A stretch of DNA of 64,000 nucleotides from Bolinopsis microptera (lineage: Eukaryota; Ctenophora; Tentaculata; Lobata; Bolinopsidae), in NCBI RefSeq assembly GCF_026151205.1, contig NC_087080.1:17025337-17089336 (forward strand), written 5' to 3'. Positions within the stretch are counted from its first letter, which is position 1, and each line of letters begins with the position of its first letter. Both the position numbers and the translations under genes were made by a program. Under the pieces are notes generated by a model. It ran no database searches. It saw only the letters and a list, made by a program, of their open reading frames with translations, and was not told the origin of the DNA. Below are positions 1 through 64,000 of this stretch, in pieces.

Positions 1-1076
1 ATCACAGGACTGGAGAGGATTGAGAGGCTTTAATTGTTGTGTTAATTGTGCATTATAAGTCGTTAGTTAAAGTGAGGTCACGTGATAGAAGCACTCATCT
101 AGTGAGGATATGGTGGAGTTAAATAACGCTGGTTTGATAAAACCGTCAGTACATTAATCAGGATAATTCCCATAATTTGATAAAAGCGAACCAAATGTTT
201 GGGAAACTTTCACAATTTTAATGGTAATCGGTCTGTACTGGTCTGTAGTGGTTGCATTTACAAGGTTTCTATTGTTGTTGAATTGTTACCAAATTATTAA
301 TCGTAATATCGACGTGCAGCAAAAGATTCACACGATTTAGTGCGATTGAGAGCTTTACAATAATGAATGATCCAGTTACTGATTTAAGGATAATAGACCG
401 TCAATATTTACAATTCATTGAGCTGCACTCTCCTCTGATGTGCCTTAAGAACGCCCGTAAGTATGGTTACTGAGCTCGCAGAGCTGTACTCTGATACCCA
501 TATTATTATATTACAGATCTACAGAACTTATCACTTCGAGATGGCAGGACTCTCATGCTGTCTATAGGTGATGATTAACTCTGAAAAACTGGGAACAACT
601 GAGGAATGATCCCAGAACCTCGACATATCGCGTGCCTTGCTCTACCTATTGAGCTACTGTTCCTGATTTTCGGAGCGAAATCACCACTCATATACAGCAC
701 AATTTCATGCTTTGTGCGGAATATCATTTATCAGTTATTAGATTATATATTCGCATATATATTCTACAGAACTACTTCCTCCAAATTGTGCGGGCTTCTT
801 AACTTATTACATTAGTGATTTGGGGAGGAACTTATTACATAAACTTTACTTATAATTTACTAATTTAGGGGGGTAAATATTTGTAGGTTAGCCAACATTA
901 GACAAATCATTTCACCCTAAATAGGTTTACTTAAACAGGAACAAATATTATAGTCAGACACTATAAAACTGTATGGGGTAAATTCCGTAATTTATTTAAC
1001 TTCAATCACTTATTGTTCACTCTGCTAATAGTCTTCACTCTTATTTTAGTTGAACTCAAAGTAGACAAAGGGTTGA
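1..1076. other. No gene recognised; intergenic
   Basis: I see no coding exon here. Short open frames (for example 606-815) have no recognisable motif and lie over the tRNA-like stretch described separately. The region is AT-rich unique-looking sequence up to the GGTATA that precedes the G-tract element. Confidence 0.5.
598..672 (-). repeat. tRNA-like / SINE-head-like sequence
   Basis: On the minus strand, positions 656-645 read TAGCTCAATAGG, a match to the pol III A box (TRGYNNANNNGG), followed by GTAGAGC as in a tRNA D arm. About 25 bases on, positions 619-608 read GGTTCTGGGATC, a weak B-box-like sequence. The arms do not fold into a clean cloverleaf and the A-B spacing is short, so a decayed tRNA or a tRNA-derived SINE head is more likely than a functional tRNA. 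Family unknown. Confidence 0.3.
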
Positions 1077-1082
1077 GGTATA

Positions 1083-3616
1083 GGGGGGGGGGGCCAATGA
1101 CTACCAATGGAGACTTTTGGGGACTAATGGGGACTAAAAATCATGGGGACTAGAGGTCAACTCGTTGACGTAATTCACTTTTTTTTTTTTTGTTGGGGAC
1201 TGGCCCGTGGTACCAGCCAATGTTTACTCAAAAAATATATATAATATCAATGGTAATAAGAAAATCATCCCCGTGGGGCACATGCATAAATACAAAATGT
1301 TAAGGAAATCTCAAACTATTCAATTTAGACTCTACCGGTAAAGTATGCAATGAAGGTTTATAACTTAAAGTTTAATTTTCTAATGGTTAATAGGTAAAGA
1401 TTAAAAACAGTAAAACAAGACTGAGCACTTCAAAATTTGTAGAATTTGTAACTTGATTTGAAATACGCGGCGATAAAAAATAATGTCCAATGTTGGCAGT
1501 GTAAATGATGAGATATGCGACGTTTATTGAGTGATGCATAAGTGTGTGCATATAATCTAAGATGTAGAGACAAGGTTATTATCGGCATTTTGGTTTATGT
1601 TACGCTTTGATTTTCTTAGTCCTGTTATACAAAATAACATGAAATTAGGCCATTCGTCTTCGATGTTTTCATTTTGCTGATCGATGAGCATAGTTTTTAT
1701 ACAAGTTTTGTAAATGTTCAGGTTAAATAGACTAGGCGGGGAAGTTGCTGCAACATTATATCGGTTTATTGCTAATAATGGACCTTTAAAAAATACTGAG
1801 TTGTTGTAGGGGTGTTGACCATACTTTTCTGACCATTGTGTAGTGAGAATAGAATCCGTGTTAGTATTAAATAATGGTGCGCTTTTGGGAATTGTTTTCT
1901 TGAGAGACAATGGTACTAGATTAGGAAAGTTTTTCAATTTATGCATTAAAATGAGTGCGTTCTTTACAATGATACTGTGTACTGTCAATATTTTATGTAA
2001 ATAAAAGCCAGACTTAGTACTTGCTGGGGGGATACCGTCCTTGTACCAGTAATTGACGAAACCAGGTAATACTGCACGAAGGCCCATTTTCTGTTTTACA
2101 AAAAGTGATTCAATATGAGACTTAGCAGCAAAACCCCATACAAGGCTGCAATAATTAAGGTGTGACTGCACAAAACTTTGATAAATTTGAAGACGTGCTT
2201 CGAGAGGCAGATATTTTTTAAGTTTGTACATGACTCCTATGTATCTGGACATTTTCATTTTCATGGCAGAGATATGATAGGACCAGTTTAGTTTATCATC
2301 TATTATAACTCCTAAAAAACGGGCTTCTGTTTTTCTCTCAATTGTGACACCAGAAATTGTCACATCACGATAATTAAGATTCCTTTGTCGAGAGAAGATC
2401 ATATAATTTGTTTTCTTAAGGTTGAGAGCTAAACCATTATTATCTACCCACTTAACTAAAGCATCGCTAAGAGTTATTAGTTTATCGTAAACTTCATTAA
2501 GATTTTCTCCTATCAGGAAGATGTTGGCATCATCTGCGTACATAATGAAATTGGCTATATCTGATATTTGAGGCAGGTCGTTTATGTAGATTATAAAGAG
2601 TAAAGGTCCTAATATTGACCCTTGAGGCACGCCGTATAAAATTTGGTTGGTTGAAGATTTTGACGAGCCAATTGATACAAACTGTTTCCTGTTAGTGAGA
2701 TATGACTTGAACCAGTTTAAGGCTTGACCTCTTATGCCGTAATGGTCCAGCTTGCGCAAGAGTATGGAATGATCCACAAGGTCGAAAGCTTTGCTGAAGT
2801 CGATTAAAAGAAGTAAAGTTACCTGCTTTTTAGACATTGAATTAAGAATGGTGTCTTTTGCGTTGAGAAGAGCATGTTCACAAGACCTACCCGGGCGAAA
2901 ACCGTATTGGTTTTCACATAGTATGCTGTATTTATCTAAAAAACTTAAAACTCGGTTATGCATTAGCTTTTCAAATACTTTAGAGAATGAAGCAAGAAGA
3001 GATATTGGTCTGTAATTTTTTATGTCAGATTTAGATCCACCTTTGTGAATTGGGACCACCTTCGCTTCTTTCAAAGCCTGTGGAAAGATCCCCTGTTCAA
3101 AAGAACTGTTGACAACGTGGGCTAGTACACTAGTAAAACTGGGACAACTGTTAGCGATTTTTAGAGGTTCAATTTTAGTGTCTAGTGTGGCTTTATTCTT
3201 AAGCAGGTTTATGACGTCCTCAATTTCTGTGGCAGTGACTGGCTTTAGGTAAATACTACTTGGAGTGGCGTTGCGAAGTGTGCTCTGGGTTCCACCAGGA
3301 TCAAAAGTGGTCCTACTACTAATTTCATTTGTCCCCATAAGTCCCCAGAATTTTTGACAGTTATTTATGGTTTTCAAGTTAGTTTAATAACGATACGATC
3401 GAGATGTTTTGTCCAAGATAAGAGTAGGATAAATCTAAATGGGGACTAATGGAGACTTTTGGGGACTAATGGGGACTAAAAATCATCTAAATGGGGACTA
3501 ATGGAGACTTTTGGGGACTAATGGGGACTAAAAATCATGGGGACTCGGGGTAAAATCGTTGACGTAATTCCCCAAGTCCCCAAAAGTAGTCATTGGCCCC
3601 CCCCCCCCCCCCCCCC
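1083..3616. mobile_element. TIR element with poly-G termini, GGTATA TSD, containing a nested retroelement
   Basis: The left end is an 11-G run followed by CCAATGACTAC; the right end is GTAGTCATTGG followed by a long C run, so the termini are inverted copies. The element is bounded by GGTATA on both sides (1077-1082 and 3617-3622), a plausible 6-bp target duplication. Inside both ends is the same G-rich motif (GGAGACTTTTGGGGACTAAT) ending in GTTGACGTAATTC, present once at the left and twice in tandem at the right. The middle (about 1179-3400) is a reverse-transcribed insertion with a T13 run at 1179-1191. No transposase is visible, so this looks like a MITE invaded by a retroelement. Confidence 0.6.
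1557..3377 (-). CDS. Non-LTR retrotransposon reverse transcriptase, 5'-truncated (CR1/Jockey-like)
   Basis: A 606-residue open frame with reverse transcriptase motifs in order: NYRPISLLASFSKVFEK, QYGFRPGRSCEHAL, the catalytic-aspartate block LLLLIDFSKAFDLVDHSIL, GVPQGSILGPLLFIIYINDL, the YADD box (MYADDANIFLIG), and the thumb-side motif RFLGVIIDDKLNW. No apurinic endonuclease domain precedes it; the frame opens at a KFW-type segment just upstream of the RT, so the copy is 5'-truncated. The T13 run at 1179-1191 would be the poly(A) tail of this minus-strand element, leaving a 3'UTR of about 365 bases. The frame is intact over 600 codons, so the copy is fairly young. CR1 versus Jockey assignment is inference. 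Confidence 0.85.
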   Translation of the reverse strand: MKTINNCQKFWGLMGTNEISSRTTFDPGGTQSTLRNATPSSIYLKPVTATEIEDVINLLKNKATLDTKIEPLKIANSCPSFTSVLAHVVNSSFEQGIFPQALKEAKVVPIHKGGSKSDIKNYRPISLLASFSKVFEKLMHNRVLSFLDKYSILCENQYGFRPGRSCEHALLNAKDTILNSMSKKQVTLLLLIDFSKAFDLVDHSILLRKLDHYGIRGQALNWFKSYLTNRKQFVSIGSSKSSTNQILYGVPQGSILGPLLFIIYINDLPQISDIANFIMYADDANIFLIGENLNEVYDKLITLSDALVKWVDNNGLALNLKKTNYMIFSRQRNLNYRDVTISGVTIERKTEARFLGVIIDDKLNWSYHISAMKMKMSRYIGVMYKLKKYLPLEARLQIYQSFVQSHLNYCSLVWGFAAKSHIESLFVKQKMGLRAVLPGFVNYWYKDGIPPASTKSGFYLHKILTVHSIIVKNALILMHKLKNFPNLVPLSLKKTIPKSAPLFNTNTDSILTTQWSEKYGQHPYNNSVFFKGPLLAINRYNVAATSPPSLFNLNIYKTCIKTMLIDQQNENIEDEWPNFMLFCITGLRKSKRNINQNADNNLVSTS

Positions 3617-3622
3617 GGTATA

Positions 3623-4994
3623 GGTACTATTCTATCTGAGCAATACTGGATTAAAGGGTTGAGGTATACTATTCTATCTGTGCAATACTGGATTAAACTT
3701 GGCTAATGAAGAAGTATTCACATATTATATAATAATACACATAATGTGTTTTATTTTCGCACATGATGGAATTAATTGTATAAAATGAGCGTGTATTCAA
3801 TACTACTATCTTGCAGATCGCCTATCGATCTAGAAGAATGTTTGCAATAAATACCATTGTCTATTCTAGATTAACAGTTTTAAGGAGTTATGAAAATGTC
3901 TAATAGGGTTATAAAATATAAATTTACAAGACTTGGTTACAATCTATATTAATGATATGGCTTTCAATAAAATCCTACCATACGATACTATTATCGTATG
4001 GACAACTCCCCGAGACGAAACATTTCAAATGTTATTCGATACGCCCTTAAAATGCTGTTGGAATTTTTGAAAGAACAATTTTGTGCCGACTAGACCAAAA
4101 GATGGGCTCAAATATTGAAGATCCGGATCTTATATCAATGTTAACTTAAGTCCAATAAACATTTGGTTTGTGAACTTAGTCACTATTTTTAAGGATTCCA
4201 ACAGCTATTGAATCCCAGCTATTGTTGAAGATAGTCTAGTTATAACAGTTATACCATATTTGTGTAGAGGATGATGAGCATTTGCTGCACTTTTTAGCAT
4301 ATCACGTGGCATTTCATCACTTCCAATCTATTAAACCCCAAACTAATCACTCCTCCTGTGCTATGACGTTGTAGGCTCAATGTGACGGTACTTTAACTAC
4401 CATCTTGCTCGATATTGGCCCAAATAACAACTGGTTTTGCGCAATGTTACACATTTGGGGCATCATGGCGTCACTATTCATTAAGATATGGAAATAAGGC
4501 TATGAAGTAAGACGAGGAGGCCATAGAGACCAACCATTGGGGATCCTGGACCACAGGTCATTATATTATACAAATATCCATCATTTATACAACTTGGAAG
4601 AATGCCAACTCATTATAATCACATAATACCCAGGTACAAACACTTATCAGACATGTTCACATATTAACACGCAGTAATACCCTCACTACTGCACAGTGAC
4701 TGTAGTGTAACTAGTGTTACTAGTGTACTAACTGTTACCCAGGCCGGGGAGCCGTTATTCTGGCATAAGTTGAGATATAATACTTTATAATAGGCAGCGT
4801 GTTATAAAAGAGGCTTGTTTTGCAGATCATTATAACCGGTCGGTCCAGCAGGTGGAGGGAGAGTTAAACACTTGTCAAAGTAATGGTTACATTTATATTA
4901 CAATAAGTTTTACAGAGTATTATTATCCTGATATTTCTAGACAAGGCTGGTGTCAGTTGGTGGGATTGAGGATGTGAACAAGCTGGTCACGTTA
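3623..4994. other. Intergenic; short tandem duplication at the left edge
   Basis: Next to the element, a unit of about 45 bases (GGTATACTATTCTATCTG, then GCAATACTGGATTAAAGGGTTGA) occurs twice between 3617 and 3700, and its AAAGGGTTGAGGTATA end also flanks the element on the left (1064-1082). The rest shows no gene. Confidence 0.45.
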
Positions 4995-5738
4995 TCAGCC
5001 TGACCACGTGACCAGTCAGCCTGACCACGTGACCAGTCAGCCTGACCACGTGACCAGTCAGCCTGACCACGTGACCAGTCAGCCTGACCCGTGACCAGTC
5101 AGCCTGACACGTGACCAGTCAGCCTGACCACGTGACCAGTCAGCCTGATCACGTGACCAGTCAGCCTGATCACGTGACCAGTCAGCCTGATCACGTGACC
5201 AGTCAGCCTGATCCTGACCACGTGACCATTCAGCGTGATCACGTGACCAGTCAGCCTGGTCACGTGACCAGTCAGCCTGATCCTGACCACGTGACCATTC
5301 AGCGTGATCACGTGACCAGTCAGCCTGATCACGTGACCAGTCAGCCTGACCACGTGACCAGTCAGCCTGATCACGTGACCAGTCAGCCTGATCACGTGAC
5401 CAGTCAGCCTGACCACGTGACCAGTCAGCCTGACCACGTGACCAGTCAGCCTGATCACGTGACCAGTCAGCCTGATCACGTGACCAGTCAGCCTGACCAC
5501 GTGACCAGTCAGCCTGATCACGTGACCAGTCAGCCTGACCACGTGACCAGTCAGCCTGACCACGTGACCAGTCAGCCTGACCACGTGACCAGTCAGCCTG
5601 ATCACGTGACCAGTCAGCCTGACCACGTGACCAGTCAGCCTGATCACGTGACCAGTCAGCCTGACCACGTGACCAGTCAGCCTGACCACGTGACCAGTCA
5701 GCCTGACCACGTGACCAGTCAGCCTGATCACGTGACCG
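4995..5738. repeat. 21-bp minisatellite built on CACGTG
   Basis: About 35 tandem copies of CAGCCTGACCACGTGACCAGT with a C/T variant (GACCACGTGACC versus GATCACGTGACC). Each unit carries one CACGTG palindrome inside the longer near-palindrome GTCACGTGAC when the T variant is present. Two places (about 5211-5231 and 5280-5300) carry a variant unit with an extra GATCCT step and CATTCAGCG. Because the unit is seven codons long, it is open in several frames on both strands; I do not regard those frames as genes. Confidence 0.95.
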
Positions 5739-6597
5739 AGCAGATCATTGTTGTGACAGCTGGTCAAAGAAGGGAGGGGCTTGTGATCCTTACTGTTTAT
5801 ATTTTAGTGTCTGATTTGAAGTGAGAGAACCTCACATAGTTCTATAAGCCTGAGCGGTAAAGATTGGATTGATAGAGGAGTATGGTATAATATAGTCCAT
5901 GTTTTGATTAAACACAGTCCATATCAACAGATTAATTCCACCACATTTCAGGGAGATGAGACAGACTAATTTTCAAAATATCACACGAGTTCCAACTAAC
6001 TACCATCAACTATTTTTGAAGTTACAAAATTACAAAAATACCGGCCAAAAGTGATGAAAAATGTTCATGGGAAATTATTTTATTCTACTTTTAAGGGCCG
6101 ACCAAACTTCAGTATTATTATTATAGACGGTGGACGGTGGTACGGGCAAGGTAGGACAGCTGGTGAGTATGTCAACAGGTTCTCAATTACTCAAACAGTA
6201 ATGATGGCAACTCCTGTAACACATCTGGAGTTCAAGTGTACTTCTTAAGGCAGAATTTTCCCTACATTCCTTAGATTGTTTATTATAACTGGAAGTCAAG
6301 GATACGGAGTATGGCCAGACTATCAGACATTTCATACTGCATTTCATACTATATGTATATATATCTAATGTTGAGCCAAGCTAATGGAGTCATGGACATC
6401 AAGTGGTCACCTCCCTTTCAATGAAATAAGTCTCCAGCACTTAGGGCCCCACTTAGGCCCCCCACTTACCCCCACTTACCCCACTTACCTCTCAATAGAT
6501 AAGAGTCCCAGACTCCACATGCTCATAGTCAGAGTGACATTGTCAACAAACGCGCTCAGGTCACATACCACGTCCCCTGCAAGCCACTTGTCCGCAA
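5739..6597. other. Spacer between two tandem arrays; no gene seen
   Basis: Short open frames at 6051-6248 and 6384-6665 show no recognisable motif. A short CCCACTTA(C/G) run lies at 6440-6487. Confidence 0.4.
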
Positions 6598-9500
6598 TAG
6601 TGGTGATAATAGTGGTCGGTATCACTACTGCTCCTGTAGGAATTGTTATAAAATACACTTGGTAGTAAAATAGTGGTGATAATAGTGGTCGGTATCACTA
6701 CTGCTCCTGTAGGAATTGTTATAAAATACACTTGGTAGTAAAATAGTGGTGATAATAGTGGTCGGTATCACTACTGCTCCTGTAGGAATTGTTATAAAAT
6801 ACACTACTTGGTAGTAAAATAGTGGTGATAATAGTGGTCGGTATCACTACTGCTCCTGTAGGAATTGTTATAAAATACACTTGGTAGTAAAATAGTGGTG
6901 ATAATAGTGGTCGGTATCACTACTGCTCCTGTAGGAATTGTTATAAAATACACTAGTAAAATAGTGGTGATAATAGTGGTCGGTATCACTACTGCTCCTG
7001 TAGGAATTGTTATAAAATACACTTGGTAGTAAAATAGTGGTGATAATAGTGGTCGGTATCACTACTGCTCCTGTAGGAATTGTTATAAAATACACTTGTC
7101 CGCTATAGTGGTGATAATAGTGGTCGGTATCACTACTGCTCCTGTAGGAATTGTTATAAAATACACTTGGTAGTAAAATAGTGGTGATAATAGTGGTCGG
7201 TATCACTACTGCTCCTGTAGGAATTGTTATAAAATACACTAGTAAAATAGTGGTGATAATAGTGGTCGGTATCACTACTGCTCCTGTAGGAATTGTTATA
7301 AAATACACTTGGTAGTAAAATAGTGGTGATAATAGTGGTCGGTATCACTACTGCTCCTGTAGGAATTGTTATAAAATACACTTGGTAGTAAAATAGTGGT
7401 GATAATAGTGGTCGGTATCACTACTGCTCCTGTAGGAATTGTTATAAAATACACTCGGTAGTAAAATAGTGGTGATAATAGTGGTCGGTATCACTACTGC
7501 TCCTGTAGGAATTGTTATAAAATACACTTGGTAGTAAAATAGTGGTGATAATAGTGGTCGGTATCACTACTGCTCCTGTAGGAATTGTTATAAAATACAC
7601 TTGGTAGTAAAATAGTGGTGATAATAGTGGTCGGTATCACTACTGCTCCTGTAGGAATTGTTATAAAATACACTTGGTAGTAAAATAGTGGTGATAATAG
7701 TGGTCGGTATCACTACTGCTCCTGTAGGAATTGTTATAAAATACACTTGGTAGTAAAATAGTGGTGATAATAGTGGTCGGTATCACTACTGCTCCTGTAG
7801 GAATTGTTATAAAATACACTTGGTAGTAAAATAGTGGTGATAATAGTGGTCGGTATCACTACTGCTCCTGTAGGAATTGTTATAAAATACACTTGGTAGT
7901 AAAATAGTGGTGATAATAGTGGTCGGTATCACTACTGCTCCTGTAGGAATTGTTATAAAATACACTTGGTAGTAAAATAGTGGTGATAATAGTGGTCGGT
8001 ATCACTACTGCTCCTGTAGGAATTGTTATAAAATACACTTGTCGCTAATAGTGGTGATAATAGTGGTCGGTATCACTACTGCTCCTGTAGGAATTGTTAT
8101 AAAATACACTTGGTAGTAAAATAGTGGTGATAATAGTGGTCGGTATCACTACTGCTCCTGTAGGAATTGTTATAAAATACACTTGGTAGTAAAATAGTGG
8201 TGATAATAGTGGTCGGTATCACTACTGCTCCTGTAGGAATTGTTATAAAATACACTTGGTAGTAAATAGTGGTGATAATAGTGGTCGGTATCACTACTGC
8301 TCCTGTAGGAATTGTTATAAAATACACTTGGTCGCTATAGTGGTGATAATAGTGGTCGGTATCACTACTGCTCCTGTAGGAATTGTTATAAAATACACTT
8401 GGTAGTAAAATAGTGGTGATAATAGTGGTCGGTATCACTACTGCTCCTGTAGGAATTGTTATAAAATACACTTGGTAGTAAATAGTGGTGATAATAGTGG
8501 TCGGTATCACTACTGCTCCTGTAGGAATTGTTATAAAATACACTTGGTAGTAAAATAGTGGTGATAATAGTGGTCGGTATCACTACTGCTCCTGTAGGAA
8601 TTGTTATAAAATACACTTGGTAGTAAAATAGTGGTGATAATAGTGGTCGGTATCACTACTGCTCCTGTAGGAATTGTTATAAAATACACTTGGTAGTAAA
8701 ATAGTGGTGATAATAGTGGTCGGTATCACTACTGCTCCTGTAGGAATTGTTATAAAATACACTTGGTAGTAAAATAGTGGTGATAATAGTGGTCGGTATC
8801 ACTACTGCTCCTGTAGGAATTGTTATAAAATACACTTGGTCCGCTAATAGTGGTGATAATAGTGGTCGGTATCACTACTGCTCCTGTAGGAATTGTTATA
8901 AAATACACTTGGTAGTAAAATAGTGGTGATAATAGTGGTCGGTATCACTACTGCTCCTGTAGGAATTGTTATAAAATACACTTGGTAGTAAAATAGTGGT
9001 GATAATAGTGGTCGGTATCACTACTGCTCCTGTAGGAATTGTTATAAAATACACTTGGTAGTAAAATAGTGGTGATAATAGTGGTCGGTATCACTACTGC
9101 TCCTGTAGGAATTGTTATAAAATACACTTGGTAGTAAAATAGTGGTGATAATAGTGGTCGGTATCACTACTGCTCCTGTAGGAATTGTTATAAAATACAC
9201 TTGGTAGTAAAATAGTGGTGATAATAGTGGTCGGTATCACTACTGCTCCTGTAGGAATTGTTATAAAATACACTTGGTAGTAAAATAGTGGTGATAATAG
9301 TGGTCGGTATCACTACTGCTCCTGTAGGAATTGTTATAAAATACACTTGGTAGTAAAATAGTGGTGATAATAGTGGTCGGTATCACTACTGCTCCTGTAG
9401 GAATTGTTATAAAATACACTTGGTAGTAAAATAGTGGAGATAATAGTGGTCGGTATCACTACTGCTCCTGTAGGAATTGTTATAAAATACACTTGGTAGT

Positions 9501-11632
9501 AAAATAGTGGTGATAATAGTGGTCGGTATCACTACTGCTCCTGTAGGAATTGTTATAAAATACACTTGGTAGTAAAATAGTGGTGATAATAGTGGTCGGT
9601 ATCACTACTGCTCCTGTAGGAATTGTTATAAAATACACTTGGTAGTAAAATAGTGGTGATAATAGTGGTCGGTATCACTACTGCTCCTGTAGGAATTGTT
9701 ATAAAATACACTTGGTAGTAAAATAGTGGTGATAATAGTGGTCGGTATCACTACTGCTCCTGTAGGAATTGTTATAAAATACACTTGGTAGTAAAATAGT
9801 GGTGATAATAGTGGTCGGTATCACTACTGCTCCTGTAGGAATTGTTATAAAATACACTTGGTAGTAAAATAGTGGTGATAATAGTGGTCGGTATCACTAC
9901 TGCTCCTGTAGGAATTGTTATAAAATACACTTGGTAGTAAAATAGTGGTGATAATAGTGGTCGGTATCACTACTGCTCCTGTAGGAATTGTTATAAAATA
10001 CACTACTTGGTAGTAAAATAGTGGTGATAATAGTGGTCGGTATCACTACTGCTCCTGTAGGAATTGTTATAAAATACACTTGTAGTAAAATAGTGGTGAT
10101 AATAGTGGTCGGTATCACTACTGCTCCTGTAGGAATTGTTATAAAATACACTTGGTAGTAAAATAGTGGTGATAATAGTGGTCGGTATCACTACTGCTCC
10201 TGTAGGAATTGTTATAAAATACACTTGGTAGTAAAATAGTGGTGATAATAGTGGTCGGTATCACTACTGCTCCTGTAGGAATTGTTATAAAATACACTTG
10301 GTAGTAAAATAGTGGTGATAATAGTGGTCGGTATCACTACTGCTCCTGTAGGAATTGTTATAAAATACACTTGGTAGTAAAATAGTGGTGATAATAGTGG
10401 TCGGTATCACTACTGCTCCTGTAGGAATTGTTATAAAATACACTTGGTAGTAAAATAGTGGTGATAATAGTGGTCGGTATCACTACTGCTCCTGTAGGAA
10501 TTGTTATAAAATACACTTGGTAGTAAAATAGTGGTGATAATAGTGGTCGGTATCACTACTGCTCCTGTAGGAATTGTTATAAAATACACTTGGTAGTAAA
10601 ATAGTGGTGATAATAGTGGTCGGTATCACTACTGCTCCTGTAGGAATTGTTATAAAATACACTTGGTAGTAAAATAGTGGTGATAATAGTGGTCGGTATC
10701 ACTACTGCTCCTGTAGGAATTGTTATAAAATACACTTGGTAGTAAAATAGTGGTGATAATAGTGGTCGGTATCACTACTGCTCCTGTAGGAATTGTTATA
10801 AAATACACTTGGTAGTAAAATAGTGGTGATAATAGTGGTCGGTATCACTACTGCTCCTGTAGGAATTGTTATAAAATACACTTGGTAGTAAAATAGTGGT
10901 GATAATAGTGGTCGGTATCACTACTGCTCCTGTAGGAATTGTTATAAAATACACTTGGTAGTAAAATAGTGGTGATAATAGTGGTCGGTATCACTACTGC
11001 TCCTGTAGGAATTGTTATAAAATACACTTGGTAGTAAAATAGTGGTGATAATAGTGGTCGGTATCACTACTGCTCCTGTAGGAATTGTTATAAAATACAC
11101 TTGGTAGTAAAATAGTGGTGATAATAGTGGTCGGTATCACTACTGCTCCTGTAGGAATTGTTATAAAATACACTTGGTAGTAAAATAGTGGTGATAATAG
11201 TGGTCGGTATCACTACTGCTCCTGTAGGAATTGTTATAAAATACACTTGGTAGTAAAATAGTGGTGATAATAGTGGTCGGTATCACTACTGCTCCTGTAG
11301 GAATTGTTATAAAATACACTTGGTAGTAAAATAGTGGTGATAATAGTGGTCGGTATCACTACTGCTCCTGTAGGAATTGTTATAAAATACACTTGGTAGT
11401 AAAATAGTGGTGATAATAGTGGTCGGTATCACTACTGCTCCTGTAGGAATTGTTATAAAATACACTTGGTAGTAAAATAGTGGTGATAATAGTGGTCGGT
11501 ATCACTACTGCTCCTGTGGGAATTGTTATAAAATACACTTGGTAGTAAAATAGTGGTGATAATAGTGGTCGGTATCACTACTGCTCCTGTAGGAATTGTT
11601 ATAAAATACACTTGGTAGTAAAATAGTGGTGA
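6598..11632. repeat. 73-bp satellite array, about 69 monomers
   Basis: The monomer runs AGTGGTGATAATAGTGGTCG, then GTATCACTACTGCTCCTGTA, GGAATTGTTATAAAATACAC and a linker TTGGTAGTAAAAT. Sequence identity is very high throughout. Length variants sit almost wholly in the linker: a shortened form (CACTAGTAAAAT), ACTACTTGG, and a TTGTCCGCTAT / TTGTCGCTAAT form near 7098, 8040, 8330 and 8840. Each monomer contains an imperfect dyad, AGTGGTGATA against TATCACTACT, around an 11-base loop. Open frames here are by-products of repetition. The array ends abruptly at about 11632 within GTGGTGATAT. Confidence 0.97.
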
Positions 11633-14600
11633 TATCTCTAACACTTCATTTAACACATCTATATCTATATCTGTGTTAAGTGGACGGTATAAAATATACA
11701 ATATCATTCTACTTCAGCAAGCTTTTAAAATTCCAATTTGAATGCATGGTGAATTATTGAAATCTTTCAGAGCTGCTCCAAACAGAGTTCCACCATCGCC
11801 GGTACGTGTTTATGTAAAAGTAGCACAATATCCTACTTTTATGCTATCATGATACTAGTATTAGTAGTAGCAGTAGGTAGAAGTAGTAATATTGCATTGG
11901 AGCGTGTCCGATGGTATCGTAATATGTGAAATTGTGTGAGGCGTGTTCGAGAAGGGGGGATCAGGTATCAAGTGCCGTACGTGACGCCCCCCCCCCCCCC
12001 CCCCCCCCCACATCTTGAGGTTTTACTGTAAGTTTTAGATTTGTTTATACACGTCCCCGCCACAATAGCTAATTTGATATCTTTTGTGTGGACACAAGTA
12101 CAAGTGTCTCTACTAATTCTGGGCAGCAAAGCACATTCGATTAATCTGCAGAAAAATGATCAAATCGGAGGATAAAGCGCTCACTTATTTGATTGGAATG
12201 ACAGGAATTAAAGTGGAATGTAGGACACGTGACCAACTTCAGATTATCGTAACTAACATATTTCTACAGAACTGCTTCTCCGAGCTTAATCCTGATGATG
12301 GGGCCGTATAAGGGTGAAGATAAAGAATGTGTTTTATATTCCGGTATGCAGAATATAAACGATTGGAAGTATTAAATTCAAAAGTGACAAGGATGGGATA
12401 AAACTATTCTATAGTTATATAATATATAAAACTATTAGGATAAATTTAATCCTGCAGGACGGCAATTTAGTCATTAAATCAATTTTGGTTGTTAACAGTT
12501 AAAATATCAGGGCATAAGTCTTAGACAGAAGTCTAAATTAAGAATACCGCGTACGGCGTACTATACACGTACGGCGTACACAGTGTGTAATGTGCAGTAG
12601 AGGTACAGTGAATATTGTACATGAACCAGGTGGTCCATGTAAAAAGGGCTAGTTTAATGTCATTACCCATTAAGTTACGTCACAATCATATCACTAAAAC
12701 ATATCCTAAGATTGAATTGTAGGGTTCTATGAGAGCTGCTGTAACTGAGCAAACCAGATAAATTCCAGACCCATTTGTTAGAAAGTAGACCCTTGTTAAG
12801 AGAGGGAGTGTGGTAAGGTCGGACCTACTATACTATACAGACTTATATACTAGACCCTACCAGATGGGGTATGTGAAGTGTGGTTTCTATGATGTGTGGA
12901 ACATTACCAATGACTATTGTTTCAACAAGATATAGTATTACAGTATCATTACTGATAGCGACAAAACGTTTACTATACTACTGTTAACTGTATCACTACT
13001 ACTATTACTGTACCACAGTGTTATTAAGGAGGAACAAGGAATTGTGGAGTTTCTGAAGGTTGTAGTTTTTATGCGTCAAGTTTAAATATGTCATTGAAAT
13101 AAATTGTTTCGATATTATTGTATGATCTCCAAACAAAAATTACCAATACATGATTGTAAATAGCTTTGAATTGGCAAAATTAATAACTCAACAAATTGAA
13201 ATTGAGTCACTTTAGGTTATACAAACGTTGGCTTATTTGTACTTAATTATGTATTATACACATAACCACAGTCTACATTACATTATAATATTATATTATG
13301 GTAAAGTTATAATATTGAATCGGAATACTCTGCCACAATCACAGAATCACTGTAAAACCTTGGCCTTCAATGAGGGTTAGTCTAAAGATTTATACATCTT
13401 GAATTGCCAGGAATCTCACTCTGAGTGAGAGAAAATAGCCTATTATGAGACAAGAGAAGAGGATCCCTCTACTACAATAAATTCCTTCTGTAACGTTCTC
13501 AATAGATATGTAGTGTTTTAATTAGTTCGAAACGCTGTTGAATAATCCAACCTGAAAGTACCTAAAGTCTGCGAATTTGGCGAATTGTTCAGCTTGTGGT
13601 GTTTTTGTCTCAAAATTTGCCGCACACAAACAAGTTTTAGTGTTTAGGCAGGAATGGCACTTCTTGCGCAATATAATATTGCATCTTACGAAATGAAGCT
13701 GCTCAATCGCCAATCGAAAGTTTGCGTCAATTTGACTAACCTGAGATATTTTGCTGAATTCTATATTAATTTAAGGCAAATGATCTGGCAACGGAAAATT
13801 AAAATGAAAAGACCAGATACTAATTGCTTCATTGATAGACATAATTTGTCACTGTACTTGGAACAAAAGAATATAAAGCATCAAGTTCTAGGTATTTGAT
13901 GATATGTAGTTTCATTGTTTCCGCCATTCCACTGACGACGAGACAATGTCGAGAAAAACATGTTTTTAGGAGAAAGATGCATTGTTGTAGAATAGCTTGG
14001 CAACATCATAGATTGTTACTGTCTACTTTTTTACATTATTAGAACAGGAGAATAAATAAAATAAAATAATCTCCGCTCCCTTAAGAACTTGATTCTCCCT
14101 AATAATCTCCCTCAACAACTAATTCTTAATTTGTATTCCTTGCAAAAGTCTCACCGCATTTATTTAACTCTTTTATTCAACAATTTATTTAGTGACATTA
14201 TCGTCGCATTACAGCAGTCGACGAGACACTTAGTTAAATTGCTAAGCTGACAAATAACGTCAGGAACATATTATTATGAGGGACATATTACGTCCCATTG
14301 TCCTTTGCCTATTTACCAGCCTGCAGTTTTATTATTTAAATAAAAACCCTAACTTGTCAGCTCTGTAGTCAAGATCTCTAGTGTAATAGCATAATAAGTT
14401 ACTGCGACCTGCAGTCACCTATCTTTAGTGTAAACATATTTTTCAAGGAAGGAAGTTCCCAGACTTTGTTCTCTCAGCTGGGGATCTCACTAACAGAAGC
14501 CAGACAAACCTGCACGAAGCCTGGACTAATATCCCTACAGTTTAGAGTGGTACTAACTACTAGGATAGACAATGATCGTACCTCTTGGGTCAAGGTTACT

Positions 14601-15115
14601 CAGTTAGTAGGTTAGTAATAGTGTGTAATAGTTGGTAGTAATAGTAGTTCTGTGTCTTTAGATAGAAACACCTCATTTCGGGGTCACTCAGTTCAGGTCT
14701 AGCTCTAGCAGATAAAGTACAGTATAGTATTATATATAGTGCAGGATAGTAGGTATAAAGATAGAGGGTACCGGGTATGATCTGACTGACAATTATCTAG
14801 TTCTGTGTCATGTCACTGTAACAGTGCAAGTTCTGGTATGTCACGTGGTACGCCATGACTCTGAACTCAGAAGTCTCACAATGGTGTGGTAATTCTACTG
14901 ATATATAGTGACACAATATGTCACTTCCGTAACATGTCATGTTACACGTCACGACCAACGACCTTGAAACATCGCTCATTGTTGTCTCACCTACTAGAGT
15001 ATATAAATACACTACTAGAGTATATTTACACTACTAGAGTATATTTACACTACTAGAGTGTGGGCTATTGGTCGGCATCAGACCAGCAAGAGGGAAAATG
15101 TTTCATTTGGAGTAA
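11633..15115. other. Intergenic, no gene recognised; poly-C tract near 11979-12008
   Basis: A C run of over 20 bases follows CGTACGTGACG. Around 12548-12582 the motif CGTACGGCGTAC occurs twice within 40 bases. The two open frames near 13522-13899 overlap on opposite strands and show no recognisable motif. Short repeats of TACACTACTAGAGTATATT lie at 15005-15058. No exon or RNA gene is supported. Confidence 0.4.
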
Positions 15116-15117
15116 TA

Positions 15118-16769
15118 CGGGTATATGGCCCCCAGAATATAGGTGGCCCCCAAAATATAGGTCATGTTAGTGGATACAGTTCTAACCAAGATAAGCGATA
15201 CTAATGGGATCTGTTACTGCTAGGTTGGAGTAAAACATGTAACTAATGTTTCTGGATACAAATTGTGGACCTACATGAGGTATTTTGGTATATTTGGTCA
15301 TGACAGCGAAAGATTTAAACGATGTTGTCATTTTCTAGAGGGGTAAATATGGCGAAAAATTGTCATGACAAAAATCTGTCCAACACATGCCATTAAGACT
15401 ACTGGTATGAGTATAAGTATTATTTTAAGCTATCTTTTCATCGAGACATCTGCAAACTGACAATTTGGAAAAAAGTTATGGCCACCACAATTTTACGGGC
15501 CCCCAGAATATAGGTCTATACGACCCCCAGAATATAGGTTGGTCAAAAACCCTGAACATGCCCAAAACCATGCTTTGGGATGCTCTACTTGTAGCTAATA
15601 GTCTCCTGAACCCACATATCAAGTTTTATCAAAATTGGATAAAAATTGGCCGAGTTATGGGATAAAAACAAAAACCATATGCCCATATTTGGGCATATGC
15701 ACCAAATTTGATCGATTTTGGTCCATAAATTGGTCAAATATCAATATTTTTGAATGAAACCAACTTTATATGGAAGGTAAGCATATATTACACATTCTCT
15801 ATGATTATCAGCTCAATATCTACCTAACTGTGGATTATGTGTTCAAATAATCGCAAAAAATGAACAAAATCGCCCATATCTCAAACTGACTTCGCTCAAA
15901 ACAATAGAACTCAATAGGGTTTCAATATTTTCACATGAAATTTTCAGAATCAACGTAGAATTGTCTCATGACCTTAAGTTTTGGGACAGAATTTTGAGTT
16001 AGGCCTTTAAAAAAATTTGGCGGCTAAAAATGTCTGATTTACAGTCATTGAGGTGCACATTGTATTGATACAGATAAAAACAGCCCCCCTCAATCATATC
16101 TAGGGACACTCCTTCAATCTTATTTAAGTATTTAGTTAAGATCCCTACTAAATGAGTGCATGAAAGCTTTTTAACTAGTAAAATTAAAGATTTTACTCAT
16201 TACGGGTATATGGCCCCCAGAATATAGGTTTTTAAAAAAAAATAGCGACCAAGATTCTGCATTTTCTCTGTCACCCTGAGCATTAAGGAATGTGGGGTAG
16301 TGATGAGAAACAGTTAAAGAACATATGCTGAAGAGATGGCATCATCAAAATGTATGAAGGTGGAGTATTTGAGGACGATTTTTGCATACCTATATTCTGG
16401 GGGCCGTAGTTTTTGATTTTTTGTTATTAAGTATACTCTAAACCATTTCAATTTAGTATCTGGAGCCATTGGCATCATCAATACAGTCTCAGCAACATAT
16501 TCTGACTGCATATAACTGTCTGTGACAATTTTAGAACAACTTAGGAACAGATGTTTGGACCTATATTCTGGGGGCCCTGTAAAAAAATGGTATTTTTACA
16601 GGTGAAAAAAAAGTACACTTAAAAACCTAATAATTATTTTCAACTACCCAAGAAACATTTAAAGGGTTATTATGTACATATTTACAGCCTTAAACATGCT
16701 TAGAAGTAGTTTTAACACCTGTTTCTAAGTGCTCAAAAAGCGACCTATATTCTGGGGGCCATATACCCG
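15118..16769. mobile_element. TA-flanked TIR element (Tc1/mariner-like ends), non-autonomous, possibly nested
   Basis: Left terminus CGGGTATATGGCCCCCAGAA TATAGGT (27 bases) is repeated inverted at the right end, and both ends are bounded by TA (15116-15117 and 16770-16771). This suits a TA-targeting superfamily such as Tc1/mariner, but no transposase frame is present. A second copy of the left terminus, also preceded by TA, starts at 16203, so a 567-bp inner element (16203-16769) could share the right end. The core GGCCCCCAGAATATAGGT occurs as five direct copies (about 15127, 15145, 15499, 15522, 16212) and three inverted copies (about 16388, 16559, 16743). Confidence 0.75.
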
Positions 16770-16771
16770 TA

Positions 16772-19700
16772 TAATCAAGCGAGTAGTCTGTAATACCATT
16801 AATATAGTGTATGTTTGGAGTAGTGTGGTACAATTGAAGCTAGGTTAGGTGATATATATACCTAATATAACTATATCATGTACGTGTTAGACTTCTTAAA
16901 TATGGAAATAACAAGTAACATTGTTAAATTATTTTGTAACTCTTAAAAGTTTAATTTACGATAATAATCTCCGCCGCACAAGTATCTTAAACCTCATCTG
17001 CTCAGAAAATAACTCGAGGTATACGAGGTTAAGACGTAGGATGAAGCTAGATCAGAGTTAGAACGAGATACTCTATATCATTAATTCTCTACACTGTTTG
17101 TTTGATTGGATCAGTGAAATGACCCATTGTCAACTGACCGGCCTGATTTACTTAGTACAGAATGAGTGAGAATCACGAGATAAAATCGCAACTTCTTGGA
17201 TTTGTGTTTCTCAGAGAGATTATTCAATATTTCATGCTTTAGATTTCGCCTTTATGAGCACCTGTTAGAAATTAAGGTGAAAATTTTGAATATTTTTGAT
17301 AGTAGGGGGTGACCCCTGTGAGTTATTAAAGTTTAAATGGTTACTTCTGGGACACCCTGTATAATCTTAAAATTTTAGGAAATAGTTTTCTTAAAGAAGT
17401 CCCTTAATTCAAGATCCTATTTCAAAAGCACGAGCTAGTGCAAGGAGAGGTACATTGTACTATGTGCATTAAATATATAAATCATATCATAACACAATTT
17501 AATCACATTGAGCAGATTGAAATACTATTATATACCGGATATGATAAACTAAATATGATCACATCCCTCATACTTTAAGGCTAATAGATTTGGTCATTTC
17601 ATTTTCAATCCTATCATATTGAATATTACATATCCTCGTGAATCTATATAATAATCTATATAGATTCCGGAGTGATTTCTGGCTCCAATTTGTTAAGTGT
17701 AACATTTAAGTGTGAATATTTCTCAATTCAAATGAAATCCACCAGCCCCTAATGTGGGGCACATGTGCGAATATTACTGTGGAAAACAGGCCACCTGTCT
17801 TTACTAGCGGACTCATTTGTTAGATCAATGTATTGTCACATTTACTTACATCGAACTAAAACACCTTATCACGTGGTTAGTCACGTGGTTCACCAACACT
17901 AAACACTGAAGGGTATTCTGAAGGAGCAGTATATAACACTAAACACTGTATATCATACTCGACTCTCAAGGGTTGTATCTTAACATGAGGTTAAGGTTGA
18001 CACGTGGTGTTACGAAGCTGTTAAAGAGACACTTTACCAATTCCACGACCAAGTACACTGTCTTTGACTAGAACAGTGATTTTCTAAGAGTTTACTTTCT
18101 GTATACAGTACTGAGTAGCTCCGGGGAGAGCTGTTTCAACACCTTGGCAGAATTCCTGGTTTATTTTCTTAATGACAACATCGGATCTTAATTACAAATT
18201 ATTACAGAATTACAAAGTTTGTGAAGATGTTATTATCTTACATTTTAATCCCGGTTAACAGAGACAGAGGAAATCCGGCTTGTTTCTAAAAATTAGTCGG
18301 TGAGGAGTATTATTACATCATATTATAGCCACCAGTCCTTCGCAAAATTGGCTATCAAACCCGTGCTGCAAAAAGTCGTGCCTTCCTGATTGTGCTAAGA
18401 GATGAAATTATCTTTTCTAACAGCTGGTAACCAGCCGAGGAAGCTGGTTTGAGGCTACCCAGATATCTGAGCCTGTCCACCACGAGATCGCATTATTTAG
18501 GCATGGTTCAGTGACCAGGGTAAGCAATAACTTGATATAAACCAATCTTGGTGGGACATCTCCCACGACTTATTGAAACCAGGTGTGGTTGTAAGTGGAG
18601 GAATGCAGTGAGCTGTATCTCTGTATCTTTTTTAGCAGCTTCATGTAGTTTCTAGAATATAGATATTGTATTTTAAGTGTGATAACAGATGGAAATTGAA
18701 AAGTTTTGATAGCAAATATTAAGTAGAACTGGCAGGTATTTGAAGCAATTATTTGAAGCAGAAACACGTTTTCAATATTTATGAAGAAATAAGTTGCAAA
18801 GTCATTAGAGGTCATTGTGTAGTACTAACTCAGGGCTTACTACACAACAGAGATTTGGACAATAGACATGGAGACTGGTGGTAATTTGCCTATACTCCTA
18901 TATTCCTACAGTAAAGTAGTAACAATTGAGTGACACTAAGTAGGCAACAGCTGCACTGCTAAACTAGCACAGTAAAAAGTTAATGAGCCTGATCAGGAAT
19001 AGTTCATATTCTGTGGAATACTTCCACCAATCACTGGGGCTTAACGTTCTAGTAAATAATACTACCACCAATCACTGGGGCTTAACGTTCTAGTAAATAA
19101 TAGTCCCGTAGCTCGCAAACATCTGCCATAGCAAGGTATATAATACAAATAACATAATATAGCGTAATGAGATATTTCCACAACTGTCTCATAAAAACAT
19201 ATTTTAAACTCTGTACAGTGTACCTAAGACCTCGACTACTGTACAAATAAAACCAACCTGAAATATTACGTGTGTATTTAATTGATTAATAATTAATAAT
19301 TAATTAATTGCATGCACTCACCAACGATGAAGTCAGCAATTGCCAGACTGAAGAGGAAACTGTTGGCAACTGTTTGTAGTTTTCTCACAGATGATATTGA
19401 GTAGATGATGTGGAAATTTCCTGAAAATTTATTATTTAATTTATTTAATGGGACGGTTATACGATAATAATGTGAACTGGAACTGTGAGGTTTGAATGAA
19501 AATGAGAAAGCCAGTAGCAGCTTTCTTAATTAATTTTAATTCCTGTAAACTAAATCCAAACCTGCCACAGAGATGATGCTCATGACAGTGAATGCAAGTG
19601 TCATGACTATTCGTTGCATGCTCATTCCTCCAGCTATCACTTCTTCATGCTCTGACCCCATTGAAGTAACAGCTAAAAATATTTGTTTTTGGATCAAAAA

Positions 19701-20055
19701 AATCGTCAAAAAACGAGGTCCAAGATTTTCAAAATCGAATAAAAAATGTTCTAAGGCCTATCTCAAAATTCTGGCCCGACAATCTCTTCTAAATGGTCCT
19801 TAGAACATATCCTGAAAGTTTCAGGGTGATTGCTCAAAAAATGTAGGAGAAGATAGATTTTTAGACTCGATTTTCAGGGCGCGCGATTCAAAATCGCTCG
19901 CGCAATACAATTACACATAAGCGCTGACCTTTGACCGGCAATAATTTCGGCTAAGAACAATATTTTTCCATGGGACCAAAAACAGCTGATAGATATCACT
20001 CCCCTCTATCAGAAACAACTATAAAGTCAATTTCGAGAGAATTTTGATGAAGACC
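16772..20055. other. Intergenic, no gene recognised
   Basis: Holds a perfect short tandem duplication at 19024-19100 (CCACCAATCACTGGGGCTTA, then ACGTTCTAGTAAATAAT, twice) and an ATTAATTA-rich stretch near 19274-19308. TCACGTGGTT occurs twice near 17870-17892. No open frame here shows a family motif. Confidence 0.4.
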
Positions 20056-20101
20056 CCCCCCCCCCCCCCCCCCGGCCCCCTTAAACATCCGATAAAGGAC
20101 T

Positions 20102-20345
20102 GTGCCACACATCTCTGAAGCCATGGAGCTGCTAGAAGACAAGATAAGACAAAAGCTTCTACCAAAGATGCTGGGCAGGGAGATCTCTGACTTAGAGAGA
20201 GATGTGTTAAGTTTACCGATAAGATTGGGAGGATTGGGCATTGGTAAACCCCACAAAGAAACCAGTTTGAGTACACAGCCTCCAAGCTGATGACTAATGA
20301 GCTGACTATTATTATAAAGGGTCTCAATAAGAGGTCTCGACTGCC
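20102..20345 (+). pseudogene. Reverse-transcriptase-associated fragment (LGGLGI type)
   Basis: Reads ISEAMELLEDKIRQKLLPKM, LGREISDLERDVLSLPIRLG and GLGIGKP, then shifts frame after KETS and continues with TASKLMTNELTIIIKGL. The LSLPxRLGGLGIxxP pattern is familiar from the region after the polymerase domain in retroelement proteins of cnidarians and sponges (family recall, not a search). A single-base shift near 20260 breaks it. It abuts a different RT fragment directly downstream, and a 20-base C run lies at about 20055-20073 just upstream. Confidence 0.5.
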
Positions 20346-21592
20346 TAGGCGTCAGACCTTTTGATACAATAGATCATGGTACATTACTTGTCAAATTACA
20401 GGGCTATGGGATACGTGGGGTGGCAAATGATCTTATAAAAAGTTACTTAACAAATAGATCACAATATACTGAAGTTGTTGGTGAGAAATCTGACGCCTTG
20501 AAAATACAGTTTGGAGTCCCTCAGGGTTCGATTCTTGGACCTCTCTTATTTCTCCTATATATTAATGATATCGCCAACAGCTCCAGTTTGGGATCATTTG
20601 TCACCTTCGCTGATGACACCAATATATTTGTGACTGGGAAATCTAAAAAGGAGGCATATATGCGTGGTAATTCTCTTTTAGCTAGTTTATATTCCTACAT
20701 GCGAGCAAACAAACTCCATGTCAACTTGTCTAAATGCTGTTTCATTCACTTTAAACCAGCATCGTCCTCCCAGACTGACAATAATTCTGAATATACTCTA
20801 ACCATTGATAACTTTCCAATAAAACAAGTTGCATCTGCTAAGTTTCTGGGAGTCGTCATCGATGAAAAGCTAACCTGGGAAGAACATATAAAATCACTTA
20901 GGCGTTCTCTCAGCCATGCAACATCAACTCTCTGCCGCCTACGCTGCTCCCTCCCAGATTTCTTACACCGCCAGTTGTATTACACTCTATTTGAATCACA
21001 CCTCTCCTATTGTATCACGGTTTGGGGTGGGGCAGCCAAAACTCGTATAAGTTCTGTATTCAAAGCACAAAAATATTGTCTCAGGGTACTGTTTGGCGAC
21101 AGGGAGGCATACCTAGATAAATTTAAGACCTGTGCTCGTGCTCGACCGTTTGGCAACCAAAATCTGAACAAAAAATTTTTCTTGAAAGAGCACACGAAAC
21201 CTTTGTTCAAGGAACACGGAATACTTGCCGTCCAAAACCTGTACACTTACCATTGTTTCCTTGAGCTCTATAAAATCATGAAATTCCGTGCTCCGATTTC
21301 CCTCCATGAAAATTTCACCTGCTCAAGTAGGAAACCCACCCTTATACTAAGCCAAGCAGACCCCCCTGACAACTTCAATAGCAGAACGACTCGTATTTGG
21401 AACGTAATTGTGCCTAAGCTTGGTATACGTGACTACTGTCTAAGTGTGGCCTGCCTGAAGTCTAGGATGAAGCAATCACTGCTCGTCAACCAGCATAACC
21501 ATGCTGATCTTGATTGGACAAACAAAGATTTCGAATGCTCTAATCTAAATTTTGACATTAAGTCTACCCTAGGGTCCACACATCCAAAATGA
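20345..21592 (+). CDS. Non-LTR reverse transcriptase, 5'-truncated (Jockey/CR1-like)
   Basis: The frame is open from about 20345 (PFDTIDHGTLLVKL, the first catalytic-aspartate block) through GVPQGSILGPLLFLLYINDI, the FADD box (VTFADDTNIFVTG), KFLGVVIDEKLTWEEHI and HLSYCITVWGGAAKTRI, ending at 21592. The first ATG-like start within it (20420) is internal to the RT, so this is a fragment lacking endonuclease and fingers. The RT spans roughly the first 180 residues and the remainder is the family-specific C-terminal part. AATAAAG at 21758 in the 3' flank may be the element's polyadenylation signal. It differs in sequence from the RTs at 1.6 kb and 37 kb. Confidence 0.8.
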   Translation, partial: LGVRPFDTIDHGTLLVKLQGYGIRGVANDLIKSYLTNRSQYTEVVGEKSDALKIQFGVPQGSILGPLLFLLYINDIANSSSLGSFVTFADDTNIFVTGKSKKEAYMRGNSLLASLYSYMRANKLHVNLSKCCFIHFKPASSSQTDNNSEYTLTIDNFPIKQVASAKFLGVVIDEKLTWEEHIKSLRRSLSHATSTLCRLRCSLPDFLHRQLYYTLFESHLSYCITVWGGAAKTRISSVFKAQKYCLRVLFGDREAYLDKFKTCARARPFGNQNLNKKFFLKEHTKPLFKEHGILAVQNLYTYHCFLELYKIMKFRAPISLHENFTCSSRKPTLILSQADPPDNFNSRTTRIWNVIVPKLGIRDYCLSVACLKSRMKQSLLVNQHNHADLDWTNKDFECSNLNFDIKSTLGSTHPK

Positions 21593-22340
21593 TTATCTTG
21601 AAATTGAAAATTAGCTGGGTGTGCATTTTCCTTTGTCTTACTAACGTGTGTGAGCGCAGTGTAGTGAGAAAGTGTTTTTAACAGATTTATTATTAGACTT
21701 AGGATTATGATTTTTAATATATTACATTGATATAAGATTTATTTTTGATAGGTACTTAATAAAGTTGATGAATTTCCCTCCCTATTAAAATTTTAAACCC
21801 ATTTAGTGAAAATTGATAAACGAAGATCTAGATATTGATACATATTATAACCAACATTGCTTATATTCTGCCTTGTAAACAAAGAGCAAATCTTCTTAAT
21901 GCCTTCTTCCTGTCCTAAAACTAAAACTTCATCCTATTAAAGTAAAGGCCAGTTGTTACCACAAGCTATCATACCGTCCCTCTCAAAAACATGCCTCAGC
22001 CTCCATCAAAAACAATTTTAGTTTTCAGTCCTTCTAGTTTCCAAAAATCTACCGAGCTAGTGTTCTGGTGTGCACAAAAGCCCCTAAGCCCGTGCATTCC
22101 TTGCCCCGCTAGCTGCCAGTCCTTGACAAACTTCCAATAGCAAAGATCAACTAGTCATTTACAAATTGAGCACTATACAATTTTAATTGTTTTAAATATT
22201 TGACTTTGTAAAATGAGCTAAAACATTGATTTATTAGTTTCATTGATTTATTAGTTTCATTGGGTAGTTTTCCTCTGGCCCGGGATCAGCTGACCCTAGG
22301 GACCAGAGGATAAAGGTGTAGAAACTATATGTATCTACAA
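21593..22340. other. Retroelement 3' flank and intergenic
   Basis: Contains the presumed 3'UTR of the RT at 20345-21592. A short tandem duplication, TTTATTAGTTTCATTG twice, lies at 22230-22262. No gene seen. Confidence 0.4.
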
Positions 22341-22344
22341 AACT

Positions 22345-22920
22345 TTCAAGGTTGTTTTTACAAGAGACAGGGCTTGCTGCGCAAGGGAAGAAAAGCGGGA
22401 GAAACACTCACAAATTATACAAATAAATATTATAAAACATAGCAAAAAGAAATTCAAACAATCCTACACTACTACAAATGTTTATTACATACTACAATGT
22501 GATACATGATAATTATATGCTGTATAGACAAGAAACAGGGCTTGCAGGGCAAGAGATGGATCAAAGGGACTAGTCACAGAGTGTAATATACAGTGATTCA
22601 GCAAGAACCCATTGCTGAATCTGGCACACAAAATACCACAATCAATACAAAAATATACAATATTATATCAAACAATATGTTTATACAAGAATCAGGGCTT
22701 GCAGAGCAAGAGAAGAAAAATAAGAGAAAACTACCATCAACTGTATATACCGTAGTCCATCAGATAGGTAATCATTACTAATACACAAATCAGCAGGGCT
22801 AACAACAATATAAAATCCATAATAAATACTCAATCTACCCAATATACGAGTTAAAAATTGTATAAACAAGAGACAGGGCTTGCATAGCAAGGGAAGAAAA
22901 ATAAGAGGACCAGGTAAAAA
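22345..22920. repeat. Four diverged tandem units of about 157-181 bp, each with a CTTGC-NNN-GCAAG hairpin
   Basis: The core ACAAGA(G/A)ACAGGGCTTGC followed by NNN and GCAAG(G/A)GA recurs at about 22373, 22541, 22698 and 22879. In each, CTTGC and GCAAG form a 5-bp stem over a 3-base loop (TGC, AGG, AGA, ATA) and A/G-rich sequence follows. Arms are conserved while loops and spacers drift. The array directly abuts the 3' end of the minus-strand RLE fragment at 22995-23460, so it may be that retroelement's 3'UTR. Confidence 0.65.
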
Positions 22921-22994
22921 GTGTTTATTAGAGTACCCAGTGAAAATTAAACTAAAAAAAAGAGTATTTACAGTGTATTATACACTCAAATATA

Positions 22995-23460
22995 TTATAT
23001 GTCTAAGACCATCCTGAGAATCCTGGCTGATCCAAGCAGAGCTGTCTTCTGGAGATTAGAGATGCTCAGATTGCAGTGGACTGCGTCGAGGTGTTTACGA
23101 AAGTTTATGGTGATAGTTCCTAATGCGCCTATCACCACGGGGACGATTGTGACCTTTCGTAAATTCCAGTTCTTCTTAATTTCTCTTTTCAGGTCTTGAT
23201 ATTTCAGAATCTTTTCTTGTTCTCTATCCAAGATCCGGGTATCTCCTGGGACTGCAACGTCAATGATGGTTGCTGCGTTGGTTACCTTGTCTACCAGGAG
23301 GAGATCCGGTCTACAGTGTTCGATAACGTGGTCCGACTGGACATGGAAGTCCCACAATATCTTGACTTGTCCGTTCTCCAGCACCTTCTCTGCCCGGTGT
23401 TCGTACCACCTTTTACTGCGTGGGAAGCCGTATTCCTTGCACAGACTCCACTAACTATTA
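22995..23460 (-). pseudogene. C-terminal restriction-like endonuclease domain of a non-LTR retrotransposon (R4/HERO-like)
   Basis: The minus strand reads YGFPRSKRWYEHRAEKVLEN, then VKILWDFHVQSDHVIEHCRP, DLLLVDK and IIDVAVPGD, then KYQDLKREIKKNW, VTIVPVVIGALGTI and LQKTALLGSARILRMVLD. The RPDLLLVD...IDVAVPGD pair fits the PD-(D/E)XK core of the restriction-like endonuclease found C-terminal to the RT in R2/R4/HERO-type elements; the GALG and LLGSARILR motifs are typical of that tail. The RT itself is missing, so this is a severely 5'-truncated copy. It is the only RLE-type element here; the others have or would have APE-type endonucleases. Confidence 0.75.
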
Positions 23461-24310
23461 TTATTATTATTAAATCTAAAATAGTTAATAATTTAATTAA
23501 TTATTAACAGGCCCCTTAACGTGGGCAATAACATACGCTATGTGATAATGACCCACAATCACATCAGAGACACAATGGCAAATCTCCTGCGTGAGGTATG
23601 TCATGATGTGAAGGTTGAACCCCAGCTACAGGTAAACGAGGGTGACTGTCTCAACCCCAAGACTATAACTGCTGACCAAGCTCGGCTTGATGTATCTGCT
23701 AGAGGAGTTTGGACTCCAATCTCCATTTGATAAGACCTTTCTTGAAATTAGGGTTTCACACCACCAATCGCTTATAAAATAGGACAAAGACTCTTCAAGA
23801 AGTATACGAAATTAACGAGATCGAGAAAAAAGATGAGTAACTAGAGAGAGTGTTGAATTAAATATGGAGAAGGCAACCTCCAACCCAGCTGTATTTCTCA
23901 CATCTGGCTCAGGTATGTCGAAAGAGTATAGCAATTTGTAAACAGATAAGCAGATCTCATAGCCAGAAATAGGAAGGAGATGTATTGTACAGCAGGGTGT
24001 CAGAATTATTGGCGTGTTTGAAATTGTATGTGTATTTTATGATGAAATCAATATTTTTCGACGGGTCATAACTTTACTTCTGAATATCGAAATTACAAAA
24101 TTCAAAAACTGGTCTGTAGATAATCGTCTGAACTTTTTCAGAATTTAAAAATTTTGTGTTGATGTACCTCAAAACCCATAATTTAGGCCGTTATTTAAAG
24201 GGTCGATTCCATACTTGGTTAGATTTACGAAGGAGTAAGGGATTTATGTACCTCAGTATGACCGTATACGGAAGTTGGTCGATTTTCTCGTTAGTGTTCA
24301 GGCTTTCAGC
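23461..24310. other. Intergenic; no gene seen
   Basis: A short ATTATT microsatellite lies at 23455-23470. The frame 23521-23730 (IRDTMANLLREVCHDVKVEP) resembles a short piece of retroelement-derived protein but has no firm motif. Confidence 0.35.
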
Positions 24311-25766
24311 TTATGCACTCCTGCGCGCAGTGTTGTGACCTCCCTTCGTCGTATTTTACACACATTTGGACGTTGGCAATTTATTCCATCGATAATTTTA
24401 AAGTTTTAACATTTTTATATTAAATTCTTTTTTTAATTTAGTTCTAAAACGATTGAGCTTGCTTTCTGTGAAAATTTAATGTACTTTCGTAAAATAATTT
24501 TGATGTGGCAGCGATTTGAAAAGGAAATTAGTTAAAAATAATACAAAAAAATCGGACATTTTTTGATATTAAAACATGAATAACTTGGGCTGTGTTGACA
24601 GTAGAAAAATTTATTAACCTCTATCCGACAGCTTTAAAATTTTTCTACGCGCCGCGCAAATCCACGCGCGCATTTTAGCGTGTCAAAATCGTTTAAAACT
24701 AGAATTAGTTGATGAAGGAGCATAATGCAGATCATACGTTGTACGTGTGGCTTGAACATTATGATTTCGCGCCATTTTTTGTTTCTGCACTCGCTTTGAA
24801 CTTTCATGGCTTTAACAGCAGTTATCGACTGACGACTTTGCTGTATTACATAGTGTACTTGGTACATAATTGATCAACGATAATAGGAGGAACCCCTGCA
24901 AGCTTTAAAGGGCTCGTGTTACTTTAACATCACTTTTGAATTTCACGAAAGCAGATAAAAGGTAGGTTTTCGTTGAATCAAAGTAAGCTAATATCAATTA
25001 GAACGAGTATAATTGTGTTACTTTAATACATCGCTTGGTACTGTATTTTATAGTTAACTAACGACATTCTCGCTTTAGGTTATTTTATATAAAACACTTT
25101 TATCATTGTTGATTGTGACTTGTCCAATCATTGCACTAGTTTATTACAAAGATTATCAAAATCTTGCGGTAAAATTATTATACAAGCACCCATAAATGAC
25201 AAAAGTCATTTAATTTCAACATTCCTCATTGCTTTTGTGATTTCCTGCAGCTCTTACTACTGGGCAGCTCTTACTACTGGGCAGGTCACCCCGTGGTGGT
25301 TCATGGAGGCGTCTAAAAAAAACTGACTGAACTATAATCTAAATATGATAAGTGCTTATTAACCTCTCTGCTTTAATTCAAACCTTTTATAGAATCTACA
25401 TATGAACTTACAATATTTTGCAGTTTTAGTGACGTTGCAGAAACTCCGGAATACTGTGGATTGGGAGGAGGAGAAAGTGATAATTCTGTTATATGGCCTG
25501 TTTCTAGGACACGATAAACTTCCTAATAAGGTATTTTTTTCAGGATACGATAAACTTCTTAATAAGGTATGATCTGTAGCTAGGACACGATTAACTTCCT
25601 AATACAGTATGTGTAGATGATAACCTTCCTTCCTCTTCTAGATCAGATGGCTAAGTTACGGTGCAAAGACGGGTAGCTTGAGACTACCCGTTGTTACCTA
25701 TAATCTAACTCACTCTTTCCACATACGCGGCTAACCTGTTCCCGATCAATATTCAGGTAGTGGAGA

Positions 25767-26272
25767 ACTTAGAGTTAGATTATTTATTCCGCTTTTTGAT
25801 TTTCCCCAGTCTTCATGCTAGATTCCCGTTCATTTTAGAGCCTCATTTAATCAGTCGGCCTTACTAAAGAACCTCTCACCCTAATAAGAACACGTAACTT
25901 GAAGTCTGATCGACTACATAGCTTTCGCTACAGCACTAACACGTGTATTTACAGAGGAGCAAAAGTTTGCGGAGGCATCCTAGAACGGTACATATTTTAA
26001 CATATCATGCACGGGTGCCATTCTGTTTGTTTGGTTCACAGTTATTTCCTACTCCTAAACTCCGTGTTCGGACTTTTGATTTCTGTACCAGTTTATCATT
26101 AACTTAGAGTTAGATTATTTATTCCGCTTTTTGATTTTCCCCACTCTCCATGCTATTATTGCTAGATTCCCGTTCATTTCAGAGCCTCATTTAATCAGTC
26201 GGCCTTACTAAAGAACCTCTCACCCTCTTAAGAACACGTAACTTTAAGTCTGATCAACTACATAGCTTTCGC
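25767..26272. repeat. Direct duplication of about 168 bp (25767-25932 and 26102-26272)
   Basis: Both copies begin ACTTAGAGTTAGATTATTTA, pass through TCAGTCGGCCTTACTAAAGA and end near ACTACATAGCTTTCGC, with a few substitutions and a small indel (ATTATTGCTAG in the second copy). The intervening 169 bases are different. Confidence 0.85.
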
Positions 26273-26458
26273 ATACCGTTTCGTATCACGTATTTATCAT
26301 CTCTCCTTCTTCAGAGACTGGCTTTATTTCAACATACCGTATCGTATCACGTTTTTATCGTCTCTCCTTCTTCAGAGACAGGCTTTATTTCAATATACCG
26401 TATCGTATCACGTTTTTATCGTCTCTCCTTCTTCAGAGACAGGCTTTCTTTCAGCATG
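26270..26458. repeat. 61-bp unit in three tandem copies
   Basis: Unit: ACCGT(A/T)TCGTATCACGT, TTTATCGTCTCTCCTTCTTC and AGAGACAGGCTTTATTTCAA. The third copy changes to TTTCAGCATGG and runs into the RT-like fragment, so on the minus strand the array begins within the tail of that coding fragment. Confidence 0.85.
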
Positions 26459-26459
26459 G

Positions 26460-26760
26460 TTACCCAGAGACTTGATGGTATCAGGGTTCTCGATGTTCTG
26501 AGTAATGAATTTAGTTTTTCCCTTCATTCATTCTAAGTCCCACTGTGGCAGCAACCCTTTCTATCTCTTGCATCAGCGTCTCTGTCTCCTTTTCAGTATC
26601 TGCTATCAGAGCAATGTCATCCACAAAACCAGTGACCGATATCTTCTCCACCTTGACTCTCCTACTCCTATAAGGCTAAATGGTAAATCCTATTTCAGGG
26701 TGCTTGCTTAAGGCTTGTCTCATGCAATAGTCTAGGGCTATTATAATGAACAGGTACGGT
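26460..26760 (-). pseudogene. Reverse transcriptase fragment with a VDD box
   Basis: The minus strand reads PYLFIIALDYCMRQALSKHP, then a stop, then VTGFVDDIALIADTEKETET and LMQEIERVAATVGLRMNEGK. FVDDIALIAD is the catalytic RT box with its usual downstream helix, and the LDYxMR segment precedes it as in RTE-like or L1-like elements seen in cnidarians. One in-frame stop and one frame change make it a dead fragment. It sits inside the 24.3-28.4 kb element. Confidence 0.6.
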
Positions 26761-28397
26761 ATGGTGCTAACATCTGCAAGATCTTAAGGAGAGAGTGGCG
26801 TGACACACCCTCTGTAATCAATAACATTTTGCGAAACTTTCAGAAATACTAAGTTTGACCCAGATTTAAAGGTCGCTAGACTGAATGTAATATTTCAGTT
26901 AACAACTCTACCTCGATTCGATGCAGTGCACAGTGGGAAAGGTTGAAGTTGACGTTCAAGCAGTCACCCTGCCGAACAAGAAATCTTTCAGGCCAAGAGG
27001 CTAGGTGACTAGAAACTCAATCACTATATCCGTGAAACTTGTCGGGAGCACTGTTATGTGAGTTATTTTACCTTCTAAATTCCAATGAGCATGAAAATTA
27101 CCCAGGTTCATAAAATGCACGAAAATGAACAAAAATTAATATTCTCCTAAAACTAAAAGTGCTCAGAACGGTTTAAAACTGGCCGGAAAGCGTTTAGATT
27201 GGTCCTAGGACCACTCAAACCAAGTTTGGGAATCACTGCATGTCTACAACCGATGTAACCAATGTTCCAAAATGTTCCAATTTTGTCCCAATAACTCGTT
27301 CACCAGCCTACCTCCGTTCACCAGCATGCGCTGTGACCGTCATGGTCACGGCGCAAGATGCGCGGATTTTAAAATGGAGGGAACACATTTTAATTGCCAT
27401 TGTACATTATAGTACATAGTGGAGTGTGGAGTGTGTGGTCTGATACTTGATAGTAGACAGAGGTTATATTTGAAACATTCCCGGTGCCTTCAACTGTTCT
27501 TTACTGTGCATGCACTGACTATTTGATTGCTTAAACGAATAGGCGAGCCTTCAAAAACATTAGTTTCAATGTTTTCATAGTTTTATGATGCAAATATAAT
27601 TTTTCCATTTACATAACTGATAATACCCCCAATATCTTTTCAGTTGTGGAGGTCGGACCGAAACTGTAATCAGACACTAAACATTGACGAGGACCAATTA
27701 CTCTACTCTTTCAATGATTAATAAAGATCGCTGATTGCTTTTACTAATGTATAATGTTAAAATGAAAGAGAAACTATCGAGACGAAAGAGAAAAAGGCAC
27801 TCATTTATTTATAGTTTTATGTCTTAACAATGATATTCGAAAGCTAATTTTAAAAACTGGCTCTGAATCCTTGCTAAATGATTTGGGAAGGTGTAAGGGC
27901 TTAATATGCCTGTAGACATCATTTTCAGTGGGTTTTATGAAGTTTATGATTAGAGTATATTTTGGGACTGAAATAAGCGCAAGACCTTCGACGTTTCTAT
28001 TCCTACTGTTTTTTTAATTTAGCAAATATACAAACAAATTTTATACTGTTGTAAAGATAAAATATTTAGTTATCGGATAGAGACTTGAAAATTAAGTATT
28101 ACAATAACCAAGCTAAAATATTCAATGTTAAACTCAAAAATTTTCACGCGTCTATGAAGAAATATTTAGTTCTGCGCGTAGTTTTTTGGTCACATCTACG
28201 GCAAATTTTCGCCAATTTTGTTCATAGTTTCAAAATGTTATTTAGTAGACAAATTACTTTCGGACTACATCCATATTGTTTATTTAAGTCTAAAAGAAAC
28301 AACATTTATTTGACTTCAAAATTGTTCAATCTGAATACGAGCTAATTACGACGAAGGGAGGTCACAACACTGCGCGCAGGAGTGTTATGCTTTTGTT

Positions 28398-28431
28398 AGG
28401 GATTGGGTTAGGGTTAGGGTTGGGATCAGAT
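28398..28431 (+). repeat. Short interstitial TTAGGG-like tract
   Basis: TTAGGGATTGGGTTAGGGTT and AGGGTTGGG lie 10 bases outside the TTATG duplication at the right end of the 24.3-28.4 kb element. Two exact and several near TTAGGG units; too short to be a telomere remnant with confidence. Confidence 0.5.
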
Positions 28432-29983
28432 TTCACCTAGCCATGAGTCTAGTACGAGTACTGCGTGACGCGCTTAATTCACCTCCAACCTCCTGTGCCG
28501 CTTTCGGCGGTCGCGCGCTACTGCAAGCGAGAGGGCTCTGGTTTACTTTGGTTTACTGGGCGCCTGTCATTCCGCCGAATCTTTATTCGTTTATATTTTT
28601 ATGAACATAATAGCCTGGGGTTTCACCTAACCATGTGCTTTCGCGTCACTTCGGGCGCCCTTGTTTACCGCCGTGAGGCGGGCGCGCGCTACTCAATTAA
28701 ACAAATAATCAATTAGAGCAAGGATGAGATAGAGTTAAAGTTTCGAATAGTCGTTCAGGGCCAGCTAGAGAGCGGGTTGAAAAAGTCACGTGACAGTCGA
28801 GTGTTGTAGCGCGATGCACTACTGGGTCGCGCGCGCATCAAATAATGCTTCTCGCAATCGGCGAGATGCACCACTGTGCCTCACCGAGCTGCGAAGGATT
28901 GACATCGTGAATCAAAGTAGTGCGTGGAGGCTCAATACATTATAAACAATGGACAAGCTATTTCACTTTTCACAGCGAAATGAACAGAGGGGTGTTTGAA
29001 TTTGTTATTATTTGATACATGTTTCGTATCCAAATATCAGAGATATTATGGATACACCATGAAGGAACATCTCTGCGCGGCGTAAGTAAATTTACAAGTT
29101 CGCGCGAAAAATTGTCTTATTTTCCTGGCGCTTTGTTCTTGCGCCGGGAGTGAATCACTAATTAGCTAACTACTTCACTAGCATAATCTACAATCTAGAT
29201 CTACAATACGAAGTAAGAGTTACCACGTTACTCTTTTATTTCTCCGTTAAGCCTACAATTCTAATAACTAACAATGGATTATGAGGTCAATTAAATGTCC
29301 ATAGATATGGATTATAGAAATTATATAAACACATAATTGAACAGCATGAGACAAGTGGAAAACTAACAAACGAATAGATTTCAAGCTCGTAAAGGATCGT
29401 TGCTGGATATTGGAGATTTCAAAACTGTAGTCCGACAGTCAAAGTTCTCTTGTCTAACTTTAGTGCGTATCGAACTTGACTCCAGATAGAGCACTTTAGT
29501 TCGACAGAGTCGAACCTCAGGGTTTGTCGAACTACATGGTAAGTGACGAACTAGAGTGCGTGTCGAACTTGGGTACGTGTACCGAATTTACCATGGTAAA
29601 AACATCTTCACACCGTAAAATGGGCAAAAGCTACAATAACGGTTTCTCCGACATTGTTTACAGCGGGCAATATCCTTTATTTCATTCAATTCTTCTGAAG
29701 TGTTCATGACCAAATTACGGCTTTTGCCGGGACAACCTATACACCCTTTTAATTTTGACAGGGCAGCTCAGAAGTAGATGGTTCTAAAACAAAACATAAA
29801 TAAATCTAATCCCTTTAAAATAAATATGCTACCTTCTAGCTTACTCATAGAACACAACTCGGAATGAGCTTTTATACTTCATATTCAAATCAAGCGGTAA
29901 GTAAATATTGATAATATAACTAAATCTACTGCATTATAATCCACCTTGCGTGGCTGAGAGGACCAATTCGTTCTCTCGACAGT

Positions 29984-30181
29984 TCAGGACTCAGAACCCC
30001 TTAAATTTTTTAATGGCAGGTCTATCCTGTGAAGGCACCAAATAAATCTTTGCAATTCCCATCCAAAATTCTTCTCTAAGAGGGCTATAATCCCATTGTG
30101 ACGTCCGGTGTTGACGTTAGTGGCGTAACAGCCACAAGATCTTAGTGGCGAGTTGTCTAATGTCGATCCTAAGCTCATCAC
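29984..30181 (-). pseudogene. Fragment of an uncharacterised metazoan/TE-linked protein family
   Basis: The minus strand reads RHNGIIALLEKNFGWELQRF, IWCLHRIDLPLKNLR. From memory, a GW-xx-QxxICxLHxNELPxRHL pattern is common in an uncharacterised family found in arthropods and cnidarians, whose later part has a PCHxQAVER motif like the exon at 55370-55633. Here the fragment is short and ends after LRGSES. Relationship to the surrounding hAT exons is unclear. Confidence 0.35.
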
Positions 30182-30602
30182 AATGCTGCATCTTTTCTCC
30201 CGTCAAGGTAGAGCGACTCCACGTCTTTCAGATTCCGAAGGTCTTCTAACTCATTCTCTTTAGATCGCTGCACTATCTTTGGATTTCTTCAGTCTCCTGA
30301 AATATATTATGTCACAATAGATCATTAGATGATACGTAAAGATACTGTACAGGCAATCCATGATTGTTGATTTGTTTGCATACCCAAAAATATTTCTTTT
30401 GTATTAATAGCTTATAAAAACCCCAACATTAGGATGTATTTGAAAAGTAACTTAAAACGACATGCAGAGCGACCAATAACGCCTGAATCAATGCTTGGTA
30501 GCACAAACCGGAGGTTAAAAATGAATATTTGACCACATGGTGACATGGTTGTTGCATGGGTCACTTGCAAGTTCATATATCACATACCTACTTGGTTTTA
30601 CA

Positions 30603-31596
30603 TTTCGGAAAGCAGCGTGGGTTTCAGAGTTCCGACTCCACTTGAGGATATGCTCCTGATAGCGTAATCCAGTTTCTTTATATTTGGGATAACCTCCGAA
30701 ACAGAAACCATGTCCCCCTCCGCCGCTTTTGTGGTGATGTAGAATGGCTTCAGTACCGCAATAGCTTTGGTCAGAAGATCCCAATCGTGAGGAGTCATCT
30801 GCAAAATTCAGTTGATCAATACTTAGCCTGTACATTGAGAAGTGAGCTAGGAATTAGGAGGTCCAGCGGACAAGAATTTGTTCCAGTTACATTCCAGGGA
30901 CATTGATTCTCTAAACTTGATGTTAACTAGTGCTACTCAGAAAATGAGAGATGAGTCAAAAGAGCTGCATGTAAACTGACCTGTTGAGATGCAGACAACG
31001 ATAACTCTGCATTTTGAGCGGTGATTGTTATTGCATATTTTTTATTCTGAAAGGCCTGGAACATCATGTAATAACTGTTCCATCTCGTGTCCACTGCAAC
31101 TGGTCTGATGAGAGTTGCCTCTACTGCTTGATTTTCATTCAGTAGACGTTTACCTGCATGTGCGGGATAGTTTAACATATGATAGTTAAGAAATGATAAA
31201 CGCAAGTCGTAACAATGATAGTTTTGCCAAGATTATGTCACTCAACGAACATGTACCTACGGCAACATTTTAATCAAACGTTATTAATGTGTACATTTCA
31301 GTAAGAAAATATTTTGAATCAGCCGTTATTATCAGATTAAGTATGTGACAATGAAATCATCAAACAGAAAACCTAAGGTAAATGTAGTGATTCTCACCTG
31401 CAGGGGTTCTAAACTCCTTGATAAGACTCTTGATCTTTTTGATAAGCCAGTTAACTCCACTTTGAGAAAAACAGAATTCTTTACGATGAGATTCAGTAGA
31501 TGGAGAAAACAGGATCCAGGCGGAAAAAGCCTTTTTCATGTTCGAAGCAGTGTCGCTGATAACGCAGTGAAGTTTCTCTTCGGACAGACCCCATGC
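30603..31596 (-). CDS. hAT-like transposase, partial, three exons
   Basis: Exons (minus strand) 31596-31398, 31153-30981 and 30798-about 30603. Exon 1 opens after an acceptor (TACTGCAG) and reads AWGLSEEKLHCVISDTASNM KKAF, the hAT D-xxx-NM-xKA region. Exon 2 contains VAVDTRWNSYYMMFQAF, the typical TRWNS block. Exon 3 has HDWDLLTKAIAVLKPFYITT KAAEGD and VSEVIPNI, the conserved WxLL...VLKPF segment. Junctions are GT-AG and phases agree: exon 1 ends with one extra base, exon 2 (173 nt) completes it and ends in phase 0. The BED finger and RNase H first aspartate would lie upstream and the C-terminal hAT dimerisation domain downstream; I cannot find either, so the gene is partial. Confidence 0.65.
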
Positions 31597-31814
31597 CTGC
31601 AGTACAAATGACACATTGTTCTTTAACGAGCCACGTAATAATTTGTAATTAGAAACTATGTGGGCAGCTAACGGTTAATATTTTCTACTATCAAAAAGCT
31701 AAGCGCACTATGATGAACTCGAAATGAGCATGTATTTCGAATTTTACAATCTATATGGCATTGGCAGTCCTGAGTTCTGAGTTTGAACTTTGATCATGGG
31801 GTTAGAAATAAAAT

Positions 31815-33280
31815 ATTAGCCTGTACTGGCTCAATAAAATGTGACCTCCAGATCAGTAAAATTAAGGGTGCTGGAAGAGCTGCATAGAGTCCACTAGTAT
31901 TTAATATTAGCCTGTACTGGCTCAATAAAATGTGACCTCCAGATCAGTAAATTTATGGGTGCTGGAAGAGCTGCATAGAGTCCACTAGTATTTAATATTA
32001 GCCTGTACTGGCTCAATAAAATGTGACCTCCAGATCAGTAAAATTAAGGGTGCTGGAAGAGCTGCATAGAGTCCACTAGTATTTAATATTAGCCTGTACT
32101 GGTTCAATAAAATGTGACCTCCAGATCAGTAAAATTAGGGGTGCTGGAAGAGCTGCATAGAGTCCACTAGTATTTAATATTAGCCTGTACTGGCTCAATA
32201 AAATGTGACCTCCAGATCAGTAAAATTAAGGGTGCTGGAAGAATTTGCATAGAGTCCACTATTATTTAATATTAGCCTGTACTGGCTCAATAAAATGTGA
32301 CCTCCAGATCAGTAAAATTAAGGGTGCTGGAAGAGCTGCATAGAGTCCACTAGTATTTAATATTAGCCTGTACTGGCTCAATAAAATGTGACCTCCAGAT
32401 CAGTAAAATTAAGGGTGCTGGAAGAGCTGCATAGAGTTCACTAGTATTTAATATTAGCCTGTACTGGCTCAATAAAATGTGACCTCCAGATCAGTAAAAT
32501 TAAGGGTGCTGGAAGAGCTGCATAGAGTCCACTAGTATTCAATATTAGCCTGTACTGGCTCAATAAAATGTGACCTCCAGATCAGTCAAATTAAGGGTGC
32601 TGGAAGAATTTGCATAGAGTCCACTAGTATTTAATATTAGCCTGTACTGGCTCAATAAAATGTGACCTCCAGATCAGTAAATTTATGGGTGCTGGAAGAG
32701 CTGCATAGAGTCCACAAGTATTTAATATTAGCCTGTACTGGCTCAATAAAATGTGACCTCCATATCAGTAAAATTAAGGGTGCTGGAAGAGCTGCATAGA
32801 GTCCACTAGTATTTAATATTAGCCTGTACTGGCTCAATAAAATGTGACCTCCAGATCAGTAAAATTAGGGGTGCTGGAAGAGCTGCATAGAGTCCACTAG
32901 TATTTAATATTAGCCTGTACTAGCTCAATAAAATGTGACCTCCAGATCAGTAAATTCAGGGGTGCTGGAAGAGCTGCATAGAGTCCACTAGTATTTAATA
33001 TTAGCCTGTACTGGCTCAATAAAATATGACCTCCAGATCAGTAAAATTAGGGGTGCTGGAAGAGTTGCATAGAGTCCACTAGTATTTAATATTAGCCTGT
33101 ACTGGCTCAATAAAATGTGACCTCCAGATCAGTCAAATTAAGGGTGCTGGAAGAGCTGCATAGAGTCCACTAGTATTTAATATTAGCCTGTACTGGCTCA
33201 ATAAAATGTGACCTCCAGATCAGTAAATTTAGGGGTGCTGGAAGAGCTGCATAGAGTCCACTAGTATTTAATATTAGCCC
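31815..33280. repeat. 91-bp tandem array, 16 copies
   Basis: Unit: TTAGCCTGTACTGGCTCAAT, AAAATGTGACCTCCAGATCA, GTAAAATTAAGGGTGCTGGA, AGAGCTGCATAGAGTCCACT and AGTATTTAATA. Copies differ by scattered substitutions (AATTTATGGG, AATTAGGGG, GAATTTGCATAG), several of which are shared by non-adjacent copies, suggesting copying in blocks. Each unit has AATAAAAT. It lies between the hAT-like exons and the right end of that element. Confidence 0.95.
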
Positions 33281-33907
33281 CAAAAAAGCGGTCCTGGTCG
33301 AGCCTTGGCTTTAACGAGTTGGAAGCAACCAGAGAGATGGTTAGATGTATAAATTTGGGGATTGAAGTGGTTTGCAATAACCAGAGAGATGTTAAACAAA
33401 TTGAACAACAGGTTGAACAAAAAAGCATGTGTAAAAAGTTATCGAGTGATAAAATAGGACAAAGGAGAAAGCATAGATATGATCTTAGGCAGCTAGACGC
33501 CAGCTAGCTCATCGCGGTGTCACATGACTTTAATACCACGATATCATTGGTCATCTATATATCCAATGCGAAATATAAATATAGCGCGTTTTTCATGAAT
33601 CAGTAGCGCCGTACAAAAATTAAGCAGTCTGGAACAAAATTACAAGTTTTCAGTTTACAGACATATTGAAACATTTCAATTTTTGTTTGCATGAAGGTTC
33701 TAATGACTTAATAAAGTCGTTTAGATAATAAAAATACTACAAAGATACCAAGTAAACTCACAAATATTGCAACTTGGTTAAAAACAATGCATTTAACTGT
33801 TTTGGTGGCGCGCGCGCCATCTCAGTCAATTACTCCCATATTTGGTCAAATAGGATAATAGGGACGCAGAATATGCGTCCCTCTAAAAAGTCCGATTCCC
33901 TTCATGG

Positions 33908-33965
33908 TATGCCCCTTTTTCCGCCTTCGGCGGCGCGCGCTTCGCGCGCGAAAAGTGGCATGCAA
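33908..33965. other. Three-way-junction-like double hairpin with TTCG loops
   Basis: Two adjacent perfect hairpins, CCGCCTTCGGCGG and GCGCGCTTCGCGCGC, are enclosed by an outer stem, ATGCCCC-TTTT against AAAAG-TGGCAT. A C(TTCG)G loop is an exceptionally stable RNA tetraloop. The block is GC-rich in an AT-rich setting. It lies inside the hAT-like element, about 300 bases before its right inverted end. No known RNA family recognised. Confidence 0.6.
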
Positions 33966-34329
33966 CGTATGTCAAGTTATTATATATTCAAATTACAAAA
34001 TTTGAAAGTACATTTTTTGCTCGGACGTGGTTTATATGTTATTTGTCAGCCGTTAAAATTATAACTGTTGCATATATAAGTTGGCACAGTTACATCTCCA
34101 CTGAAACCACACTCCTTAAACTTCGTGCATTGCTGTAACTTCTTTCAAATTTCATGAATCGAAGTAAAATCTTTTGCAATGTATTAAGAATTAATATTTG
34201 ATTCACGATGTCAATCCTTCCCAGCTCGGCAAGGCCCAATGGTGCATTAGTGCATTTTGCCGATCTACGGTTGCGAGAAGAATTATTTGATGCGCGGCGC
34301 GGCCCAGTAGTGCATTGCGCTACAAAATT

Positions 34330-35985
34330 AATATATACACTTTTACAAATCATTTGGAATACTTTTGAAAAGGCATAACATGCTCAAAAATACTACCAAC
34401 GTATTTCTCCGTAATAACGATAGCGTGAGTAGCTTTCGTCGAGGTCTTTCGAAATTGATCTTAGAAGATTTCCCGTTCAATTTTGGACGTGGAACTAAAC
34501 AGCAACTCAATGCAAATTCACATAAGCTTGAAATTGCGTAGTAGAGCAATGGACACAATTTGTGATTTGATTTATTGATCGCTATGCTGTATGCACGAAT
34601 ATTCGTTTAAGAACCGATGATCGATGGGCTAGCAGTATTGCTATACATTACATGAGTTGTTTGTCCACACAGTGCTTGCACACCCAATACAACACCGGCG
34701 GCGTGTTACACAATCCTTTTTCTAACATTCTCGAACATCATCGAAAATGGAAATGTGGTAAATTTTGGTTCTCCACAGGGTCTCAGCATTTAGTTTCGAA
34801 GGTTCTAAGCTAAAGTGTCAATGTAATTGATCCTCAGAATCGTTAAGTCCTTCAGTAGTAGGACTGATGATAAGATTAGATTATATTCGTAAATCATGAC
34901 CAGCAGATATGACACCAGCAATATACAAAAGTTAAACTGGAGAATGATAAGTCTACTTGAGTGCAGAGTTATCTTGCAGCTTTTGATGGTTTGTCCTTCT
35001 CTGTTCGAACAATAGATAATCTTGAAACCTATTTATTGGTGCCTTTTATCTTCAACATACACCATCTAATGTTTAAGGAATGCTATTGAATCTACTAGTT
35101 CAACAAATATTTCACTTGATAACAAGCTTGCAGCGCTTGTGAAACCGTAAAATGCTTGTAGAATCAAATCTGTCTTATCTGCAACCATTCGATGTCTGGT
35201 GATGACATTCCAAACCAGTCACAATCACAAGTAAACTATTTCAGCATACATTACTAATTTGTCAGCTATCTAAAGCATTATGTATTACCCTCTAACAAGG
35301 CGTTGCATCTGAGTAAACAACTAACTGTTAGACAGTGTATTGGATGGAATGTATACAATCTCAAACCAATTACCTATGAACTATCAAACTCTCAATCTGA
35401 TTTATTATGTTTCAACTTATCGAATTGAAAGCAGAGTTTATTTTTTAAAACTTTTAAATATCTTCACACGATTAACTTATTCCCCACATCACATTGCTTT
35501 TACTAGTTTTTTTTACTAGTCTTTAACTACATTTTTTGCCCACAAATAGGGCATTGCGTAAGTCAATTTTGAGTTAGCTGACCGTGTTTTAAGATTTGTA
35601 AATTAGTCCACCAACTGACAAAACAATTAGACCCTTTCTGATTTTTTGATATTTGTTTCTGATGAGAAACATTTGCAGCTGTTCGAAAATACGACTAATC
35701 CAAAACCCTCTCCAGTAGACACATTGTCATTGCAAATATAAAAACCAGTCCATAGATAGACCAGCTGTTGTGTCCCTGTGGTATCGTGACGGATTGACTT
35801 TCACAGACAAATCTCTCCATAGTGTCCATCTATCGCAAGGACGCACAGTATTGATTGTGCAATGCTAAGCTAAACTATTCCAGAAGGAGCAAAAACAGCC
35901 AGGATGAAGTCATTTTCTTAGTAGACAGAGCTACAAAAACGGTCTCAACTTAAAATTTATCTGCTTGATCTTCTAAGAGTTCTCA
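34330..35985. other. Intergenic; no gene seen
   Basis: AT-rich, no open frame with a recognisable motif (the two short minus-strand frames at 34090-34558 overlap the inverted end of the hAT-like element). Confidence 0.4.
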
Positions 35986-35989
35986 TAAA

Positions 35990-36024
35990 TTAGAATTAGA
36001 ATTAGAATTAGAATTAGAATCAAA
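35990..36024 (-). repeat. (TTCTAA)n 3' tail of the CR1-like element
   Basis: Plus-strand reading is five tandem ATTAGA units, that is TTCTAA on the element's strand. It lies downstream of ORF2 on the element strand, where a CR1/L2 tail is expected. Confidence 0.65.
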
Positions 36025-36449
36025 TTTACACAGCAATACAATAAGAATAAAAATAATTTAAGAAGCTTCAATCTGCTGTGCAGGACATTCAAGTCAGTCG
36101 AAAACTGTTAGCAGAACACCCTTCTAGGGACATAAGGATATAGTATGTAAAACATAATGAGTAATAAATTAATGAGTGATAAAATAAGATATGATTTAAC
36201 AGTGAACTGTGGGCATGAAGGTAACAATTAAGATTACATAGATGCCCACTTTGGGATTACGTTAGTAATGTTATTTACAGTTATATACAGAGAAGTATAG
36301 AACAATAATAGATTGGCAATGATAACAAATGGGAACGAATAAAGGAGATGTTTAAAGTTCTATACTTCTGGAAAAACCTAGGTCATATATAACGCAGGGG
36401 GCCTTTCCACCCGACAAAAACTCCAGCACCATAAAATTTGTTTCAGTTG

Positions 36450-39440
36450 TCACATAGCTAGAGTGTAGAAATAGTCGAAACTATTGTTTATTTCATAGGA
36501 TGAGACTCCTTGAATTACATCTGACATAAATTTAGATTTCATACATTGTGAGAATTTTACACTACATTCTATAGTCCTTATGTTCTCTGGAATTGTATTC
36601 CAACATTTTGCACCTAAATATGTAAAGGTTTTGTGTGTTCTGGATTTGTGAATATAAAGGTTGCACCTCTCAGCATCACGTGATCCTCCGGATACATAAG
36701 AAAATTTATCTGTGAATGATGATGGTGCAGCCTCATTAAGAATTTTATACATATACGTTGATAGATGGAGTTGTCTTCTTTAAGTGTAAGGGTAACCACT
36801 TCATATTTCGATATACATTTACTGATGGTTCCTGCCAATGAACATCCAGAGCAATTTTTGCTACTTTCTTGTATAATATATCAAGAGAATTAAGTTTGGT
36901 TTTGGCAGCCCTACACCATATTATATCCAGGTAGTCAAATTGGGGGAGCATAAGAGCATTTACAAACATTTTTCTATATTTCAGTGGAAGAAGATTTTTC
37001 GACCTGTATAATGCCCCTATTCTTTTAGCAATTTTTGATTTCACATAATCAATATGGTCTTGAAAGTTCAATAAATTGTCTATCATGAGACCTAAATATT
37101 TTTGAGATTTAGTTTCTTCTATAAATAGGCATTCTTTTTCCAAATCCAGAGGGATTGACAACGTGTCCAGATTAGGTGATCTATCAAATACAATGAATGA
37201 AGATTTTGCAGCATTTAGTCTTAGCTTGTTGATTCTAAGCCATTCATACACAATTTTCATATCCTTAATTACATTCTCATATATGCCTCGGGAAATGTTA
37301 TCAAAATATAGTGCACTATCATCTGCAAATAAGTAAACAGTAGATTGTGTGCAATTTCTACTGAGATCATTTATGAATAAACTAAATAGAATTGGTCCTA
37401 ATATGCTACCCTGTGGCACACCTGTTTTAACAGGGAGTGATGTGCTTACATTACCACGTATTTTTGTGTGTTGCTTTCTGTCCCCAAGGTAGCTTTTGAA
37501 CCACTTTATGACAAAGCCATCAACTCCATAATACTTAAGTTTTTTTAATAAAATATTATGGCTTACTGTGTCAAAGGCCTTTTTGATATCTAAGAATACA
37601 ATTGCAGGTTTCTTCTGTGATTCCTTAGACGTAAATATTTTATCAAATAGATTAAGCATTAGAAAAGTGGTGGAATGATCTTTTCTAAAACCATACTGAT
37701 GGTTGGTAAGCAGTTTATTTGTTTCAACATACTCTGTAAGCTGTTGGTTAACAAAATATTCTATGCATTTTCCAAGTAGGGGGAGTATGGATATTGGCCG
37801 GTAGTTATTTGGATCATTAGGGTCACCAGTTTTAAGAATTGGAGTGACTGATGCAATTTTACATGCCAACGGCATTGTTCCACTTTTCATACTAAGGTTT
37901 ATAATATGAGCTACTGGATCGATGATTTGGGGAATAATATACTTATATATTTTAATGGGCATGATATCGTTAATCGATTTATCTGATGGTATACTGAGTA
38001 TATATTCTTTTACTTGTTCAACAGTCACCTCTTCGAATACAGAGAGTTTACACTCTGTTGGAGGCGGCATATATTCTAGGAAGTCGTCTGAATCCTTTTC
38101 CTTAATCGATTCTTGTATTATTGTACCAACTGTGGCAAAATGCAGGTTAACTCCGTTAACATTTAAGTTGCTTGGGGAAGAGCTACTTATTTTTCCAGGT
38201 AAGTTTGAAGCATGTTTGATAGTTTTCCAAATGCCTTTTAAATCGTTTTTTGCACTTTTCACAGTAAGGTCCTGAACAATATTTGTACGTCTGTTTTCTT
38301 TGGATAATTTTGTAACATAGTTTCTTTGGGGACGATAGTTATCCCACGAAGTAGAGCATTTCTTATGTAGTTCACTTTTTCTGCATTTACATATTCCATT
38401 AATACAATTACACTTGAATTTGTTTAATTGTCCTAAACACTTTTTATACTTTCTGAAAAGCATCTTCTTCTTCCGTATTTCTGCCAACAGTTCTTTAGAG
38501 GGATTACAGAGAAAGTTACTATTACATTTTATCTGTTTAGGTGGACAGTAATTATCATACGATTCCTGGATGTGATGATTAAGTCCATCTAGGGCATGGT
38601 CTACATTAGTACAGCTTAGAATATTACTGTAGTTGCTGCAGGATCCCAGAAAATAGCTTAAGGCTTTCAGATTGTTTAAGGAGTGGTCTCTGATAAGAAC
38701 CTTCTGGAATTTACTAGCTTTACTTACTTTAAAGTCGAGAACACATTTGAGAGCTTGGTGATCTCCTATTCTATCATCAAGTACTTTACACTCTATGAAA
38801 TTAGAGTAACAGTTAGTCATGACAACATCTATTGTGCTCTGCGTTATCCTACCATCTAAGTTTGCAACTCTAGTAATTCCTGTAACAGTCTGTATCATTC
38901 CAAAGAGCTTCATTGTTATATCTAACTTTTTATAATCTAGATCAGATAAAGAGTTTTGGTTAACATTAACATCGCCAATCCATATTACTTTCTTACCCTG
39001 AAGTTTCATCATACATTCAGTCATATAATCAAGGAAAGTATCTAGGTGACAAAAGTTTTGTGATCTGTAGAAGCAGCAAATGTAAAGATTGGCATCCTTG
39101 AGTTGTATCCATATAGCTTCGATTTTAGAAATATCAGAGTAAGTTATATCTAAATTGAGTAATTTGTGGTTTACATTTTGGTTGATCAATATACCACACC
39201 CTCCTCTTCCTCTATCGTTAGGTCTATCACACCTTATAAAATCAAAGTTTAAGGGGAAGTTAAGTGTACTAGTGTCTATATCAGATTTAAGGTTTGTCTC
39301 ATTAATTCCAATTATGTCAAGCTTTTCGCGAAATATTAGCTCCTGTAGTTCGAGAGTTTTTGCCAGATTAGTCAGGCCACCCTGTATATTACATAGACCA
39401 AGAGAGAGATTATCGTTTATTGAGGTACGAATGTGGTAAT
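36450..39440 (-). CDS. ORF2: AP-endonuclease plus reverse transcriptase, one C-terminal frameshift
   Basis: The frame is open upstream of the first ATG/TTG near 39189 and begins around LGLCNIQGGLTNL. Endonuclease motifs: IIGINETNL, GRGGCGIL, VIWIGDVNVN and DRIGDHQAL (the GDH near the end of the domain). RT motifs: NYRPISILPLLGKCIEYF, QYGFRKDHSTTFLM, AIVFLDIKKAFDTVSHNILL, TGVPQGSILGPILFSLFIND, the FADD box in VYLFADDSALYF, and KYLGLMIDNLLNF. A Cys-rich stretch (CNCINGICKCRKSELHKKC) lies between the two domains, at residues of about 255-275 of the 39189-start frame. Near 36785 a single-base shift ends the main frame at LHLKK, and the true C-terminus continues in another frame to 36450 (MYKILNEAAPSSF to FDYFYTLAM). 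The frame is otherwise intact for about 810 codons, so the shift may be recent or an assembly error. Confidence 0.85.
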
Positions 39441-39623
39441 AATAAAGTTAAAAGGAGGACAAATCTATACGTTTCTTCTTCAAGCAATTTAAATAAAATT
39501 CATGACATTTAGTTTTATGTCATGCTGATTTATTTGTGACTTAATAATTTAAAATGTGATTCTTTGATAAAAGTATCAAATACTCATTTAACTACAGAAC
39601 TTTCTACAATCTGAATGGAGAGA

Positions 39624-41360
39624 CTAAGTTTGCTCATTGTGGGATAAATATTTTAAATGTTTCGCCAACCTGGCGATTCCCTTGATATTAAGGTGAACAT
39701 TATCTATTCCCTTTTTGAAAAATACCTGTTTCCTTACTCCAGTAACTCGGCTGGTAAATAGTCTATTGGTACGTTCTAAATCTATATAATTTAACCCATG
39801 GCTAGAGCAGGTGTTAGAAATAAACCTATTTAATTCGTTGATAACTTCATTTTTGTTATAACTGTTCCTAGGTAAAATATTTATAACTGAAATTCTTGCT
39901 CCAATAAACATTCCCCAAAGTATACTAAGTATTTGATCAATTCCTTCTGTTGCATTTTTCATAGAAATATAATTGTTACAGACAGAATCTACGTAGTTTG
40001 TGCCTGTTAGTATGAAAACACGCTTTACATCCTTTTTGTCCAGTTTTTTGAACTCCTCATCATGTAACAGCCTATTTAACATTTGAGCAGAGTTCGCTCC
40101 AGGGTAGAAGAACACCTTAGCTTTCTGCTTCCTCGAACTTAGTAGAGTTCCGTTGAGGTCCCTGAACATACTGCTGCTGATGTAGATGGTATCAATTGGC
40201 AGGTCACTTGGGATCTGTTCAAGTGAAGGAGGCGCTGCAGTTGACTTGGCTGAACTCTTAACTCTGGAATGGTGGACTTCAAATTCACTTTCGTTGTAGG
40301 GTACATATCCACTAGCTGTAGAAGGTGATTTTCTTGGTTGACTGCAGACAACTGGTTTGATAAGTCTAAAAGTTAAACTGATCCTTTTGTCTGTGCATAG
40401 TGGATCGGGACATAGTTCATGGTTGAATTGATGTTGGGACTTTTTGGACATAAGACATACATCTCCATGTTCTAAAATTAGGGAAGTCACCACTTGTCCT
40501 GTTTTGATTTCAGTCAACTGCATCATCCTGGAAGCACCAAGGGACACTGTTACAATGTACGAATCTTCTTCAATAAATTCTTCATTGTCACTATGAGCAG
40601 GCATATGTTCCTCTCCAGATTCATAGAGATTGACCAGAACACTGTTGTAGTTGTATTCTGGGAATAGCTCATCTAGAAAGGAACATATACTTGCCATGTA
40701 AGATCCCTGGGGGATCTTCTTTGGGTCATGCATTCCTCCACTGTACACGTAAGGATGTTTCCCAAAGTAGACTGATTTCCTGTTATGGAAGTGGTGGCTG
40801 AACTTTAATTCCTCAAATAAGATTTCAACAGAAAATTTGCTGAATGGTGCCTGTTCAATAAGTTCAACAGGTGTGATGGCGATATCAGGGATTTCATAGT
40901 CTGTAGTAAGGTCTGAACTTGACACAGGTGTTAAATCTAATCCTGCATAATATTCACCACTTCTTGGAATAACTGAGCCAGTGTCTGTAATCTCGCTGGT
41001 TGAAATGTCTATGTTGTTAGAAATAATTGATAGAGGTGCTTCTACATAGCCATCATCATCAATCAACAAAAATGATTCTGGTACCTCACATTCATTGTCA
41101 TACTGAATGTTATTGTTGCTGGAGTCCGTTTGCACTGATACATCGGAACACTTGTATTGAGCAATTGATTGGTTTCCACTTTGAGGCGAAATAGTTTCAT
41201 TAATCTCTGCTATTGTTTGTGAGGTTTGAACAATCTCCTCTAAAATGAACACTTTACGCTCCAGAAACTTCACGCGAGTTTCAAGATCTGAACAGTTTTT
41301 ACATTTTGTATCACATTCCATCAATAATTTGCCGAAAAATGTTTCCAATGAATCGTTCAT
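39624..41360 (-). CDS. ORF1: AlkB-type 2OG-Fe(II) oxygenase fused to SGNH-hydrolase-like domain
   Basis: 578 residues, intact from ATG. Residues 15-55 include CDTKC-x-NC and a short heptad-like segment (LETRVKFLERKVFILEEIV), possibly for oligomerisation. Residues about 175-335 match AlkB: N244-L-Y246-ESG249, the iron ligands H256-x-D258 (PAHSDNEE), a distal histidine (H314 in QHQFNHEL) and R326-x5-R332 (RISLTFR), the signature that binds 2-oxoglutarate. Residues about 388-572 resemble the SGNH/GDSL fold seen in many CR1 ORF1 proteins: block III is TGTN (452-455) and block V is D553-NV-H556; the nucleophile block reads ISSSM instead of GDS, so esterase activity is doubtful. It sits just upstream of ORF2 on the same strand, as ORF1 should. 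RNA demethylation is inferred from the AlkB family, not shown. Confidence 0.85.
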   Translation of the reverse strand: MNDSLETFFGKLLMECDTKCKNCSDLETRVKFLERKVFILEEIVQTSQTIAEINETISPQSGNQSIAQYKCSDVSVQTDSSNNNIQYDNECEVPESFLLIDDDGYVEAPLSIISNNIDISTSEITDTGSVIPRSGEYYAGLDLTPVSSSDLTTDYEIPDIAITPVELIEQAPFSKFSVEILFEELKFSHHFHNRKSVYFGKHPYVYSGGMHDPKKIPQGSYMASICSFLDELFPEYNYNSVLVNLYESGEEHMPAHSDNEEFIEEDSYIVTVSLGASRMMQLTEIKTGQVVTSLILEHGDVCLMSKKSQHQFNHELCPDPLCTDKRISLTFRLIKPVVCSQPRKSPSTASGYVPYNESEFEVHHSRVKSSAKSTAAPPSLEQIPSDLPIDTIYISSSMFRDLNGTLLSSRKQKAKVFFYPGANSAQMLNRLLHDEEFKKLDKKDVKRVFILTGTNYVDSVCNNYISMKNATEGIDQILSILWGMFIGARISVINILPRNSYNKNEVINELNRFISNTCSSHGLNYIDLERTNRLFTSRVTGVRKQVFFKKGIDNVHLNIKGIARLAKHLKYLSHNEQT

Positions 41361-41604
41361 GATGTTGAGTTGGTTGAGTTGGTTGTAGATAAAAAGATTG
41401 ATTGAAGTCGATTGAAGTTGATTGAAGTTGATTGAATAGATTTGATACCTCCAATTACATTACATTTTTGTCATGTTGGTCATTTTGGTCATACCTCAAT
41501 AAATGTAATAGATTTGTAGTGTTGTAATTAGTTTAAAATGATGGTAGTTGCTGAACATTTATAGCTTTCCATGGCTCTACTGCTAAGACTATTTGTGTGA
41601 GCTC

Positions 41605-41745
41605 TCCTTACCATCCTAATTGGTAAAGGCCTCAACATTGTGCTCCAAGGACTTCTATTCTATCCCAACTGTATCCTTACCATCCTAATTGGTAAAGGCC
41701 TCAACATTGTGCTCCAAGGACTTCTATTCTATCCCAACTGTATCC
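41605..41745. repeat. 69-bp perfect tandem duplication
   Basis: TCCTTACCATCCTAATTGGT, AAAGGCCTCAACATTGTGCT, CCAAGGACTTCTATTCTATC and CCAACTGTA, twice in a row with no differences I can see. A recent event. Confidence 0.9.
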
Positions 41746-42049
41746 TGCAGTCGATTTAGCTCATCTCCATGGTAGCAATGAAATGAGGGATTAACTTTCA
41801 TCTAATAATTTCTTAAAGAAGATTTGATATAGATGGAGTTGTTCTCATCAGATTACAGATAGTTCCCTCTTACTTGTCGCATAGATATAGGTAGAACTAA
41901 GCCAAGTGCGGTCTTGATTGAGTGGAAGTGCACACTCGTTATTGAACTAGAATTGCACCACTCTTTGTTACCAACACAGCACCTTTGGAATTTCTGTCCC
42001 AAGAACTGACTGTAAGAGGATCATTACTCGATTTATTCTATTCTATGAG

Positions 42050-42064
42050 TTTCTCTCTTGCACA
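42050..42064 (+). promoter_or_regulatory. Possible TOP-like 5'UTR exon of RPL38 with GTAAGT donor
   Basis: TTTCTCTCTTGCACA directly precedes GTAAGTACT (42065 onward), a consensus donor. A pyrimidine-rich start suits ribosomal protein mRNAs (TOP), and the only candidate acceptor before the RPL38 start is at 42418-42419. Splicing the two would give a conventional short 5'UTR. Inference from sequence only. Confidence 0.35.
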
Positions 42065-42429
42065 GTAAGTACTGCCACTACATTAAAACACGAGAGAGCG
42101 GAAGACAAGTGTGATCAGGACTCGTTTGCACATTTAAAGATTTGCACTTTTTAAAGTTTTGCACTTTTAAAAGTTTTGCACTTTTAAAGTGCAGCACCCA
42201 TTTGATGGAGGCTTAAATTACAACTTTTCGTATTCACTATTTAATTTTATGTTTTTGAGACCCCAATACCCACAATGATCTTGTGTGCCTCTTAAGATTA
42301 GACTTCTATCTCTATTTTGTATCCCTCTTTGATTTCGGAGTGAAAAATGTTGATCTGACCCTCCCCCACGATTATGAACTGTATGGTTCACTAGAACCTA
42401 ACTATTCTTAAATTTATAGGCAAGTCACC

Positions 42430-42875
42430 ATGCCGAAGAAGATAATGGAAATCAAGGATTTCCTTCTGAAAGCCAGGAAAACTGATGCCAAATCAGTGAA
42501 GATAATCAGAACTAAAGACAAAGTAAAGTTCAAGGTAATTGTTAATCAAGTTTACTTTACCTCAATGCCAATAGTGCCTTTTTGATCGTTGTTTGTCTTA
42601 GCCATTTGGATTTTACTCTACTGTAGTGCCTTCGACTTCTCATACATTTATGCAAATTTTGATTGTCACTACAGTTTATAGTTTAATCCTACCGCCAGTG
42701 GAACTGTATTCAGAACAAAACATAGCTTAACGCCATAGCCCACCAGCTCACCATGTTATTCCTCCAGGTCAGATGCAGCAGCTATCTCTATACCCTTAGT
42801 GTAACGGATCCAGAGAAAGCCGACAAACTGAAACAGTCCCTGCCTCCTGGTCTTACTGTCAAAGAGTTGAACTAG
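42430..42875 (+). CDS. RPL38: 60S ribosomal protein eL38
   Basis: Two exons, 42430-42534 and 42768-42875, joined by a GT-AG intron (GGTAATT ... CCAG) in phase 0, giving 70 residues, the usual length for eL38. The first exon reads [25 protein letters not shown], the second [35 protein letters not shown]. Structural component of the cytosolic large subunit. The start follows TTTATAG by ten bases (GCAAGTCACC), consistent with an acceptor. First of seven plus-strand genes in a row. Confidence 0.96.
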
Positions 42876-43288
42876 ATTTCCAATTCATTTTACCTAACTT
42901 GTTTGATTTATCTCCAATTTATGGGCCCCCTATGTATCCCGCTGTCCCCAGACAAGATGACCCATCTCCATCAAGTTTTGTACTTTCTTGGGCAGAAAGT
43001 ATGCATTTAAAATTTAGTTTTGAAAGGTCATCTTGCTGGAAATCCATGTTACAATTGAGCTTTCTATCTTGTTGACAACATTATTTTACAATGTTCACAA
43101 TTCATAAGCTATAGTGCGGTGACTAGAATTGAAGTAGGGCTGTCCTCAAACTGTTGAAGCATTACTAAGTGGCAGCAGCAATGGGTTACATAGGGGTATC
43201 GACAATCCTGCAGTCCCAAGCGAAATAAAATATTATTACTAAACTGCTTCATTGGTGTCTTAATCTAACCATTGTGTTTAATCTAGCC

Positions 43289-44264
43289 ATGGTTAGAGTA
43301 AAGGCTCCGGCTATGCGGGCCAAGTCCAAGGATGAGCTGCTGAAGCAGTTGGAGGATCTTAAGACAGAGCTCTCCACTCTACAGGTCTGTGTGCACGGTG
43401 TGTTCTGATTTATTTTTACTTCGTTTTTTGCTCATGTAAGATTTTAGTCACTCTATATTTGCTCTGTCGATTATAGGTAAAAGTTTTTTGACCTGAGCTG
43501 AATTAATCTTGGGTGTCAGTTGGTTTTTAATTTTATATGCTCCAAAGTGAATGTTTCGCAACCCCATAATTTGTTGTTTTCCAGGTCCAGAAAGTGACTG
43601 GCGGAGCCACAAACAAGCTCAGTAAGATCAAGGATGTCAGGAAGTCCATTGCTCGGTGTCACACAGTTCTCAGATCTAACCAGAGAGACAACCTCAGGAA
43701 GTTCTACCAGAAGAAGAAGTAAGCAATTTCCTTCTTTTGTCTATAGCAAACTTTGTGTCTCTCCACTTTTTGTCTCCATTACTTGACCTATTTTTTATTG
43801 GGGGGGGGGGGGGGGGGGGGGGGGTCCAACTACATTTTTGTACATGGCCACCAGATTTTTGCCAAAGTACATGTACAAAAATGTACAAAATATGTTTTTT
43901 CCTGTTCCGTTTACAGGGATTTCCGATTTTTTGTACATTTTTTATGACCATTAATGTACATGGCCATCAGATTTTTGCCAAATGTACGCTAAATTAGTGT
44001 ACAAAAATGTAGTTGGACCCCCCCCCCCTGTTAAACTCTTAGATAGGATAAATTTGTTTGTTGCTAACGATTTAGAAACATTTAAGCCTCTATTTGGAAA
44101 TTAACATCAATCTCCTCTCCAGGTACATCCCACTGGACCTGAGACCCAAGCTGACCCGTGCTCTGCGACGAGCCCTCACTACCCACGAAGCAGCTCGCAA
44201 GACGAAGAGACAGCAGAAGAAAGAAGCTCATTTCAGCCAGCGAGTGTTTGCCATAAAAGCATAA
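43289..44264 (+). CDS. RPL35: 60S ribosomal protein uL29
   Basis: Three exons: 43289-43384, 43585-43718 and 44123-44264, total 372 nt for 123 residues, the normal length. Exon 1 encodes [20 protein letters not shown], exon 2 [20 protein letters not shown] and the [10 protein letters not shown] region, exon 3 [20 protein letters not shown] and the Lys/Arg-rich tail ending FAIKA. Introns are GT-AG, the second in phase 2. uL29 lies at the polypeptide exit tunnel of the large subunit. The start sits two bases after AATCTAG, an acceptor-like AG. The second intron holds a G-tract MITE. Confidence 0.96.
43801..44029. mobile_element. MITE with poly-G ends inside RPL35 intron 2
   Basis: A run of about 24 G is followed by TCCAACTACATTTTTGTACA; the right end is TGTACAAAAATGTAGTTGGA followed by about 13 C, an inverted copy. 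Inner arms GTACATGGCCA(C/T)CAGATTTTTGCCAAA occur near both ends, but in the same orientation. Length about 229 bp, no coding capacity. No convincing target duplication: left flank TTTTTATT, right flank TGTTAAAC. Confidence 0.75.
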
Positions 44265-44640
44265 TTTTACAACGGTTTTTATTTATTGTAACTCGTGTTT
44301 CATTGCTTTTTTAACTCGTTCAGTCTTGAATCTCAAATTGATAATTTCGTAAATTACAAATTTCATGATCGTCTCGTTTAGTTTTTGGCTTGGCAATATA
44401 ATAGATTAGGACACTCGTGGGGAGTTGAGTAGAATCTATTCTTCGGTTTAGAGGGTTAGAGGGCTGTAATAACTCTGATTTTTTCACTTAAAAGTGAGTT
44501 TTCTCCCTGAAAGTAAAGGCAATAACCACTAATGTCCAGAAATAGATCAATAGTTTTTGATGAGTTATGGTCTGCTCGTTACATTTAAACATTCTGATAA
44601 TAAAATACATTAAACTTAATACAACCCACCGATCTTAGCA

Positions 44641-44718
44641 ATGAGAGATAAGTGGAAGAAGAAAAGAATGAGGAGACTGAAGAGAAAGAGGAAGAAGATG
44701 AGAGCTAGATCTAAGTAG
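44641..44718 (+). CDS. RPL41: 60S ribosomal protein eL41, copy 1
   Basis: A 25-codon frame, MRDKWKKKRMRRLKRKRKKM RARSK, with the size and Arg/Lys composition of eL41, the smallest eukaryotic ribosomal protein, an all-helical peptide at the subunit interface. Single exon. The start is two bases after GATCTTAG (acceptor-like). It is too short for length-based gene calling. Nucleotide-identical to the copy at 46727-46804 over all 78 bases. Confidence 0.93.
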   Translation: MRDKWKKKRMRRLKRKRKKMRARSK

Positions 44719-45183
44719 ATCGCTCTATCCCCTCTCAGCTTCCTAAACTCTCTCCCTTAACATCTCTGTTAAATTACCACTCCCTCCTCAACTATGTATA
44801 AATCCTTCCCTCTTTGGAGATTCCTTATCAGATTCCCTGTCACTAGATTTAGTAGACTTCTTAGCAAATAAGTGCATAGATCTTGACGATTTGACTTTTT
44901 AAGTTTTAGTCAATTTTTGTTGTTATTTATTTGTGTATAGAATTTTTGTGGGAAATTTGATAGATATTATTGCGGTATTTGTTAAGTTTTATTTGATTTA
45001 TTGGGTTCTCAAACTATTCAGTTACATTGTTACTAAGTTCTGTCAAAAATCATCCCCTTAAAACTTGAATGATGAATCATCTGCAACACTAATAACTTTT
45101 CTTATCTTGATTTTTAGCATATCAGAAATTGATTAAATTGTATATTAAAAATTACTCAATCAAATAACTTCCTCTTTCTAGCA

Positions 45184-46436
45184 ATGGTAAAACGAGCAGC
45201 AGAACCTGAGACTGAGGAAAATGCGGAGAATATCGACTCAGACTTCAGCGACAGTGACGACGCAGCGTCAGTGTCCGACACGGAGAGTGTAGAAGAGTCA
45301 GCACAGGGAAAGAGACTCCGTCTTGCCAAACAGTACCTAGACAAACTAGAAGGAGAGCAGCTGAACACGGAGAATGATAGTGAGATAAACAGAGATTTGA
45401 TAGCGCACCGGTTACAGCAGGATGTTCTAGCAGAGAAGGGGAAGCTGGAGATCAGGGTTGGTAAGAGGTTGTGTGTACTAGAGAACAAGTTCACACTTAA
45501 AGGTCACAGAAAATCACCTACCAGTCTAGCTATTACTGCTACTCACCTGTTCTCAAGTTCTAAGGACGGTGCGATCATTAAGTGGGATATCAGTACGGGT
45601 AAGAAAGTGACAGTTGTAAAACACGACTCTAAGAAACAGATTCTCGCTCTAGCAGCATCTTCAGACAACCTGTACCTAGCTAGTGGAGGGGAAGACAAGA
45701 TGATAATCTTGTGGGATATTGCCACCATGACTTTTGTTAAGTGCTTCAGAAAACACAGAGGGGCTATAACAGCTCTAGCTTTCAGACGGAACAGTCATCT
45801 TCTTATGTCGGGGTCAACTGATCGTAGTGTAATCCTGTGGAACTGTGATGATAAGCTCTATATAGAGAGTCTGTATGGGCACCAGGATATAGTAACTGGT
45901 ATGGACAGCTTCTTACAAGAGCGGGTAGTGACAGTGGGTGGGCAGGATAAAACTCTCAGACTCTGGAAGATTCAGGAAGAATCTCAGCTGGTGTTTAACG
46001 GCCACAAGAACACAGTTATAGACTGTGTTTCCATGTTGAACGAGGAGCACTTTGTCACAGGGTCCCAGGATAACGTACTTTGTGTGTGGCACATTAAGAA
46101 GAAGAAACCTGCTATCACAGAACTGAAAGCTCATGCTAAGGGTAGCTGGATATCAGCTGTAGCGGCTCTTAAGAATACTGAGTGTTTTATAAGTGGGAGT
46201 AATGGGGGAAATGTTAAGGTCTGGGCTTGTGCTGAGACCTACAGATCAATGGCGCTGATTAAATCTATAGAAGTAGTTGGAACTGTTAATTCAATAGTCA
46301 TACCACAGATAATTCTTGTTTTGTTTTGGGAGTTGGCCAGGAGCCTAAAATGGGCCGATGGTGGTGTAATAAGGACGCTAGGAATAGAGTTTTAGTTTAT
46401 CCTATGGTAATTGAGGATGAAGAGGTTAACAGATGA
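45184..46436 (+). CDS. RRP9: U3 snoRNP-associated WD40 protein RRP9/U3-55K, with a 1-nt frame shift near the 3' end
   Basis: Acidic N-terminus (residues 1-40), then AQGKRLRLAKQYLDKLEGEQ and a RLQQDVLAEKGKLEIRVGKR segment typical of RRP9, followed by WD40 repeats (IIKWD, IILWD, VILWN, LRLWK, LCVWH, VKVWA). RRP9 binds the U3 snoRNA box B/C motif and acts in the nucleolus in 18S rRNA processing. Single coding exon. The frame from 45184 ends at 46395, but after about 46305 the conserved tail (FVLGVGQEPKMGRWW, then PMVIEDEEVNR to TGA at 46434) lies in another frame, as though one base were missing near ATACCACAGATA. The start is two bases after TTTCTAG. Flanked by two identical RPL41 genes. Confidence 0.92.
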
Positions 46437-46726
46437 TAAATCATACTTTCTTTTAACGATTTATCAGAGAATTAAGAAACTAAACTAAACGAAAGCTCTT
46501 GTGTAATGATACTGTTTTGATGAAAATAAAGTTATGAATTTGTTCACGTTTGTTGATTTCAATATATTAGATGGTTAACTTGATCTTCGGAAAATAAACT
46601 TTAGAGAAAGCTTGAAAATGTATGCTTTGATAATTAATGTGAATAATTTCACATAATAATCCAATTTATTTTTTCAACGTTAAGGGCTATAAAGCTTACC
46701 AAATGTGATAATAAAATATCTTAGCA
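46437..46726. other. RRP9 3' region
   Basis: AAAATAAAGTT at about 46523 is a likely polyadenylation signal for RRP9, 90 bases after its stop. A second AATAAACTTT lies near 46593. The region ends in the TTAG preceding the second RPL41. Confidence 0.45.
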
Positions 46727-46804
46727 ATGAGAGATAAGTGGAAGAAGAAAAGAATGAGGAGACTGAAGAGAAAGAGGAAGAAGATGAGAGCTAGATCTAA
46801 GTAG
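46727..46804 (+). CDS. RPL41: 60S ribosomal protein eL41, copy 2
   Basis: Same 25-residue product as the copy at 44641-44718, with no difference at any codon, synonymous sites included. Shared identity extends only a few bases outside (TTAGCA before, ATC after), so this is either very recent conversion of the coding block or strong constraint. The start is again two bases after TTAG. Lies between RRP9 and RPLP1. Confidence 0.93.
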   Translation: MRDKWKKKRMRRLKRKRKKMRARSK

Positions 46805-47217
46805 ATCCCCACCATCTTCAGATGTTTGGTTTTGAATCTTCTCTACCCCACTCACTCTCTGGCTCTCTTTGGAGATTAGTTGACCATCCTTGAAAAAGAC
46901 TGGCCAAGAAATTTTTTAGATGTCACTTTGAAAACGAAGACCTAGAAGTGAATTTGTTTTGGATGCTTTTAGACCATTTTTATTTATTCGATTGTTTTCA
47001 GTCAACCTGTGTCCAATTATTGCCTCCTGATTTTAATTAAACAATTACAAAATAAGTTGCCAACATTTATCAATTTCAACTCTGGTTATATTTTTGTGAA
47101 TATTGAATTAAAATCATCATCTTGACTGTCTTTCTTACTTCTGATAATTTACTATTATACAATTATTAGCTGATTAACTAACCCCATACCATTGTAATAG
47201 CAGACCCATCTCCCAAG

Positions 47218-47544
47218 ATGACCACATCAGAGCTTGCTTGCGTTTACAGCGCCCTCATCCTTCACGACGACGAAGTACCCATCACCGCCGACAAGATCAA
47301 CGCTCTGTGCAAGGCTGCCAACGTAGAAATCGAGCCAATCTGGCCATCACTGTTCGCTAAATGCTTGGGTGACAAAGATGTTGGATCTTTGATCAACGCA
47401 ATCGGAGCCGCCCCAGCTGGTGCTGGTGCCGCCGCCGCTACCGGTGGTGCCACTGAAGTCGCCGCCGAGGCTGAAGCTGAGCCAGAACCTGAATCAGAAG
47501 AGGAAGAATCAGATGATGACATGGGCTTCTCATTATTCGATTAA
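47218..47544 (+). CDS. RPLP1: 60S acidic ribosomal protein P1
   Basis: 108 residues in one exon. Helical dimerisation domain at residues 1-65 ([30 protein letters not shown]), an Ala/Gly-rich hinge at 66-85 and an acidic tail ending [12 protein letters not shown], the conserved C-terminal motif that contacts translational GTPases. P1 pairs with P2 on P0 in the ribosomal stalk. Codon use is more GC-rich than its neighbourhood (many GCC, ATC), consistent with high expression. The start is 17 bases after AATAG or 14 after AGCAG. Confidence 0.95.
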
Positions 47545-47764
47545 TAATTTATCTCTGATGTGTTTTTTAGCTATTTGATATGCTCGTTTTATTTGTTCGC
47601 AACATTATGTCTTAACTTGAATCTGAAAAAATGCTCAATGTTTAAAATTATGAGGATTATTTGACATGAAATTTTGTAATTAGATCTAAATATCAGCCGG
47701 TGAATTGTTTAAAGATTAATAGAGCACCCCAATCTGACTGTCTGTATATCACGTGACAGGAGCT

Positions 47765-50700
47765 ATGAAGTATCTGCAGATAATACTATCTATATTACTA
47801 CCTGTTCTGATAACATTGTTACCTCTCACTCTACCTTTCTTATCCCTGGTAAGTTTAACGTCCCCTTTCATAAGAACTTATCAGTTTTAAGTCTAGTTGC
47901 AAATTTTATCATTAGATCCATTTCTATTCGTAGTTGTTCAACAACTGTAGTTTATCAGATTACTTTTAAGTCTAATGTAACGATATAATAGTCGGCCCCT
48001 GCTTCAAGATATTTACTCATTGTTCGTTTCAGAGCGATGTTGTACTAAGTTGGGTATGTGTAGTAACTCTACTCTCGCTCTACAGCGCCGCATTCCTTTC
48101 TATATGTACTCCACAAATCACCAAACCTGCATCTAGGCAAGTTTCTTACATATTTGGGAAATATTATAGATCGTCATCTTTTGAACGAGGTTTAAACATG
48201 TCAGGAATTTGAATTTGCAACTACTAACTACAAATGTAAAACTCTTCATATTGAACTAATTTGTTGTTCGAGCCGCCCCGGTTATAGCCTTTAAATTTTC
48301 AGGTTAGATAGTATTAAGGCGTATTTCAAGAAGGAGATTCTATTGATCATTGCAACAAATATGATCTTCAGTTACTTCGTATCCGACTGCGTTAATATCT
48401 GGTATGTTAAGTCGATAGAAAACGTTTTCTCCAACTTTCTGAATTGAAAACACACATAAATCGTGTACTTTAAGGATCCCAGTATTGTACTGAAAGTTAG
48501 TCTGCTTTAATAGTGTCACCCATCTTTGATGTTCTGCATTTTCAGGTTTGACGATGTGCTCCAAGTTAACCTCAGCTTGTTTTGGTGCACAGTTACCTCC
48601 CAATATTTCATGTTCGATAGTATTGTGAACTTCAAGTACAAGTATAGTACTTCTGTCGTTAAGGTATACAAATTTATGAAATTTTGCGCACTACAGACTT
48701 GAACTCTTTTTCTTTATGTAAAAGCAACTTTAGTTCGTAGCAGAATCACTTTTGGTTTATGTTGGGGAGTGTACGGTCCTAAGTCAACAAATTTCAGGTT
48801 CATTATTTTGTGATGCCGCGGTTTAGAGAAAACTTAAAAGAAGTCTTGAAGGTACGTTGGATAGTGGCAACCTTTCTCACAAAGGGTCTACAGCACCGTT
48901 TTCTGTAACGCGCGAAAAGGGTCTCAAAGTGGTGTGTTGGAAACGTTCAACACTTTTGTTCTCAAAATTGCGCCGCGCACGCGCAACTTGAACAATTAAC
49001 GCAGCTTTTACCGACTGCGAGCTAGAAATTTCGAAGTCTGAGCCTGAAATGTCATCTTTTACAGGTTCTGAGGTATCCAGCACCTGCTTACATCCTCTTC
49101 TGTAAGTGTTGAAGCTTGTCTGTCTACCCTCTATTGATTTCTATGCCGTAAAACGTATGTCTCTGCCGCAGTACTGGTGAAATTCGGTCTTCATTAGATA
49201 GGGGTCGTTCACATTACGTTATCAATATTTAAGCAATTTTTACCCCCCCCCCCCCCCCCCCCCCCATCCGTAATCAAGACCCAACAACCCCCTCCTGACA
49301 GCAATATTACGTAATCATGGCCTGGACCCCCCTCTCCCCCTTAGACATTTTTCCCTAGAAAACACTTTTCTTTATGTTTCATGTTACCCTGATCATGCTA
49401 TCATGATGAGCCAAAATCATTTTTATGATATCCAGCCAAGCACCTTCTAAACTACTTACTATTATAGCCAGATACCCCCCCCCCCCCCCCCCCCCGTAAG
49501 CATTTGAAAACCCCCCGGCCCCCCCTCGGCTGATTACGTAATATGTGAACGACCCCACACTGTCGAAAATAGCGTTATTGTCCTTTAAGTATTTTATCAG
49601 CTGAACTCAAACTTTTCAGACAAAGACATCACAGCGTTGACTAGTAGTGTTTGTGGCTCACCAACTGAAGAATTATCATTCTACTTTCTGCTTCAACCCA
49701 CTACAATCCTAAACATCCTTATCACATCACTTGCCACCTACACTTTACTTAGTGTTAGCTTCCAAGCCGTCATCCATGTTGCTTCTCAGAGCGCTCTACC
49801 AAAGGTACCATTTCTAAAAGCTCTGAAATTAATAAACCCCCGTAACTAGTGGTAAGTGGAGACCCTAGCTCTACTTCTGATACTTAACCGTGACAGCAGC
49901 AGCACCTATTTTATAGTTTATCTCAAACTACCCACCAGGTTAAAGGTCAAGTCTCGATAGAAAATGTGCAGAAAGTCTCTCCAGTGAGGACGTGAGAATC
50001 CGGCACAGTGCCATTACAGATCTGTTACGAGAGTGCAGCAACAGTTTCACTTCCAGACAAATAACGCTGAGTCTCCAAGATGGGCACCCGGTTATATGGC
50101 ATCTTGTGTACAAGGAGTGGCTGAAAACCTTGTACTTATTCAACAAGTCCGTCGGAGAGAAACCCGTTTCAGCCCCAAATACTGAGTTCGCCAAGACAGA
50201 GACAGTAAAACCTGTTGGGAGGGCCCTGGTTGAGGAGAAACCGACGCAACTTTTCTCATTAAAAGAGCCTAGCTCCCCAATAATTGAGCAAACTAAACAG
50301 GCAGTGGCGAGCAAGATCTCTAAGGTTCTATCGGATGTTGGGAACGATGCTTTAGTTAGTTTCAGAAAGAGTGCCAAAGACTACCTTGTTGGTAGTAGAT
50401 TAGGTGAGACTTTTCCTTCTAGTACTCTGCTACCTGTTATACTGTTATAGTCTGCAATGTCAGCTGTTCTTCTTACAGGATATCACTTGTACGTTTAGTT
50501 TAATCCTTATAGTTTTCACATATTTTCATCACGTTTAGCATGTCTAACTTAATGTGTTCAGGGAAGTACCTTCTGACGGAACAGGCAGAGATAGTGTCTG
50601 AGAATAAGTTGAAAGATCTCGGTTTCATGGTCCACGGGTCGGCTCTCTGTGAAATCCTGTGTTGTGTGGCCCCGTCCGAAGATAAGTACGGGGTTGTTCA

Positions 50701-51087
50701 ACTCGTCCTGCCAGAGATATTGAATACTGTCTCTGCTACTCTTAAATCTATCGACCAGGTATGTGCTTAAAAGTTATCCCAGTTTTCAAATGGAATGTAG
50801 CATTTTGTGAAAAGTTTCTTTTTGCCGTACCAGTGTCCAAAAGATGATTCACTGCACGTACCTGTCAAAGATATGCAGTACCAGATTATGAGCATATTAT
50901 CACCAGACTAACGTCTAACCCACATAATCACCAGGTTCCTATAGTCGGCAGCACAGTATCTCACTCCCAGCTAAAGAGATCTCTACACCTCTTCCTGCAC
51001 CATGTTATAAACACTTACCAGACCAGCATCTTCAATCTGACCCTCAGCAGCGAGACTACAACACTACTGCAGCAGTGCTGCATCTGA
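47765..51087 (+). CDS. NDC1: Nucleoporin NDC1 (transmembrane nuclear pore protein)
   Basis: Eleven exons: 47765-47848, 48033-48136, 48303-48401, 48546-48663, 48798-48851, 49065-49101, 49620-49804, about 49939-50403, 50562-50758, 50834-50857, 50935-51087; about 500 residues against about 670 in vertebrates. The N-terminal part is hydrophobic, with TM-like stretches in exons 1-4 and 7 (LQIILSILLPVLITLLPLTL; LLIIATNMIFSYFVSDCVNI W). The C-terminal part matches the NDC1 cytosolic domain: IRHSAITDLL, QDGHPVIW, and exon 9 EDKYGVVQLVLPEILNTVSA T, then VGSTVSHSQLKRSLHLFLHH. Phases agree at all junctions except before exon 8, where a one-base discrepancy near 49965 is needed. The second intron has a GC donor (TCTAG/GCAAGT). 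NDC1 anchors pores in the nuclear envelope. Its stop codon (51085) falls inside the first unit of the 54-bp minisatellite. Confidence 0.85.
49201..49556. mobile_element. MITE in NDC1 intron 6, TIR GGGGTCGTTCACAT
   Basis: Left end GGGGTCGTTCACATTACGTT ATC; right end GATTACGTAATATGTGAACG ACCCC, its inverted copy with a one-step indel (ACATTACGT versus ACATATTACGTAA). Inside are two C runs of over 20 bases (49244-49265 and 49478-49495) in the same orientation. About 356 bp, no coding capacity. Target duplication not clear (flanks GATA and ACAC). Confidence 0.75.
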
Positions 51088-52874
51088 AGTGTTGTCCTCA
51101 GCAGCGAGACTACAACACTACTGCAGCAGTGCTGTATCTGAAGTGTTGTCCTCAGCAGCGAGACTACAACACTACTGCAGCAGTGCTGCATCTGAAGTGT
51201 TGTCCTCAGCAGCGAGACTACAACACTACTGCAACAGTGCTGCATCTGAAGTGTCACCCTCAGCAGCGAGACTACAACTCTACTGCAGCAGTGCTGCATC
51301 TGAAGTGTTGTCCTCAGCAGCGAGACTACAACACTACTGCAACAGTGCTGCATCTGAAGTGTCACCCTCAGCAGCGAGACTACAACACTACTGCAGCAGT
51401 GCTGTATCTGAAGTGCTGTCCTCAGCAGCGAGACTACAACACTACTGCAGCAGTGCTGCATCTGAAGTGTTGTCCTCAGCAGCGAGACTACAACACTACT
51501 GCAGCAGTGCTGCATCTGAAGTGTTGTCCTCAGCAGCGAGACTACAACACTACTGCAGCAGTGCTGCATCTGAAGTGTTGTCCTCAGCAGCGAGACTACA
51601 ACACTACTGCAACAGTGCTGCATCTGAAGTGTTGTCCTCAGCAGCGAGACTACAACACTACTGCAGCAGTGCTGCATCTGAAGTGTTGTCCTCAGCAGCG
51701 AGACTACAACTCTACTGCAACAGTGCTGCATCTGAAGTGTTGTCCTCAGCAGCGAGACTACAACACTACTGCAGCAGTGCTGCATCTGAAGTGTTGTCCT
51801 CAGCAGCGAGACTACAACACTACTGCAGCAGTGCTGCATCTGAAGTGTTGTCCTCAGCAGCGAGACTACAACACTACTGCAGCAGTGCTGCATCTGAAGT
51901 GTTGTCCTCAGCAGCGAGACTACAACACTACTGCAGCAGTGCTGCATCTGAAGTGTTGTCCTCAGCAGCGAGACTACAACACTACTGCAGCAGTGCTGCA
52001 TCTGAAGTGTTGTCCTCAGCAGCGAGACTACAACACTACTGCAGCAGTGCTGCATCTGAAGTGTTGTCCTCAGCAGCGAGACTACAACACTACTGCAGCA
52101 GTGCTGCATCTGAAGTGTTGCCCTCAGCAGCGAGACTACAACACTACTGCAGCAGTGCTGCATCTGAAGTGTTGCCCTCAGCAGCGAGACTACAACACTA
52201 CTGCAGCAGTGCTGCATCTGAAGTGTTGTCCTCAGCAGCGAGACTACAACTCTACTGCAGCAGTGCTGCATCTGAAGTGTTGTCCTCAGCAGCGAGACTA
52301 CAACACTACTGCAGCAGTGCTGCATCTGAAGTGTTGTCCTCAGCAGCGAGACTACAACACTACTGCAGCAGTGCTGCATCTGAAGTGTTGTCCTCAGCAG
52401 CGAGACTACAACACTACTGCAGCAGTGCTGCATCTGAAGTGTTGTCCTCAGCAGCGAGACTACAACACTACTGCAGCAGTGCTGCATCTGAAGTGTTGTC
52501 CTCAGCAGCGAGACTACAACACTACTGCAGCAGTGCTGCATCTGAAGTGTTGTCCTCAGCAGCGAGACTACAACACTACTGCAGCAGTGCTGCATCTGAA
52601 GTGTCACCCTCAGCAGCGAGACTACAACACTACTGCAACAGTGCTGCATCTGAAGTGTTGTCCTCAGCAGCGAGACTACAACACTACTGCAGCAGTGCTG
52701 CATCTGAAGTGTTGTCCTCAGCAGTGAGACTACAACACTACTGCAACAGTGCTGCATCTGAAGTGTTGTCCTCAGCAGCGAGACTACAACTCTACTGCAG
52801 CAGTGCTGCATCTGAAGTGTCACCCTCAGCAGCGAGACTACAACTCTACTGCAGCAGTGCTGCATCTGAAGTGT
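51041..52874. repeat. 54-bp minisatellite, 34 copies, derived from the last NDC1 codons
   Basis: Unit: CCTCAGCAGCGAGACTACAA, CACTACTGCAGCAGTGCTGC and ATCTGAAGTGTTGT. The first unit is coding: in the NDC1 frame it ends LSSETTTLLQQCCI and the stop TGA. Later units repeat those codons and the stop downstream, so they would be 3'UTR. Common variants are CAACAGTGC, CACCC for TGTCC, and CAACTCTAC. Each unit holds the near-palindrome TGCAGCAGTGCTGCA. Since 54 is a multiple of three, other frames on both strands stay open for 550-630 codons; I regard these as artefacts. Confidence 0.95.
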
Positions 52875-53309
52875 TAATGTTTGACCTAAGAGTTGTTTTC
52901 TGCTCATTAGAAAATCAACAAGTCTAACCTGAAAAACTTCTCACTGGAACTTTTTTAATTGATTTCATCTCTATGGTAACGGGTTGTGCTTCTCAAAATT
53001 CTCAACATTTCGGATGACGTGTTTTATTCTATTTTAACTCAATTTATTTGTATTTTGTAAATTATTTGTTAAGAAATTTTACCGTATATAACGAATTTAA
53101 TTTTTTGGTAATCTGAGTAAGTTTCTTTATTTTCTTAGTATTGCTTTAACATGCTACGTCAGTACTGTAGACTGGAACTAAGATCAGTAATGTAAAACAG
53201 TGGCCTCCCCCCGGAAGGTGCTGGCTTGAGATTCCTCAAGCCAGAGTTATAGGCAGTATCTCTGTAATAAGATAGTTAAAGTTTCAATACTGATATTTGG
53301 CAGCCTTTC

Positions 53310-53642
53310 TTGTCGCTGCAATTAGTCAAATGTCTGGCGCCGGTAAGCAACATCTTTATTAAAGGGAACAAGGAAAGTCCTCATTCCTGGCCCATAATGT
53401 CTATCTTTGTCGGAATAGTGTATCAAATGTCTACAGCGTTAAACTTTGTCACTCTTCTCCCAACATTGTTTGCTAAATACGACAGTCTACGAGCTAAAAG
53501 TACAGCTTTAGTAGTACTAACAATGAATAGTATTACAATTCCTCCATTCCAGGCTCTAGTGATGTTATCACCAGTTCAGTTCACTGCACGAGCGGCAGAC
53601 CCACAAAAGGCATCTGTTGATTATACTAATAGCACTAAATAA
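53310..53642 (+). CDS. Possible terminal exon of a membrane protein (unrecognised)
   Basis: The frame contains two hydrophobic stretches (IMSIFVGIVYQMSTALNFVT LLPTLF and ALVVLTMNSITIPPFQALVM LSPV) and a hydrophilic end (AADPQKASVDYTNSTK), followed within a few bases by AACAATAAAG, a possible polyadenylation signal. The start given is a non-ATG codon, so this may be a 3' exon whose partners I cannot place, or chance. I do not recognise the family. Confidence 0.25.
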   Translation: MSLQLVKCLAPVSNIFIKGNKESPHSWPIMSIFVGIVYQMSTALNFVTLLPTLFAKYDSLRAKSTALVVLTMNSITIPPFQALVMLSPVQFTARAADPQKASVDYTNSTK

Positions 53643-54089
53643 AACAATAAAGACCGAAATAATAATAATTAAAATATTTTACGAAGATGAAAAGTAAAAC
53701 TTAAAAGTTAACCCGATTAACTTATTACACCGTTTATTGCATTTTACGTTCAATAGATTAGCTTCACTTATACAGTTCGCTTATACAGTACGTATCAGTA
53801 CGTAATATTAGTCCAATAACATGACCCAATCCACCGTAGGCAGTGGGGTTACTTAAACGCTAATACGAACGTCCCTAGTTTGCACCTAAAGGTTCAAACA
53901 ATAGCTTCAACTGCGTCCTGGTGCTGGTGTCCTTCACATAAAGGACCTGTTGCTAGACCCCTCTTATCTTGCTAGACCCCTATTACCACACCTGCAGCTG
54001 TTTATCTCGTTAATATAAAGACTAAAGAGCTGCCCCTTTGACCAGCTCCTGTGGCCCAGGAGTTTCTTATCAGTAGCGCTTAAGAATCC
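53643..54089. other. Intergenic; no gene seen
   Basis: Short imperfect repeats only (ACAGTTCGCTTATACAGTACG; GCTAGACCCCT twice near 53953-53980). Confidence 0.4.
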
Positions 54090-54097
54090 CTGTCATT

Positions 54098-54975
54098 TAG
54101 GGACTACGGGTGGAAGATGAATAATTGATATTCCAACAGCAACTTGTTCCCTGCATTGTGCTGATTCCGGGAAGCATTCTGTTTACGCTCTCATCATTCT
54201 GTAGGATGAGATATCGTTCATTTAAAATTGGGTAATTATAGGCCTGTCAAGGATTGCAGCCTAATTAAGAGCTGATCAATTGCAGCTAGTTGTGCCATAT
54301 AAGGGATAACTGAGGTCACGTGACATTCAGTCCTATCACGTGACCGCTAATCCTATCACGTGACCTTGATTCGTAAAGCCTCGGGCACGTGATCACATTC
54401 GTAACGTGTCGTATGCCGACTAGGAGATTTTGTGACGTCACCAGAGCTGAAGCTACTTGATCAGGCCTTATATGGAATAATATCGTGTATCGGGTGTAAT
54501 TGGACCTAATTAGAGCAGCTGAGCGCTCAATTATAGCAGCATCTGGTACCACCTTCTGAAACCCAGCAGACAGCTGGCCCAGAGAATCGAAATTAGAAGG
54601 ATTTTTTATTGATGGAAATCGAAGCGGAAACCTTGTAACCCTATGTTTTCGATGACGCCGAACAAGATTAAACAGGTTATAATTGTCCTACTCTCGTGTA
54701 AATTGCTCTAAAACGTGATTGAAATTTTAATGATGCTATCAACTGTAATACAGTTTTTACATTAAGCTGAGCGGCGTAACGGCTGGCATTCCTGGGCCGC
54801 ACTCATCCCAGATTGTCATTCCGCCGCAGCTTCAATTTTTATGAATATTACAGCCTGGGGTCCCCAGGTAACGACTGGAACCGCTATATCTGCCTAATCT
54901 CAGTTATTGTAAATAACGAAGCCTGTGATCCGCACATCAGGCATTGAACGGGCTTGAATTGAACGTCGTGTTATT
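54098..54975. repeat. Left long inverted repeat arm
   Basis: Alignable to the reverse complement of 57525-58404. Differences are sparse (for example GCAACTTG versus GCATCTTG near the outer end, and GCAGCTAG versus GCGCTAG). An identical 78-codon open frame appears in both arms purely because of this identity. Confidence 0.85.
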
Positions 54976-55369
54976 ACTATGAGAAAAATCATAGTATCGG
55001 GTAAATTTTTTCAAAATGCACTTGAATGTCATCAATTTGATTAAGTTATCATAAGTTGAATAGCTGGCGCATTTACAGTGCTACGTTTTCAATTATTCTA
55101 CGAACACTTGGAATTAAAATCTATATATATATATTGCATTGTTTAATACTTATAATCAAGATTCCTAAGTTCAGTGTGTGGACGAAGTATAGCGATGGAA
55201 TCACTAACATATTTATGACTGTTTGATATTTCTTTGCTGCAGTCTGCATATCATCCAGAGAAAGCTAATTTTAAAGAAGTAGTCTCGAAATTTTCGGGAA
55301 TAAACTCAATATTGTGAAACATCATACAAAATATTATATAACGAGTGTTCTCTTTTAATAAATCATTTC

Positions 55370-57275
55370 ATTAGTTTTTTGAACTTCCTCTGTTTTCCTG
55401 GATTTTGTTGCCTATCCTCAGAGACAACAATATGGTGCCCTGCTTTCATGTCTTTGTTAGCACACTTCAGCTTTGATTCTGTCATCAGTGCCACCGCTCT
55501 TTCGACTGCTTGCTGGTGGCAGGGATATTTCGTCACCAAAGGTGATTCAATGAACCTGTCGAATTGATCAGGATCAGAGGGATGCACTCTTACTACCGAT
55601 GGAATAGTGACAGCAGCCCACTTCAGCTCTTCTGAAATATAACTTGTTATCATAAACTTTCCTTTTTAAATTCAATACCATCCGTATTGTTTTCACTTTG
55701 ATCTTATAGCTTTGAATACAAACGTATGTCAATAACTTTATTAATACAATAATATAATATTTTAATAGTTACGTCATAGTTAATACAATTTGAAATGAAC
55801 TTACTGCATGCAGTTTTGTAACAGAGACCAAATAAATGGTACGGCATAAATACGAAACAGATTTTATTTAGTTAGATGAACTTACTGAATGGGGTCGACA
55901 TCGTCAGGAGTTGAGGAACAGCTAGGCTGGTTGTAATCTGCTGCTAATCCAGTTATATTCCCGGAGTTCGAAGAGGATGGTGACTGTTCAGGAGATCTCA
56001 CTCTTGTGGAAAGATTGGTCAACCTGTCCCGCATATTCCTGAAAAGAATGAATTCTAGATTATTTAGTTGATTTAAATATTATATATTATACATCTTAAT
56101 CTAGTTCCGGTGAACCTGCATCCACTCTGATTCTAACATAGACTCCCTTCCGACCGATTTACTTTTACTTATTATTCCTGACATCACTTTAAAGCTTTAC
56201 TGAGTAAACATTACATCTATCAATGAACTAATCTTGATTCGAGAATCGAGAGAGATATTATTTAAGAATTTTAGATATATCAGAGCATGTGTATAATCTA
56301 TCAGTCTTATCCGCTCCCAGTATCTTATCTTAATATATTATCTTAATATTATCTTAATAATATAACTTACTGTAATGGATCAGGAACATGGGGATCAGGT
56401 ACATGGTGATCGTCTGCAGCACGATCTCTACCAAGAAGGAACTCCTTGTCCAAGAAGGAGTCAAAATTTTCAATCGTTTCCCTTTTCCGCATGTTCTTAC
56501 GCTTTTTCAATTTGTCGTAGAGGCCCTTGATCTTCCTGAATTATAATTTCATTAATATTGTCATTTCAAAATAAAATGAAAACAATTTTTCTTACCTTGT
56601 TGCCAGAACTAAAAGGGCTGTCATTGCTAGATGAATATCATGAGATCACTGACGGGATCATCGTCGACGTGGCTGGATCGGCAATATACTGCAGTCTCGT
56701 GTGAAATATTGCTCTGGCCAGCATGAAGTGCAGTCTTTGCTCAATTAAATGTAGAAAGTTTCTAAATTACATTACTGTAAGAGAAACTAAGTGCCTAATA
56801 TAAATATGCATACAGTACAACTACAGATTGTTCAATGTTCATGAATCATTGGTTTCATGGTTTTAAACATTATATACATCTGTAGATTAATTTATGAAAG
56901 ATCGATCGGCTATATTTCTCTTATTTTCCCAGCAAAAAATATATGTTTGAAACCGGACTGATGTATCGTGAACAGCCTGTAGGGTAAATACCTAAAAAAC
57001 ACTAGCACTCACTTGACAATATTGCAAGGCTGAAAGAAGTCCGTTTGCCTGTACATTTCGATGGTACTGTAATGACTTAATATCAAACTTGAAACCTCGG
57101 CCAGCATTAAATCTACATGAGTCGCATGGTTTTCCTTGCGGCTCAAAAGAAAACGAAGGATGTCCTTGTTTGTCGAAGGACTGTGACATGGAAGGCTGTC
57201 ACACGTTCCATCAATAAAATCGGACAACTTCATTGCAATATTGAGAAAACTATTTGAGAAATGATCACTATTCAT
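55370..57275 (-). CDS. Multi-exon gene carried by the long-TIR element, uncharacterised family
   Basis: Minus-strand exon candidates with GT-AG borders: 57275 to about 57010 (MNSDHFSNSFLNIAMKLSDF ... DFFQPCNIVK, donor GTGAGT); 56640 to about 56610 (MTALLVLATR, donor GTAAGA); 56535 to about 56373 (KIKGLYDKLKKRKNMRKRE, FLDKEFLLGRD, donor GTAAGT); 56040 to about 55889 (NMRDRLTNLSTRVRSPEQSP, donor GTAAGT); 55633 to about 55370 (EELKWAAVTIPSVVRVHPSD, KYPCHQQAVERAVALMTESK). By recall, the PCHxQAVERxVxLxTE motif marks an uncharacterised metazoan family also hinted at by the fragment at 29984-30181. I cannot verify that these exons form one mRNA; exon 1 may belong to a separate transcript. Transposase function is possible by position but not shown. 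Confidence 0.4.
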
Positions 57276-57524
57276 ATAGCGGTGTTACATTGATTTTAGT
57301 TACGTTGCAATTTTACTCGACTCTTATCAGTTCACTTCTTATCAGCGCGATCGCAGTAAGTTTTACTGTGTGCAACAGTTACATAACTGTAACTGTATAA
57401 TACACATAACATTAACTCTGTAATGCACTTCAAACTGCAGTATAAAGAGTACGCACTTCGCACAAATGACAAGAAGGTAATAGTAATACGATTTTTGGTA
57501 TTAATATCTTAATATTAATAACAC

Positions 57525-58404
57525 GGCTTGTTCGATTCAAGCCCGTTCAATGTGGTCAATACCTGATGTGCGGATCACAGGCTTCGTTATTTACAATAAC
57601 TGAGATTAGGCAGATATAGCGGTTCCAGTCGTTACCTGGGGACCCCAGGCTGTAATATTCATAAAAATTGAAGCTGCGGCGGAATGACAATCTGGGATGA
57701 GTGCGGCCCAGGAATGCCAGCCGTTACGCCGCTCAGCTTAATGTAAAAACTGTATTACAATTGATAGCATCATTAAAATTTCAATCACGTTTTAGAGCAA
57801 TTTACACGAGAGTAGGACAATTATAACCTGTTTAATCTTGTTCGGCGTCATCGAAAACATAGGGTTACAAGGTTTCCGCTTCGATTTCCATCAATAAAAA
57901 ATCCTTCTAATTTCGATTCTCTGGGCCAGCTGTCTGCTGGGTTTCAGAAGGTGGTACCAGATGCTGCTATAATTGAGCGCTCAGCTGCTCTAATTAGGTC
58001 CAATTACACCCGATACACGATATTATTCCATATAAGGCCTGATCAAGTAGCTTCAGCTCTGGTGACGTCACAAAATCTCCTAGTCGGCATACGACACGTT
58101 ACGAATGTGATCACGTGCCCGAGGCTTTACGAATCAAGGTCACGTGATAGGATTAGCGGTCACGTGATAGGACTGAATGTCACGTGACCTCAGTTATCCC
58201 TTATATGGCACAACTAGCGCAATTGATCAGCTCTTAATTAGGCTGCAATCCTTGACAGGCCTATAATTACCCAATTTTAAATGAACGATATCTCATCCTA
58301 CAGAATGATGAGAGCGTAAACAGAATGCTTCCCGGAATCAGCACAATGCAGGGAACAAGATGCTGTTGGAATATCAATTATTCATCTTCCACCCGTAGTC
58401 CCTA
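57525..58404. repeat. Right long inverted repeat arm
   Basis: Reverse complement of the left arm. The inner boundary is ragged: GGCTTGAA(T/C)(T/C)GAAC and GTGTTATTA are shared, then the sequences part. Confidence 0.85.
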
Positions 58405-58529
58405 CTGTCATTAGTAGGGTCGTATCACCTCCAGGCATCAGGAGACCGATAAAGCTAAAACATCGTTTACATCTTTAGGTACAAACCATGCGATCCTTCA
58501 TATAGCCGGTCTAATATTTGTTTTATTTT

Positions 58530-58985
58530 CTTAGTTGGTAGTTTGCACAATGCACTCCTACTTCTGGAGCTCTGTGAGTTGGTAGTTTTCACTCCTGGAG
58601 CTCTTAGTTGGTAGTTTGCACCCCTGGAGCTATGTGAGTTGGTAGTTTGTACTCCTGGAGCTCTGTGAGTTGGTAGTTTGCACTCCTGGAGCTATGTGAG
58701 TTGGTAGTTTGCACTCCTGGAGCTCTTAGTTGGTAGTTTGCACTCCTGGAGCTATGTGAGTTGGTAGTTTGCACTCCTGGAGCTATGTGAGTTGGTAGTT
58801 CACTCCCGGAGCTATTTGAGTTGGTAGTTTGCACTCCTAGAGCTGTGTGAGTTGGTAGTTTGCACTCTTGGAGCTCTGTGAGTTGGTAGTTTGCACTCTT
58901 GGAGCTCTGTGAGTTGGTAGTTTGCACTCTTGGAGCTCTGTGAGTTGGTAGTTTGCACTCTTGGAGCTCTGTGAGTTGGTGGCAG
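58530..58985. repeat. 30-bp minisatellite, about 15 copies
   Basis: Unit: GTTGGTAGTTTGCACTCCTG and GAGCTCTGTGA, with variants TATGTGA, TTGGAGC and a short form lacking GTGAG. The minus-strand open frame of LPTH-type repeats is a by-product. Confidence 0.93.
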
Positions 58986-59229
58986 ATTTCCACTGCACGT
59001 AGTCCGAGTGATTAGATGATTATAATTTTATCAGAATAGGCAAGTTCTCGTATGATATTCATATACTGTAGGTAGATGCACCTCCTACTGATATAGCATA
59101 GGGAGCTGGAGTGGGGACTCTAATATCTTTTGTCCATACTATGAATCATTGAATTTATCGTCTAAATCTAAGTGCTAAGACTAATGCTGACAAGCTCTAC
59201 AATTCAACGCTTAAAATAAGGATCCTATT

Positions 59230-59475
59230 CATTTATACCTTGCTTAATTGAACCTGATGAGGTCTCCTAAATTATTTGAGTGGCATGATGCTCCAAGGGA
59301 CTCCCGTTTGCGTGTTATACGCTCCGGCGACTCGTTCATCCCACCTAGTACAATGTCCAAATTTCCTGTAAACGCTGCAGCATCCTCCAACCAGATTTTC
59401 AGTCTTCCTTGGTGGACCTCTTGATAATTCCACACGTGTCCAGTAATAAGCAGGGGTGCCTGGTATTCTGGTCAC
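59230..59475 (-). pseudogene. Probable decayed retroelement C-terminal fragment
   Basis: Overlapping minus-strand frames read WLEDAAAFTGNL and ERITRKRESLGASCHSNN. The pattern resembles the GRPxxRWxDD...AxDRxxWRxLGEA tail of RTE-like elements but needs a frame change and lacks several key residues. Weak. Confidence 0.25.
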
Positions 59476-59549
59476 ATGTCCATTGTACGTCTAGTTCTAC
59501 TGGACTCATCTGACTCTAAGCTGCTGAGCACGTTGTAGCATCTCGTACA

Positions 59550-60738
59550 TAAATCACAGGGCTCTGATACTGATAGTTAGGTTGAAGGTTATGCTCTGAT
59601 ACTGATACTGATAGTTAGGTTGAAGGTTATGCTCTGATACTGATACTGATAGTTAGAATGAAGGTTATGCTCTGATACTGATAGTAAGGTTGAAGGTTAT
59701 GCTCTGATACTGATACTGATAGTTAGAATGAAGGTTATGCTCTGATACTGATAGTAAGGTTGAAGGTTATGCTCTGATACTGATACTGATAGTTAGGTTG
59801 AAGGTTATGCTCTGATACTGATACTGATAGTTAGGTTGAAGGTTATGCTCTGATACTGATACTGATAGTTAGGTTGAAGGTTATGCTCTGATACTGATAC
59901 TGATAGTTAGAATGAAGGTTATGCTCTGATACTGATAGTAAGGTTGAAGGTTATGCTCTGATACTGATACTGATAGTTAGGTTGAAGGTTATGCTCTGAT
60001 ACTGATACTGATAGTTAGGTTGAAGGTTATGCTCTGGTACTGATAGTTAGAATGAAGGTTATGCTCTGATACTGATACTGATAGTTAGGTTGAAGGTTAT
60101 GCTCTGATACTGATACTGATAGTTAGGTTGAAGGTTATGCTCTGGTACTGATACTGATAGTTAGGTTGAAGGTTATGCTCTGATACTGATACTGATAGTT
60201 AGGTTGAAGGTTATGCTCTGATACTGATACTGATAGTTAGGTTGAAGGTTATGCTCTGATACTGATACTGATAGTTAGGTTGAAAGTTATGCTCTGATAC
60301 TGATACTGATAGTTAGGTTGAAGGTTATGCTCTGATACTGATACTGATAGTTAGGTTGAAGGTTATGCTCTGATACTGATACTGATAGTTAGGTTGAAGG
60401 TTATGCTCTGATACTGATACTGATAGTTAGGTTGAAGGTTATGCTCTGGTACTGATAGTTAGAATGAAGGTTATGCTCTGATACTGATACTGATAGTTAG
60501 GTTGAAGGTTATGCTCTGATACTGATACTGATAGTTAGGTTGAAGGTTATGCTCTGGTACTGATACTGATAGTTAGGTTGAAGGGTATGCTCTGATACTG
60601 ATACTGATAGTTAAGTTAGGTTGAAGGTTATGCTCTGATACTGATACTGATAGTTAGGTTGAAGGTTATGCTCTGATACTGATAGTTAGGTTGAAGGTTA
60701 TGCTCTGATACTGATAGTTAGATTGAAGGTTATGGTAT
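59550..60738. repeat. 38-bp minisatellite with a 32-bp variant, about 32 copies
   Basis: Unit: GCTCTGATACTGATACTGAT and AGTTAGGTTGAAGGTTAT. The short variant has one GATACT fewer. Point variants such as AGTTAGAATGAAGG, AGTAAGG and GCTCTGGTACTG recur in the same combinations, suggesting block duplication. Confidence 0.95.
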
Positions 60739-61264
60739 TCTCTCTAAGGGCCTTCTAATCGGAGGTAAAATCTCCGAGCTTATGCTGGGTCACTTGGTCT
60801 CATTTATGTTTTTTAATCTAGAGAGACGAGGAAAGTGCACTGTGTAAGCTTACAATATGTATGTACTAGTACTACGGGGGGGGGGGGGGGGGGGGGGGGG
60901 GGGGTGTAACCCAAAAAAACCCAACTCCTACCCAAGAAAAGGTAATACTGGGATTGGGTTTTTTTGGGTTTTTTTGGGTTTTTTAAACAAAATTTAAACA
61001 AAATTCTAGCCATTTCATTAATTGTATTGAATGTGAATTATTTCCCACTGAGTCTTACCTACGTGTTGTTCTCATGTCTTAACTTAATAGATAGTTTACA
61101 TAGTATATAAGTGTGTTTATAATTATATTGATAGTATGTTATCACGATAGCAAACAGGATGTCTCGTTCATTGAGATATAATCCATATGAATGCACAAAG
61201 TGGAAATGTGCCAAACGTGGCAAATGTGTTCTCCTGTCATGGAAGGAGGCTATGGCGAAGGTCA

Positions 61265-62385
61265 AGGGCAAGTCAAAGCACATGACTTAAATTACTTGAG
61301 TCCGGCTTCAGAGTCCGAGTCTCGATGATGTGTCTCCAAAGCTTTCTGTCCGCCATAAGCTCCTTAATCTCCCCAGTGTTTTTGAGTCCAGTGTCACTTA
61401 TTAGGTTATCGACGAAGGTGAGCGGTGGTCTACCCCTCCCTAGGTTCCCAAAGGAGAAGTTGGTGTGCTGCCAGGTCATCATGTCGCTGGATGTGCCCAG
61501 CCAACCTCATTCTTCTGGCCTGTATCTTCGAAATAACTCTTGGGAGTGATCCAAAGACCTCCTTGTTGGTGCGATGTCCTATCCAGTCCACGTTTAGGGC
61601 CATCCGAAGCATTCTACTGTAACATCCGTCTATTCTTTTCCTCAAAGATTCTGTTATTGTCCACGTTTTCGTTCCATACAGGAAGATTGATTCAACCGTA
61701 GCTTGAACAGACGGATCTTTAAATCTCGGCGCAAATTGGACCTCCATATAGCCTACATTTTGTGGTAGGCAGCCCATGCCTTGGCCTTGCGTAACCTAAA
61801 GTCGTGCTCCGTTGTACTAAAATCCTCAACTTCTTCTAAGGCATGTCCGTCCTTAGAAATTATTGTGTGTGGCTCCTCTCCTACTAAATTAACTGTAAGA
61901 TGCTTGGTTTTAGACAAAAAAGATTTCATGCCTCCTCATCAGATGAGGCTTCTGTAGGACTGTAGCATGTGATGACAGTGAGCCTGGGCTTTCCATTAAG
62001 AGACATGGTGAGGATCCTTGCGCTGTAAGATTTTATAACTTTATAAGACTTATAGCCTCATATGCGCTGCTGTCCTCGTCAAGATGATTTCTACTCTCCC
62101 ATTAGAAGCGCCAGCTGCGTTTCTCCACGCAGATGAGATCACTGGATGAATCCCTTTGTTCATCTTTTTTATTCTGGTATTCTCAGCAATCAGCATGCAC
62201 TACCCGATGTTCGATTCTTGCAGGGCAAGGATGTGCAGCTTGCTTCGAGAAAATAGTTCTGCAAGTTCGATGCGTTTGTGCTATTCTCTGGCTGTTCTTA
62301 TGTTAAATGTGCTAACCTTAGCAGTCCTTTTACATGATACAATACAATTGATGTTCATATTTTTTTGATGTTTTCTTGTTTGACT
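61265..62385 (-). pseudogene. Degraded RTE-like retroelement (endonuclease plus RT remnants)
   Basis: Minus-strand order: STFNIRTARE and RIELAELFSRSKLHILALQE (62380-62210, start of an AP-endonuclease), RILTMSLNGKPRLTVITCYS PTEASSDE (about 62020-61930), a direct jump to KTKHLTVNLVG and the post-RT GHALEEVEDF region (61920-61790), AIWRSN-like sequence, ESIFLYGTKTWTITESLRKR and DGCYSRMLRMALNVDWIGHR (61690-61570), IQARRMRLAGHIQRHDDLAA H, then after a one-base shift GRGRPPLTFVDNLISDTGL and LMADRKLWRHIIETRT to 61273. The central RT, including the catalytic aspartates, is deleted at about 61925. Several stops and shifts. Confidence 0.65.
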
Positions 62386-63166
62386 TTCTGTAGTGTTGTG
62401 GAGACCGAGTCATCAGCTTCTGTAATAGCAGCGTAATTACCCCGGCAACCACTTCCGCTAGAAAAATAAGGGGCTTTAACCCTTAAGCTGTTGATAAACT
62501 TCATCTTGACTTTTCAGTTGGCTCACAATCCTGTGCAGTACCCTACACATTGGCAGTGGATTGTGTTCTTAACTCTTGCGCCACTAAAAGGTTAAGGGCA
62601 TCCGCTTGAACAATAGCCATCTTTAACTCTCACCATAATATCTTGGGTATCTTGAGCATGTAATTGCACGAACATATTGCTAAACAAGACAAATGTGACA
62701 CTTTCTTTTTCTACCTAACAGCATCAGTTGTAATCCTTACCCAATCGTCACCTGCTCCAGTGTGGGACTTTCCGATTTTATCCCAAAGCATAAGGAGGTT
62801 AGAGTGAGAACAGAGCTACACTTTAGCGGGGACTAACCCTTCCCTTGACTACCTCTTTACCCGGTACCCCGGGATAGGGAGCCGTATCCTGACTACCAGA
62901 GTGTGGTCCAGTCTAGCTGGGTCATAGTAGACTAGGTTGAACAGGGTAACAGCCAACACCTCTTTAGCTACTGTGCAATCCACAGTAAAGATTTACGAGT
63001 CTCAAAGCCTCTTGTAGACCAAGAGTTAAGGAGTCAATAGATCAAATTATTGAACTTCCGGGGCTCAATGTCTCCCGTCGACCGTCCTGCCTTTAGCCTG
63101 GACCCCCTGTCCAATATCCAGTCTTCACCACGCGGAGGTAGTGGCTTTCATCATGCTGTCCGATGA
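62386..63166. other. Intergenic or retroelement 5' region; no gene seen
   Basis: Moderately GC-rich compared with its neighbours, including CCCGGTACCCCGGG near 62861. It lies 5' of the minus-strand RTE-like remnant, so it may be that element's leader. No motif recognised. Confidence 0.35.
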
Positions 63167-63511
63167 GTGTCTGGAAGAGGGCACCAGCAGGATACCCCTT
63201 TTCAAAGTTCTGGGAGCCTCACATCAGACCAGGGCTTCCACCCAGCTATGAAGAAGGGAGTCTCAAGGGGTAGAGAACTCCTTCAAGAACACTATAGCTT
63301 TGAAGGAGAGGCTTTCCAACCATCTTCTGACGGAGCAGAAAGTGACGAAGCGGAAACAGATGATGAAGAAGAGGAAGTGGAGGATATTGACTCATCAGAG
63401 GAATGGGCGAAAATAGTAACTGTGTATGGTGATGCTCTGCATCATGATACGGCTGTTGAGGTTTGCCTCAATGGAGGGCGAGATCGAATGCCATCCCAGT
63501 CAAGATTTTAG
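63167..63511 (+). CDS. Acidic open frame, possible internal exon or element ORF (unrecognised)
   Basis: The frame includes a Glu/Asp run at residues 59-80 (ESDEAETDDEEEEVEDIDSS) and ends MPSQSRF. A stop directly precedes the first codon, which is GTG, so there is no normal start; it would have to be an exon opened by the AG at 63165-63166. Downstream, another frame contains HAADGNC near 63564. I do not recognise a family. Confidence 0.25.
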   Translation: MSGRGHQQDTPFQSSGSLTSDQGFHPAMKKGVSRGRELLQEHYSFEGEAFQPSSDGAESDEAETDDEEEEVEDIDSSEEWAKIVTVYGDALHHDTAVEVCLNGGRDRMPSQSRF

Positions 63512-64000
63512 CGACTCCAGGGCCATAAGCAAGCGAAGATATCACTTAATATCACATGTGATCATGCAGCTGATGGTAACTGCAAGATTCTTTCAGTTGG
63601 AGATAGAGCATGGTTTCTCGTTAAGCGGATGATCAGGAAAACGGAAACAGAGATCGTGAAGGTGAGAAGAAAGGCTTTATTCCTCTCGTACCGGTTGCGG
63701 TCAGGGTTGGGGTCATCAGTGAGTTGCGTCCCTACTAACTCAATTTGCCATGGCCATCGAAGTGAGCATTACATATGGCTGATATCATATCTGGATGGCC
63801 AACTTCTTCTGAGCACATCAGTGAATAAAATACTGCTTTTGGGTGATATTTAAGCGATTATATCTATTGTGATGTTGTAGTGATGAACCACAACAGTGAT
63901 GTTGTACTGATAATTGTTTTGCTAGGTGCCTACATGATTTTATTTCTTCAAATGAAAAATTTGTAAAAAACCCAAAAAAACCCAAAAAAACCCAACTCCT

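What the first reader, a model, noticed from the sequence alone, without database searches (positions are those of the whole stretch)
39624..41360. A CR1-like retrotransposon whose ORF1 fuses an AlkB-type dioxygenase to an SGNH-hydrolase-like domain
Seen: one intact 578-codon frame with N-x-Y, H256-x-D258, a distal His (H314) and R326-x5-R332, the full AlkB 2OG-Fe(II) signature, followed by a domain with SGNH blocks III (TGTN) and V (D-NV-H). Known: SGNH-like esterases occur in CR1 ORF1 proteins; AlkB domains occur in some plant RNA viruses, where they remove RNA methylation damage. Inference: the element may carry its own RNA (or cDNA) demethylase to protect its transcript or to escape m1A/m6A-based host control. 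I am not aware of this architecture as a standard ORF1 type. All oxygenase ligands are kept in a frame free of stops, suggesting selection.
Basis: partly seen in the sequence, partly recalled or inferred. Interest (0 to 1): 0.9.

Follow-up and report, generated by a model that had tools for sequence, protein, structure and literature searches.

The report
Jumping gene carrying an RNA-repair enzyme
A family of mobile genetic elements, most likely of comb jellies, carries in its first protein a well-preserved enzyme domain related to those that strip damaging methyl groups from RNA and DNA, fused to a lipase-like domain; the element may use it to keep its own RNA copyable.

Summary
Minus strand 39624-41360 is an intact 578-aa ORF1 of a two-ORF non-LTR retrotransposon (about 35988-41538): a predicted coiled-coil helix, an AlkB-type Fe(II)/2-oxoglutarate dioxygenase (Pfam 1e-20) and an SGNH/GDSL hydrolase-like domain; a reverse-transcriptase ORF2 follows. 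It is no one-off: the same genome gave 75 scored matches (a lower bound, window included; 72 without internal stops) at about 100, 60, 42 and 38% identity, and a protein database 139 homologues (7 of 120 listed are named, all Mnemiopsis leidyi). Over 121 aligned proteins the iron and 2OG ligands are invariant but for one cell; SGNH catalytic residues nearly so. Between two families AlkB dN/dS is about 0.12-0.14. The domain is ALKBH2/3-like (ALKBH3 7.5e-26, ALKBH5 0.0086), so I favour removal of RT-blocking m1A/m3C from the element's RNA (or cDNA) over m6A evasion; activity is untested. Side finding: two families share ORF2 (about 98% DNA identity over the up to 1.2 kb compared) but have ORF1s only 60% identical, breaking exactly at the ORF2 start. 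Nearest precedent: an AlkB ORF in orchid Ty3/Gypsy elements.

The parts
35988..41538 (-). whole non-LTR retrotransposon copy, about 5.55 kb
   Evidence: 5' end: of the 12 other copies L002-L013, 7 begin to match at 41538, 4 at 41499 and 1 at 41530; the sequences upstream differ. 3' end: matches of L032 and L033 end at 36001 and 35996, inside a 6-bp tandem tail that runs to about 35988 in the window. No clear target-site duplication seen.
41361..41538 (-). 5' untranslated region
   Evidence: shared by other copies up to 41538
39624..41360 (-). ORF1, 578 aa, intact
   Evidence: ATG...TAG, no stop inside
41190..41300 (-). predicted long N-terminal helix, residues 21-57 (coiled coil inferred)
   Evidence: AlphaFold2 helix 21-57, pLDDT about 71-85
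40350..40886 (-). AlkB-type Fe(II)/2OG dioxygenase domain, residues about 159-337
39627..40202 (-). SGNH/GDSL hydrolase-like domain, residues 387-578
39433..39623 (-). inter-ORF spacer, differs between the two families that share ORF2
36745..39432 (-). ORF2 (endonuclease and reverse transcriptase), 895 open codons in this copy
   Evidence: RVT_1 1.9e-39; Exo_endo_phos_2 0.0043, below its cut-off; residue 3 of P0130 and P0131 aligns at 39426, so their ATG falls at 39432, where this copy has ATT
36453..36791 (-). C-terminal end of ORF2 in another frame (one frameshift in this copy)
   Evidence: tblastn pieces; the copy in L032 is open for 993 codons
35988..36020 (-). 3' tandem tail (6-bp unit)
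   Evidence: sequence

Best explanation
This is a LINE (two-ORF non-LTR retrotransposon), most likely of a ctenophore, whose ORF1 protein has a coiled-coil helix, an ALKBH2/3-type demethylase domain and an SGNH hydrolase-like domain. Shown: the anatomy, the copies, the conservation and the selection between families. Inferred: ORF1p assembles on the element's own RNA; the AlkB domain, with Fe(II), 2OG and O2, oxidises methyl groups off m1A and m3C in that RNA (and possibly in the single-stranded cDNA), marks that block Watson-Crick pairing and so stop reverse transcription; the SGNH domain serves RNP-membrane targeting as proposed for the ZfL2-1 ORF1 esterase. Carrying the enzyme in the RNP would let long templates be copied in full despite alkylation damage or host RNA methylation.
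For: AlkB fold and ligands. Profile of 84 ORF1s against the PDB: ALKBH3 7.5e-26, ALKBH2 7.5e-24, E. coli AlkB 2.2e-6, ALKBH8 3.6e-5, ALKBH5 0.0086. The acidic residue two after the Asp ligand (E260; HSDxE as in the ALKBH3 chain aligned) is E in 118 of 119 and D in 1. Purifying selection: AlkB dN/dS 0.12 (NG86) and 0.14 (YN00) between two ORF1 families. 13 of the 14 full-length window-family matches were read and all 13 are open, on 9 different contigs; the fourteenth (L014, cut by a contig end, misread by my script) has no stop. Of four copies whose ORF2 was looked at along its length (window, L031, L032, L033), one, L032, has ORF1 and ORF2 both open. AlkB and SGNH distances correlate over 114 of 121 proteins (Mantel r 0.68, 0 of 999 permutations reach it), as expected if the two domains travelled together. 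ABH3 prefers ssDNA and mRNA and acts on m1A and m3C, which block polymerases (PMC11431407, passages).
Against: No activity, expression or RNA-methylation data exist here. ALKBH2 (a dsDNA enzyme) fits the model at least as well as ALKBH3, so the target could be DNA. dS between the two families is near saturation (about 1.5-1.8), so the ratio is rough; for the linker and SGNH stretches no dS could be computed. Full-length matches are open partly by selection, since the search scores the best candidates; at least two further window-family copies (L015+L027; L024+L025) have a split or broken ORF1. Within the window family AlkB dN/dS is 0.70 and the linker's 3.25 on very few changes, no sign of constraint among the youngest copies. 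Averaged over positions AlkB is no more conserved than SGNH across the 121 proteins (both 0.53). The 2OG-stabilising N of N-x-Y varies (N/T/H). RNA binding by ORF1p is assumed.
Confidence: 0.5

Rival explanations
1. The AlkB domain removes m6A from the element's RNA to escape m6A-based host control, as proposed for the orchid Gypsy AlkB.
For: An orchid Ty3/Gypsy AlkB protein demethylates m6A in ssRNA in vitro (PMC9289625, passages). AlkB enzymes can be promiscuous (recalled).
Confidence: 0.15
2. The domain repairs DNA: it clears m1A/m3C from the nicked target or the single-stranded cDNA during target-primed reverse transcription.
Against: The best sequence match is ALKBH3. ORF1 proteins normally package the RNA (PMC3905857 abstract says presumed), so the RNA is the nearer substrate.
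Confidence: 0.2
3. The AlkB fold is kept mainly as a nucleic-acid-binding module of the RNP, catalysis being secondary.
For: None of the esterase-containing ORF1 proteins in RepBase had an RRM or other structural RNA-binding domain (PMC3905857, results part 1); an AlkB fold would supply one.
Against: Metal and 2OG ligands are invariant except for one cell in 121 sequences that are on average 42% identical in this domain (114 of them); a pure binder would not need them.
Confidence: 0.12
4. A one-off passenger fusion or an assembly artefact.
For: None found.
Against: 75 scored matches in this genome, window included, and 139 database homologues; dN/dS well below 1 between families.
Confidence: 0.01

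Closest known systems
ZfL2-1 / CR1 type IV (SGNH esterase) ORF1 proteins (PMC3905857: outline, abstract and first part of results; PMC4120745: passages)
   Same: ORF1 of a two-ORF LINE with an N-terminal helix (coiled coil in ZfL2-1) and a C-terminal SGNH domain with the Ser, Gly, Asn, Asp and His named as the ZfL2-1 active site.
   Different: An AlkB domain lies between the two; PMC4120745, which describes the five ORF1 types, has 0 occurrences of AlkB or dioxygenase. Counting back from the catalytic Asn, the transposon-specific H191 of ZfL2-1 is L or M in 117 of 120 here (no residue-level alignment to ZfL2-1 was seen). The PDB match to the ORF1-encoded protein 4c1b (ZfL2-1 esterase; that identity is recalled) is weak: E 0.004 with the whole-ORF1 profile, 0.059 with the SGNH-only profile.
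AlkB ORF of Phalaenopsis Ty3/Gypsy elements (PMC9289625: passages)
   Same: A retrotransposon that carries an AlkB-family demethylase domain (pfam13532).
   Different: LTR element, separate ORF2, ALKBH5-like, m6A activity shown, titled a recent acquisition. Here: LINE ORF1, ALKBH2/3-like, fused to SGNH, at least four diverged families in one genome.
ALKBH3 and ALKBH2
   Same: Fold, Fe and 2OG ligands, HSDxE motif (seen aligned for ALKBH3).
   Different: Cellular repair enzymes with no retrotransposon context, coiled coil or SGNH domain (recalled).
AlkB domains of RNA viruses (Alpha-/Betaflexiviridae, Closteroviridae; mentioned in a passage of PMC9289625)
   Same: A selfish RNA-copied element with its own AlkB.
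   Different: Viral context; no sequence comparison was made here.
GDSL esterase ORF3 of bdelloid LTR retrotransposons (PMC5408684: passages)
   Same: Modular capture of an SGNH enzyme by retroelements.
   Different: No AlkB (0 occurrences); LTR elements.

Membership tests
Non-LTR retrotransposon (LINE) | Reverse transcriptase and APE-type endonuclease in ORF2 downstream of ORF1 | tested here: met
   RVT_1 1.9e-39; Exo_endo_phos_2 0.0043, below its curated cut-off; many homologous ORF2s carry PF03372 or PF14529; best PDB matches R2 and LINE-1 ORF2
Non-LTR retrotransposon (LINE) | Dispersed copies with common ends and different flanks | tested here: met
   5' end from 12 other copies, 3' end from 2
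Non-LTR retrotransposon (LINE) | Target-site duplications | tested here: inconclusive
   None evident by eye at the window copy, L003/L032 or L010/L033
CR1/L2 clade | RT phylogeny places it in CR1 or L2 | not tested
   No reference CR1/L2 reverse transcriptases were at hand; layout and SGNH ORF1 only suggest it
Type IV (esterase) ORF1 | SGNH domain with catalytic Ser, Gly, Asn, Asp and His | tested here: met
Type IV (esterase) ORF1 | N-terminal coiled coil | tested here: inconclusive
   Predicted helix 21-57 only; no coiled-coil or oligomer test
Type IV (esterase) ORF1 | Transposon-specific H191 of ZfL2-1 (PMC3905857) | tested here: inconclusive
   The position four before the catalytic Asn is L85 or M32 of 120, so the His appears absent; rests on counting, not on an alignment
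AlkB family dioxygenase | HxD...H iron ligands and RxxxxxR 2OG ligands | tested here: met
   H256 119/119, D258 119/119, H314 119/120, R326 and R332 120/120
AlkB family dioxygenase | AlkB jelly-roll fold | tested here: met
ALKBH2/ALKBH3 subtype | Closer to ALKBH2/3 than to other AlkB homologues | tested here: met
   PDB profile scores and VIA Z; no phylogeny was built, and only homologues with solved structures were compared
ALKBH2/ALKBH3 subtype | m1A/m3C demethylase activity | not testable with these tools
   Needs an assay

The most novel reading that the evidence does not exclude
A whole, probably old, lineage of animal LINEs has made an m1A/m3C demethylase part of its ORF1 RNP and depends on it, so that in its hosts RNA methylation or alkylation is a real barrier to retrotransposition; some families trade complete AlkB-SGNH ORF1 modules between near-identical reverse-transcriptase modules at the ORF2 start, and one protein (P0120) carries two AlkB domains.
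Probability: 0.4. Interest if true: 0.9.

Novelty: new variant of a known kind. Interest (0 to 1): 0.78.

Why it matters
It would be the first LINE known to me with its own nucleic-acid demethylase, and it makes testable whether RT-blocking RNA marks restrict retrotransposons. In the held open-access library the ten searches I ran listed no paper that I could see describing one; several listings were capped (20 of 198, 15 of 528, 20 of 224) and most hits were judged by title and abstract start. Subscription papers and Repbase were not searchable, and one paper that I recalled as possibly relevant was not held.

Tried and rejected
One-off fusion: rejected. Host gene: rejected, because the frame lies in a dispersed element with shared ends. 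ALKBH5-type m6A eraser: disfavoured. The viral-contig scan: 11 stretches matched a pattern, none confirmed as a relative. The search with the double-AlkB protein P0120 gave itself and three others aligned over 19-23% of it, all unnamed, so spread beyond ctenophores is open. Shared longest-contig lengths between ORF1 and ORF2 hits: 9 shared values in all; of those between 3 and 9 kb 6 are shared, against a mean of 1.05 and a maximum of 5 in 2000 jittered draws; suggestive only, and superseded by the direct linkage in the own genome. Classing the reverse transcriptase against the PDB gave R2 and LINE-1 first and then more distant RTs, no clade. No clear target-site duplication. A count of all PF13532 loci in the own genome did not complete, so a host ALKBH2/3 donor was not looked for. 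VIA-align is a second look at Foldseek's own matches, so families absent from it are not excluded.

Full report

Element. Downstream on the same strand lies ORF2 with reverse transcriptase (1.9e-39) and a weak endonuclease match. Other copies put the 5' end at 41538 and the 3' end in a 6-bp tandem tail near 35988, about 5.55 kb. This copy's ORF2 has one frameshift near its end. Where P0130 and P0131 have their ATG, the codon reads ATT in 28 of the 30 loci L001-L030, window included; in the other two the site was not found. So in this lineage ORF2 probably starts in some other way. Of three further copies fetched at length, one (L032) has both ORFs open (578 and 993 codons); in L031 and L033 the ORF2 frame stops after 182 and 643 codons.

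Copies. The window lies in a 264.65-Mb assembly of 232 contigs. The whole-genome search scored 75 of 813 first-look candidates, window included, so the count is a lower bound and leans towards the best copies; 72 of 75 have no internal stop and 3 do. Fourteen cover residues 1-576/578 at 93-100%, eight cover 1-574 at 59-60%; the rest are partial or more distant, many at about 42% and 38%. At least two further window-family copies are split or broken in ORF1 (L015+L027, L024+L025). One member each of the 42% and 38% families was read whole: both have AlkB and SGNH domains with the ligands and catalytic residues checked, except T at the N244 position in the 38% one. In the protein database 139 homologues pass 1e-3, of which 120 were listed; 7 of these are named, all Mnemiopsis leidyi. 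Two Mnemiopsis gene models (P0053, P0074) lack parts of the AlkB domain; I take these as gene-model or copy damage but did not test it.

Host. A ctenophore is inferred from the Mnemiopsis matches of ORF1 and ORF2. The assembly size with large contigs C1-C13 of 15-26 Mb recalls Bolinopsis, from memory only.

Conservation and selection. In an alignment of 121 proteins (window plus the 120 listed): H256 119/119, D258 119/119, H314 119/120, R326 120/120, R332 120/120, N239 117/117, E260 118/119; SGNH S397 121/121, G421 118/120, N455 119/119, D553 117/119, H556 115/118; N244 of N-x-Y varies (N 49, T 40, H 25, S 3). Gaps are left out of these counts. Both domains average 42% pairwise identity over 114 of the 121 sequences (7 dropped for coverage, named), and their distances correlate (r 0.68, 0 of 999 permutations). 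Mean conservation per position is the same in both (0.53), but AlkB holds 23 of 179 positions at 98% or more, SGNH 11 of 192, the N-terminal part 1 of 158, the linker 0 of 49. Between the window family (W) and the 60% family (S) AlkB dN is 0.22 with dN/dS 0.12 (NG86) or 0.14 (YN00); the N-terminal part gives 0.17 and 0.15, the whole ORF 0.18 (NG86); SGNH dN is 0.42 with dS not computable; these averages use 4 of 13 W and 4 of 9 S copies. Within W (78 pairs) AlkB dN/dS is 0.70, SGNH 0.16 and linker 3.25 on very small distances; within S (36 pairs) AlkB is 0.03 and SGNH 0.15. W and S are 67% identical in AlkB and 52% in SGNH; against the 38% family it is 36% and 40%, so AlkB is not the slower domain throughout. 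Ligand codons differ synonymously between families (for example Asp 258 GAC/GAT, Arg 326 AGG/CGG/AGA) while the residue stays.

Module exchange. Eleven of the twelve S-family loci (L016-L023, L026, L028, L030; not L029, whose fetched stretch showed no ORF2 match) carry an ORF2 98-100% identical in DNA to the window's, the match starting exactly at window 39432 in all eleven; it was followed for 145-1193 bp only, and in L019 and L023 it breaks off after about 150 bp, which I did not explain. ORF1 is about 72% identical in DNA over its first kilobase and the spacer does not match. Over about the first 1.1 kb of ORF2 the mean difference is 0.4% within W (11 of 13 copies), 1.1% within S (8 of 11 loci) and 1.9% between them, with 7 fixed differences (copies with broken matches or short stretches left out), against an ORF1 dS of about 1.7. 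This is strong evidence that ORF1 and ORF2 have recombined recently, as argued for the Jockey superfamily by PMC4120745 (passages).

Mechanism. A profile of the family scores ALKBH3 7.5e-26, ALKBH2 7.5e-24, AlkB 2.2e-6, ALKBH8 3.6e-5, ALKBH5 0.0086. ABH3 prefers ssDNA and mRNA, acts on m1A and m3C, and these bases block polymerases (PMC11431407, passages). A reverse-transcribing element with such an enzyme in its RNP can be expected to copy damaged or methylated template better. That is inference; nothing here shows activity. m6A does not block base pairing (recalled), and m6A helps human L1 (PMC7873242, start of abstract), so an m6A role is less likely, though the orchid Gypsy AlkB is an m6A eraser (PMC9289625, passages). 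The SGNH domain keeps the catalytic residues named for ZfL2-1 (PMC3905857, results part 1) but by counting seems to lack its transposon-specific His, and it matches that structure weakly, so it may be a separate capture.

Novelty. The ten literature searches listed no LINE with an AlkB domain that I could see; listings were partly capped, I judged most hits by title and abstract start and read passages of those cited. The three papers holding both 'AlkB' and 'ctenophore' mention no such element in the passages read. Both parts, SGNH ORF1 and retroelement AlkB, have precedents; the combination, the ALKBH2/3 type and the LINE setting are new to me. Hence: new variant of a known kind.

Noticed in passing
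window 39432 (-); L016-L023, L026, L028, L030: ORF1 exchange: two families share a 98-100% identical ORF2 (145-1193 bp compared) but have ORF1s 60% identical, the break lying exactly at the ORF2 start.
   Followed up: partly
window 39430-39432 (-): ORF2 begins with ATT where P0130 and P0131 have ATG, in 28 of 30 loci, window included (site not found in the other two); how ORF2 is started is unexplained.
   Followed up: partly
protein P0120: A 756-aa database protein of unknown host with two AlkB domains followed by an SGNH domain that also weakly matches the OSK family.
   Followed up: partly
window 6596-11634: Long tandem array of roughly 73-bp units, about 98% identical.
   Followed up: no
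window 51042-52875: Tandem array of about 54-bp units, open in frames on both strands.
   Followed up: no
window 1557-3377 (-) and 20420-21592 (+): Reverse-transcriptase frames of other LINE families, about 33% identical to this ORF2.
   Followed up: no
database protein P0153: An ORF2 relative filed under a Tenacibaculum MAG, probably eukaryotic contamination of a bacterial bin.
   Followed up: no
window 41538: In 10 of the 12 other copies L002-L013 the base before the TTTTAA start is G (AG in 8), but not in the window copy.
   Followed up: no
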